From Paracyclopina nana (taxonomy: Eukaryota; Arthropoda; Copepoda; Cyclopoida; Cyclopettidae), in assembly GCA_019096065.1 (NCBI GenBank), contig JAGUCH010000005.1, forward strand, positions 4,092,001 through 4,156,000: DNA of 64,000 bases. The letters run 5' to 3'. Both the position numbers and the translations under genes were made by a program. Below are positions 1 to 64,000 of this stretch, piece by piece (within the stretch, counting starts at the first letter, position 1; every line of letters begins with the position of its first letter). The notes beneath the pieces were generated by a model. The model worked only from the letters and a program-made list of their open reading frames with translations. It ran no database searches and was not told where the DNA came from.

Positions 1-154
1 GAGTCCGCAATTGCAGTTCAAGTCTTATGAGTTTTCGGTCGGCTTGGAGTTGGGCTAGCCATTTGTTCTTGAGGCTTCCACAGATCCAGAAGTTGGCTCA
101 TTAAGACACACAACAAGATACGCATCAAAATGGGCCGAAAAAGTTCCACCAAAG

Positions 155-3100
155 ATGACGAGTTGCACTAAGAAAATGACATTCCTTATCGACAACATTC
201 TTCAGCCGGAATTTGGCAAAAAGTTGACCCAAAACAGTGACAAAAAGCCTCAACATCAGCTGCCCGCCTGGATCTACAGCACTCGATATTCGGACCGACC
301 ATCTAGCTCCTCCACGGGTAATATTGATACAGCATAATTTTCGAGTCTCCCGGATTAGCTGGTCGTAAAAGCCAAGAAAAGAGCTTAGTATCTCCAAAAT
401 AAGAGCCCTCTTCTCATTCTGTAGTTATACGGATTAGTAAAACAGCTTAATTTCTATATTGCCCTGTTGTAAACCTCAAGAATGGGACCATACTGTGGGA
501 AAATATTCCGAAAAGGTGACTGCTCTCAAGGCATGTCTCACTCAAGGCTCTGTGCTAAAAATCAACAACTGCATATGCGGAAAACTGACTTGAGCTATGT
601 GGGAGACCACATGTGGATAGCGTCTTTCATGTTTCATCCATGATGATGATCATCAACATGGTGGCACATAACTCGTGCTCAATGAGCTCGCAGATCAATT
701 TGAGTTCGTATATTTTGGCAGCAAGTCAAAGATGGTCGAGTATGATATGGGAGGTGAGGAGTTTGTCAGGCAAACAGAGAAAAAACAAAATACTTCAGCC
801 ATACTTCTAGCCACTTTTTTTTTTAAAAAAAAAGATGATGTTCATGTGACACAAAATGGCCAGATTAATTAAGGCTAAAACTCATTATGCAAAAATTCTT
901 GTGTACAAAGAGTATGTCCTGCTGTGATCTATGTGTGGCCGAGTCATGTTCATTTCTGGAGCCTAAACCCCGCCCCACTGATTGCTCTTCTCCTGATTAT
1001 TTCAATGCTTTTGAGATTCGAACCACACACCTGCTTTTTGTGAGGAAAAATATCCAGCAGCCATTTTGCCGGAAGCTTCAATTTCCTGCCTCAATTTCTT
1101 CTCCTCTCAGAGCCAAGAAGAACCTTAATTGAATTTCGACAGCGTCCACTCAGACCACACTGAGAAAAATCCGACAAAAATCCGCCGTTTGAATCATTAG
1201 TCAAACTTTCATTAGAAAGCTCATCAAGTAGCAAGGTGGCAAACTCACAACCGCGTTTGATTCCCTTGTCCTCTTTTTTGGAATCAACTTGGTTAATAAG
1301 TAATGGAGTGCTGAGAGAGACCACAACCTTTTCGAACTCTCACAATGGTAAATTGAAAAATTGCCCCACTAAATTGGAAAAAGCACATCGTGCGCATTAA
1401 AAACGAAGTGGAAAGATTGCCAACAAATATCAAGTCAGCAATTATTTTAAAATAGCGCCAATTGGTCGTGACTGGCACTATTTGCTCCGCCAAGAAAGGT
1501 TACCAAATAGTATGCAAATTTTGCAATTTTAAAGCATAATACCGATCCCAGCAAGCCCGTGTCGTCCAATGTGTCGAAGCTTGAGAGATAACCTTAATTG
1601 GTTGGCCTCCTTTTTGTTCTATTCTCAACGTAAGTATACTAGAAGATAAAGCTTGAGAACCAATTTCAAAGCTGTCCATCTGGGCGCTAATTGATTGGTC
1701 CCTCAGCAAGCAAAAACTGTTAATTTTTCATAGCAATAGAAGCAATTTACGTTTCGCCAATTGAACCTTGAAGAAGACAAAAAGTATTGGATTGTTGACA
1801 ACATTACAGTGTCACGGTGAATTTTCAAACTGCAACAACTCTATTCAGGGCCCTGCGCAATAAAAATCCTACCTATTTATCACCCTTGTCACTGTTGTTG
1901 GGCTTTCAGCCAAGCCCACTAAAATCACCCCGGAGCTGCACAATTCTCAATAGTCATCCAAAGTTAGATTTTCAGGCGGGAGATACATGCAAAAATCCAT
2001 TTCGTTTCCCTAGCGACCACTAAGTGGACATTTCGCTCAGTTTTGACCTTAAAAGCCATATAGCTTTGGCCGAGACTGCTAAAACAACTCAATTCCTTCT
2101 CCGAGTTGTTCAAGTAGAGTGATTTTTTGAAGTGGGTGGTCAAACTCATCAATGACGCGCTGCTGACATTGTCAAGAAGCCGCATAGCTGTGACAGGCTT
2201 AATGGACTTTTAAAAGGTCAAAATAGATTCTACTCACGTGCTTGAATCCGGATAAATAAGCTGTTTTTGGGCGGACCATCATCATCGTTGGGGGGCCCGT
2301 AACAATCAAATTATTTGGCCACCCATTAATGGGCTGAAGTCACACACACGCCAGCCTGAGCAAATTTCACTTGGTCAATGATCATGTGTGGTCTTCCTTG
2401 AAAAATTCCTTCAAGCATCAGCTGCTCTGAAATCATGACCATTCAATTAGGGAAGCTTCTAACTAGCTTCTTCCCGAGCACAATGGACTGATCCTTTTCA
2501 ATCTTGGCCGATGAGGATGGCTACCAAATTCCGTGAACTCTTAGGCGTATAAATTGTGAGTACACAACTCGGAGATTATTCCCTGAAAAACGATAGAAAA
2601 AGTCAATCAGTGTTCAACAGGAATCGACTATTAAGCGTAGCGGCTAAAAGGAAAACAAGATCAAGAATCAAGCTGTCCATTCGTCAAGGGACCTCATTAG
2701 TAGATTTTTGCCGAAAAAGTCGCATTTGACCGCAAAAAACACACGGGCCGGGGCAAGATTAGATAAATCAATTTTTACGATTATCCAAGCTTTTAACTCA
2801 CTTTCTTTCCTTTCCGTCCCGTACGAGTCCGCGAGCTTTGTTTACATTGCTAGATTCGCAGTTTTCTTCCGGGTTATTTTTGTTTACATGTTTGATGTCG
2901 AAAGAGGCCAAGAACGTTCGTGAAATGCCAAAAAGTCAACAAATATGTACTTATTTCAGGAAGGAAACGCCGGAAAAAAGAGAAAGCTCCGACCGAGCAA
3001 AAACGATGCAGGACATCTTTCAACGCGGATCAATTAGAGGTTTTACTCTGTGAATTTGATCTGAGCCCGTATTTGACTGAGGATCGGCGCAAAAGTCTCG

Positions 3101-3225
3101 CGTCAAAGCTGGATTTGGATGAATCTCAAATCAAGATCTGGTTCCAAAATAGGCGGGCAAAAATGAAGAAGAAAAGCAGAAGTGTCAAAGCTGAGAATTT
3201 TGTCACTGATCCAAAACCACCTTAA
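155..3225 (+). CDS. en-C: short, divergent engrailed-class homeodomain protein
   Basis: Predicted 142-residue nuclear transcription factor in two exons (155-317 and 2960-3225) joined in phase 1, the same phase and place as the intron in the two other engrailed genes here. Exon 1 carries an EH1 Groucho-binding core ([12 protein letters not shown], residues 10-21) and an EH2 block ([16 protein letters not shown], about 36-51). Exon 2 carries a basic EH3 (RKRRKK) and a homeodomain (about 66-126) with helix 3 [12 protein letters not shown]. It lacks the first Trp of EH2 (WPAW in the paralogues), the long low-complexity N-terminus, any PxDLS motif and the C-terminal EH5 (GLYNH). The usual length for the family is over 300 residues. 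ATG 155 is chosen; ATG 176 is an alternative. The gene converges on en-A. The class is clear, but whether the gene is functional or decaying is unknown. No stop or frameshift interrupts it. Confidence 0.8.
815..833. repeat. T/A homopolymer palindrome inside the en-C intron
   Basis: About ten T followed by nine A form a self-complementary run. The rest of the 2.6 kb en-C intron (318-2959) shows no recognisable gene. Confidence 0.7.
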
Positions 3226-5333
3226 CCTTGAGGTCAGAGGAAACATTTGCAGTTATGACAGAAAAGCAGACTGCACGCTCACATTTCATCTACTATTACT
3301 GAATAGCGTATACTGCTTATTGAAAATGTGTCTATTTTCCTTGCTTGGACACGCTTAACTACAATTCCGAGTCATTTGCAATTCTACCTTCAAAAAAATA
3401 TCCATATAGTTTATTCAAAAATGAACCACCAATTCTTCAATTTGTAGCCATTCTGGGCCCTTTTAGCTGTTGGCAAGAAAAGTAATTGATCTGCTCGAAT
3501 AGCAGCCTATACGGTTGATCTAAATCGATCTTAATATGCCTGGCTAGTGGCAAAAAAGACCACCCAAAAAGTGTCTGACTTCTAATTATGTGCTGATTAA
3601 AGCCGTGAGAAGAAGTGTCTCTCACATATTCCGAGTTGAAGTCAAACGGCTTCATTTTTGGGAATGACAATGTGCATTGCAAAAAGAGTATGGAAAAAAA
3701 CCTTGTCTCATGATGATGCGGCCATTAGCCCAATGATCATTTGGTTGCAGAATGAAAAACCATTTTTCACGGACCTTCCGGAGGACCAACCATGCTTTTT
3801 CGGCAATTGCAACAAATGTCGGTTTCAAACCGCTAAATGGCGCTTTGACACTTTTATATATATTTGGAGCGCAGATAAATGGAAAACGCGGTATAATAAT
3901 GGTGGAAGCTGGCGTTGTTGGGCAGGAGGGACAAAACATGTTGTGGCTAACGTTAAGATGCTGTATATAAATAAATGGATTGCTTTTTCCACTTTGCTGC
4001 TGGTGCAGCTGTGTGCAAGAAACCATCACGCTCAATTTCAATGGAACAAAGAAGAAAAAGGAAGCTAGGAAAAAAAATCGATTTTTTGGTTGCTACCTCA
4101 TTTCATATAGAAGACATTCAGCGAAATAATCTATTTTTATTTGCTGTGAGCCTTAATTTATGAAAGGAAAAATATTGCTTGCTGTTGGGTGATGTTGTGG
4201 AGTTATCTGTTCCCTCACTCGTATCTACTGGGATCATCAATTATTTTATAGATGAAGTGTTCCATCCATTCCAAATCCGACCTCAAATTTGTGCGTGTTG
4301 CAGTTCACACAAAATACTACATAACGAGACATGAATAGCGTCCCCCGAGGGACCCGATTGGCGGGACATCTGAATGAAGATGAGCAGCTGGATCATCATC
4401 ATTCACTGTCTAGGGGTGGTACAAGTCCACACTGGCAAAAAACCGGCTTGAAAACGACTCACTTTTGCCATGCCTGCAAAACTGCAATATCACAGCTCTT
4501 CAGTGGAGGATGAGCACGAAGACGAAAAAGATAATTAAGGCTGTTTAATCCACTGTGCTACTATCTCGCGTGTACAACACTTTGAATGGTAGAAATAGCC
4601 TCTCATCAGCGATGTTGTGCTGTAGCATACGAAAGTACTATGAATTTTCCATTCGGAATCGACCATACCAAAATGTATCGACCGGACCACAAGCATTGCT
4701 GGCCAATCAAAACCCACCAAATAATATGTGGAATTATTGCTGGAACTTTCTTTTACCTCTTGCATTGCTGGCTGTAAATTAAGGAGCCAGCAAAAGGAAA
4801 AATCACTCAATTACTACCTATATGCGCATGCTCCAGGATGGCTATAAACTCAGGTTAATGTACCTAGGGTAACTCACTGGTTGTATAGCCTGCAATTTCA
4901 GAGGCATGGAAAATCTGATTGGACGCTGGCAGCAAAGGTGTTGAAAACGGAAACGGCAAATGATGGAAAAATAGTACACAGCGCAACAACACAGAGGAAA
5001 TGTAAAAATTGAGTGCTCAGGGCTTTTTTTTCATTATTTTCAGATAAGTTAATTATCATACAGAGGTTTTGTTTTTGACTACAATTCTGCTAATACGTGA
5101 TAATTTTAGTTAATGATCAGTATTTGGCAATTCTTCTCACGTGAGTTGAGTATAGTGAACAATGAGATCTGACAACATCAAAAGTTATGTAACACTTATG
5201 GTAGTAGTAGATGGATAAACCAGTTGAAAAATAACTGGTTGGCGAAAAAGCGCGAGGGTTGCGGGATACGCAACGCGCACAATTCATTAAAAATATCACA
5301 GAAAGCTACTTTGTCGCACTAAGAATAAACTGG
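3226..5333. other. Convergent intergenic region between en-C and en-A
   Basis: Holds the 3' flanks of two convergent genes. Short open frames on both strands resemble no known family, and no repeat with clear ends was seen. It is AT-rich. Confidence 0.5.
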
Positions 5334-6462
5334 TTAAATGGCGCCGGGGAATTCGTCTTCGTCCACAGGCACTGTCGCATGATTGTAGAGACCTTGAGCA
5401 GCCAGCATTTTCGCCAAGTCTCCCTTGGTGCCGGTGGCCTTTTTCAGCTTGGCCCGCTTGTTTTGGAACCAGATCTTGATTTGCGTCTCGTTGAGGCCCA
5501 ACTCGTTGGCCAGACTGCGGCGCCGGTCTTCGTTGAGGTACCGATTTTCGTCGAATTCTTTGCGAAGTCGCGCCAATTGTTCAGAGGAAAAGGCCGTTCG
5601 CGGCCTTTTTTCGTCGGGAGACGTGGGATTACACACGCGGTCCTTCTTCTTGATTTTACGCATTCTTGGACCTGCAATAAAATAAAATGGAACCCATGAA
5701 ACAATTTTGCCATGTAAAAAAAATATATATAATTCACACCAAAAAATTAAATTCCAATTTTTCGCAATGATTATCACAAAAACGCCACTTACCAGATGAG
5801 GGTCGGTCGGAGTATCTTGTGCAGAATACCCAAGCGGGCCATAATTGTCCGTTGGGACCTCGAACCATACCAGGGGGAACGCCTTCTTCTGAGGCCGGCG
5901 AGCCATCGGACTTTTTGTGCTGTTGCCCATCCTCCGAGCTTGAGCCATTGTTTTTGCTGTTGTTGTTCGACCGCGAGAGGTCGACGGGCTGCATGCTATT
6001 GTTGTTGTTATTGCTGCTCAGCGGCGAAGATGGCGGGCTTTTCATTTCACTTTTGACAAAACTGCCGTTGGTTGAGCTAGAACTGGACGAGGGTGACCTC
6101 TGCCTCTCCGACAGGGACGAGGCTGTGGAGGAGGCCGCGGCCACGGCCGCGAGGCTGCTCAAAAAGGCCGTATTTTGGAGCAAGGCTCGAGGGCCGAAGG
6201 AGGGCTTCAAAATATTGTCTATCGAGAACGGCAAGGTTCTGTGCACTGGTAGAGGCAAAAAAGGCTGGAAGATGAGTGGCGGCCTCGTGGCCATGGCCAG
6301 CCCGGCGGCGGCCGCAGTTGTGGGGGTATGTGCAGGGCTGGAGCACGTGGAATTTGGTGTGTCCGTCACCCTGATTTCAGGGCTCTCGTTGTCCTCCTCT
6401 CTGTTGAGGTCTGGCGGCGGGGAGGCTGGAGTGACCTCCACGATGTTATCCATGCTGATCAT
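5334..6462 (-). CDS. en-A: engrailed/invected homeobox transcription factor
   Basis: Predicted 335-residue segment-polarity type repressor. Exon 1 is 6462-5793 and exon 2 is 5671-5334, with a phase-1 intron of 121 bases between EH2 and EH3. Blocks in order: EH1 ([12 protein letters not shown], about 79-90; Groucho binding), Ala/Ser/Asn-rich linker, PVDLS (159-163; a CtBP-type PxDLS motif), EH2 ([17 protein letters not shown], 208-224; Exd/Pbx contact), EH3 (PRMRKIKKK), homeodomain (about 243-302, helix 3 [12 protein letters not shown]), and EH5 ([17 protein letters not shown]). The start ATG at 6462 gives MISMDN, which matches the MIIMSI start of en-B; the open frame extends further upstream but without ATG. 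It is transcribed in the same direction as en-B, 22 kb away. Which of the two is orthologous to insect engrailed or invected cannot be decided from this window. Confidence 0.93.
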
Positions 6463-9400
6463 GATGAAGTCTTGACGGGTTGACTTTTGACAATCGACTC
6501 TTGAAGTTGAGGAGTTGATTTTTGGGGCGTAGACCGCGGTAGTCTTGCGTGTAGTGGCGCGGTGGCGCAGAAATTGCCCCTCGTCCAATGAAAACGCGAC
6601 CGCCACTTTCGAGGGTGCGCAAGAAAAATTCCCACTTGATTGTCATGTCATCTCATCATCAAGGCAGAAAGCTTGCTCCGAGCTGGCCTAGCTGGCGGAC
6701 TAAATTACGAGGTTGGGCTCAGCCATAATTCAGGTCCAAATTAACTTTTCAGAGACCAAACTTATGCATTGATTAGGAGTGACATTGTAATTGTGAAAAC
6801 ATGCACAAATGCCACATGAAGCAGTATGTGAAAAGGCTGATTAATTTCGGGGGTCTGCATGTCGCTGATAAAATCGTCAAGTAATCAGCCTGGCTAGGTA
6901 GTAGTAAGGCACAAAAAGAGTGGTTCGATGCGCATGAAATGAGCGAATGCAGTTGTAAAAATATAGTAGTACTACTAGTGGTTGAAGCCGTACCTTGTGC
7001 TAGCTTTAGTCGACGATTCAATTAGACACGCCGCGCGGTCCTCTTTCTTTATCTCTTTCTTTATTATGGCAATACTTAATGATGAGGCCCCACCGGACAA
7101 CATCACTAACATAACAAATTGAGCAATACTAACCTTATGCCATGGTGCAAAAATATTTAGCTATGCAGTAGGATGCTCTTCTATAATTTCAAGTTACGAG
7201 CTCAACATTCTGTAGCTCTATAATTGAAGCCGCACGCAGTTGCTATATATGAAGTATCTGGTGGGGAAAAAAGAAGCGGCTGGTTGATAGTTGGCAATGA
7301 CAAAGCGCTACAGCTTTAGTAACGATTTTTCTACCCTGCCTGCAATGTCCTGTGCTGCCGAAAAATTATGGCTCTCTTTCATATACTATACGCGGGAACA
7401 GCTATGATCAACCATTAGGGGTAATTTTGCCATTAAAACGAGGTAGTTGCGAAAACAATAACAACAGCGCCAACTAACCTTTCCTTAATTGAAGGAGATC
7501 AGGTTGCGTTTCACAATTAATTGTTACGACAATAATCAAGACGTGCTAGTGCTTCAATGTTGAGGTAATCACGAAAAAAGTAACGAGCTTCAGTTGCTGT
7601 AAATATCTAGTAGCAAATTACCTGATCCATGCAACGACGACAGACTAGTTATTAGCTGTCACATGAAGCTAATTAATGGAACGTGGTATCATTCAATTAA
7701 ACGGACCAATTCATTAATAATCAATGGAATGCAGTTGTTTCAAAAACAAGTTCCCTTGGGATCGATTGCTACCAAGTCAATTGACATTCCTGTCTGTTGC
7801 TGAAGCTTTGAAAATTGTCTTGACAGTTTACAGATCGAGCCTTTCCAATCCAGTGAAAACTGAGAGGGAAAAAATATAAGGTGCCAATTTGGCCATCAAA
7901 ATGACAGAATGGAAATTGCTTGCTCTTTCTCATTTCAATTGATGTCATTTCCCAGAGTGACTCGGAGCCATGATTATCTTCACTTATAGCAGAACTTCTA
8001 AGCTGCTCTTTTGTACTGCAAAAAGTCAAGACCTCTCCTTCATCATTTCAACATTTCGTTTTCTAATCCTTTTTCCCATTCCAGACAGGAGCAAAAAAAA
8101 GAACTCACTGTTTTTAACAAGAATCATCCACTGGCAATGATCCTCCTTTGGTCCAAACGTTGATGATTGGTAAGATTTCACCCGAAGTAAATCTTGTCAA
8201 AGATGAAAAACGAACTGAGATCCAGAAGACAAAGTTTTCAGGGTGGTCTACGAAATCCGAATCAAATTGAACAACGACCTAAAAAAGAGCATAATCATTT
8301 CTAACAAATTCGAGCAGGGCGAGATTTTTATCTTTATCATTATCAATGGAGAAAAGAAGCCACAAAAATCCCACGCCCATTTTGCAATTTAGCCGAACTT
8401 GCCAATTAGACCGAGTTGAAATCTTAGCTTGAAAGCAGCATGCAGCAAAAATCGTTTGTCACGAAAATGTTTGCCTTAGAGAAGTGTCAAGAATGGGACA
8501 ACTTACACGAGCCGGCTGAGATCAGTGGGTCAACAATCAGGGGAGGAATTTTACATCCGGTGTATTTAACCTGCTGCGGTCATGTTGTTCATCTCCTGTT
8601 TGTCACACTTGACCCAGAACATGATCAATCAAAGTCCAACAAGCAAAATTGTGCGCTCAGCATCAATGCTGAGGGGGTTAAGATGCCACCCTCGAGGAGA
8701 CGAGGATGCATGCTCCACTTTCGATGTTGTGTGGATTTTCACTCCATCTTTGAAGACAATAGCAGACATCATTTGTCTGCATAGGAGTGAGGTGACAAAT
8801 GGACGCCGACACGGAATTACCCTAAAATGACTCTCTCCTTGGAGATCGATGATGCTCAGCTCAGATTATTGTGTCGTTGTCGTGACTTTGTTTGCTCGAT
8901 TTAATTATTTCCAAAAGCCTCAGCCATAATCCGATCTCCATTCCTTTCAGCCAAGTATGGGTGGGGCGCCAGCCACACAATTTATGATTTCTTTGCTCAG
9001 GCCAAATCACTTTTCCCCAGGTCACTCCGGCGCAAAGCAAAATTGCTTCAACGGCAGCTCGGCACACAACCAGCCTCACCTTGATAAAATGAGGTTGCAC
9101 ACATTTGTCGGCCTGGAAAAAACAGTAGACCTTTTAATTAGGACGGTTAGCTTATCTCCTTGTCTAATAAGACACACTTACTGCCACTGCTGCGTCGAGC
9201 TTGGAGAGAATGCATTTTTTGCCAAGTTCACAAATTAGGACTAATTGTCTTTGTCTCTTTGAGGTTGAACAGAAACCTCCCAGGTTGATCAATGATCATC
9301 TTAATGATGAGGCAGCAAATTCTTGCCTAGCTCTACTCCAGATTCTTGCTCAAAATGAATGATCATGAAACACGAGCCACATGGTAATTAGAGAATCTAG

Positions 9401-9824
9401 TCACGATTTTCAGCTCCTTGTTTCCAGAGTCACCACGATTCCAATTAGATGAAGAAGAATTTTCAAATTAAAATCCTCCAACCTGATTGAAATTCTTGCT
9501 AAGTTTTTTCCTCAGCCTGTAACTTTTACTACATTGAGACAGGCTGCTTGAGGTGATTAGCGACTCTGCAGACAATTTCTAGCTGAACTGCGAGCGAGGG
9601 AAAGCGTAATTCTGATCTGCTAGTTTATATTGCCACATCTCACATGAATAAGAAGCTAGGAAAACTAAATTAAACGCTCTTAAAAACAGAGAGGAATGTC
9701 TCCCAAGCCAGAAAAGCCCCAATTCGTTCCAGGGCCGTGAACGCCAGGAGACAAACCACAATTGCCAAGAATTGGCTCAAGCTCGCACTTCTAAAAAATT
9801 AAAGTGAGTAATCAAGCTCACATA
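6463..9824. other. Upstream flank of en-A, no gene recognised
   Basis: Gene-free by eye. Short open frames, including one of 114 codons at 8440-8784 (+), have no recognisable domain. The stretch is expected to hold en-A promoter and enhancer sequence. Confidence 0.5.
7480..7740. promoter_or_regulatory. Block dense in TAAT/ATTA homeodomain-type sites
   Basis: Repeated ATTA/TAAT cores, several in palindromic ATTAAT or AATTAATT settings (near 7493, 7515, 7671, 7695 and 7711), lie about 1 to 1.3 kb upstream of en-A. Such cores suit homeodomain binding, but they also arise by chance in AT-rich DNA, so this is only a candidate enhancer. Confidence 0.2.
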
Positions 9825-12798
9825 CTAACGCACACATGCAATCTTGCATCCTACCAACTTTCTTATGTTCCCCCACCGGCCTCGGAAATCAATCCAGGAG
9901 AGGTTGCCAGAAAATGCAGAGTCGGGCAAGGTGGCATCCAAAAATTCCATATTTTCCCAAGTATTCCAATTGAATCCACGGTCGCAATAATCTTCCATGT
10001 GGATTATAAAATTAAGAAATGTATGCTTTCCTGAAATGAATAAGTCCAATAAATGCAAGAAAAGGTACTTACATTGCAAAATTACCCGGAGCAGGCCATG
10101 TGCCATGAGACCCGTTAGCGCTAAAGAGCTCAGGGTGAGTTTGATTGACCATAAAAACCTTTTCTGGATATAAAATTGGAAATGTAACATCTCCAGCCTC
10201 AAGCCCCTCCCCTTGCTCAAATATGAACTCGTTAGCTCTGCTATCGTACTTGTAGAGAGCCCCAAACCTGAAATAGAATCAGGAACGTCCAAAGATAATT
10301 GCTTCCAAAAAGTTTACTAAAACAATCACCCGTGGATAGCAAGATATATTTTGACGGGCAATCCATTTTGGAACCTGATTAGGCAATGTTCCCAGTCAGA
10401 CACGTGATTGCCAAATGTAGGCTTTGCTCCCAAACAAAGGCCTCCCGGATCAGCACCGAGGCAAACATCTTTGCCATAATTGTACGGGTAGAAAAAGGGA
10501 TACGAAACGTCGACAGTGTTGCAACCATCTTTGTGCTCTTTGACAAGTGCGTGAACAATCACCTGAAAATAGACAGGGATTTGAGCCGCCTTTAAAAGCT
10601 TTAAAGTTCATACCTCGGTAAGTGGCTGTCCATGAAAATGAGGCCTTGTGCACCTGACACACTCTAGGTCATCAAATGTATTCAGGTGATAAAATTGACT
10701 AGGATCCCCACGCAATATAGATTCGGGGCTTGGATCCGATTGCACCACTTCCTCGACTTCATTTCTTACCTGTCAATCATCCAGATAATCACTTTTGGCC
10801 AATCACATCAAAAACTCATAGACAAAAGTATCATAACATTGATACGCCATCAAGTGACATCACTGAAGCAATACTTGGGATTTGTTTACACAACCGTGCT
10901 ACTTTTTATGAGGCTTAAATACAAAACCAAGAATCAAAATAATCTGCAGACTTCTCATTTAGCGTGCCAAAAAACTTGCTCTATTATTTTTCAAAATTTT
11001 CTAAATGTAAGAGAACTTGTAGCCGACAAGAAACTACAAAAATAGCTAATGAAAACAAAAATTGTCCTAAGATCGGTCTTTTTTTAATCCTTTTCCTGAT
11101 AGACGATGCAAACGATCCAAAATTCCGGCGCACTTGTTTGTTTATTCAAGAAAGAGTTATCACTTTCGAGCAGCAAAATCGGGCATTCTTTTTCAAAATA
11201 AGCATTCATCTCAGTATTTTTTTAGCAAAACAAACCAGTGAATATTTTATCTGGTAGCACTGAATTTTGAATCGACTACTCCCTAATCCCAAAAGTTTCA
11301 ACTTTCCGTCCGCTAGGCGTGCTACTTGCATTTGTTATTGTTGTGTCACTATTGTCAATAAATCGTCAAAATTAGTACAGCTTTAATACTTGATTGCTTG
11401 CACTGCGCCGATTTAGTTGTCGAAACCGCCACAGATGGCGTTAGATGCTTGGCGCTCTTAAAGCCATTAAGTTACGTAATAATCTAAACTAAACCTAAAT
11501 TGCTATTTTGAGCTTTTTCTGTAGTGAATTCCTGAAAATATTATATCACAGCAAGAAATTTGCCAAAAGGGAAAGAAATAACTCCTTATAGATATCTGTA
11601 GTGGCTGAATAATTGTCTGTCTGCATTTGTGTGAGTGGGAATGGCAATCTTTTTTATGGTAATTTGAGCCCATATTTTGGATTTTTTGCTTTTTTCGGGT
11701 CTGATCTACTTCAATGGTGCTAGAAAGATTGTAATGTAACCTTTTATTACTCTGACTATTTATGAAAGAATCAAGAAAAGCGGAAACTTCTATGAACCCG
11801 CTTCATACGCCAAAATTTGGTGTTCGAATTTTAGCAGCGCCCCCTAGCGCCGCAACTGGGCTTAAAATAAAGCTTACTCCAAGCAATCAAGTATTAGAGA
11901 GTTGACGAAGCAGAAAATTCAAATCAGTAATGACCAGGAATTCAAGATCAGCAACTCGCAAATTGAACGAGCGCTTATTGAACATAAACTGCCAAAAATT
12001 ACCCAAAAAAGCCAAATTTAACCATTTCTCATGTTTCTCATGTTTTCTGGAACCTCTGTAAAAATCAGCTGTCTGTAGCTAAGCGATATTTCGCGAGATA
12101 TTCACATAAGTATCATAACAATAACATTGATGTAGGGCGATCCCAGCGGCCTTTATGGGCAACATTTGTGATTTTCAGCTGACACTGCTCGAGCCAAAAA
12201 ACTGAGTTAGCGCGTTTTTGCGACTCGTAAAGTAGTTCGAAATAAAGACCCAAGCACATAAGAGTTATCAATTTTTGTGAAGGATTACTTTATGACGGTA
12301 AAATAAAATGGTTTTAAATCTATTGTACCCAAAAAACTTAAAACATCAAGACGTTAGAGTCCTGAAGCTATGCATTTGTAAAAACAAAGTAACCATTTAC
12401 TATAGCTATTTGCCCTAAATAAAGTGGCTCGACTAATGCATACAAAATGTGATTTTGAACTCGGCTCACAAGTGTTTCTTCAAAAAACTCGGTAGATGGA
12501 GTGTCTTTGTTATGATGCTGCTGTCTATTTGAAATTTCGAATACTTGAATTTAAAAAAGCGTTAAAGCGCGTGGTGCTTTGTCAAGGCTACCAAAAATGA
12601 CCGTCAACCTACTTCCATGTGTTTCAAGTAGAAGGCGATATTTGATGGGAAATAGATTTCGTCAGGATGCAGCCAAATCAGAGGCGCCCAGTTTTTCGCC
12701 ATAATCTGCGAATCCGAAGAAACCTCTGCCCAAACTTGGAAGCGTGGCAGCCAAGCCGTGAGCAGAAAAAAAGTCCCTCTGATGATGGCGTTTTGCAT
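9825..12798 (-). CDS. VPS62-domain-like secreted protein, copy B
   Basis: Predicted 320 residues in five exons: 12798-12613, 10769-10614, 10562-10330, 10267-10086 and 10030-9825. All phases fit, and the model was checked against neighbouring copy A. A hydrophobic N-terminus looks like a signal peptide, followed by a conserved P-LIWLHPDEIYFPSN segment, YPYNYGKDVC, GNHVSDWEHC, GALYKYD and a C-terminal RWGN block. These are features of the VPS62/DUF946-type fold, whose biochemical role is poorly known. Intron 1 (1843 bases) falls where copy A has no intron (HMEV|RNEVEEVV against QMELRDEQENVV) and contains an inverted-repeat-bounded stretch. The intron inside GALYKYD is also absent from copy A. 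The gene starts only 68 bases after the copy A stop codon, so the two are tandem duplicates. The VPS62 assignment rests on remembered motifs. Confidence 0.75.
11384..11896. mobile_element. Possible non-autonomous DNA element (17-bp inverted repeats) in an intron
   Basis: TAATACTTGATTGCTTG at 11384-11400 is repeated exactly in inverted orientation at 11880-11896. The outer TA of each end could be a TA target duplication, as in Tc1/mariner-type elements. The enclosed 513-base unit has no coding capacity. It sits in intron 1 of VPS62-like copy B. Only the terminal 17 bases pair, so the call is tentative. Confidence 0.45.
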
Positions 12799-12866
12799 TG
12801 CAACTCACTAAGCGGTGTTTATTTGTCAAGATAAAGCTGAAGAAGGTGCAAAGCGATGCATGAATT

Positions 12867-14081
12867 TTAGGGCGGACAAATAGGAGGTTCATGAAAGGAT
12901 GATGAGGTTGGATTGCCTCCAAAGGGTTGGCCGCCACAAGCACTCACTTGACACACGTCGAAAATTGGCCCCACCAAATCGCAACCCATTTCTTGGATGT
13001 TGCCAAAACGACCCTGGAATTTCCTGAATTGCAAATCCGGCCGAAGGGCGGCGATGTCGTCACTTATGCTGTCATGATAGTCGATAATTTCTGCCTGCTC
13101 ATAATATGGCCACATGTGACCGCGATCGGTGAAGTCGTCCAGATGAATAACCAATTGCAGGTATCGGTGGCGACCTAGAACATCGATGTATAAAGGGCCA
13201 CCACCTGAGAGATGGCATCGTGATTGTCCTACCTTCAGAAGCCCAGTTTCCATGTGATCCGTTTGAGACAAAGATCTCTGGATGTCCGTCAACAGTAAAA
13301 ACTGTGTCTGGATAATCAACCGGGAGTTCAATGCCATCAGAGATGTCTAATCCTTCGCCAGACACGAAGTAAAAAGTCTGCGTTGCGTTGTCGTACTCGT
13401 ACAGAGCTCCAAATGTGTGAGCATTCAATTCAAGGTACTTCGGCTGGCCATTTTGGATTCGCATTTTGCTGTTGTCTCCGTCGCAAAAATGGTTGCCCAG
13501 AGTCACGCGAACTCCTAATTTAGCCAGAATATTTGGTGCAGAAAAAGTTTCTCACTTTAAAATTACCTAGGCAAAATCCTTGAGGGTCAAGGCTGAGGCA
13601 GACATCTTTGCCATAATTATACGCATACCACGTGTTAAACTTGACATCAATAGTGTTGCATTCATCATGCCATTCTTTGGCAATCGCGAAGGGCTTCAGC
13701 TACTCTTTAAATATTTTATAGGTGGGCACTCGCGAGCATTTTAAAGCTAAAATTAACCTTGTCAACAGGAAGCCCATAGAAGGCATCATCATAGCAATGA
13801 ACGCACTCAATATTCTGTCTGGTATTCAAATGTAAATTACTGCTTTCAGGTCCAACTATCAATGTTTGCGCCGTGGGGTTTGCATCGACGACGTTTTCTT
13901 GCTCATCTCGCAGTTCCATTTGAGAGATGTAATGATCAAAATTGGTGGGCATGAAGACCTCTTCTGAGTGGAGCCAGTACACCGGCAGCCATTTCCGTAT
14001 GATCTCCTGATTCTCCACCGAAATTTCACATTTGGCAGACACAGCAAACAAGGTGAGAGAAATTAGTATGAGGAATTTCAT
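12867..14081 (-). CDS. VPS62-domain-like secreted protein, copy A
   Basis: Predicted 358 residues in four exons: 14081-13758, 13699-13567, 13514-13233 and 13204-12867. The introns are very short (58, 52 and 28 bases; the last is barely splice-sized and may be mis-modelled). It has a clear signal peptide (MKFLILISLTLFAVSAKC), then LPVYWLHSEEVFMPTN, YAYNYGKDVC, GNHFCDGDNSKMRIQNG, TFGALYEYD, NGSHGNW and FQGRFGN. The order matches copy B throughout. The DWEH segment of copy B is changed to DGDN, so if those residues matter the two copies may differ in activity. A consensus donor (CAA|GTGAGT, exon end 12948) lies inside the last exon and could give another C-terminus or join to copy B exons downstream. 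The function of this family in animals is not established. Confidence 0.75.
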
Positions 14082-17000
14082 AACTTTATGATTTGGGAAC
14101 TGTTTGAGCTCTAAGTTAAGATCGTTTGTTTATCTACAATCAACAAAGACAGCAGTGTCATCATTTCGCAATAATTTGACGCCGATTCACAAGCGCCGAA
14201 AGGAGTTTTACAAGGGTCATATTTTTTCGTATTGCACATTTGCCATCATCAAGTTGTTTAGCCCCAAGGTTTAAACAAAGAGGCCGCAAATTGCCCTTGT
14301 TAATCTTGAGAAAGCCAATTGATATTTTCCCAGACAATAATAATCAATTTATTATGTGTTTATAAAGCTTGGGCAAGGTTTGGGGGCCCTGTAACATTTC
14401 ACCAAGTTGTGTGGCGTAGTTTTTCTCATATTATTAATGCAAACAAGCTAAATTTACCTAAACGACGTCAACTAATGCTTATCAGCTAATTAGATTCCTT
14501 TAAAGATTAAGTAGCAGGTGCACAAGGAGGAACGCTCCTGCTTGTTCAGAGGGAGGTACTTTTAACATGCTAGACTTTTGCCCCGATTGTCACAGATGAT
14601 TAGCGGCTGTTTTGCTCTGTCTCGTTTAAAATAAGTCTATTTTTTCCCTCAAACTGAGATGTGATCTCCCCAAACCCTCTGCAGCCAACAGTTCAGAGCA
14701 CTCAGTCGCGGAACGTTTTTACTATAATATCTCTCAGCTAGGGATTAACTTTTGTGGTCACTAATCTGTCGGCTTGTCCTTGCGCTTTATGACAGCTTTC
14801 CCGTCAAAATACCGAGAAACACCTCTGTAATTTGAAATCATCTCCGGTAATGTTAGCCTCTAATATTTTCGTCCAAACACAGCCACGTGCGCTGTCGTAA
14901 TGACATGCCAAAAGAGTGAAGAAAAGATTTTGGATGCTCGTCCTTAATGGTAAGCATGTTTTGATTGTTCAATTATTCATCCTTGCTCCCACAATAGGCA
15001 CTCCTTGTTGATGTTCTTAACGTTGACAAATTGGAAGCCATTTGACCGATAAAGATCCTAGATTTACAAAGTTGTTTTATTTTGTAGAAGAATTCCCGGC
15101 ATCTTCGTCTTAAGGCAAGAAATCAATAAAAGTACCGAAAATCTCTCTCCAAAAGTGGCTAACAGCAGGAAGTCAAAATGTCATGTCGAATTTCATAACA
15201 AAAAAAGGAAACCACGCACAACTTATCCTTAAAAAGACTGAAGATTTTGTGACCTGACAAGGAGGTTGTAGAGGACACCCTAAAGTGTGCCAACTGCCAA
15301 AACGAGGATGTTTTCCTCCCTCCAAATGAGGAGGCATGTTTTGCTGACTGAACGTTCTCTCAAGAAAAAACCTTATAGTCGGTACCCAACAATTGCACTC
15401 TGAAGCAAGGGTCAAAGAATATTCAAACTCCAATGAAAATTGGGTTTGGGAAGAATTCGTCCTGCAACCAGCATGGTGTCGGCATTGGCCAACAACAAAA
15501 TTCCTAAATCTATATGGATCATCGACTGCGGGGTGACAAATCACCTTTTGGCCCAAAGTGATCATTGGTCGAAACCAAAATCCTCAATTGGCCATTAGCA
15601 TTCCTCGAGAGATGGGTTAGATTGGCTGCTAATTGTTGTCAATTGTTAGATTTCAATTGATTTTTCCGATAATGAGTCCAGTCACCGAGCAGGAGCAGCT
15701 GCTGTGTCACTCCGGAGATTCAAAATCAATGGTGGCACAAAAATGGTTTTGAACACCCATGTGTTCTGATTTGGGTCTTGCCTGATAAAATCATAAAGCA
15801 GTTCTTGAATTCATGGAGGAAGTTGTTAAAAGCTGCATAGCCATTCAAGTTATGGTCTTGAAAATGAGAGGGTTATTAGCATATACTATACTTCATGTCT
15901 TCATGCCCAAATTAGATATTGGCACAGCCAAGTTTGTTATTATTCAGCACCAGCCCACATAATAACAAGTTTATCACTTACCAGGTCACATAAATCTTGC
16001 CTTGACTCAGTGCATTTTCTGCCATCATATAAAGTTGTTTAGGAATGGGTTCTTAGAGCCTCCAGCTCTATGCAGGGTCTTGTTATTTCTCAATGATAAA
16101 TGCTGAGGGATAAAAAGGTCCATAGACAGTTTACATCATAAGTTCATTTATACAGGAGAGAGCGGCCAAGCTTAAGCTAAATTGTGCTAGTCAGCAGCTT
16201 ATTAGAACATTTCACATCTCAAGTTGGGGTCTGCAAACAGGCACTATGCTATTAACGGACCCCAAAATGAGGCTTTGTTGAGAAGCCTTGTGGAGGAAAC
16301 CAATCTTAACTGAGAATGAGGAGGAGGTGGTTGAAATGTAGAACATGTAGAAGAAAACCCATCCTTGTGCAGGGGGTTTGGACATCAATCCACCTCAAAC
16401 CAACTAGTAAAATCTCTTTATACACTTGGGATGAAAATATTAGCGGCTGCCAACCATATTTTGAGCTCAACCTACTGGTTGAGACAAATTGGAGTTAGAC
16501 GTCGCTGAAAAAAAAGTTGCTGTGCAGGCTTCTTTATTCTCCGCAGATGCGAGAGCGATATTTCTAGAGATTTCATCTTTCTGCCATGCATAATTTTCTG
16601 ACTGCGTGTTTTTTTGCGTATTTTCCAGTGGATTCATAGTTTGGTTTGATTTTGTGTATTTAATTTAATGAGATCACGCAAGGACATTTTTTAATACAAT
16701 GGACATGGTAGCATAGGTAATATGATAGTGCGACCAATTAAGTGTAATTGATCCACTTTTTTTGCACAGATGATTAAAGCACTTGAGTGTGAGAGATTTG
16801 ACACGCCTAGTTTGTCTTTTTCTACCCTGAAGGAAATTATGACAGATCATTCGAGATGGGTTTTCAATTTCAGTTTTAATTTCCCCATCACAGTTTATTA
16901 TTGATTGTTCAAAAGGCGGATACAGCTTGTTATGGTACTATGACTTCATACATTATAAGTGGAAATCGTGTCATGGTTTAATTTTTCTATACAAAAGCAC

Positions 17001-20000
17001 AAAATTTGGGGGACCAATTTGAAACTTTTTCCTCTCTCGCAAGAACGATCCTTCAATCATTTTCATGTACATGGTGAGAATCATTCTCAAAGCATACCTT
17101 GAGAATGATGAATTATCCTATGTTTCTCCTTAACAGAATAAGTATTGAGTGTGTCTTAAAACTTGATGTATTGGAGCATGACTGAGTAATGGTATCACCC
17201 TGTAGCTAATAGACAAACAACTTTGAGTAATTGAAGGGGAGAACAATTATTGATCACTCAATGTGTGATGAATCGAATGAAAGAATTCTCGGATATTTTA
17301 GTCGTGTGGACAAGCAAGATTGCACAGGTGATATTATGCCTGGGCAAAGGATCTGAAACTCGATGCTCTCTCAATTATTGCAAATCATTTGTTCTTTGCC
17401 TTGCTCCTTAGATCCTTGACCTTTATCTAGATTTGAGCAAATGACATCATCTGGAAAAGTGAATCTTTTGCGGTGTTCATCTACGACATCTTTACTTAAT
17501 ATTAGGAAACTATTGACTTTAGACTCCATCATTTTCATAATTAGGAACATTATTTCTCATTAAGACAAGTAAGAACTAAAAAATTAACTTTTAAGAATCA
17601 TCACCAACTCTTCGTTTTTAGCTAAAGCTCTCAGTGCTGAAGTTATTCGCCATAGGAAAAAGGCGTTTAAGATAAGGATTGCCCATTCCTTAATAGATGA
17701 ACAACACATTGAGGCAATATAGCCATATATAGCTCCGACAAAACCTCATCTAACCTTTCCATGAGTCTTGCATACCTGTAAACCAGCTTATCCATAAGCT
17801 AATATTTGTGTTTTGAGGTAAAATTATTCACTATTTAGCTTCAGTGCATTTTCATAGCTTCACTACTTTTACTAGGACAGCCCTGCAAGCGATCAAATGT
17901 CGATTTTGGAAGAAACACACATGATATTGTGACATGTGTACATAAGGTCAGGCAAATTGTGTCAAAGCAGCCCGTCAAGTTACGTCAAGTGTGCCCGAAA
18001 ACGGAAGCACTCTAGAATGGCACTCCTTTTAGCTAGCAAACAACATCTTTGATTCAAATTACATGCATACAACTCACCCTCCTTTACATGCTAGCACTAT
18101 GCTATACTATGCATGCATGCTCGTTGTCAGCTCTTTAAGTTAATCACACCCTCATGTGTCATGCACGCCACACTAAGCAAATGAAGGACGAAATAGGGAA
18201 AACTGTTTGGTAAGCTACTGATCTACTACCTAGTTTAGCTGCAATGCAGCGCATGGTGGCTGTTAATTGAGCTTCCATTCAAGCTGCTCAGGTGGGCTCT
18301 TTCATGGTAGAAGTTGAGTGTCCAGTGTGCACATATAAGCTAGCTGGAGGAGAGCTTGGACGTCAGCTGCTTCAACTAAGATGTCTAGGCCGTGTAGCAC
18401 ATAGAGCAGTCGAGGTGCGTGCCTGAATCTCTCTTTTAACTTCAGCCTATCCACATCAGCTGACTTTACTGTAACTGCAAAGTGGCCATAACAACAACAG
18501 GCCAAAAACTCAATCATGGCTCAATAAAAGGACGGCCTAATTCATTGTTACCAGGAATATCATACAAGGTAAGACGGACGTTCTGCTTTTCATTTAGCTT
18601 GATGCTCTTCTAAGGTGATGGCGGTGTGATGCCTAACAAAGATGAGTCATGATTGTTAAAACTGTTTGTTCATGGCTCGTTTTCTTGACTTAATTGAATG
18701 AAAAGATTTCCTATGCATCCTTTTAATTTGAATATACGATAAGTCCAGTTCTCAATGAATAAATCACTTGATTTGGAGCTAATTCTTAGGACTGGAAGCA
18801 AATGTACAGGTTGAGAACTGCGATACTTATTTGCCAAATATGTTTTCTTTTCAGAATGTTAAGTTCAAGTGTACTTTAAAAAAATTCCACACTGAAATTC
18901 GCAAGGTTTAGCACCAAAGCTTTGCGTTGGCTTTTGTTTGCCAAAATTCTAAATAAAGTAATTTCATTATTCAAATTAAGTTGCGAGGAAGTCTGTTCTC
19001 TTTTGCACAAACAAAGCCTATGGCCAAAGTTCAAGATCATGTTCGAAAAAGAATAAAGGCTTGTTTATCTTTCCTGAGGGGTGAGAGTAAGGCCATATGT
19101 GGCCTCAATGTAGGCTAGGAAAATGCACTCTAGCTGATGATTGAATAAGCACTCAACTCTGTGATTCCTTACTGAGCAGATGAAGATAAATCAGCTGAGC
19201 GTGTATGATACAGGATTCTTAATGCATTTGTAAATATTGGCTTAGCAATGATATGAGGAAACTGAAAGCAGGACACCTTTTATAATGCTTGCCAAACAAA
19301 TCAGCTCATACATTTGCACTTAAATTAGATTTTTATTCATCTTGCTTGCCTTGCGCAGAACATTCAGCAATCTAATAAAAAAGCTGACGTGGAAATGATA
19401 TCTAAGAAATGAGTTGCAGACAACACATCAAGTTGCAGCTTTGAAGAATTGGCCTGTCAAGAAAAAACAAAGCACAACATACAGACACTACAGCCCTAAT
19501 TGATGCTCTTCAGCTCGGACTTTGATGCAATATTGATTTGTAGGCTTCTCGCTTATTTTGCTATGCTCAGTAATTAATTTGATTTTTTAGTTAAAAACAT
19601 CTTGGCAAACCCTATCAGGCTGTGCGTGAGAAGCCTTTTATGCATATCATTGTCGACTCTTTCTTGTGATTAAAAAAGTAGGCACTAGATTATGAGCAGG
19701 GTATTTCGTTTCAGTGGATTAGAAGGAGCGCATTGTTTTCTCTCAAACTTACATACTCATTACTAGTACAACCATTTCAACACTGAAGAAGCCTTAAATG
19801 AGGCTTAATGGCCCTGTTTGTGACGTTATATCATGATTAAGGAGTCAATTCAGCCATTGCATTGGTGACACTCATGCTTCGCTAAGTGTTGTTTATGAAA
19901 GTGATTGACTTCTGCTGAGGTCCGTTTCAGTTAAAGGGGCCCTGTGCTTTCTTTTCTGACAGTAACCTTACTCTATGTATAGCACTAGTGGAGCGAGAGC

Positions 20001-21491
20001 TCCCACGAGAAACAGCTGACAATGCACACACTTTCAGTCACATTGCTGCGGACGACAGCGTAATAACAACACACAGGACGTACACACCCTCGAAGTAAAA
20101 GTGAAAGCTGCCCAATTTCGCCTACTATCGCCAGTGAATGAACTTGTCAACATAATTTTCGTGCATATTACCGACGATACGCCGATCAGGTAGGACAGAA
20201 AAGGGTTCAAAATCAAGCTCAGCGTGCCTCGAGTGAAAGCAAGTGCACTGTATGCTCTATTATGGGCCTCTGCCTTAGGTAAACTGTGTTAGGCCTGTCA
20301 GAGCGGTCGTGTTGGGCTTCCCTTACGACAAAACCAAGCATTGAACGTGTTGACCTAGTGCACTTTTTATGCCAAATATGCCATCTTTTGTCATGTGCAT
20401 CGATGAAGGCCTTTGGTAAACAGGCAACAGAAAGCATGACCTCAATGGCTTGAAAACTACTGTTTTTACAGAAATGATGAAGTCTGGTGGTGGTTTGGAC
20501 ATGTATTGATTAGGCAAAAACCGAGCCTTTCAATGACTGGGTGGCTCAACTATCCTAACTTTTTTGCTCACTAGATAGGCTTCATCATTGTCCTACTATT
20601 ATTTATTTGGGTGGGGTCACATTTTTCGTAGTCTATAGGAAGTGAAAGCATTGAATTCAAAGTAGCCTCATTGAATTTGCTGGGGTGAAAGCTTGCCAGT
20701 GCTAATGTGCTGCTTCCAATTTTTTTTATAACTTTTTTTTTTATAAATCCATTTAGCTATCTTTATGCGACATAATGCAATTAACTGCATGAATGTTTAT
20801 TCCAGCTTATTGCTTAGTTCTTAGCACATAAATATAGCTTATTAACAATCACAAAGCAGAAAGGTATTAAAATGTTGCATTGCGGTCACATCTCTTTTAA
20901 TCTCTTCCTCTGGCCTGCTTAGCAACATTCTTTGTTGACATTATACGGATATTAGTGGCATTCGTGCATTATATGCTGCAACAAAGCAGACGATGCAGCT
21001 AGCTTTCTTCTCAAACAGCTTGCCAATTCAGATCATGAAGATAATTTGTATGGGATTTATCGAGTCTTTCTTTTGTGTTTGTTTTTGCTAGATTGCCGTA
21101 ATTCGTAAAATGTATTTTTACTCGAATGTTTAGGACCAGTGTTGTTCGTGAACTTGCAGTTTTCTTTAATGCGTGCAATTTAGGTTTCTTTTGTAGTGCT
21201 TTTCAAGCTCGTTGCAGACAAGTTGCTTCAGAGTTCATTTAGAAACAACAAGAAAGTTGTCACAAGCTCGGGGAGGACTTTTCAATCTCCTGCTTCTACT
21301 AGGAAAGCAATTGAAACTTGTCTGGTGATCAGAGATTGGGGGGAGAGTCAAGATTGATTGAACTCTAGAATACAGAGGGTTCGTGTTTTCGTGACAAAAG
21401 CCTATATAGCCAACATAATGGAGTGGCTGCGAAAAATCATAGCTTTCTTTCCCGTTGCAGCACCTGTCATTATACCGCATAAGATGTCAAA
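14082..21491. other. Gene-poor 7.4 kb between VPS62-like and actin-related genes
   Basis: No recognisable coding exon on either strand. The longest frame (130 codons, 15173-15565, minus) has no known motif. AT-rich single-copy-looking sequence predominates. Its place between two engrailed genes makes distal regulatory content plausible, but nothing specific is supported. Confidence 0.5.
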
Positions 21492-22869
21492 ATGAAGGAC
21501 ACGGGAAAAGCCGTAAATCACTTGGAGAACGCTGAGTGTCTCGTGGTCGACCTAGGCACTGCGTTTACCAAATCTGGATGGGCACATAGGAGCAAACCAG
21601 GCCTCAATATTCCCTCAATTGTGGGCCATGGGAGACATAAAGGAGCCATGCTGACACTTGGCCTAAATGATCACTATGTGGGGAGAAGAGCCCAAGACCT
21701 CCAGGGAATCTTGAACATTAGACAGCCATTTAAAGACGGTTGTGTGCAGCACTGGGATGATCTCGAGCTACTATGGGATCACGTCTGGCAGCAGGAACTG
21801 AAAAATATTCGAGTAAGTTTCAATTCTAGAATGGACACTGTGCATAATTTCCTTGTGATCGGTTATGTATAATCGAAATCTGCCTTTTGCCATGTCTAGA
21901 TGGATAATGACTCTGATACATCAGAGATTAAAGTATTGGTGTCCGTCCCACCACTTTGTCCCCCCGAAGACTGGAGAAAACTTGCTGAAGTCTTTTTCGA
22001 AGACTCTGGCATTGGCGGTCTCTACTTGGCCAATAAATCAGTCCTGGCCATGTATGGCGGAGGCCGAACAACTGGCATTTGTGTCGACACTGGAGAGGAT
22101 ATGACCTACATAGTTCCTTGCTGGGAGGGCACTCCCTTACCGAACGCGACCATGATTCAAAAATTGGGCGGGAAGCACGTGACTGATAGGTAACTTTGGC
22201 AGCTTTTCTTCTTAAAAGTTCTGGTATAAAAAATTCGTTACTCTAAGGCTTTTGGCTCTGCTATCCAATGGAAAATACAGCTTTCCTGACGACACCTTTT
22301 TGTTGCTCCGAGGTCGCAATGGCCGAGGCCTGAGTGTTGTGAGTAGACGCGATGTTGTGCGAGAGGCCAAGGAGCATTTTTGCAGAATCGACCCCACAAA
22401 CGGGCTGAAAGTTTCCAAGAAGCAAGAGGAGCAAGTTTTGCGTCTGCCCGATGGAAACATCGTAGTTGTAGGAGAGGAGGCCACATCCGCTCCGGAACTC
22501 ATGTTCAAGCCTGAGTTGGTCAAGAAAAGCTATAGTGGCCTTCACGAATTGCTGTTCGAGTCGTTAATGCGATGCGAGGAGAAATACCGGTCAAGGCTGG
22601 TATCCAATATCGTTCTCACTGGAGGCAATTCCCTTTTGCCTGGTTTCGATAAGAGGTTAGAGGCTGAGCTTTCGAAAATGGTGTGTGAAGAGGACAAAAA
22701 TCGCGTGCGGGTCACAGCCCAAAAAGGCAGGGAGAACTTTACGTGGAAAGGGGGCGTCCATTTGAGTAGCCTGAGCTCGTTTCAAGGATTGTGGCTAACA
22801 AAGCAAGATTATCTTGAAACCGGGGCCAGCATCAACGTTCAAGAAGGCACGGTTTACGAACAGCAGTAG
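21492..22869 (+). CDS. Divergent actin-related protein
   Basis: Predicted 410 residues in three exons: 21492-21812, 21900-22189 and 22248-22869, with phases 0 and 2 that fit. The actin fold is clear: VVDLGTAFTKSGWA (phosphate loop 1 region), PSIVGHGRHKG, GILNIRQPFKDG, WDDLELLWDHVW, GRTTGICVDTGEDMTYIVP (phosphate 2 region), LTGGNSLLPGFDKRL (adenosine region) and FTWKGGVHLSSLSSFQ near the C-terminus (actin has VWIGGSILASLSTFQ). It is far from conventional actin, with an insert around the 300s (LVKKSYSGLHELLF follows PELMFKPE) and a C-terminal extension ending in YEQQ. It fits no standard Arp class that I can name. A tiny upstream ORF (ATGTCAAAATGA) overlaps the chosen start codon. An AATAAA at 23384 could serve as a poly(A) signal. 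Confidence 0.88.
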
Positions 22870-25800
22870 CCGATGCAGTGCACGCGTTATCATGACTCAT
22901 TTTTCTTACAGAAGCTTTTACCGTTATCTATTATTACATTTCAATTAATGCTATCACCATTAGGACTAGCAAAACAGATGCAGAAGCTTTTTAACCTTAT
23001 ATTGATGCAACAACCGTGTGAATTTATTGTGCAACTGTCTTGGTATTAACTTTACAAAAAAGCTTCCAATTTAAAAAATGCTAAAAGGCGCGTTATTATG
23101 TTACACATATTTGCGGCTATCGTAGTATATACTAATTCCCACAAGTGCTAATTCGTCTGCAATCAGGATCTCGTTGTATGGGAAGGCTGCCAACTGGAAA
23201 GAAAGTTAATTTTTTACGTTCAATATACTCATCTTTTGCTATATGCTCTCTATATACTACTACATTGTTACACAATCAAGTGTTAATTGCTTCATTATCC
23301 GGCCATTTCAAAGAAACCCACTGATATGCTTATTGTTGCCATATTTTCTGTGCTACTCTACACATAGTTATGTACTTTATCGAATAAAGACAAACGCTTC
23401 ATAATTAGGCTGTTTTGCCGAGATAAGAAACCATAACTGCTCTCCTGCGTGAGCGCAGTTAAGATAAGCTCGTATACTATTAACGCCCCATTAAGCTTTT
23501 AATGTTGAAATGAATGAAGCTGGAAGATCTAGATAGCATGAATAGCAGTATTTTGTACCAAGGTAATGCTATCCAGGGAATCTCACATGGTAACTCCAAA
23601 CTCGGGTTTGTGCGCTCAAGATGCTCCAAACAATGATGCTGCGAAGCAGTGAACTGCATAAGCATCATTTTTAAAATGCTTCCTGGACCTGGATGATCAA
23701 TTTTCAATTGCTTGCAGATAATTTTTAGCAGTCCTGGCTGGGATCTAATTACTGATTAGAAATACGGCCCCAAAAACAGTGGTTGAATAACCTGCCTTAG
23801 AATGAAAGTATTCGACTTTCTATGCTAGGTTTTGTTGAATGGCGCGGACTTGGTAGTTTCGGCCGGGCTTCATTAAAACCAGAGAATCAATTTTCCCAAG
23901 GTTATTTTTTCCACCTTGTCAGATAGATGATTAGGGCTCGATGATGAGGTGGTGGAAAAATAAGATATACACACAGTGTGCAGTAAATAGGAGCTTTCAA
24001 ACCCTCTGCACAATGGTCTGACATGACCAAAAATTCCACGACTTAACGATCGGCATACACAACTCACTTTGGACAGGAGCCTGAAGCAGGTACCATAATC
24101 ACTTTTCTCCTCCTCCCGAGGCTCAACTTGATCGAAAATGGAGTCTAACGCCTTTATCACCTGCCCACACAATGAAACAATGATCAAACTTTCAAATACT
24201 GCGAAAAAGGGAAAATACATGGTAAAGCTTTCTAAATCCCAGCATACTGAAGATTTTCTATTCTCGGAAGAAAGCCTTTAATTTAAAAACTACAAGGGCA
24301 TCGTGAAAAAGTAATTCAAGCCTTTCTCATCGCGCATCATATTATAAATGTTTTTTCTCCAAGCCAATGGAAGGCCAGTAAATTGAATTGTTCTTTGCCT
24401 TGAATGCTTCGCGTTGAAAATGAACTGAAAGACCCTTGTGCAAGGATTAAATTGAGACCTGGGCCGTGGCCAGCCATCTGGCGGCCAATTGCGGCACTTC
24501 CATTCTAGGGGGCGAAGTCAACTTTTCAAAACTTAATTTGGCTTTGTGTGCGTTGGCCATCATCCCAAACCCACTGCACAACCACAATGACTACTTTTCT
24601 GAAGCTAAAGGATCATGGAGAGAAAGATCATGAAGCCGAAAGTAATTTGTTTCCCCTCTAATTGGCATATTGAGTGTTTGCCATATTGTTTGTGTCAACA
24701 TTCCTCGTGGTCATATTTTTGTCACCTCATTAGAGCAACGCTGCACGGAGAAAGCTAGCCCATTCTACGAACTGTAAATAATTGCCCTAGCATGACTTTA
24801 CGCAACTTTTCATGAATTTTAAGAAGTTCTTCGACGAAAAGTGGGCCATCATCAGCTCCTTTGTTTTTTGCTCCCCTGACTAATTTCCCAACCAATAAGG
24901 AGGATTCTTGGGAAAACCAATCTGGGCAAAAATGCATTCATCACTGCTGTACTGTAGGGCAAATGCTCGAGTTTCCTCAGACTTGCAAATGAGCTCCTCA
25001 TCCATTTGTTGAGCTTCAGGTAATCATCATACACAAAGCACAAATGAGGTTCCGCAGCCAGCCATTGGTTGGTCTTCATTGTGTCGTGACTGGTCCTCCC
25101 CTCAAAACTGCCTTCATTATTTAGAAGAACCACATGCATACTACTTTGGCAGACATTTCTCAACCACCAAAGACAGCAGTTTCACTTCTTGATGGCTCTT
25201 TGATTTCTCTCAATTATCTGCTCAGTAATAATAGTACTACTATGTGGTCAAGTGTATTTGCCACTACCACAATACGAGAAAGTAAGAAAATGCCTCTCAA
25301 CCTAATCAATTCTTCCAAATGTACAAGCTGTTTGCTACATTGTAGTTGTTGTATCCCACGCGAAAATCGTCTGCTCGTTTAATCAGCTAATGGTCTGCGT
25401 ATAGCCCAGAGTAGCAGTGCATGGTAATAATCTGCGTTTTCAGAGCAAAATGGTTTGCCTATGCTAATTTCCTGCTGACACGCGTGACGTAGATTGATTT
25501 GAGAGCAACCCTAAAGCAAAAAAGCATCTCAGTCGAGCTGAAATTCCCAATTTGTTGCACAACAAGAATTTTTAAGGCCACTAAAAGAAATGCAATCATC
25601 TTGCAGCCCATTTTAATAACAATAAAACGGTATGATTGCCATATGAAAAAAGGGCAGAGCTGCGATTTTCAGCCACTAGGAATCCATAAACATAGTACTA
25701 CCATCAATTGGCTGGCAGAAGAGTGCATTTTTTATGCTCATAATAGCCGTGGTATTAACGTTCGGGCATTAAAAAAATAGCCTGTGCTGTAAACATGGGG

Positions 25801-28754
25801 CTGACTCGTGACTCGTTATGAAGTGGCTAATCACGGTGCCACGAGCGCAATCAAAGCCCATTAACCTTTTGAAAATTGTAATAAATTGCACATGCGGATT
25901 TTCGCCTGAATTGGAGGCCTTCATATCATCAAGTTACTTCTTCTTCGTGTGTGTGTATGCAGTGCGAGATCATAAAGTGTGCTAGGCGGATCCTTGAATC
26001 GTGCTGAAAGGTGGTGATCATCATCTGCAGCTCACAGATGTGAGCCAATGCGGGAAAAGAGAGAGTTCCACGTAAATGGCCAAATTATGCATGTTTTCAA
26101 TGATGATGGCTCTAATGATGCCTCTGACCTAGTTGAAGAAAACCTCCAAAGATCATCATCATCTTCACCGTTGGTTGAAAGAGCAGTCACGATCCGTCAG
26201 CGCATCTACGTTAAATGAGGGGCCTTCTCAAGTATTGTGTACATGGGGGAAAATGGGAGAATTGCATATGGGAGGAAAAAACCAGCTTGAAATCTCCAAT
26301 CATGAGTGGATTTAATGGGCCTGGCTCAGCAGGAGTTTTCATCACATATAAGTGCATTATTTTGACAAGCTCGAAAAGTTGACCCAAGTAGCTTACATTC
26401 GAGCTATTTGCAGGGCTTCAAGGCATCCATTAGCACCATATTCTTGAGGCAATTTTTCGGGCTAAATTGCGCCACACTAATTGTTTTGCCTACTTACTAT
26501 AACTATTATAATGCAGAAATGCTTCTTCTTCGCTCGCTCGAATTCGCGTTATTGGCAGTAGTAATACACCTGCAATTATGCTGAATATCATGACAAATTG
26601 ATTCTCCTCAAATTTGAATGGGGTCACAACAACAACAACATATACAACAGCAAGAATTACGGGAATAATTGTAAATCAATTGCTATTCCCGGGTGAGCGG
26701 CCAAATTATGCTGATTTGATAAATGGTCATTTATGCTCAGCAGTTGCGCGAGCGCAAGGGTCAAGGTTTGCAGTTGAATTTTTGAATGGGACCGCCATCT
26801 TAGCGGAAGATTTGATATTGATCCCTTGAGTAGGGTCATTGATTCGTCTCGCACATCTGCAAAACCTAATTGTCCCATTCTCAATCCTTTTTGTGTCGCC
26901 ATGAGGAGACAATTTTACGCTGTAGCTACGGAATGCGCCGTGGCCAATCTTTCCAATGATCATTATTCAAAAGGGCCAAAAAAAAACTATGATAGTGTAC
27001 TAAATGACAATTGCATTTGCAGAGCGTGATCATCACGTGTGAGCTCAAGATTTCCGAGACACGAATTTGCTGCAAAAGGAAATCAGCCCACCATATCATA
27101 CACATGATGGTGGTGATAATGGAGGGTTTTCTTCATCTTATCATCATCTTCGCCAGATTTGCTCAGTACACTGTGGTGGAACAGTGATAAACAGGAGAAA
27201 TAGCACAGTGGCCCTTTAAACTATTGTGGCGGGAAATGTGGCATTCAAAGTGACAACGAGGAATGCTAGTTCTAATATATGGTGTACAAAGAGTTATTGC
27301 GTTTGTTCCTCTTAAAAAAAGTGGAGACGACTCTTGACCAGAATCTCTGTGCCAATGTCCGATTCTTGATAAATGGAAGGTGTGAAATTCTGCAGATTCC
27401 TTAACCTTTGAATTGTGTGCTTTACTGACCACACACTTGGCTACAAACGCTGACGTTTATCAGAGTTCACAGATCTGACATTTGGAGGGAGGAAAAATGC
27501 GGTTTTCGGCCCAGGTGAAAGCCCTGCGTGTGTGACAATTACACATGTCTCGTGTTCATCATCATGTTGACCATAGAGCACACAGCAGAAATGTGATAGC
27601 ATCAGCTTTTTTTTCACGCCGAAATGCTCGATGGTCCATGGTGTCAAGAAGACCACACGTGCGTAAAAATCCCGAGGAATGTGGGACATTTAAATAGTTT
27701 TCTTTCCTAATCTCCCATCTTTATTATTTAGCAGCAAGGAGTCACACTTTAAATGTGCTCTCGCAAGATTCATATTTCATTAGCTCGAATGTCAAACATG
27801 ACAGAATTTTTCTTGTGACAAATTTTTCATCGACAGACTGACATTTGAGAAGATGTGTGCGACTGTAAAAGAGCAGCAGCAAAATAATTTCAGATTGTAA
27901 ATGTCAAAAAATGATCAACAAACCTGTTTGATGTTTATTGTTAGCTGCCTAATAAACTGAGAGTGGATGGCGAAATCCGCAATTTTGGTATCACAAAACC
28001 TTTTAAGCAAAATCAGAACAGTACTCCAGTATTTCCTCTCTAGCAAAGCCTAGAAATTGGGAAAATTGAAATTAAAAAAATCTTTTAGTTATGTCCACTC
28101 TCCTAATACAGTTTATTTGGTAGACAATTTTTGGACGCATCATCGTCTTCACTGAAAATCAACTCAGATCGGAGTTATGGGAGCCACTTGATTGGCATCT
28201 GGCAATGGTGGTAATAAATAAGACCCTCCACTATTTACAGCTCTTCTGAGAAGTTCTCTATTTTTCAGCCTAATTGGATCTCTTCGGCATTCTGCCATTT
28301 TGAGCCTGGCCCTCCTTTGGAGCTAATTAATTAAGAATATGATCGACATTCCCTATTGGATGTTTACATGAAGTGTTTGATTGCTGTTGCTGAGGAAGGA
28401 AAATTCCTCTTTGCAGCTCGATTATTACTTTGCGCCATCTGTGGGCAGATTTGTGTTGCTCTTCATCCCACAGAAGTAGATTGAACATGGCAGCTTGCGT
28501 CAAAATTCCTTCATTCTGTACCAAATCACACAACCGCAAAAACGACAAATCGCCGTTTCCTGGTGACGGATCAAGTCAATAGTGATCTTTGAAAGGCGAT
28601 TTCCCTTCAGCGGTATGTAATTGGCGGTTGGCACGATTTTGTACCTTTGCACGTCAAAGCATACGATTATTATTACAAAATCACAGACATGAGTTAAAAC
28701 AGAACGAGAGAAAATGAAAATAAAAGGTGACTAGTGTGTGATATTGGTGTCTTC
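22870..28754. other. Gene-poor 5.9 kb between the actin-related gene and en-B
   Basis: No family recognised. One minus-strand frame starting at ATG 24220 (MYFPFFAVFESLIIVSLCGQ) looks like a signal peptide and runs to a consensus donor (AAA|GTGAGT near 24068), so an unrecognised secreted-protein exon is possible but unsupported. The remainder contains ATC/GAT triplet tracts and short frames only. It includes the 3' flank of en-B. Confidence 0.45.
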
Positions 28755-30229
28755 TCAATTGTAGATAGGGTTATCCTCCTCGTCCACTGGAATTGTGGAG
28801 TGGTTGTAGAGACCTTGAGCCATGAGCATTTGAGCCAGTTCGCCTTTTTGCCCTGAGCTTTTCTTGATTTTTGCCCTCTTATTCTGGAACCAGATTTTGA
28901 TTTGGTTCTCGTTCAGGCCCAGCTCATCTGCGAGGTTTTTCCGCCGCTCCTCGGTCAAATATCGGTTATCCTCAAACTCTCTCTTCAGCCTTCCCAATTG
29001 GTCCGAGGAGAATGCAGTTCTTGGCCTTTTTTCCAATGGCTGCTCTTTGGGGTTTGAGCTCTTCTTGATGCGTCGAGATCGTGGACCTGCAATGCATTGT
29101 AGTATAGATGATATGCTCAGGCCTTTGGTATGTCTGACCACATGAACTAGCCCCCTCTGTCCTCCTCCCTAAATGGGATCTCAATTCTAATCTTTATTTT
29201 GTCGTCCACTGTGTGAGACGACGCGCGACCACACACGGTTAATGGTAGTATATTTTCACAGTTACCCAGATAAGCTAGCTGGCTACCGGTTTATTGGAAA
29301 ATTGCTCGCATTCCTCACATGACTACTTGGGTCAATCATTATTATCTGGCTTGTCACATCAGTAGTATTCCAATTAAAGGCGATTACCAAGCCTCTGGTG
29401 TAATTGGCACCACCAGTTTTTGCCCTCTTTTTATTTCCCTCTCAGGAGATCTGTGATAACGCTTTCGACTCATTAGCAGCTCCAGAGAAAAAGTCTCAAA
29501 GAGACACCGCAAAGAATATCATAAGCATATGGCAAGCACTACAAATCAAGAGTGTGGAGTGTGTAGCAAAGAAGGGGAGAAATGAAAGAAAGCATCGCAT
29601 CAGTTTGGCTACTCACCACTTGAGGGGCGGTCGGAGTAACGAGTGCAAAATACCCAAGCCGGCCAAAGTTGGCCGTTGGGGCCTCGCACCATGCCCGGTG
29701 GGCAGTCCTCGTCCCTTTTGATGCCGCTGGGCAATTCCTCGTCGCTGACAGAGATGCAGTTGTTGTTCTCGCTGCTGCTATTGCTCCGGCTCAATTTCCC
29801 GGACAAATCGACAGGTTTCACCTTCTCCCTCTTGACGGTAGGGGTCGTCGGTACCGGCGTGGACGCCGTGGAGGACGAGGTGGAAAGGGGTGAGGCTAGC
29901 GGAGACCCCATGGGGGGATTATTTTGTGGAGGGGCAGATGCGGCCGCGGCCGCTGCCATCAGTGCCATCAGGGAGCTCTGGAAAAAAGGGGAAGAGAAGA
30001 GCGGCCTCGGAGGCTGCGGGCATCCTCCAAACGTGGGCCTCAGAATGTTGTCAATGGAGAACGCGAGCGATTTTTGAGGCTGCTGGTCATGGGGGCGAGG
30101 CAGGAAGGGCTGAAAGAGTGAGGTGGGAGTGGGCCTGATGGGTAGTAACGGGGGCGAGGAGTTGTTGGTGTCCTCGTCCTCCGTAATCTCCTCCTTGATG
30201 TTGGTGTCTTCGATGCTCATGATGATCAT
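28755..30229 (-). CDS. en-B: engrailed/invected homeobox transcription factor
   Basis: Predicted 314-residue paralogue of en-A. Exon 1 is 30229-29617 and exon 2 is 29086-28755, with a phase-1 intron of 530 bases at the same site as in en-A and en-C. Blocks: LFQPFLPRP then EH1 ([12 protein letters not shown], about 58-68), Ala-rich and Pro/Ser/Thr-rich linker, PVDLS (139-143, CtBP-type motif), EH2 ([17 protein letters not shown], 189-205), EH3 ([10 protein letters not shown]), homeodomain (about 224-283; helix 3 [12 protein letters not shown]), and EH5 ([18 protein letters not shown]). It is closer to the family consensus in EH5 than en-A. Start: ATG 30229 (MIIMSIED), with ATG 30220 in frame. 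The role expected from the family is a repressing and boundary-setting transcription factor acting in the nucleus. Confidence 0.94.
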
Positions 30230-33026
30230 GACGAGTTGACAGCTGGATGAAGACTATTGCTTTTTCTGAGCGAAACAGAAGAGCTAAAGCCTGCGTCGTC
30301 GTCGCCGTCGTCTGCTACGACTCAATTTTTACCATCTGGAGGCCGAGAGAGTAGGAGAGTGACGGCGGCGCCGTAGTAAATGGCACCGCCATAAGACTCT
30401 ATGTGGCGCTAGCGGCGGAACTGGCGGAACTGAGCCAATCAGCTTTTTTTCATGGACGCAATTGAGCTGTGAGATGACAGGACTTCATCAAGCACCACCA
30501 CGACAAAATGCAATTTTTGCTCAGCCAGAGTACACCACATAGCTACACAGTAAAGTGGTCAATTGTGCGAGGAGGCATTTTTCAAGCCCACAATTGAGTT
30601 GTCTCTAATTACCCACATAGTACTACAACTAGGAGTTTAAGGCTTATAATAAGCAAGCCAGCATGATTTTATATGTGAGCTTCGAGGTCGGTTTTCGGAG
30701 GCCTCTTTTCCTGGAGTTGCGAGCTAGGGACTTTGCTCAATTATGACGGTCAGTGAATTATAGATGAGATGGGCTGGGTGAAATAGCCTACACTCACAGC
30801 AGCTGTGACGATAATTCGCTTTGGCTTCATCATTAGTCCAATGAATTCATAAGCTTTTTGGGTGTGGGCGCTTCATAGTTTATTGGCCTCATGCTGTCAA
30901 AGCTCCATAGCAAATATTGGTGCTGCCGACGTCTAGCTGTTCACTCCTGCTTGGGGAATTTTGGCCCCATTAGCTAGTTGTAAAGTTCATCAGATGCCAC
31001 CATTGTACAGAGATGCGAGTGGCAGACGCGAGAACGCGTCAACTCGAGGGACCGATCAACTCCAGCTCATAAATGACACTGCGAACATTTATCTCTTTTT
31101 ATGAGTTTCTAATTGAGCCAATTCAACTCCATTTTTCATTGCTCCTCCAAGCCAGACGTTGATGATACAAAAGGGGCGCATCTCTGTAGTGTCTAGGTGT
31201 CTAGGCGAGCACCAAGGATCTTTTAGTTTCTCAGCGGCAAGCCATGGACAGAAAACAGTGAAGAATCGGAGAATTATGCAGCATTCTCTCACAACAACCT
31301 TCCATTATTTGGCAAGCCAGCTTTTTGAGATATCATCTCTCATTTCACATTTATTATAGTATGAAGGAAGAAAAGTGACTTTGACCACGTGAAGCCAAGA
31401 GCAGTATTAAGTAGCTTACCTTCTGTAATCAGCACGAACTCTCAATTTAATTGGCCGTAAAGGTTGCATAAGAAGAAAAATCACCATGCCACGACCTCAA
31501 TCTTTGCCCCCTTATGACCATTAGGCGAACTTTTCTTGTCAAAGTCACGATTTTCAGGCTAAAATCCACCGAGAAGAAGCGCACATAATCAAAGATCGGC
31601 AGCTGCAAATATCATAAAACTTACTTCAAAAAAGAGCCTTCCAAAAGCCCCTCAGATATGTCATGACAGATAGCATAACGCGCGCCAAAAAAAAAGTGTC
31701 GTAAAAGCCAATGGACGGAAGGAATTCAGACGGGAGAGCTTTTTTGGCCCTAAACATATAATCTTGACATTTCCGCGACCTGGACCCTTGTCATGTAGGC
31801 CAAAAGCTCCCTTTCGTGTCCAGCCAAGGAGAAGAAGTCTCAATTTGCTTTTTGAGCTTCAATACCTCCAAAGCATTCATGCCAAAATCCCCCACAAGTG
31901 TCCCGTAATCATGGTGCCTCCGTAGACAAGTTCGGGAGTGATTTATTGCCAAATACTATTAGCGTTACTTAATTCAGGGAAATGTTATCGCGCAGAGAAA
32001 ACTATGTAGTAATGTGACAATGGAGCCCAATTAGTGTAGTGACAAAGAGAACACTTGTGATAAACAAAAAAAGGCTTCATACGAAAAAAGGAGGGTCCAA
32101 ATGCACGAGACACAGAAATTCAGAGGGAAACCGCCATTATGCATGGCGCAGCTCATTCACAAAACGGTTTGGGGTGACAACAAAAGTCAACTGAAAATAT
32201 TTTGAATGGGATCCTCTCAGCTCATCATGATGGATTGATGCCATTTCCAGACTGAGCTTGCGCACAACAAAATAACGAAATATAAAATGCTGATTTTTTT
32301 TCAATATATACGGCATCAGGGTAACCAGGTGCGGGAAATGGGTCTTTTCTCATATCTCGTGTAAGTGATGATGGCACAGCATGTCCTCAATTCGCCAAAA
32401 ATGGTCTCCTATCACGCTCAACATCCCACATATGATGACAAGAAATATCGTCAACATATTGCCATTATCACTTATCTCCTCCCACAAGCAAGCTATTGCT
32501 GACACCCTTCTTCCCCCAAAAAATGGATCTTGGATACCACGAGGAAGAGTGTCGCACAACACATTTCTGCCATACACACAGCCTACAACTGAAAATACAA
32601 TCGAAAAATTTCTCACCACTTCCTCTTGTAAAGTTGGCTGTATCCCCCTCTAGCAAGAGAAATTGTTAATTGAAAAATAGGCTAAAAAAATAAAAAAAGA
32701 TGGGCCAGATTAAAAATATGCCAGCAGGCGCAATTTGTTACGGACAAAATGGCGTAGTAATGCGACAAAACATTAGCGGAGAAAAGCTGTCGTCGCATTT
32801 AGAAGTTACATGCGTCATAAGAGCAAAAAATGCTATCATGCTTGATATTTTGCAAATTGCCTTGCGGACAGAACTTAATGAAATCCTCTGAAAAATGCGC
32901 AGGAACTCTGAAAGATGGCGCCACAAACTGAAATTGGAGTTTTTCCGTCGCCGTCACAAGCGCGCACAAGCTTGAAACTCCCGCATGAGTGAGTCAAAAT
33001 TCGAAATTTCGCGCGTTTATTCTGTG
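30230..33026. other. Upstream flank of en-B
   Basis: No coding exon recognised. The first 250 bases upstream of the ATG are locally GC-rich (CGTCGTCGTCGCCGTCGTC near 30297 and a GCGGC-rich patch at 30361-30432) and include GCCAT cores, consistent with a promoter and perhaps Polycomb-type sites. Beyond that the sequence is ordinary AT-rich DNA. Confidence 0.45.
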
Positions 33027-35118
33027 CTCAGTTGACTGAAAGCGATTACAAAAATATTTTGAAATTAACTCAAACAGTTTGCTTTGTTTTCTCGCCACTT
33101 GAGGGTAAGTAGAAATTCTTTCAGGGCATTTTGCCGTAAATACTGAAGCTTTTTGTTATCTTTTTATGACATTTGGACTTGGAAAAAGCCGGTCAGCAGA
33201 CGAAAAAAAGAGTTCACGCATTTTCAAATGCCCCGAAAAATTCCTGACCTAATGACCCCCCTCACTTATTTGTCACTCACACTTTTTTATCTCAAAGCTC
33301 TTGGAACAATGTTCAGTCCAACTCTTTCCTGGGTTTGAAATTCTTTTCCAAAAGGCAAATTGTGGTGAATGAATTTGAATTCAAGAAAATGGGTTTGGGG
33401 CTTGGCTTTTGGGGGTGAAACTAAACAAAGGGGGCAAATTGCAATGGCTGGCGGCTCAGTTTTTGCCAATTCAACAATCTGTCAGTTTAGCATTTTTGGA
33501 ATTAGACTCAGTGTTGTTGCTGTTGGAAAAATTAGCATTCCGGACTCAGCGTGGTTTTAGAGCTCAGCAGGTTGCAAAATATCAGTGTCACTTCTTGACA
33601 TATGGGACAACATCTTAAAGGTGAGCGTTTATCGCCGAAAAATGATCCATTTTGTCGACCCTAATGGTTTTGGGGGCGAATTTTGACTTTGGGTGGTCAG
33701 AATTTGGCATTTGTCAGCAAACATTTAGGTATTTAGATTAATTGCAGAAGCATTCAGTTCTTGATCATCTGTCAAAGCAGAATGGGTCCCATTTAGCCAC
33801 CCCTTACTGTGCTGCTCTCCTTAAGAGCCCAAACTGATTTTATGACCATTATTCAAAAACTGTTTATTGTCAGGGTGTGACCAGAAAACTGCCAAAGGAA
33901 GTTGCTGCTAAATGTATGGCAGCTTTACAAGGGAAACCAGGACAAAGAAGGAACTTCCCCACCCCAAATTTCCCTCGCTTTTATATTTCCTTCTTGTGCC
34001 ACTCAGCAAAGCTATGGTCTCAGCAAAAAACTAATTTAGAAGAAACTTTACAAATGGCCATCGCCTCAGCTGAAATTACATCCTATTTATTTTCCAGTTG
34101 TGGTGAGAGGGACCGCCGAAACTCAACACTAACTGCAAGATGAGATGTAATCACTTGCAGCAAGATTTGACAAGAATTTTGCTGACTGACTGATGAATTG
34201 CTGAGACGGATGACAACAATGGCCACTTACAGGGAGAGAGATCTCAGCAGCTGAGTAGTATTTCTTAAAGTAGACAATAAAAAGGCCGTTTTGATGCTTA
34301 TCACGGCCAACAGGAATTTGAAGCTGCAACAAACAAAGCCAAATTGGTATAATGACTGGGCAGAAAAAAAAAATTCCCCTTAATTGAAAGTGATATCAAT
34401 TTATTAAATGACCAGGAAAATTCCAGTCGAAAATAATCTTCTGTCAATCATTCTTCCCAAGAAACTTTAAAGGAGTTCCGAGGAATGTGAACTATTGATA
34501 GAATGTTTCGATAGCCCACGACTCATTAACGCACGTATCCACACAAAAAATGCCGAAAGAGGGCGCTTGATTTTTTAACCCCCTCCACTTAATGCAAGTA
34601 CTTAAGAATTAGTAGCACTAATACCAACTTTACCGTTGCTATAAAGAAAAAATGTAGTATTCCTTTTTATTGTAGAAAGTGCCAACCGAGGAGCATTTTG
34701 ATCTATGATGCACTTCCTCTCAGAATAATAATCATAATTGTGAGTATCATGTCGGCCGTTGTTGTTGTACATGGCATGACAAGAGATGAAGATGACGACT
34801 ACAAATAATTCTTCTTTTTAGTATTAGGTATGGTGTACACCAAGGGGAGACCCAACCAACCTGCCCTCCAACCAGGGGGCGGGATCAAAGAAAGAGAATT
34901 CCAACCGGGTCAACGTTTCAGCAGCCAGCAGCTGCTACATGGAGCTGAAGCTAGCTTGCTTGCTAGTTTGCTTGGCAGACACTTGCTTTGCCATCATGGC
35001 CTTAATCATGTCCCACAAAATTCAGAACCCAAAAGGTGAATTCATGAATATTTGTCTTATCCTTAATTGCGCTCCCCTGGTTTAATTTTCCATTCTGAGG
35101 CTGAATGTATTTGGCTAA
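33027..35118 (+). other. Candidate multi-exon transcript, unrecognised (coding or lncRNA)
   Basis: A plausible start (initiator-like TCAGTT near 33029) is followed by a consensus donor at 33104 (GAGG|GTAAGT). Further exon-like units are 33561-33620 (acceptor TTTTAG, donor AAAG|GTGAGC), 33874-34102 (acceptor TTGTCAG, donor TGTG|GTGAGA), 34828-35035 (donor AAAAG|GTGAAT) and a last unit from 35100 to a stop at 35118. The phases of the last four are mutually compatible and leave one open frame. Its first in-frame ATG, at 33916, would begin MAALQGKPGQRRNF. The protein matches nothing I know and is low in obvious domains, so a spliced non-coding RNA or chance alignment of splice sites are real alternatives. 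Confidence 0.3.
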
Positions 35119-38031
35119 GGGAATTCAAGCCAGAATTTTTGGGACACAGCCATTCCCTGCGAGATGAGTTTTGGTAGTGTGAGCCTTCTCGAAGACAGAG
35201 GCAGAGAGGAACATAGAGTTGGGTATATGATCAAAAGTGTTGGCTGGCCTGCCTGTCTCCATCGCCGTGGCAGTTTGAGGCGCTAAAGTTAGACGAAACA
35301 AGCTCAATTTCGATACTACTTGATAAGATCGGGCGTTGAAGTCACCAACAAATCTGAGGATGTTGTGGACAAGGGGAGCTTTCATTGGTAACTGGGTAAG
35401 TGTCCCATTAATTGTCCCAGGAAGGCGTGGACAAGCCCCTGAGATTTGTAGACCCATTTGTCCCCCAAACAGTCCCCGGCTAAATTCTTATCTGGGTTGT
35501 TGTGACAAAAGCCACAAAAGACTTGGCTTCTCGTCACCCTACCCATTTGTCAATCACCGGGCTTGAAAAGTTCCAATTATTGCCAAAGCTAGACTAGACC
35601 GCAAAAATCCCACCTTGAAAATTGCCCCCCAAATTGAACGGTTTTTCTAGTTGATGCTTGCTGTGGTCTTTTCAAGTTGGTTTTGACCTTTTCTTTCGTG
35701 TTGATTTAGTGCAGAAGCTCGACAGAAGGAAGTGCTAAATCCATAAAAGTGGCAAAGAATTGAGTGCAGTTTTCAGTTTTAGTGCCGCAGAATGAAATAA
35801 GTGGCATTTGCTAAAGTGATTGAATGGGGAAGAGTTGCAACGCTCGTTATTAGCTAAATTACATATCAGGGAACATGGGATAATTATTGATTTTACTTTT
35901 GGCCACCCATGACGGAGATTCTACAGCTAGGATTTGTGTGTGTGTGTGTGTATGCACATCAGAAAGTGGCAATAAAAGCTTGTTTATGCTTCCCATTTGT
36001 GCTTTGAATTGTGTGAATTAGTTCAGGTGATGCTCAGACACAAAACTGTTTTGGCAGGAAAAACTCGCTAGCTACTACTGTGGCTCCTTTACTTCTGTGT
36101 GTCAATATTGATTTTTGTCCAGGAGGGTTATAAAAGCTATTTGAACGACTGACTGGTGCAGAGAGCTACTTTTAAGTTGGCAAAAGCTTGTGGTTTATTG
36201 TCACAGCAGCTCTACAGCAGTAGAAAATGCGGGTGGTCTAGGTAAAACAATCGGTAATTTTTAAAATTATTGCTGAAAAGCAATTTGCGGCAATCCTACG
36301 GATTTTGGGACTGTTGACTGATCTCACGCTAATAAACTAGTAATCTCAGCAGAACCATAAATAGTGTTGCACTATAGTGAAATTATTTTGTAGTCTAGTT
36401 TCCCAGGTAATCAAATAATAACCAGCTGTTTAATCTCATGGATTCTCAAATACCTGATTTTTCAGTAACTCCAAAGCTTTCCTTATCCGCTTCGCTCTTC
36501 GTACCTTTTTTGTTTTGTTTTTGTTGTTTAGCTTGAATGTTGATTTTTGGTTGAAACTATTAATGAAGTTTCGACAAAATATAAAAATGTGCCCGAAAAA
36601 ATGCTGATCGGCCCACGCTGAACTTGCAGATTGGTAATTAGCGGCAAATTCACTTTTCTTTAATACTATTCTATTTTTTCAAGCGAACTCAAATTAGAAT
36701 TATGTCAGTGCAAAAGATCGATATTTAATTATGGATAAATAGGTATAAATAAAGAGCCTTCAAGCTGAACATGGTAGTAGTAGATGACTAAAGACAATAT
36801 TTTTAAAAGACATTATGCATGAAAGAAAAGGCTTTTAGAAATTGGTTCCCAGAGCCAGAAAGTATCATCTTTCGCCTCTTCTTCTTGGGTGGTTTTTTGC
36901 TAATGTACTGCTGCTGGTTAATTCTTGAAACTTGAGAACGCAACTGTTCAAACAAGAAATTGGAGGTTCCTTTTAAGCCCAAATTGCCCACACCTCGAGA
37001 TCTTCACATCGTTTTGAAACCACATTCCACAAACCAGACAACAAGAGGGAGAATCATCTGAATAGCGGTCGGAAATTTTCAAAAGGGTGCTGTGACATTT
37101 TTCACGGCAAAAAAACCCTCTTTGGGCTCAAAATTCAAGAGCTCGAAGTGCAAATTATGCCCCAGTTTTTCGGGTAAAGTTCCTCGAATTAACGCGTTCA
37201 AGAGATATTTCTCGGGAGCATGAATACCACGAAATACGTGGGAATTTATCACTGTGTGCTACAAAACATACAGCTTTTGAGAAGGATCAAAGTGTCGTGT
37301 TTACAAACGTTAGCTTTAGAAATTGATTCTTGATGATGATGTGAATCTATGCGGAAAAGATCTGCGGAAGATCTCCTTTGATTTTGGTATGTTAATCCTG
37401 CGAGCAGCTCAACATTGATCCTGTTATTTCGTTCCGGAAGAACCGCGACCAGCAATCAGACGCAACTTTTAGACATCAGAGCAATTTACATCAAAATTCG
37501 TCTCCGCCTTCTTTATCGGCCCATCATCTAAATCAGCACTGACCTTTTGATCGGTTTCTAATGATTCAATCGGGTCAAAGTGACTCAATTTCGACCTTTT
37601 TACCAGGATATCACAATGTCTCGAATTGACGATGACAGCAAATATTATTTTCTCAAAATAAAGCGGAACTTCTGTCCTATAATCTAGGAAAGAAGAACTC
37701 AACCTCCTCATCAAATAGTCTATCCATTCTTTCAAAAAGCTTCTCAATGCTAAGTGCTAATCCCCTTTTTTGTCTAGCATAAAAAGCTAAAGCTCAAGCA
37801 CTTCTTATAGTTGAATTATAACGTTTTCTCTGGCAGCTACCAGCAATGATTAGAGGCAACTCGATTGGGGGCAGACAAAGGAAAGAATTGGTGGAATTGA
37901 GCAGGTAGAAGGGCTTGATCATGCCAATAAGAAAAAATGGCCTGAAGCCACAGAATGAGCGTTGAAGTAGAGTAGTATGGCCAAAAGTCCGGAATCGCTC
38001 GTCGCGACGTCCGTACGGCGCGTTGAGTGTC
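35119..38031. other. Intergenic region before the zinc-finger gene
   Basis: No recognised gene. It contains a 17-base TG dinucleotide run at 35935-35951 and, on the minus strand at 35125-35457, a 110-codon frame with no known motif. Confidence 0.45.
35935..35951. repeat. TG microsatellite
   Basis: Uninterrupted TG dinucleotides over 17 bases in intergenic DNA. Confidence 0.9.
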
Positions 38032-38228
38032 AGTCGGTCCGGATCGGTCGTCGCTGAGCGGGAGGGACTCTTCGTCCGTCGTCCAGGGTTGTTCAAAATT
38101 CGTTTTCCAGAGGTCATCATTTTCTACCTGTGCAACAACGCGTTCAGATCTCCATTTTTGCCCCGAAAAACACTCGACTTGCGGCGGCTTCGGCGGGCAA
38201 CACTATATACCTACATAGTACTTCTAAG
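38032..38228 (+). promoter_or_regulatory. Probable transcription start and 5' UTR exon of the zinc-finger gene
   Basis: A CG-rich stretch with an arthropod-like initiator (TCAGTC at 38030-38035) leads into sequence ending in a donor (TCTAAG|GTAAAT, exon end 38228). The matching acceptor (TTTTCTTGTAG) ends at 38394, eleven bases before the CDS start. The exact start site is an inference from the initiator motif. Confidence 0.55.
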
Positions 38229-38405
38229 GTAAATAGTCAACCTCTGGATGTCGTGACCTCAGATAGCTGCGCAGTAGGTGGCTTTTTACAAGTATCTCTC
38301 TAGGCTCTTCCTAGTCGGTGTGCTTTAAAGCATGTGATCAGCTCGTCACATCTTGCCCATTTAAAAGATGATAATCACGAGTCTTTTCTTGTAGCTGGTT
38401 GCACC

Positions 38406-40875
38406 ATGGAGGACTTTACTTCCACTCATCTAGAGGGCTTCTTCTTCGATACCAAAAAGTGCGATCTCCCCGTCCTGGGCTCAATCGAGCAATTTTTGGA
38501 GGCCTCCGAGCACAAGATGCAAAGGATGTCTCCGGACTCAACCATGGAGGCCAAACATGCTCAACCCATGCTCATCAAGACTGAATCAACGACGATCTGT
38601 GCCAATGATCAAGTTCCGGACTCGACCACGTCGGACAATGATGCACTCCAGCACAGCATGCACTATGACTCGGATGCGTTCAATTCGGAGGACTCGTGCT
38701 CCTCGTTTGCCGAGGCGCAAGTCATGGCCACCATGATGGTGGGGCCACGAGAGGAATCCCTCTCTTCCAGCTGCTCGACAGAGTCCAACTCCTCCATCAG
38801 GTCTGTGAAAAAGGTGAAAAAGTCCAAGAAGGCCGGTGACACGCTGCTCAAATGCGAACTTTGCCAGTATAGCACTCGCTTCAAGGAGCACTTGACCTCG
38901 CATATGCACACGCACGCGACGACGCGGAACTACATGTGCTCAGATTGTGGGCAGACTTTCAAATGGTCTCACAGCCTCAAGAGGCATCAGAGGACGCATT
39001 CGCCGGCCTCGGATTTCCGCTACACCTGCCACTTTTGCTTCAAAACCTTCTCGCGCAAAGACCACTTGTCAATCCACGAGAGCCTTCACACAGCCTCTGG
39101 GGCGGCGTTCCCCTGCAGGGAGTGCGGAGCCACGTTCAAGAACAAGAAAACCCTCACGGGCCACATGAAAACCCACACAGCCGAGAAAGCCTTCAAATGT
39201 GATCAGTGCGACTCTGAGTTCACGAGGAAAGCCAGCCTCAATCGGCACATTCGAGCGGCGCATGCTGGCCAGGTCATCACTTGCCCCTTTTGCCCGGCTG
39301 TGTTCAGCTACCGATCCACGCTGGAAGACCACAAAAAGGCCGCTCACAACGAAGGCCGCCGGGAGTACGGCTGTGACCTTTGCGGAGTCAAGTTTGCCGT
39401 CAAAGCCTACTTATCGAAACACATGGTGAGTAATTGTCTCTTCTTTTGAATGGCAACAATTAATATTATCGATTTCCAATACGGGTCTATGCGCGGAAAG
39501 ATTAATTGCTGCGATCAAGTTGGCCGTTTTAAATCTGTTTAATTTTGGGGCTAGAAATATTTCAGTCCATAAAAGGAGGGGCACGATCCGGTATCTCTCG
39601 CGAGCCACAATATGCCACATTCCAACTATTCTCTCTGAATTGTGATCTGAGCCATTGGTTACGCGGAATTTGTCAATTTTCGTCTCCAATTTCAAACTGC
39701 ATGCAGCCTTTTTGCGCGGTGCGGCGGGGTAAAAAAGCCCTGCTTTTAATGGCTTCGAGAATTCTTGCCAGATGCAAAGATAAAAGATTCCCAATAGCGA
39801 TAGAGTCAACTCATTACACACTACCAACAGCGTATGGTGGTCACTCTGGCAGTCCATTGCAGGTGTGTGTAGCATGTTTGCTGTGAAGAGAGATCATCTC
39901 ATCAACGAGCTCTTTGACAAATGTGAAGTGGCACTTGTTTTTGATGGCATAAAATGGCCACGTGCACTATGCTCACGGTAGCCCCATTTTTAGCAATAAC
40001 TACTAATCCGTGGGAGGATTGGGCTCAAGTGAGGCTCAGTCATGTTGAAAATCCTCAAGCATACACGTGGGCGGCTGAGTCTGTCCAACAAAGTGATCTG
40101 AAGAATATTTCACAATTTTGTGAGCGATGAAACGAAGGAATGTCATTCATCGATATTTTATATGCTGCTCGTAGCGTTCAGAATTACCAGCTATTTTAGT
40201 ATCCCTTAACCTTCATTTTCGTGGTTTTTAGCATATAGTTGCTTACATAGGAGTACAGTGGCTTTATGGCAGGAAGCAGCAAATAAATAATTCACGACAA
40301 TGCAACATCACCAGGTTCAAAGACCACCCAACAATATTTGTTATCAGGGCTGACCATCGGGCTCGTGTCAAAATCAGTTAGCAGCTGGTTACTAAACCCC
40401 CCATTTCTTTTTCCAGGTAACATGCAGGAATCGAGCAGTAGGGAAATCATTTGCTTGCACCCTTTGTTCCAAAAGCTTCCCGACCAAACGGCACTTGCAC
40501 GAGCACAACAAAAGGAAGCATCAACTCGCCCAGCAACCTCAACCGCAATCGCTACCGCAGCAACAGCAGCAAACTGTGGAGCCTCAGCAGCCTCCAGTGG
40601 AGCAATACTATGATACCAGCAGCTACTATTATCCTGACCAGCATTCAGCAGTGATGGGACACGACTTGCCTCTCCCCCAAGGAAACGGAGGGATTATTGA
40701 GGATGATCATAATGTCGGCTCCCTCCTCAGATTGGTCTACAGTTGTCCTGATCAAATGGACCAACATCATCATCACCAGCAGCATAATTCGCCCAATGCA
40801 ATTTGCCAGGCAGAGCCGAGCATGGCTGTGGACTATCCCCCCATTTTGGACGGGATCAGCCTGGACTATTTGTAA
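38406..40875 (+). CDS. C2H2 zinc-finger protein with eight fingers and a Gln-rich tail
   Basis: Predicted 492 residues from exons 38406-39425 and 40417-40875, phase-0 intron of 991 bases. The start ATG lies in a strong context (CACCATGG) just after the UTR-intron acceptor. The N-terminal half is acidic and Ser-rich, followed by a basic patch (KKVKKSKK). Then come tandem fingers beginning LKCELCQYS, YMCSDCGQTF, YTCHFCFKTF, FPCRECGATF, FKCDQCDSEF, ITCPFCPAVF and YGCDLCGVKF, and after the splice FACTLCSKSF. The intron splits finger 7, whose last ligand is then a Cys (HMVTC, a C2HC finger) supplied by exon 2. The tail is rich in Gln, Pro, His and Tyr (QQQQQTVEPQQPP). Without splicing, a stop follows nine codons after the donor region, giving a protein lacking finger 8. 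Likely a DNA-binding nuclear regulator; no orthologue is recognised. Confidence 0.88.
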
Positions 40876-43416
40876 CTCGTATTCCAAGCACCAACAATTC
40901 TTCTGTGATCCTTAATATTATACTATAAAAAAGACTTTTGCCATGAGAGAAACGCTTGCCCACTTAATTTGGTCGCCTTGCGACTAATGAGCATTCCGTA
41001 GCTGATAAGGCCGCATTTTTTCGAGAAATGAAGAAACCAAACTACGAAACGGTTTTTGACCGAAGAATTCAAACAATGAAGTTTTATTTGGGGGGTACCA
41101 CAAAACTGCCAACTCTGCAGCCAAAAGATGGTATAATTTCTTCTGAGCAAGGGGGCGTGGGAATCTCCAGGGAGGCTTTTTGGCACAACTTTTGTCTCCT
41201 ACCAGATAAGAATTTGTCGACCTTAATCTTGGCAAGTCACATTCCTGTGGACAACAAAGTCCAAATGGTCGTGTTAAAGCGCGAATGACCGGCATAGGCC
41301 ACCAAGTAGACCACTAAATACCGTGCTGAACGGCCCATAAAAACCAGAACTTTTCCCAGACTGTAAACCGTAAGAATCATCCATATAGTGTGCGAGCGCG
41401 CGAAAAGATTATTACACACATACTTTATGGCCGCCTAGGTGCCTTTTCGGCCACTGTGCGCACCCAGCAAAATTGAGCGGGGATAAAGATATTTGTCATG
41501 GACAATTCAACCATGCATAGTCCTGGCTATGGCCTTGCGCTAACGAGTTACTTTTACACTCTAATAAAACGAGCAGAGGGACTTTCTTCTCGCTATAGTA
41601 GCAATTTTCTTCTATTTACCCCTGCAGGCGTCAAATTAGTGGATAATGCATTTTTCCACTTATTTTATGCCAGAAGGAATAATATACTATGTGGAGGCGA
41701 AGAATTCAAATTAGAAATTGTCATGCATTCTCCGAGTGCTGCTAATGGATTACCTGATGGCATTTGTTCTTATTATATGGCCTTTGAGTGTCCACTTGGC
41801 AAAGACTAAAAAGCCTTGTTAGACTCACGTACGTGGGAATTAAGTTGTATTTTTGCTAAGTGCTTTATTGGCCCATAACTTGAGTTGACCAAATTAGCTC
41901 TTGGAAAAAGGTCTCATTAGCCTCGTTTATGATCGCAATGGGAGCACAACCATAACCAATTACGAGCCCAATGATTTTTGACTGCAATTGAAAATTGATC
42001 CCCCAGCTCATGGTAAGCCTCTAATTTGACCTCTGTTGGCGCTCTGACAAATTGCACTTCTTGATAATTGTTTTCCAACTAGGGGGTGAAAAAGGACCAC
42101 CAACGATGAAAATCCCCCTCCAGCGGGCAAACTATTAAATATTTGCACACTTTCTCACAGCCACATAACTGAGCCTCGCAACAAATGGCTGAGCATTTCT
42201 TCTGCCTCCAGTTTACATCAATTTCGCCCGATTTATGGGCCAGTTGGTTTTGAAACGCGCAGACAGCAGCCATTTTTTAGACCCCACCAATCATGAATGT
42301 CCAATAGTTGGTTGGCATCATGTTGGAGAAAATGCGACTTGTTTTCCAACTTCGATCCTGTCAAAACCACAAATGCGAAATTACAGCTTAGAGGCGGCAA
42401 ACACCAATTGGCCAGAGAATCTACGCCTACTTTGTCAAAATGTGTCCGATAATCGAACCTAGCAAATTAACCATGAAAAAACAGCGCTACCGAACAACAA
42501 AAACCAGCCGCAAAAGTTGGCCATTACCACGCAGATGACGACCTTGAACTAATGCAAGCTAGCTTTCAATTTATCCCATCTCTTTCCTTAGTTGCCATTT
42601 TTCAGCGAAAAAGAGAAAGCCATATTTTTTCAGCCAAAATGAAAGCAAAATGAATATGGGCCTGGAATAAAAAATTTCTTACTCCGACCGTTCAACATTA
42701 GAACAGTATTAAGGGAATTATTTCCTCATATATGGCTGCAATTTTCCGCAGGACTCATGGCATGGTTTCGCTTTATAGATGGCGCACCACGCAATGAAGA
42801 GTAGCGCAAAGTTGCCAGCGCGCGCTCTAACGGGAAATTCAGAAACTGATAAAATGACTAGGGCATTTTAAAAAGATTGGATTTTCCATGGAAACTATTA
42901 AATGCATTATGTATTAATAAGAATCCTTAAGGGATCTTATCTTATAGAGCGAAAATTATTAAAAAATTATAATAATGGCTTAAGTACTACTTGTCTTTAA
43001 AAGCACTTTGCCATCAAGTACAATAAAGGTGAATCGCTTTTTTCTTCATGAATCTGGTTGGCCAGGAACATCCCATTTTTGAAAGTATTTTCGGTCATCA
43101 TAGATGCAAGAAACGAATAAGAAGGACTACGAACCCCACTTCCCAAAGACTTTAGAAGAAATTAGAAGCTTCCTAATTGGGGCGCACGATATACCAACAT
43201 AAAAATGACTTAACAATTCGTAGATACAAAAGAGACGCATTCATATTTTATTTTTAGGATTTCCAATCACATATTATATCAAGGAAAATCATTTTTGTGA
43301 TCAGGGACATGAAATGATAAAATATTACGTTAAGAGCAATTTGCTTTAAAGACCGACTGTAACATGAAGTATCACAGCTTTGAAATACACTCGGTGTATC
43401 ATCTCTCTGCTCACAA
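40876..43416. other. Intergenic region between zinc-finger and membrane-protein genes
   Basis: The two genes are convergent here. Open frames such as 41028-41288 (+) and 41498-41809 (+) show no family features. No bounded repeats seen. Confidence 0.45.
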
Positions 43417-44264
43417 TTAAGCAGTTTCTGACTCGACTTGAAGTCTTGAGGCATTGAGCACAATTTCACTTCCATTAAGTTGTCTATCGTTTAGTCCAGC
43501 CTCACCTCCATCATCCGGAGGAGGGTCTTCGACTTCAAGTGGTCGTGGAGCAACTTCTACGATATCAACACTAAATTGAGATGAGGTGTCGGTGCTGTAA
43601 GTATCATAGGATATGGGCTTCGCTCCGTGTCCGGAAGAACCTCCAGAGTTTTGAGCCGTATCTCCGGATGCTCCACTAGGCTTAGCCGTCCGGATTGTTT
43701 TCCTTCTGAAACGAAAACACCAAATCAAGTGGTGAAACTAATTTATCAAAATGATGCACATACTGGAAATCTCCATCTTGGTCCGATTCATCTTCGCTGC
43801 CCACATTTTTTCTTTTTCTCGCTGATTTACCACTATATGGGCCAACTCTACTCCGGTTGTCACTTACGTACGTGGCGCTCATGTTTGTGCTATTTCCGAC
43901 CACAAATCCAGTCTTAGGAGGAGGATCATCCTAGAATACTTTAATGTAATGAAAAGCCAGCCCAAAAATAGATGTGTTTTACTGTAGCGTATATGAGCTC
44001 TTCGGTCTCCTCATCTTTTCTGCAGCACTTGCAACAAGCTTTGCAACATGAGGGCACGGTACAGAAAAGTATGCGCAGGAGTGCGAAAAAAATGCCGCAT
44101 CCCACTAAGCTTGGTCCGATTAACTTGAGTTCAAGGGTCCGGAAGCCTTTGTCGCCAAGACCAACGAAGGTGATAACAAGTCCAATTGATATCATCCCCA
44201 GTCCAACATACAGAATAATGTTGGCAGATCCACTGGCTTGGTAGACTCCATCCTCGTGGTCCAA
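43417..44264 (-). CDS. Shared 3' exons of a two-pass membrane protein
   Basis: Three exons whose phases agree: 44264-43983 (94 codons, phase 0 in and out), 43930-43764 (phase 0 to 2) and 43705-43417 with stop. The first encodes an acidic lead (LDHEDGVYQASGS), TM1 (about 15-35, IILYVGLGMISIGLVITFVG), a short loop (LGDKGFRTLELKL), TM2 (about 48-70, starting LIGPSLVGCGIFF) and a Cys-rich juxtamembrane run (CCKACCKCCRKDEE), a likely palmitoylation site. The tail is hydrophilic with an NRSRVGPYSGKSARKRK patch, SEDESDQD, and a Ser/Asp/Pro-rich end (stop after ESETA). The helix pair joined by a short loop with an LIGP motif recalls PIRT/TMEM200-type two-pass proteins, which is a weak resemblance from memory. 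A further 5' exon is required; seven candidates lie upstream. Confidence 0.75.
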
Positions 44265-45043
44265 CTGCAAATAATGATCGCTCATTAGAAATACCAGAAC
44301 ACCCAGAGGAAGCCAGTACATTTCTCCTTGTAGTTATAGCAGGTTGAGAGTAAAAATGTCAATGTATGTAGAGGAAATGTTTGTTGAACAGCGGAAATCA
44401 GGTTAAACTCAAAGTCTGAGCAACAAAAAGAGCTAATAAATTTGCTGTTTGTGTGTAAAAGGACAAATTCTAGGGATGTCTTGAAAAAGATTACAAGAAA
44501 AAACAACTAAGGTAATATTTTAAAGCATCGTATTAATTTCAAAACATTATTTACAAATATACTGTGTATTTTTGGATAAGAGTACAAGCGTCCTTTCAAC
44601 ATATGCTACAGGTTTACAAAATCTGTATCACAACACAAAAAATTGACGTGTTTTGATTCAATTCAAAGTTACATACAGCATAGTATGGCTTTCTCATGCA
44701 ACCTTGGTTTTTATTGGTAGCAGCTGATAGTGATTGCAGTGTATCCAATCCCTTTATTAATTCTCTTTGACTCAGACTTCAGTTATTCGAAAAAGTAATT
44801 TCACCCAGTCTCGAAGTCGCAGCAGGAGACTCAAATATTCAAGGTAGAACCTCAAAAAAAAACCGAAGGCTTTATGGATTCAATGTTCTGTCCATACAGA
44901 TACACGCCGATTCCAAATAAAAACACGCACACCATCGTCTTAACATGTAAGTAATATGTAGCTGGCAGCAGATTGTACTATAATACACAACATCTTGGCC
45001 TTGCCCAATCGAAGGCCAAGTGGAAAAAGGTTTTTTAACTCAC

Positions 45044-45337
45044 ATCTTCCTCATCCCCGTGCGATGAAAAGTCAACCTGGAAGTTGTTCGCATTTACCTT
45101 ATTGTTTTTCCTTCTTTTCCTTCGAGAATTCCGCTTAGCAAAACCCGTAAATTCTGGTTCCAAAGGGTCCCCTATCTTACTAAAATCTTCCATAGCTATG
45201 TCCACGGAGGTCAAATCATGACTACTAATGCACAAATGGCCTTTCTCCATAGCTACCTTATAGTCTAGAAAGGCAACTCGTATGTATAACGCACACAATA
45301 AGTTTTTGACTGCCTCTGGACCCAAATACTGTACCAT
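45044..45337 (-). CDS. Candidate 5' exon G (or internal exon) of the two-pass membrane protein
   Basis: A 98-codon frame from ATG 45337 (MVQYLGPEAVKN) ends at a consensus donor (GAAGAT|GTGAGT) in phase 0, matching the phase-0 acceptor of the first shared exon 0.8 kb downstream. It contains a strongly basic patch (AKRNSRRKRRKNNK) and an acidic end (SSHGDEED). Unlike exons A to E it does not begin with the small-hydrophobic plus basic motif. It may instead be internal, entered at one of the upstream AG sites (for example after GCTAAG, leaving RNSRRKRRKNNKVN). The true 5' boundary is uncertain. Confidence 0.5.
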
Positions 45338-46215
45338 TAATCATGCTTCGGCCCAAGAAAGGCAATGTATTATGCAATGAAATCAAACTCAAATTATTAA
45401 GAATCGATCCTTATTAATGCGCCTCTTGTGGATTTTAAAATAGTAAAATGGACAACTAAGTACATTGTGCAATTGAAATCGTTCGGTCAACTTTTTTGCC
45501 AGCGCAAAATGCCAAAATGCAAGCTTAAATACAGGAAGCCGATTCAACGTCAAGGTTCCAAGAAAGTTGCAAACAGTAAACTTGAAAAGAGCCGGAGCTA
45601 TCTGTTTGGTTCACTATTCAGTGCCTCGAAAGCAGGAAAAAATAAAAAATGAATCTGATCCGGTGGGAGTTTACGACTCTACTTTCCTTCTGCACTTTTA
45701 GGTGGTCTAAGAGGAAGCCTAACTAATGATGTTACTCAGGTTACTTCAGAGATGAGAAAGGCCAAATAGCGCTTTTGTGCCCCATAAGACAACAGCCGAC
45801 ACAAATTGCATTTCCAGCGCTCTAATGCATGGTAAAAACTACGGTTTCCTTCAAACGACCAAGTCAGTAATGTTACAATGCATAATGGAGGACTCGAGCT
45901 TATAAGAAATTGTGCGGCAAAAAACTACGGCAATGCTTCTAAGAAGTAGGGCATAATGCAACTCAGGAATTTTAATCGTTAAAAGGGTATATTTTCTTAG
46001 TTCCAAAAATGGATTGATTTGTTTACTTGCTTGAAAGCCACTCATTTTGTCATTAATCAAGGTGCAGGCAGCAATTAGACATTTTGCTTCATTAAAAAAT
46101 TATTTTTCCAGAGTTGGTTGCAGGTGAATATTCAAGCCATAATAAAAAATTGGATATGGCAACGTCAATTTGGAGGGAAACGCACTTATATAATGAATAG
46201 GGAAGGAAGATTTGA

Positions 46216-46881
46216 TTATAATGAAAGCTGGCTGAAGTCACAATTGAGCAAGTCTTCAACAGAAGCTAGTCGAGCTGTCATCGTAAGCGGATGCATTTCA
46301 CAAGCCAAGAATTCAAGATCGAGGCCAAGTACAGGATCATCATCGTCGTCCTCTCGGATGAACGAAAACTGATGAACGAGCGCCACCGTAGTTTTTCTGA
46401 CTTCAACATCTAACTGCTTTTGTCTCCTGAGCAAAGGACGAGAAAGAGGGCTTTCACTTTTTGGAGAGTCCGTCGAAGATACCATAGAAGACGATTCGGA
46501 ATTTGTGAAGGAGAGTGAGTTTTGCTTTGTCGGCCTCAAAATATTGTCAGCACTAGCTTTTCGTCGCGTCTGCTGATCCAACGAGGCCAAAGTCTCAGCT
46601 CGGAAGGTGCGCTCAGTTGACCGGCGTAACAGTTGCTTTCCTGCCTGCTTCTTGTTTGCAACGCCAGCATAGATCGCCCTCTTGCGGACAAAACTCAAGT
46701 TTTGCCGCTCCGAGAAAACATTTGCGTTCCTCAGTGGTGTGTAATGAGGGTACTTCTTATTCTTAGCCGGCTTGAAATCTGGTGGAATGTAGTAGATGCC
46801 ATTGGCCTCGTTCTCCTTCCTTAATTGCTCAGCCCTCCTCCTTTGCCTTATAACGTCTGCACCACAGCCAATGTGGACCAT
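46216..46881 (-). CDS. Exon F: related N-terminus on a 221-codon frame with its own stop
   Basis: ATG 46881 begins MVHIGCGADVIRQRRRAEQ, then LRKENEANGIYYIPP. This parallels exon B, where VRNKKKKAQELAKS is followed by GPYIKPFGP, so F belongs to the same set. The frame continues through basic and Ser-rich sequence and an acidic stretch (EDDDDDPVLGLDLEF) to a stop at 46216. Weak phase-0 donors occur inside (ATG|GTATCT, CCT|GTACTT). F could therefore be another alternative first exon, or a complete soluble protein made when splicing fails or ends there. No known family beyond the shared N-terminal pattern. Confidence 0.55.
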   Translation of the reverse strand: MVHIGCGADVIRQRRRAEQLRKENEANGIYYIPPDFKPAKNKKYPHYTPLRNANVFSERQNLSFVRKRAIYAGVANKKQAGKQLLRRSTERTFRAETLASLDQQTRRKASADNILRPTKQNSLSFTNSESSSMVSSTDSPKSESPLSRPLLRRQKQLDVEVRKTTVALVHQFSFIREDDDDDPVLGLDLEFLACEMHPLTMTARLASVEDLLNCDFSQLSL

Positions 46882-47463
46882 AGCTCAATACCGTCCAAGC
46901 TACATTTGTTTTACGTTGAGACGCACTACAACTACTGAAAGGCCTCAAAATCAATGTCACACGAGGACCTAATCAAAATAAGGACACTTTGGTGGCACGT
47001 TGGAGCCCCATGCTAATGCTGCCTCTAACATACAAGTAACAGGGTCAGACAGATTCGATTATTCATCAATGCATTCCTCATTTCATGTCTGCTACCCTGT
47101 GCTCATTAATTTAGTGAGTTTTCTGAGACTTCTTAGCGATCATGCTCCTGGCAAAAAACCCTGCACATAGAAGACAGCTTTGCTATGTACCCAATAACTA
47201 AAATTCTATTATATCTAAGGTAAAACCCTGCAATGAGTAGCCAGGTGCCATGACTTGTCAAAGTAGGCTTTCACAATGCCCAACCAAACCAAGAGGGCTT
47301 GCTTAAAGACTCGTGAATAATGTATTACGCTGGCCCAAACCAAATAAGAAGGACGCTGCGACAAAAACTCACGCAACCCTTTTTCAAATGTTGCATTGAA
47401 TTAAAAAGGCTTGAGCAATATTGGGGGACTCTTGCCGGCTTGAAAGAATGCTGCTGTCCTTAC

Positions 47464-47556
47464 CTTGCTCTTGCGTCTCGGATCTTCAGGAATTCCTGTA
47501 CCACCTTGTCGCCGTGACCTTTGAGGTCTACCCGGCCCATTCAGTTTAGCTGGGTC
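47464..47556 (-). CDS. Possible 31-codon cassette exon
   Basis: A stretch of exactly 93 bases lies between an acceptor with a pyrimidine tract (CTTTCTGTTCTCTT..AAAAAG) and a strong donor (AGCAAG|GTAAGG). It is phase 0 at both ends, so it could be included or skipped without shifting frame between the alternative first exons and the shared exons. It encodes a basic, Gly/Pro-rich segment (DPAKLNGPGRPQRSRRQGG, ending PRRKSK). Too short to be certain without transcripts. Confidence 0.4.
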
Positions 47557-48037
47557 CTTTTTTATAAGAGAACAGAAAGCTTTGGTTAATAACGCAAAAC
47601 AATAATTACGCTTTTATCAGCAACTATAATAATATGGCAATTACAGATGTGCTATTAACAATATTTTCACTATGCATGCAAAAGCAATTTCGTGAGATGA
47701 TGTGTTCATCTAAGATTTTGGCGTTTTTTCAAACATAATTTTAATTGGGAATACATTTGCAGTTGGGAGAAAATACTGCTTTTCAGCCAATTCCCAAGAG
47801 AGGAATGTCATGCCATAAACCGATTCACAAAAAAGTTAACCAGGTTACAATTACTGCAAAGGAAGTCAATTCTTAGATGAACACTACGACAACATTGAAG
47901 GCGTGTCTAACATGCAATTTAAAATAGCCAAAAAATGCTTTGTCTCAGTGGTAGTTTTTGAAAGTTTGGAAACAAGAAGAAATGTAGTTGTGTGGTATAA
48001 GTCCGAATATGTTTATAATTGTCGACCAAGGTGCCAC

Positions 48038-48199
48038 CTGGCTGTAATATTGAGCAGCTTTTCTCTTGTCAGCAGCCTCCTTGGAAATGGAGGCTGCTCT
48101 TCGTTGAATCAATTGACTTTCAGCAGGGGATGGAGCACTTTTCTGTTCCTGAGCAAGTTGTCTTTGTCTCTTGACTTTTGAAGCCACTACAGCCGCCAT
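48038..48199 (-). CDS. Alternative first exon A (MAAVVASKVKRQRQ)
   Basis: ATG in a strong context (CCAAAATGG) opens 54 codons ending at a donor (CAG|GTGGCA) in phase 0. The protein starts MAAVVASKVKRQRQLAQEQK and continues Ala/Lys/Gln-rich to AQYYSQ. The first 19 residues share about 11 positions with the remembered A-type N-terminus of vertebrate FGF-homologous factors (MAAAIASSLIRQKRQ), a long-term inactivation particle of sodium channels. It is a member of the exon set A to F by motif and phase. Function inferred only: an interchangeable cytoplasmic N-terminus of the membrane protein encoded downstream. Confidence 0.65.
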
Positions 48200-50063
48200 T
48201 TTGGCCAGAATATGAATGCCAAAATCAAAGCTAAGTTGGGAGCTCAAACCAAAACTTGATGTTGTCTTGGTGAGTGTGCTTTCGCACTGTTAACCGTTTC
48301 CAATACAGCACTGGAAACTGCTTTGCTGCGCTTGATATGCGAAGAAAATGGTAGGAAACTTCCAGTGCACAGGGCGCTCCGTTTTTACTGTGACGCGACA
48401 ATTTCCTCCTGCTGTCGGATTTTTTCATGCTTTAGTGACTTTGTTTCGCTAGCTATATTTCATATCTCATGTCGACAAAAAGAAGAGGCATGGGCTCTCT
48501 TTTTTCACAACTACAAGCCATAAAAAAATTAAAATTGAGAATTTTCACAGAGCCGCCTTGCGGCGAAAAGTTTAATGCACAGCAGCAGGAGTCGCTCAGC
48601 TTAGTTTGCAGCCAAGTTTAGAATGGTTTCTCGATTCAAAAGTTACTATTGTTTTCGTTGCTACACACGCGCGCATGTAGCCAAGCGAAAACTTTATTTT
48701 ACGGTTGTCTCTCTTCCTCCCCATTTTACTTGGTCAGAATGGGGCTTTGTGCTTCGATAGCATTTGTTATTGAACAAATCAAATTCAAAAATACAATAAG
48801 AGCTCCATGCTCCTTGTCCTAAAAATCTACTACAAAAGTTCAAAGTTGAGCAGCTATCAAAGATTTCAAGGGAAAAATCTATATAAAAACTTTGCTCGTT
48901 TGGGAGGAAATTGTCGCGTAACCTAAATCGTATATTGCTCACGTGCTTCACCAAATGAATGTGCTGTTTTTACCGCACATTACTGTCGAAGAAACACGGC
49001 CGGCCCAATGCACAGCACAATAGTTTCCCAACGAAAATGATTGCAGCAATGTATTTTCCTGCCGCCACTGCTGCTCTAAGGGATTGCCAAAGAAGACTCA
49101 TGACATAGCCTTCAGTCAATTGTGTCGAGAGAGCCGACGCTAGCTTCTCTATTGTTGCCTCATCCCACCAGCTCCGCCAAAATAGAAAGAAATGCTCCAG
49201 TGCCACATACCACTTTCACGTATTCAGCGTGCTGGATATAGCAAATAGCTTGAGTGCCCTTTCAGCTATTGTCCAAACATGGAATTATCCAGATTGGAGA
49301 GAATATGCAGTCCCATGGGACCTTGTCCAAGAATTTTCTCAGCACACACGCGTTAATTGTATGTGATTGCGAGCTGGGCAATTCATAAATGGACACCTTT
49401 GAATGATGGAGCATTCGAGAGTTTGTTTGTTTGGCATAATTAGCCTCCTAGCAAACTGAAAGTTTGTTCTTTGAAGAGAAAAAGAAAGGCCAGTAGAGAG
49501 AGCAAGGGTGGCCTTTTTGCCAGCAGTCCTCGCTGGACAAAGTCACAAATTTTACTGCTGCTACTATTTCTACAGAAGCCATCTCCTCGATAGATGTATA
49601 TAGATAGATCCCAAGAAAGAGAGTAGAAGTAGGGCTATTTTGAGAATATAGAAGAAGAAAATCGGTTCATCCTCACTTTTCCATTGCTTTGTGTTCGAAA
49701 GAAAGTATAAAAGCATGTTGTTCATCATGCATAACTGACCAAAAAAGCCACAGCCGTATCATGAGGCCAGCTTGATCTAATGCAGACTACTTACGGGACA
49801 TCTAAATATAGTATAATATGGATGATGGATTGGGTGAATGCTACATACTCGATATTCTATCAAAAGTACAACTAGATATGAGCTATCGCCTGGACACCCT
49901 ATAATCGTGTTGTACGAACAATTCCTTAAATCTACGCCAGGTAATAGAAGCTGATGATCCTCACTAGCTCACTAGTAAGGTACTACACTAAAAGTAGGTA
50001 CATGGAAAAGGTATTAGTTCTAATGGCTGCATTCCGTTTTCCTAAAACTAAATGCTCAAGTAC

Positions 50064-50285
50064 CTTTCTGGCAGCAAATGCAGCAGCCGCTGCAGCCCCA
50101 GCAATATTTTCGCTCAACTCTTGAGCTTCAAGTAGAGCTTTTTTGTATTTGAAGTAGGGGAGCTCATTGGGATCAAACCGAGGACCAAAAGGTTTGATAT
50201 ACGGTCCTCGCGAGGGAGGTTCGCCAGATTTGGCTAACTCCTGAGCCTTTTTCTTCTTGTTTCGTACAGCCGCAGCACCGAACAT
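50064..50285 (-). CDS. Alternative first exon B (MFGAAAVRNKKKK)
   Basis: 74 codons from ATG 50285 to a donor (AGAAAG|GTACTT), phase 0. It starts MFGAAAVRNKKKKAQELAKS, then a Pro/Tyr-rich part (PPSRGPYIKPFGP) and an Ala-rich end (NIAGAAAAAAFAARK). It shares the small-hydrophobic plus AVRNK basic core with exons C and D, and the following YI.P segment with exon F. Transcription from its own promoter is implied by its position. Confidence 0.65.
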
Positions 50286-50816
50286 GGTAAATTAGTTCTG
50301 CAAATTGTCAAAATCTCAAGACAAAAAAGTGTTGAAGAAGAAGAAGAAGGAGAAGTCGTCATACATGTATGTGTGTCTTCCTTGCCATAAAAACCGATCG
50401 AGATTGTGAGTGGGATATGAGGGTGCTCAAGAGGAAGATGGGTGAGGAAAACTTTGATGCTCACATGGAGTTTTAGGGGACCCAGTTCATCTAATGATCT
50501 CCTGATGTGTATCTTACATGTTAAATGGATGCTTTCAGCATTTATCAGAGCTCGAGCGGGACTTTTTGCAGCCGAGAAGGAATACATGTAATTTACCGCA
50601 GATAAAGGAGAAAAAAGGTAGAACAGCCCAAAAGGCTCATTATTCAGCTCATTAATCAAAATAAATGGCTCTCCTCTTTCCCATTACCAACAAAGATGAA
50701 CAGGGTCCGGAATTGCATAAACCGATGTAAATAATGGCGCGATTTCTACAAAGTCAACTACTACAAACTTCTTGCAGTGCTGATAAGCTCGAAAACACGA
50801 CGACTGCTATTCGAAC

Positions 50817-50972
50817 CTTGAAATGAACGGAATTAGCAAATCGTTGCCTAAACTCGATATCGACAGGCACATATCCTTGGTCGCTGGAGATTGCGTCTTG
50901 TTGCAACTCCCATTCAAGCTTCTGTTGCTGTCGCTTACGTTTATTGCGAACTGCAACTGCGACTGCAGCCAT
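50817..50972 (-). CDS. Alternative first exon C (MAAVAVAVRNKRKRQQQ)
   Basis: 52 codons from ATG 50972 (AGCATGGC context) to a donor (TTCAAG|GTTCGA), phase 0. It starts MAAVAVAVRNKRKRQQQK, then turns acidic (WELQQDAISSDQG) and ends SVHFK. It has the clearest form of the common motif: alternating Ala/Val followed by Arg-Asn and a Lys/Arg/Gln cluster, almost identical to exon D over the first ten residues. Confidence 0.7.
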
Positions 50973-51571
50973 GCTTTTTAGCTATTAGTGGCTTTTCTGC
51001 AATTAACGAGACATTTTGAGATCAGAGATGATGTGCGCTTTTTGGTACATAAACAATCAACATTCAGATATTATATAGAGCCTCATCAAGTGTGAGGTAC
51101 ATGATTTCGTCTCATTTTCAGGAGTGCAAATTAAATTTTTACACCACCCGAGAAACCCAGAAAATAACAGCATAAACCAAGCAGGTCACGTTTATTTCAG
51201 CAAAGCTTTTCATAGTCTTTGGTACTAGGTAGGAGACTGTGCATGTAGCATAACTCCAAAGCAGGCTGAGTGCTTTTCGTAGTTTTCTATTTCAAAGCCA
51301 CTTCTTTTAGAAACCCCTACTGCTTATTTATATACTTTGCGGCCACAAAAGAATTTTGCAGAAAGCGATGCCAGTTGAGTTCCGGATGCACTCGAACTAA
51401 ACCATCAGAAAACCGTCTTGGGCAATATCTATAATTGAGATAACCCAAACTTAATGGTGTGGATTATTGCAAAAATGCCAGGGAAATGCATCTCTTTGTT
51501 GTGGCACAAAAAGGGCCCTGTTGTCATGATCAATCTTTTGGGTTTCTCGGAGGATTCACTACTTTTTTTAC

Positions 51572-51769
51572 CTCCTCAACAATAGTTTGCTTAACAACAG
51601 ACTTGTTTGATCCTTGAGAAAAAGAGGAGTCTATCGAGGTCGATCTTTTACACACTTTTATGGCAACAGGAGGTGTAGAATTGGTGTTTTGTAGCTGTTG
51701 TTGTTGTAGTTGCTGTTGTTGCTGCTGTTTTTTGCGCATATTGCGCACAGCTACTGCGGCCATACTCAT
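51572..51769 (-). CDS. Alternative first exon D (MSMAAVAVRNMRKKQQQQQQ)
   Basis: 66 codons from ATG 51769 (a second ATG two codons later gives MAAVAVRN) to a strong donor (GAGGAG|GTAAAA), phase 0. The Ala/Val stretch and RNMRKK cluster are followed by a polyglutamine-rich run and a Ser-rich segment (KRSTSIDSSFSQGSNKS). The shape (small-hydrophobic start, basic cluster, Gln run) also recalls the inactivation ball of Shaker potassium channels, but no channel sequence follows. Confidence 0.7.
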
Positions 51770-52182
51770 GTTTTTGCTTTTTTTTAACTAAATAGTTTCC
51801 AAAGTCTGCAAAGTCAAAAAGTGGGAAACGTGTCAGAAATTATGACGAGGATAGAGACAAACATGGCATTAAGGAGCACAATTATCCCGGATCAACTCCG
51901 AAAGGTTAAGTAACTTTTTGTGAATACAGAGGCTACACACATTGATGCTCCATGCTTTCCATGTTTGTCAAAGCGGAGAAAAGAAACTTAAATGAAGAAC
52001 ATATTGTATGATCCGGGTAAATTGTTCAAGTTCCCGCACACATCTACGTTTCAGGGCTACTTTGAATCAAAACATGTATTGCTGAAGCACACCAGGTGGT
52101 TATCAACTCTTTTTAAGGCCTAATTGTTTTTGAGAACTTCCTGATGTGCGCAAGTGCATAACAGAAAACGCAAATTAAGCAC

Positions 52183-52281
52183 CTTTCCGGTTAATCTTAT
52201 GAAGTCTTCCCGGCTTGGCCCAGTAGGATTTCTCGATCCGTTGTACATGCCAGCCAATCTTGCTCCCACATGGAGCGCCAT
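52183..52281 (-). CDS. Weak candidate extra first exon (33 codons)
   Basis: ATG 52281 opens MALHVGARLAGMYNGSRN and reaches a donor-like AAG|GTGCTT in phase 0 after 33 codons. It lacks the basic cluster. An overlapping frame on the same strand also meets a GT in phase 0, which shows that chance matches of this size occur here. Confidence 0.2.
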
Positions 52282-52888
52282 ACTTTACTATAAAAATCAT
52301 TCGGAAAATAGTGCGAGCGGGAACTGACCATGACTATTTTTTTCAGACCAGCTTTATTATGCAGTAAGTTGTTGGTGTGTTAAGTTTGCAGTAGCGGAGA
52401 ATATGCTATAAAGCGAAAGAAAGGGAATAGAGACTCGCGCAACCTCGAGTTAAGCAAAACGCACAAGCGGGGCTAGCTTTTATGGCACACCAGTCAAAAA
52501 GTAGCAAGCACCACGGCAATAAATTACTTTATGCATATGTAGCTGAGTCCTAAAGCAAAGAATTGAATTTACACGCAAAGATATACGGCAGAGTATTAAC
52601 ATCAGCCTATGCTGCAACCAGTCCCTTGGGCAAAAAGCCGCAAATAAAGGCTGCAAAAAACACTTGACAAAAGACCCCCGCAGGAGGCCTGAAAAGTATC
52701 AGAAAAAGTCGAGAGAAAACGAGAAAGCGCAATAGCAACAAAAAAAGAAGACTGGCTGCTGCTTTTTTCAGTTGCCAGGATTCTTCCTTGTTATGATGTT
52801 TCCAACTTTTGAGTGATGATGACTCAGCCTTTGAATGAATGGCCTTTGCAGAAGCTGTCAACCAACCAATTTGAAGATTAGACGTTAC

Positions 52889-53062
52889 CTCGGGTCTATA
52901 GCTATCCAAAGTTGAGATGCTAGAGAGACTGTCGCGATGCTTTTGGGCCACGCTGTTTAGAAATTGCTTTTGTTCATTGACATTGCTCATTGCCTGATCA
53001 GTCAATTTATTGGCGGCCTTGCGGCGCTGGGCCTTGACTGCGTTCGCTGCCAAGGCAGCCAT
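52889..53062 (-). CDS. Alternative first exon E (MAALAANAVKAQRRKAANK)
   Basis: 58 codons from ATG 53062 (AGCATGGC context) to a strong donor (CCCGAG|GTAACG), phase 0. It starts MAALAANAVKAQRRKAANKL and continues hydrophilic (SVAQKHRDSLSSISTLDSYRPE). It is the most upstream confident member of the set, 8.6 kb from the shared acceptor. GC content is higher than the flanks, as expected for coding sequence. Confidence 0.65.
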
Positions 53063-56000
53063 GCTTGCCTATTCAGAAGGACACACACTAGAAAAAACAC
53101 TATGCACTGAAGAGGGTCTCATGTCAAGATTCGACAAGTTAATTTTCATACGGCTGACAAGGAGGCCAAGACGGAAATTTTAAGGCCACTGACTTGGAAA
53201 GACGTAAAAGAATTGCGATGCAATGTGCATTTAGATGGCATTGTAGCTCTTTTTATGGCACCATTTAATTTCGAATGCCAAAAGCCAAGAGAACAAGGGA
53301 GCTAAGCTGCGACAGTTTGCCTAGGCACCGAGCCTTGCTCGAAGGACTCGAGCTATTCTGACCAATTATTGATAATTACGGGCTATGCTTTTTAGACCGA
53401 GCTAGCGCGACGCGTACAGCCAAAAAAGGGGCCATGTTGACATTAAGGAAAGCAGCTAGTTTGCCGCATTGGTAGATAATTCACCATAGGCTGGCTGGCC
53501 TTCAAACGAAGCAACCTTGCCTGAACTGCGTGCAGCCGTAGCTTTGTATTAGGTTTTGGTTTGGCAGAGGCTCGACGTTATGAAATATGCATGTGCAGCT
53601 GTGTAAAAAGGCCGAGAATGAAGTTCTTGCCTCGGAGGCCATTTCCAACGAGACCAGCCTTGAACACCTGAGCAACTTGCCAACTGCTACTGCTGCATGT
53701 CTACACCAATTTTTCTTAATCCAAAGATGCATAGGCATGAAATGTTGGCCGCGCATTTACCCTTATTATAGTCTAGGCAAGGGGCCATCGTAATTTCGTT
53801 AGTACCAAGCATTAACGGACCATCCTAATGGCTGGCCGTAACTAGCCACTGAGTCGGAGAAAACATTTCTGCAGCCTCATGATGATGATGATGGCAATGG
53901 TCATCTGAGACACGAAAAAGGAGGTGGATCACTTTGTCATTTGCTAATAGTACTACCCTTGGCTCAGCCCTACTCAGTTTTCTCATTTGAAAAAACGTTG
54001 GCAAGCAATCTTCCCAGTTGGAAATTACATAGGTTTGGTTTCGCTTTATGCTTTTTGCCATTCCTCTATCAATTTTTCACTACAACAGCCCAGTTCAATA
54101 ATTGATGCCTTTGCTGCTAACCTAATTGCAACGCTTTCAATCTTGTAAAAGCTATTCAAGCCATGAGAAGTTGCAATCAAGGGCCAAAGAAGAAAGGCAA
54201 CTACCACTGCTGGCCTTTTTTCCTCCGGCCTTTTGTTTTTTCTCAACCTCTTTGGGTATTGGCAAACTTTTGGCCAACTCTTTGACGTCTGATCGCCAAG
54301 GCCGAAATGGTAGTAGTCTTAAAGGCCTTTTTGGCTGTACTTTAATCACTTCTCAAATCTACGCTTTCAACCTTTACTAAGCCAAAAAACTGATTACACA
54401 TTGCATTGCAGCTCTTTTAATAAGACAGAAATATCCCAACAGACTTTTCAAAAGAGTGGGAACATTTCATATGCACCACTTTCGTGACCTTCAAAAGTTC
54501 AAAGCTCAAAAGCTTCCTTAGACGTAACTTCAGAAATATCATATTCCAAGAAGGCGAAGAAAGCAGAAATGGCAGGCTTACCGTTTGAAAATGGCTCCTG
54601 AACCTTCTTTTGCGCTCGTATCAATTGCAGATAAACGATGATGTCCAATCAATCTTCTGCATTTAAGCCTCCAACATCAGAAGATGAGATCTGGAAGTAG
54701 TTGTTGTTAGGTCTTTAGTGCAAGCCTCATTCTGTTATTAATGAAGCCTTTATTCAGCAATGCAGTGCTTGGCGCTCCGTGAACTCCCTGATGAAGAAAA
54801 GCAGTTTTGTTTGACACAGATTGCTATTTCGATAAAGTAATAGTCATAAAAGAGCCTTGCGAAGAAAAGTTCCCATTTTTTTAACAGCCATGAAAATACA
54901 TATTTTATGTAAAAAAAATGTGGTTATCAAAACTATTTATGATGGATGGTAAATTGAATGCATTTATGAGCTATTAGTTAAGGCAAGGCCCCTTGGAAGG
55001 AATACGACGAATGTTCTCACAAGAATATATCAAAAAGTTCACAGCTTTCCCTTGCAATAAATCAACCATTACGACGTGTGCCATTACAATTTCCATACTT
55101 TCACGGACACCAAGATGAATCTTGCTAGCTGGAAGCGAGCAAAAGAGACTATTCACGATTGAAATCGCTTGGAAAATCTATCCCACTAGCACCTGAAGGT
55201 AATCGATAAAGTTCACAGCCTAGACAAAAGAAATTGGTTTGGGACTCCTTGAACAATGGTTGGGGCTGATAACAACGAGTAAAATTGCTCTTTTAATTAA
55301 GATTATCGCTCCTACATCTGCCAGTATTTGCATGGTCTTGCGAGCCATAAATATCACTACGTCGCATGGTGAGAAATACGTCATGAAATAGTTTTGAAGT
55401 GAGTGAATCAACATGTAACTTCCAATCCAAATACCTATGTACTATTAACTGAAAATTGATCTTCTACAATAGCTTTCATGCGGACTCAACTAAACAAACC
55501 TGCCTAGCCTTTCACTCAAGAAATTTAAAATTGGAGCTCATTAAAGGTATGTTTTTAATGATCCTAGCTACCTATCTAAAATCTGTCAAAAAAAATAGCA
55601 ATTCATCTAAGATTGCGTGTAAAGGCCTCTATTCAAGCTACATTCCCTTAGTGTAGTCTCCATTTAAACCTTACTACTAGGCTCCTCGGCCGAGCAAAAT
55701 ATATTATGAGTACCAAAATGCGCTTGGTAAGTAGCTAAGGTGGTATGGACCAAACACCATTACTTGAAAAATGTCTGCACCAAAGTAATTTACGCTATAC
55801 AAGCCCCTACAACAAAAGCTTGTCAGAAACTTCTAACTGGTGTGTCCTTTTCGTAGAGTGTGAGCGAGTAAGAAGCAAAAATCATGCATGCAAGGTAGCT
55901 TTCTTAAAATTAGAAAAGATGTCGTGAAAAAACTAACCTTGAGAGGAAAAGTTGATATGGTTGGTATGGGCAAAGCTATACAAACCAAGAGCTTCCGAAA

Positions 56001-57644
56001 CCGAGTACCGCACGCGCTTCACTGGTGCAAGTTGCTTTCTAACCGCGACCTCAGTCTCGAAGGCCGAAAAGGCCGCTCCAACGACGACACCCTCAAATAA
56101 TGAGGAGTGTGAGATCCAGGAATATGCCAGCATTACTGAGTCCGTTTTCTATTGAGGCCATTAATAATCCATGAAGTGGGCTTTCACTCAAATTATCAAG
56201 CATAAGCACTGAAAGCCCTTTTTTACTGTGCAGTGCCAGCTATGGTAGGATGAAGACTATAAAAGCAGGGCCTTTTTTCGCTTTTATTTTGCTCGCCGAG
56301 GCGGAAATGGAAGTTGTCGGTTGACTCACGTAAAAAGTTGCCAAATGTGGAATGTCTTCGCATTCATTTTGGGTGCACTTTAATGAGGTATTAAATGGAA
56401 TACTGAAATATTGCATTTCGGTTAAAGCAAACATTCAGAATTTTTATAGCGAGCTTGCATGTTGGTAAGTACCTGGAAACCATGCAAGTGAAAGTTGCAA
56501 TTGGTAATTACAGTAGTACATAAGCCTAATAATAAAGAACGGACAAGGGAACTTTTTAATAACGAATTGAAAAGCTTAAGTTATATTGCATTATGTCTCA
56601 CTGAATCATTGTTAATAGTTAATTATCAAGTAAGGTGGATTTTTAACACGAAATCAAGGTGCAAGCATACTCTGCCGGTTCTATGTATTAAAAGAAATTT
56701 AAGGTTTGCTTCTTTGCTTATGTGTATTTCTGGCATTTTTTGACTCAGAAATTCCCACTTCAACTCCCTTTCCAACTAAAAGTTTTCGGCACTTTGCCCC
56801 AAAAAGTTCGTGGGCCAGCAGAAAAAGTTGCTTGGCTGCGTTTTTTGAGCCTCTGCGCTATTATTTTTCCAACAAACCAAATCATCCATGCATTTTGGCC
56901 GAGATTGCTGCCAATAAACCACCAGAGCACAATGAGTAACAATACATCTTGATTTGGTCCTCTTATTGCTTTCTTTATGGGGCAAACAAGATTTATCGTT
57001 TTCCATTGTAGCAACAAGTAATTTATGACTCAGATTTGTTTGACTCCTAAATAAAGGTTTCCGATGAAAAAGAAGCCTAGCAATTGTGCATTTGTTTGCG
57101 CCTGCATTGCGCTTAGAAGTAGGAGCATGAAAGGCTCAAAAGTAAGCAAAACAATCTAAACACCATCGTAAGGCCGCGTTGATCATAGCTAAAAAGATTT
57201 ACTTACAATGAGATGGGTAAAGCTGTGGCTCAGCGCAACTGGATAAAATCACAGCTTTTTGGTACATGACAGTCAAGCGGGATATTTACCCGCTCGGTTT
57301 GACGATATTTTTATTCACAAATCACAATCATCACTTGACTGTTGACTCTAGCTATTATCGTAAAAACTTGCGAAGCTAATGAATTTGTCGCCAAATCACT
57401 CAAGGCAACAGCTGACTAGAGCTCTAGAGCTCTACAGCTGACAACTTATTGCTTACATTACTATGCTGAGAGTCTCAGGCTGAGAGCACAACAATGATTC
57501 CCTGAGCGCAAACCTTCTCAGCAAAAGCTGAAAAATATTCGGCCCCTCCGCCCCTTCGCGGCAGTTCCCGGCTTGGCTTGGCGCTTCCCTATCCCTGAGC
57601 CTGACTTCGGCAAACGGGCAAAGCTGGTATGCGTTTTTTAAGCA
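53063..57644. other. Intergenic region upstream of the alternative-exon array
   Basis: No recognised gene. A locally GC-richer patch at 55933-56133 is open on both strands without known motifs. Further distal first exons of the same gene could lie here but none could be supported. Confidence 0.4.
57406..57445. repeat. Palindrome flanked by CAGCTG E-boxes
   Basis: An 18-base perfect palindrome (TAGAGCTCTAGAGCTCTA, 57417-57434) is flanked on each side by CAGCTG, itself palindromic. It could form a cruciform or be a bHLH-type binding cluster. Confidence 0.6.
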
Positions 57645-57652
57645 GACAAAAA

Positions 57653-57920
57653 TAGTGATGGAACAAGTCGAAAAAATTGGGTTCGAGCGAGTTGCCTCTA
57701 ATGGTAAACGAGCTCGGTCGAGTAGATTAGAGGCTTCCGATTTCATCTGATTTTTATCAATTTACTTAAATAAATTTTCCGATTTTTCTACTCGAGTTTT
57801 AACGAGCTGCCAAAAAAATGTTCGAGTTCGGCCGAATTTCGAGCGAGTTCCGAGTTGGACGTTTATCTTGTCCGAGCCAAATTTTGCTTTCGAGTCGAGT
57901 TCGAGCTCGTTCCATCACTA
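57653..57920. mobile_element. hAT-type MITE with 8-bp target-site duplication
   Basis: A 268-base unit begins TAGTGATGGAACAAGTCGAA and ends with the inverted form (TTCGAGCTCGTTCCATCACTA). It is flanked directly by identical GACAAAAA copies at 57645-57652 and 57921-57928. An 8-base duplication and TAGTGATGG-like termini are typical of the hAT superfamily. The interior is rich in CGAG/CTCG motifs and has no transposase, so it is non-autonomous. It lies in the 3' flank of the transferrin-receptor-like gene. Confidence 0.9.
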
Positions 57921-57928
57921 GACAAAAA

Positions 57929-58323
57929 TGAAGCAAGAATAAGAAAAAACCCGATTACCCGAAAACGAAAATGGAGTGGGAAGACTCAAGGAAGCGTCTC
58001 AATTTGTGTGATTGTGTCTTCGAATATTGTGGAATATTGCAAATTGCAGACTAAATTGCAAATTGAGTTTTTGGTGATAGAAACAATGGCACACGTTCCC
58101 CGAAGGTGAGAAAATATTTCCATATCCATTAGATGGGCGAGTTTCTGATTTCATCAAATGCGAACGAATTGTGAGGAGAAAAGACTAATTGTTTTTTTCT
58201 ATTTCAGATTAGGGCTGAGATTTTGCATTAAATAGTCAAAGAAAGCTCCTTTGCATCTGCTGCCGCGTGAGCTGTACAGCAATGCACAGTAATCGTGAGA
58301 AAAGATCATGCAGAGATGCTAGA
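57929..58323. other. 3' flank of the transferrin-receptor-like gene
   Basis: No coding feature recognised between the MITE and the stop codon at 58324. Confidence 0.5.
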
Positions 58324-61257
58324 CTAGGCTACGCTATCATGAACTTCATCCTGCTCCGGGTCGTGATGAATGAGATGGTTGTCCAAAACGCAGCTGGCTG
58401 ACTCCAGGGCGTCGACGACGTAAAAGGCTTCCCGCCTCACCACGTTCCAGGCCTTCATACTCTCGAACGAGCTGGAGTTGACCGTTGACTCCGCCAGCTC
58501 CAATGCAGCCTTCAGCCTAGGAAGAAAGTCCACTCTGTTCCCGTCCAAAGGAGAAGGACCATGAATCAGATGTCTGTACGTCGACGTGGACATGGAGGAG
58601 ACCGAGTCCGAGGAGAGGCTGAAAAGGCTGTCAGCCGAAGGAGGCAATAAAAACGCTCGTTCGAGTTCCATTAGCTGATCGTTGTATTCGTGAAAGCCCA
58701 GCATTTCCAAGCTGGGGATGTTCACCTCGAAAGAGTTGTTGAACTTGGCGGAAACGTCCCTAAATTTGGAGGCTGCGGCCTTGATGTCATCGGCTCTCAC
58801 GCCATGGTCATTTAGGGAGTTGCCATGCCTGCCCATGAATGCTTGCACCCCTGCCTCAATGTCGAGGCCATAATCTGCTGCGGATAATGGAAGCTTTGGA
58901 TTCAATGTCAGTTTGAGGATCAAGATGATGATGAACTTGGCCACCGAAGCTGCTTGTGAGATGTCCAGGTAGGTTTCCACCTGAGCGTGGGTGTCAGCTT
59001 CAGACCTCGTGAACGGATACAGATCGCTCGTATGGTGATTTTTCATCGCCACTTCTAAACTGGAGATCCCTAAGATACTCTGGAATGGCGATCCATCCAC
59101 ATTTTTGGGGTCGTTGTTGAACGTGCTGTTGAACCAAGTGTCGAACAAGGTACAGTACTGCGCCTGATCCCCCTCTTGCTGCGCGTTTTCCATCTTTTCC
59201 GGAACTTCTCTGCATTCCACTGATAGCGCTGCTTCCATAATGGCTTGCCTGAATGCAAGAAGGGAAAAATACAATGCGAGCTAAATAAGGGCATAAATGC
59301 GAAATCTGGAATCTAGTATTCCTCCAATCCTCTGCCTTCAAAACATTAAAGCATGGCTTTTTTGTCTCTATACCTTTAAAAATCCTTGTGGATTGCAGTA
59401 AATTGAAAAATAGCAATCAAGACGCGGCTACCTGAGTTTGCTGAAGGCCCTCTAATGGCTTGGCAAACACAATTATCAATCGTGTTCTTACTTTAGTAAC
59501 GGACTAGCTGTGATGTGAATGATGTCATCTCCTTGCAAGAGATGGTCGAGGTCTATATAAACCACAGCCCTGGATGACAATTCCTTTGCATGCGCATACA
59601 TCCAAGCTGTGGATCCAAGTTGGCCCTCTTCTTCTCCGTCCCACGATGCAAAAATTATGCTCCGACCTAGGAATTTCAATGATATGCGCTGCTTCTTTTA
59701 CTTTGTTTTCCAGCCAGCTACTCTTCCAACTCTCTTACCAGGCTTCCATCCGTGCATCCTTTCAAAGCCCAGAGTTCGAACAAGCTCCATTAAAACTGCA
59801 TGCCCTACTCCGGGTTTCGAGGCTCCTTCATGTCTGGAATCGTGATGGCTCGCAACGATCACATATCGAGTGGGCTCATACCTGGAAGCAGCCAATTCCA
59901 TTTCGTTTTGAGGCTAAGCTACCACTTTTACAACATTACCTTCCCATAATGGTTCCAATCACATTATTCAACGTGACAGCCTCATCCTGCCGATAAACTT
60001 CCACACGAGCCGTAAAATTCAGCTCAATGCTCGCATTTAAAGGTAAGGCAAATGTGTACTCTTTTCCCAGCGCATACGCATTGGTGTAGTTTTTCAAGAT
60101 GCTCGATGCTTGCTCGTAACTAATGCTGACCACAGGGATTTTCGGCATGGTCCAATTCTCGTCCAGATAGGGACTGTTCGGATCTCCGGGCACATATTTG
60201 ACATCTGCTGTCAATGTCACATTAGATGGTAATTTTCCCACCTGCAACAAGCGTAACCCAATTTACTCCTTCGCGGCCTTTTGACAGCTGAATATCAAAC
60301 CTTTTCATTTTTCTGAGATATGATGTAGGGGAAAGGGTCGGGGAACAGAATTACAGCCTTTGCTCCCATCAATTGGGCATTTCGTACCATGCTCCCCGTG
60401 TGGTACATTTGGTTTATCTTGATCATGACGACGGAATCTTGAAATCTCATGCCGAGGCTTCTGAGGTCACGGAGGTCCGAAAAGAGTCCAAAGTGGCCGT
60501 AGACCAATCGACCTTGCCCAATCGCATTCGCACTGTACGTTACTTTATCTTCTCCGTAGGGAATGGGCAGAGAAAACACTTGTTTGCCAGTGGTATCCAG
60601 TATGGATATGGCACTCGGTATCTTTTTGTCCGGCCTCGGAATTTTGTTCATCACTTTGTCAATTTCAACCTTATCAAGGCCGAAATCCATCCACAGCCTC
60701 GACATATTTTTCGCAAACTCTGGGGACTGCATGGATCCTATGCTGTGATCTAGCCCCGGCTGAGTGAACTCCTGGAGGAACAGCTTAATATTGTCCACGC
60801 TCACTTCATCCACGATGAGCCTTGCAGTGTCTGGGTCATAGTGATATGGAACTGGAGTCACGCAGTGGCCTCTTGGGTCGACGTAGTAGTGGTGCAACCC
60901 CCATCGAGACATGAATCCCAGAATCCACGAGACGCCTATGATGATTAAAATGCCCATAATTCTGACTCCCCATTCCCAGAGGCAATGTTTGCGACCTCGA
61001 CTTCTGCTTGAGGTTGACGAGGGGGGATTTAATATTAATGTTCTGGGCGAGAGTCTACTTAGTGAGATGTTTTGACTCTTTGGCCTTTGCTGAGGTGGGG
61101 CTTCTTCGGTTTCAAAGAAGTGGAAAGGTACGGTATTATTGTTGACAGCCTCCACATTGTCTGCTGGATGTTCATCTTCGGGCTCTGTTGCTTGTTGAGG
61201 CTCCCATCGAGTGTAAGCGATTTTAGAGCCGCTTCCCTCTCGGTGAGGACTCGGCAT
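58324..61257 (-). CDS. Transferrin receptor / glutamate carboxypeptidase II-like membrane protein, probably inactive
   Basis: Predicted 833 residues in five exons whose phases all fit: 61257-60301, 60241-59940, 59881-59739, 59666-59492 and 59248-58324. Type II membrane protein: cytoplasmic N-terminus with YTRW at residues 15-18, TM about 95-115 (IMGILIIIGVSWILGF), PA/apical domain (MYHTGSMVRNAQLMGAKAV), M28 peptidase-like domain and a helical dimerisation domain (NDQLMELERAF, YRHLIHGPSP). In human GCPII the zinc ligands are His377, Asp387, Glu425, Asp453 and His553. Here the His (VASHHDS), EE (SWDGEEEG) and Asp (YIDLDH) positions are kept. The Asp387 position aligns with Lys (GASKPG) and the His553 position with Arg (YPFTRSEAD). 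That makes peptidase activity unlikely and a receptor role plausible. Start chosen at ATG 61257; an upstream in-frame ATG at 61344 precedes a probable UTR acceptor. Confidence 0.88.
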
Positions 61258-63621
61258 TATTCTGGTGTGTTTATGTAAGAGGCCTGAAATTCGGTTGAAA
61301 AGAACAGCTATTACATGTGTTGTTATTTTTGTAGAATAGCGCATGTCGAATGCTTCATAATGTCTGTCTGACTTAGTGCAACAAAGAAATTAATCGAAAT
61401 CCAAGCTCATGCAGAAAAAGCGCGGGAAAATGCTAAAAGACTACAGATACCCGGCAGACCGTGAAAATTACTTTTTTTTCAAACAAGCTTCTTTTTTAGC
61501 TTAACTTCCCAAATTAACGTAAAAAAATGTGCATGTCCACAACTCATCAATGCTGCACTTTTAAGATTTGACAGCTTTTGACGTGCATGTAATTGAAAAC
61601 ATCCTCCAGTGGCTCAATTTTCCTATCAAATGCATCTGCATGTTGATAATTAGAAGTTGAATGTACCATGATAGCCTACGAGCTAGCCTTAAAAAAATGC
61701 GTTTTTCATTGTTCTTATATCGCATAAAGATGGAGTAATCTACTTCTTGAATCAACTGCGTTTGCGTAAGCCGTTTTTCAGTTTCCTTTGCCTGCGATGT
61801 TTCCCAAGCTGAACCTCTTGAAATGCAGGATAATTTTCAGGGTCAAATAATTTATCTCCTAATTTATGCGTCTTTAACTTTTTTTTGCTCTATTATTAAG
61901 TGTCAAATTTTTCCCTCTTTTCTGAGTCTTCTTAAAGTTTTTGAAAAAGTCGAGAAATTGGTCGAATGCACAAAGGGCGTTGTCGTTACAAAAGTCGTCT
62001 CATGATGACAATTACTGTGATAGGTATATGAGCAACGAACAATTACTAAAAAGATCGATGTTTGCTCGATAATCACGCAGATGGCTTTTTGGGAGCTAGC
62101 ATAACTAATAATTCTTTCGATTAGCTAGAAGAAACCATGGAGTTATTACGGTTGAGTTGACGAAAAGGAAGTTTTTTCCCCTGTTAAAATGAGAAAATCA
62201 GTTACGGCTTAAAAAGTTTTTTTGCGCCATAATAGTATCAACATTACGATTTGGCGGTCTAACTTCGACCGGAAGTGGTGCAGTTTAAGTGTTGCCTGTT
62301 ATTTTCCTCATTGTCAGTTCTTTTTTAACAATATAGCCGCTATAAATTCATTTACATTAAATATAAACTTAATATTCGACATAACCAACAATAGTGAAGC
62401 AGATCAAGCAAAATATTTTACAGGTTTTGCTTTTACCTTAAGGCTGGAATTTTGTAGGATTTCAGGAAAAAAGCAAGATTTGAATGATTGCAATAGCCAG
62501 TTTCACATCTGGCAGCCGATTTTTACGCTAAAGAGGAACTCATCCAGTTGCTCCAATTAGTGCCAAATGCTGATACCCTAGTACAGACTGGTTTTTACAA
62601 TTTTCAGCAGCATGACTGTTGCGAAGCCAACATTGGTTCAGTGGCTTTATATGAGTCATAGAATTATTAAGAAATCAGAGGTTTTTCTTTTCACTCAATT
62701 ATTTTCTGCTACAAACTACCGATGTTGGCATTTCTAGTAAGTGAAACGTTTTCATCTGCCTTTCCAATTGTCCATTTGTGGCAAAACGCCTGTATGAATC
62801 ATTTCTCTGATCTAATTCTTTACAAATAAAGACACATTAAAAAAGTGTTAGCATATGATAACAACAGAGGCCAGGAAATTTCACAGTTTTCTAAGAATTT
62901 GATAAAATGTCCATCAAATTGAAAACGAGATAACAATTTCTGCGTCTCAGATTGATCTATATTTGGCGGGTTTTTCCCGATTGAATCGCTTAATAATCTG
63001 CACTAGGGTTATCTTTATGCTTTTTCTGTCACAATTGCTCTATATTGAAAAGAGCCTCCGGAAATAAACTCAACAACAAACGGGGATACTTTAGGACTTG
63101 TGACAGATTTATGCCAAGTCATGGAATTGTACCGATTGTATGCCCGCTTGCGCGTTTAATGAGCTGAATAATCCCTTTCTTAGAATCCCACAGAGAGCGA
63201 AAGTGATAAAAGTAGGTGCTTACCTTTCTCGCCTAGGTCATGACACACAACTTGTTTATTTGAAGAGATGTTCGCCCAATTCTTTATGTTTAGGACCTTT
63301 CTGTGATATGCGAATAAAAATAAAGTTGTAGATTGGCCGCGATCATGGATTCAAGTGTGGAGAAAAGTTCGGTTTCGTACGGGCCAGCTTTTATTTTAGC
63401 AGCATGGAAGGAAGGGCTCCATATGTGAGTGTGGTGCATGCATGTGTGAGTGAGGCACACAGGTATAAACTCAGGTGTGCGACTGCTGCCGCTGCTGCTG
63501 CGTTTGCACAGGACAGCAGCAAGAGTAGGGAGAAACGACGTCTGGCACCGCGAACTATGAACTCAGGACAAAGCGTAGTGGAACCTAGAGGCTTTTCAAT
63601 TTATGGCTAATTTTATGCTTG
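61258..63621. other. Intergenic region
   Basis: AT-rich with no recognised gene. It holds the 5' flank of the receptor-like gene and the 3' flank of the partial gene at the window end. A CTG/CGG-rich stretch near 63482-63505 is simple sequence. Confidence 0.45.
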
Positions 63622-64000
63622 TTATATCAATTCTTCGTAGTGGTGGTATGTCGAACAATTTGGTTCCAGGTATTCGGTTGCTGAAGGTAACAGCGATAAT
63701 TTCGATCTCGTCTGTTCTGTTTCATCTTTCATCAGCTCAAAAAATTCGTTGATGTATTGAGCTCGTGTTGAATCTTTGCGTACCCTCTGTAGGTCCAGCC
63801 GCTTTTTTGTTTTCACCATGCCAAAGGCGATAGCAATGCCTAAAGTTATGAAGACTAAAATGGGCACTACAATGGCCGCTGTTTGGTTGAGTTGACTGGA
63901 CCGCTCGTCTCCTATTTCCTCTTCTTCAGTTGTTGGTGCTTCTTTAATTATCCTCTCAGCCGATGCATCAATTTTAGTGGAAGTTGCAGCAGTTATTCTT
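63622..64000 (-). CDS. C-terminal part of an unrecognised single-pass membrane protein (5' end outside window)
   Basis: The frame is open from the window edge to a stop at 63622. It encodes a Thr/Glu-rich stalk (TTEEEEIGDERSSQLNQ), one TM segment (AAIVVPILVFITLGIAIAFG), a basic stop-transfer (MVKTKKRLDLQRVRK) and a cytoplasmic tail of about 60 residues with several Tyr (EYLEP, YHHYEELI), which could serve as sorting or phosphorylation sites. An intron near the edge cannot be excluded. Family unknown. Confidence 0.6.
   Translation of the reverse strand, partial: RITAATSTKIDASAERIIKEAPTTEEEEIGDERSSQLNQTAAIVVPILVFITLGIAIAFGMVKTKKRLDLQRVRKDSTRAQYINEFFELMKDETEQTRSKLSLLPSATEYLEPNCSTYHHYEELI

Follow-up and report, generated by a model that had tools for sequence, protein, structure and literature searches.

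BK beta (KCNMB) subunits carry a long disulphide-rich loop, DPP6 and DPP10 are single-pass proteins with a large ectodomain, and the TipE/TEH proteins are two-pass. Among the closest described parallels to the locus reported here are the A-type FGF homologous factors (FHFs) of vertebrates (FGF11-14A), in which an alternative first exon supplies a particle of small and hydrophobic residues followed by basic ones (PMC8059062). Peptides corresponding to residues 2-21 of A-type FHFs are reported to act as open-channel blockers, whereas peptides in which five basic residues have been neutralised give no resurgent current; the FGF core is proposed to increase the local concentration of the particle (PMC9071269). 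The BK channel beta3 subunit, an auxiliary protein that crosses the membrane twice, is described as having four splice forms (KCNMB3 a-d) with differing inactivation (PMC4193333), and among the DPP6/DPP10 proteins of Kv4, DPP6 is reported to have four alternative first exons, with the DPP6a N-terminus giving N-type block (PMC3366920). Tandem alternative 5' cassettes spliced onto a constant region are described for chelicerate sDscam and the vertebrate clustered protocadherins, and in sDscam each cassette is generally preceded by a promoter (PMC4835542). In arthropods, the sodium channel is described as having TipE/TEH proteins as auxiliary subunits (PMC3240667).

Here, we report a computational analysis of a locus of the copepod Paracyclopina nana, contained in a window of 64,000 nucleotides (the whole stretch of DNA analysed), in which an array of small 5' exons precedes a gene for a putative two-pass membrane protein. 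We tentatively propose that the array and the gene are one unit, in which the N-terminus of a single membrane hairpin would come from one of five or more 5' coding exons that are interchangeable. Each exon would contribute a small or hydrophobic head, a basic cluster and a linker, and would be joined in phase 0 to position 44264. The hairpin is envisaged to dock beside a voltage-gated cation channel (a sodium channel most likely, though a potassium channel could also be the partner) and to serve as the anchor in place of the FGF core; the selected head would then act as a blocking particle that enters the open inner pore, and the choice of head would lead to differing block, recovery or resurgent behaviour. 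We regard this proposal as a possible one that falls short of probable.

RESULTS

An earlier note on this DNA had described five small minus-strand exons beginning at 53062, 51769, 50972, 50285 and 48199. All five are present at these coordinates, each with an ATG and a phase-0 GT, and the head pattern read in exons A to E, small and hydrophobic residues followed by a basic cluster, is borne out (Table 1). A sixth related head, overlooked in that note, lies at the start of ORF G (46881). ORF G may encode a soluble form of the protein that lacks the membrane segments, or be a gene in its own right; alternatively, the small exons may be spliced to its tail.

Table 1. Candidate exons and reading frames of the locus, in order from the 5' end (positions within the window)
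Feature	Positions	Strand	Head or N-terminus	Remarks
Exon E	52889..53062	-	MAALAANAVKAQRRKAANK	ATG start; phase-0 donor
Exon D	51572..51769	-	MSMAAVAVRNMRKKQQQ	phase-0 donor; splice acceptor 36 nt 5' of ATG
Exon C	50817..50972	-	MAAVAVAVRNKRKRQQQ	weak phase-0 donor, GTTCGA
Exon B	50064..50285	-	MFGAAAVRNKKKKAQ	phase-0 donor; splice acceptor 12 nt 5' of ATG
Exon A	48038..48199	-	MAAVVASKVKRQRQLAQEQ	phase-0 donor; no upstream acceptor
Exon F (possible internal cassette exon)	47464..47556	-		93 nt; phase 0-0; strong donor (11.3)
ORF G	46216..46881	-	MVHIGCGADVIRQRRRAEQ	221 codons; own stop; internal phase-0 acceptor at 46572
Exon H (possible further N-terminal exon)	45098..45250	-	MEKGHLCIS...RRKRRKNNK	good phase-0 donor (8.4); no ball-like head
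Shared exon 1	43983..44264	-		282 nt; the two hydrophobic segments with a short loop between them; juxtamembrane run rich in Cys
Shared exon 2	43764..43930	-		tail
Shared exon 3	43417..43705	-		end of tail; stop codon

Scored in bits with a generic matrix, the phase-0 donors of E (6.9) and D (6.3) are good, those of B (5.3) and A (4.9) fair and that of C (3.6) poor; the top-scoring GT of exon C is a different one, at 50938, but it is in phase 1 and lies very early in the exon. Such donors are common in the other ATG frames of the window that have at least 52 aa (81 of 237 contain a phase-0 donor scoring at least 3.5, and 60 of 237 one scoring at least 4.8), so that the phase-0 donors by themselves are little proof. 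Exon F, whose acceptor scores 4.7 or -2.5 depending on the matrix, may be optionally spliced into transcripts.

Downstream of the array, the stretch from 44264 to 43417 makes a credible gene of three exons for a two-pass membrane protein of 245 aa. Its introns are in phases 0 and 2, the donor of shared exon 1 is weak (1.2), and a polyadenylation signal, AATAAA, follows shared exon 3 at 43252. The hydrophobic segments of the predicted product occupy about residues 15-35 and 48-68, are separated by a loop of about 12 residues (a hydropathy estimate), and are followed by the Cys-rich run. According to the positive-inside rule, basic stretches flanking membrane segments stay cytosolic; given that the heads are basic, as is the Cys-rich run after the second segment, we place both termini in the cytosol, and the protein would thus be a hairpin. 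No second copy of shared exon 1 was found in the genome.

The membrane part matched no family over threshold in searches of Pfam and of solved structures. TMEM174 came up in Pfam at E=0.23 (11.5 bits against a cut-off of 27), below threshold; a DTHCT match in the tail (E=0.0061, 17.8 bits against a cut-off of 24.9) is ascribed to composition, and the best match among solved structures, to carboxysome shell proteins (E=0.065), to chance. TMEM200 (DUF2371) is unlisted for the core, and its profile PF10177 has no match in the genome, nor likewise in any control. The core has no Pfam match to the BK beta (KCNMB) family and is not matched by TipE (PF16972), a profile with 14 matches in the genome, 12 of them over the cut-off on four contigs and none on contig 5. 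The FGF beta-trefoil core (PF00167) has no match in the shared protein either, and for this reason the product of the locus is not an FHF.

The explanation is weakest on the joining of exons A to E to this gene. The phase-0 acceptor that had been placed at 44264 is there, and the local TTTGCAG is good, but the two matrices used disagree on its standing among the 80 phase-0 acceptors between 48030 and 43420 that open at least 30 codons: it ranks 14th under the first (3.3) and 1st under the second (3.6), both of these being generic matrices rather than ones trained on this genome. Sites above it under the first matrix include 44479, 46231, 46572 (inside ORF G) and 45256 (at exon H). Given this disagreement, the splice from the small exons to the two-pass gene is plausible rather than demonstrated.

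The same comparison bears on a different assembly of these pieces, in which the tail of ORF G, or other exons, would receive the small exons, with the start of the two-pass gene at exon H (45250) or at an ATG at 44321 on the minus strand. G combines an array-type head with a long open frame, and under the first matrix its internal acceptor at 46572 scores 5.8 as against 3.3 at 44264. Exon H has the better donor, and the frame that begins at 44321 with MYWLPLGVLVFLMSDHYLQ is open through the 44264 acceptor, which a start at this ATG could therefore bypass. However, the second matrix reverses the order of the acceptors, giving 0.9 for the best in-phase site within G and 3.6 for 44264; G also has an ATG of its own directly after an in-frame stop, and the minus-strand frames of at least 75 aa listed between 40926 and 42466 look unlike exons by eye. 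We think it unlikely that the exons are assembled in this way.

The suggestion of a separate promoter for each small exon found no support. Just upstream of their ATGs, D (6.1) and B (5.3) have an acceptor, and an in-frame stop separates it from the ATG in both cases; among acceptors within 60 nt of 2280 other ATGs, only 15 reach 6.0 and 27 reach 5.25. The upstream acceptors of C (3.1), G (2.8) and E (2.7) are unremarkable, 3.0 being reached at 274 of the 2280, and exon A, which lacks one, is possibly a true first exon. A 3' splice site just before the ATG disfavours promoters abutting D and B, and the simplest reading is that at least these two exons are entered by splicing from a noncoding or trans-spliced leader. 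No promoter word common to the regions upstream of the six ATGs exceeded the null range.

The clustering of the heads is not due to chance. We scanned for ball-like heads, defined as having at least five small or hydrophobic residues at positions 2-8, at least four K/R at positions 7-18 and no acidic residue at positions 2-14, and found six ATGs (five distinct exons) within the 11-kb region, as against a mean of 0.225 and a maximum of 2 in 200 dinucleotide shuffles. In a sample of the genome (20 stretches, 200 kb), 13 of 1602 open frames pass, or 0.325 per 10-kb strand with a maximum of 2, from which about 0.36 would be expected for 11 kb of one strand; six other ATGs pass elsewhere in the window when both strands are counted. 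The filter was designed after the exons had been seen, and these figures consequently flatter the array. They nevertheless weigh against the view that the reading frames arose by chance or are decayed, functionless copies of exons, as does the fact that the five heads all begin within 4.9 kb, all on the minus strand and all upstream of a coherent gene. On the other side of that account stand the weak donors of C and A and a codon-usage signal that was not found: only exon E (0.075) exceeds the 95% point of noncoding frames (0.054). Shared exons 2 (0.051) and 3 (0.018), the two shared exons scored, also fall below that point, and the codon-usage test is thus without power here. We consider it very unlikely that the frames lack function.

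Several of the heads are clearly related to one another. When exon C was searched against the whole genome (92 Mb, 10 contigs), its only other match was the adjoining exon D (44% over query residues 2-44, E=0.039); the other queries, A, B, E and G, returned self-matches only at E<=10. Of the 15 pairs of heads, five (A-E, B-C, B-D, B-G and C-D) exceed 1000 of 1000 shuffles, and the remaining pairs fall within the shuffles (B-E, for example, is reached by 235 of 1000). The likeness of B to G past residue 20 is not significant, being reached in 184 of 1000 shuffles. The proposal of exon duplication and divergence is therefore supported in part, with the genome-wide C-D match in its favour, and the remaining heads are compatible with an old duplication. 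Related tandem 5' exons that share one donor phase, as in the cassette genes of the Pcdh/sDscam kind, were thus found at this locus.

Two of the heads resemble a known inactivation particle. When the FGF12A long-term inactivation particle (PMC8059062, Table 5) was compared with the heads, it scored 47 with head A and 35 with head E, values reached by none of 2000 background heads drawn from open frames of the same genome, and among 2000 shuffled particles none reaches 47 with any head (maximum, 42). Judged by sequence similarity to this A-type FHF particle, the other heads are weaker: of the 2000 background heads, 3 equal the score of D, 3 that of G, 19 that of C and 35 that of B. As a genome-wide query the particle has no match at E<=10, and the likeness is accordingly local evidence, below database level. 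Five K+ channel ball sequences were also compared. Those of Kv3.4, Kv1.4, Kv-beta1.1 and BK-beta2 gave no match that beats background. The Shaker ball scored 49 with exon D, above all 2000 background heads, but this falls to 21 once the glutamine run is removed; because the score depends largely on that run, we discounted the match as an effect of low complexity.

Binding to lipid or calmodulin is common among basic heads, and those described here could alternatively bind either of these, or RNA. The same architecture might therefore serve another end, the heads being alternative basic signals for membrane-surface attachment, calmodulin binding or trafficking that steer the location of the two-pass protein. 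Consistent with this, the FHF particle is itself reported to bind Ca-calmodulin (PMC8059062), and TMEM174, the weak Pfam lead noted above, is a regulator of a phosphate transporter. Such a role would not, however, account for the scores of A and E with an inactivation particle, which exceed those of each of 2000 background heads, and we rate this role as somewhat unlikely.

DISCUSSION

In favour of exchangeable blocking heads on a membrane hairpin, which remains our preferred reading, are the clustering of the heads, the C-D match, the pair scores, the coherent frame that runs from 44264, and the scores of A and E with the FGF12A particle. Against it are the rank of 14 among 80 for the acceptor, the weak donors of C, A and shared exon 1, the codon scoring, and the fact that only A and E are clear matches. 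A more far-reaching version is that the locus represents an undescribed family of arthropod channel subunits, a hairpin with a menu of exchangeable open-channel blockers that would be the counterpart of the A-type FHFs. Such a counterpart would have arisen by convergence or exon capture, and long-term inactivation or resurgent current would be set cell by cell. We find this version rather doubtful.

Were our proposal correct, an arthropod would tune channel inactivation by selecting among at least five blocking particles carried on a membrane-anchored subunit, and a cell could choose how its own channels shut off; the vertebrate parallels (FHFs, DPP6 and BK beta3) each have few heads. It would also provide a concrete arthropod molecule for the study of long-term inactivation or resurgent current, and a further case of tandem alternative 5' exons beyond recognition molecules.

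Several other features of the window and genome came to light. By-eye inspection of the frames of the window, from its start to about 30 kb and from about 38 kb onward, revealed two genes on the minus strand, in the same orientation and about 22 kb apart (5337-6642 and 28758-30253), which, from their motifs, we take to be homeobox genes of the engrailed type. A third homeodomain-like open frame, possibly another copy, lies near the first of them on the plus strand (2896-3222; likewise by eye). Elsewhere, three FGF-domain pieces lie over the cut-off on one strand of contig 6, within 1.5 kb (3971234-3972677). These are all the FGF pieces over cut-off in the genome, and they could represent two neighbouring FGF genes or one double-domain gene; the one piece compared, which is not the top-scoring one, matched designed trefoils, FGF20 and FGF9, with no FHF among the six matches listed. 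By its content the genome is that of an arthropod, with 80 matches (E<=0.001) to the chitin-binding family of cuticle proteins in addition to the TipE matches given above.

How does the locus compare with the systems described to date? The claim that no arthropod gene had been described with this arrangement was too strong, given that chelicerate sDscam has tandem alternative 5' cassettes (PMC4835542). An arthropod gene of the blocker-head type was absent from the literature matches listed, a coverage from which most subscription papers fall outside. Relative to the A-type FHFs, a membrane hairpin would replace the FGF core, and at least five alternative heads are present. Relative to BK beta, the loop is of about 12 residues rather than long and disulphide-rich, and the BK beta2 head gives background-level scores with all six heads. 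DPP6 and DPP10 are set apart by their description, with a single membrane pass and a large ectodomain unlike the product predicted here. sDscam and the protocadherins vary Ig or other extracellular domains, whereas this locus varies short, presumably cytosolic heads. If our proposal is right, the locus would combine alternative N-termini that switch inactivation, as in BK beta3, DPP6 and the FHFs, with tandem 5' cassettes in the style of sDscam.
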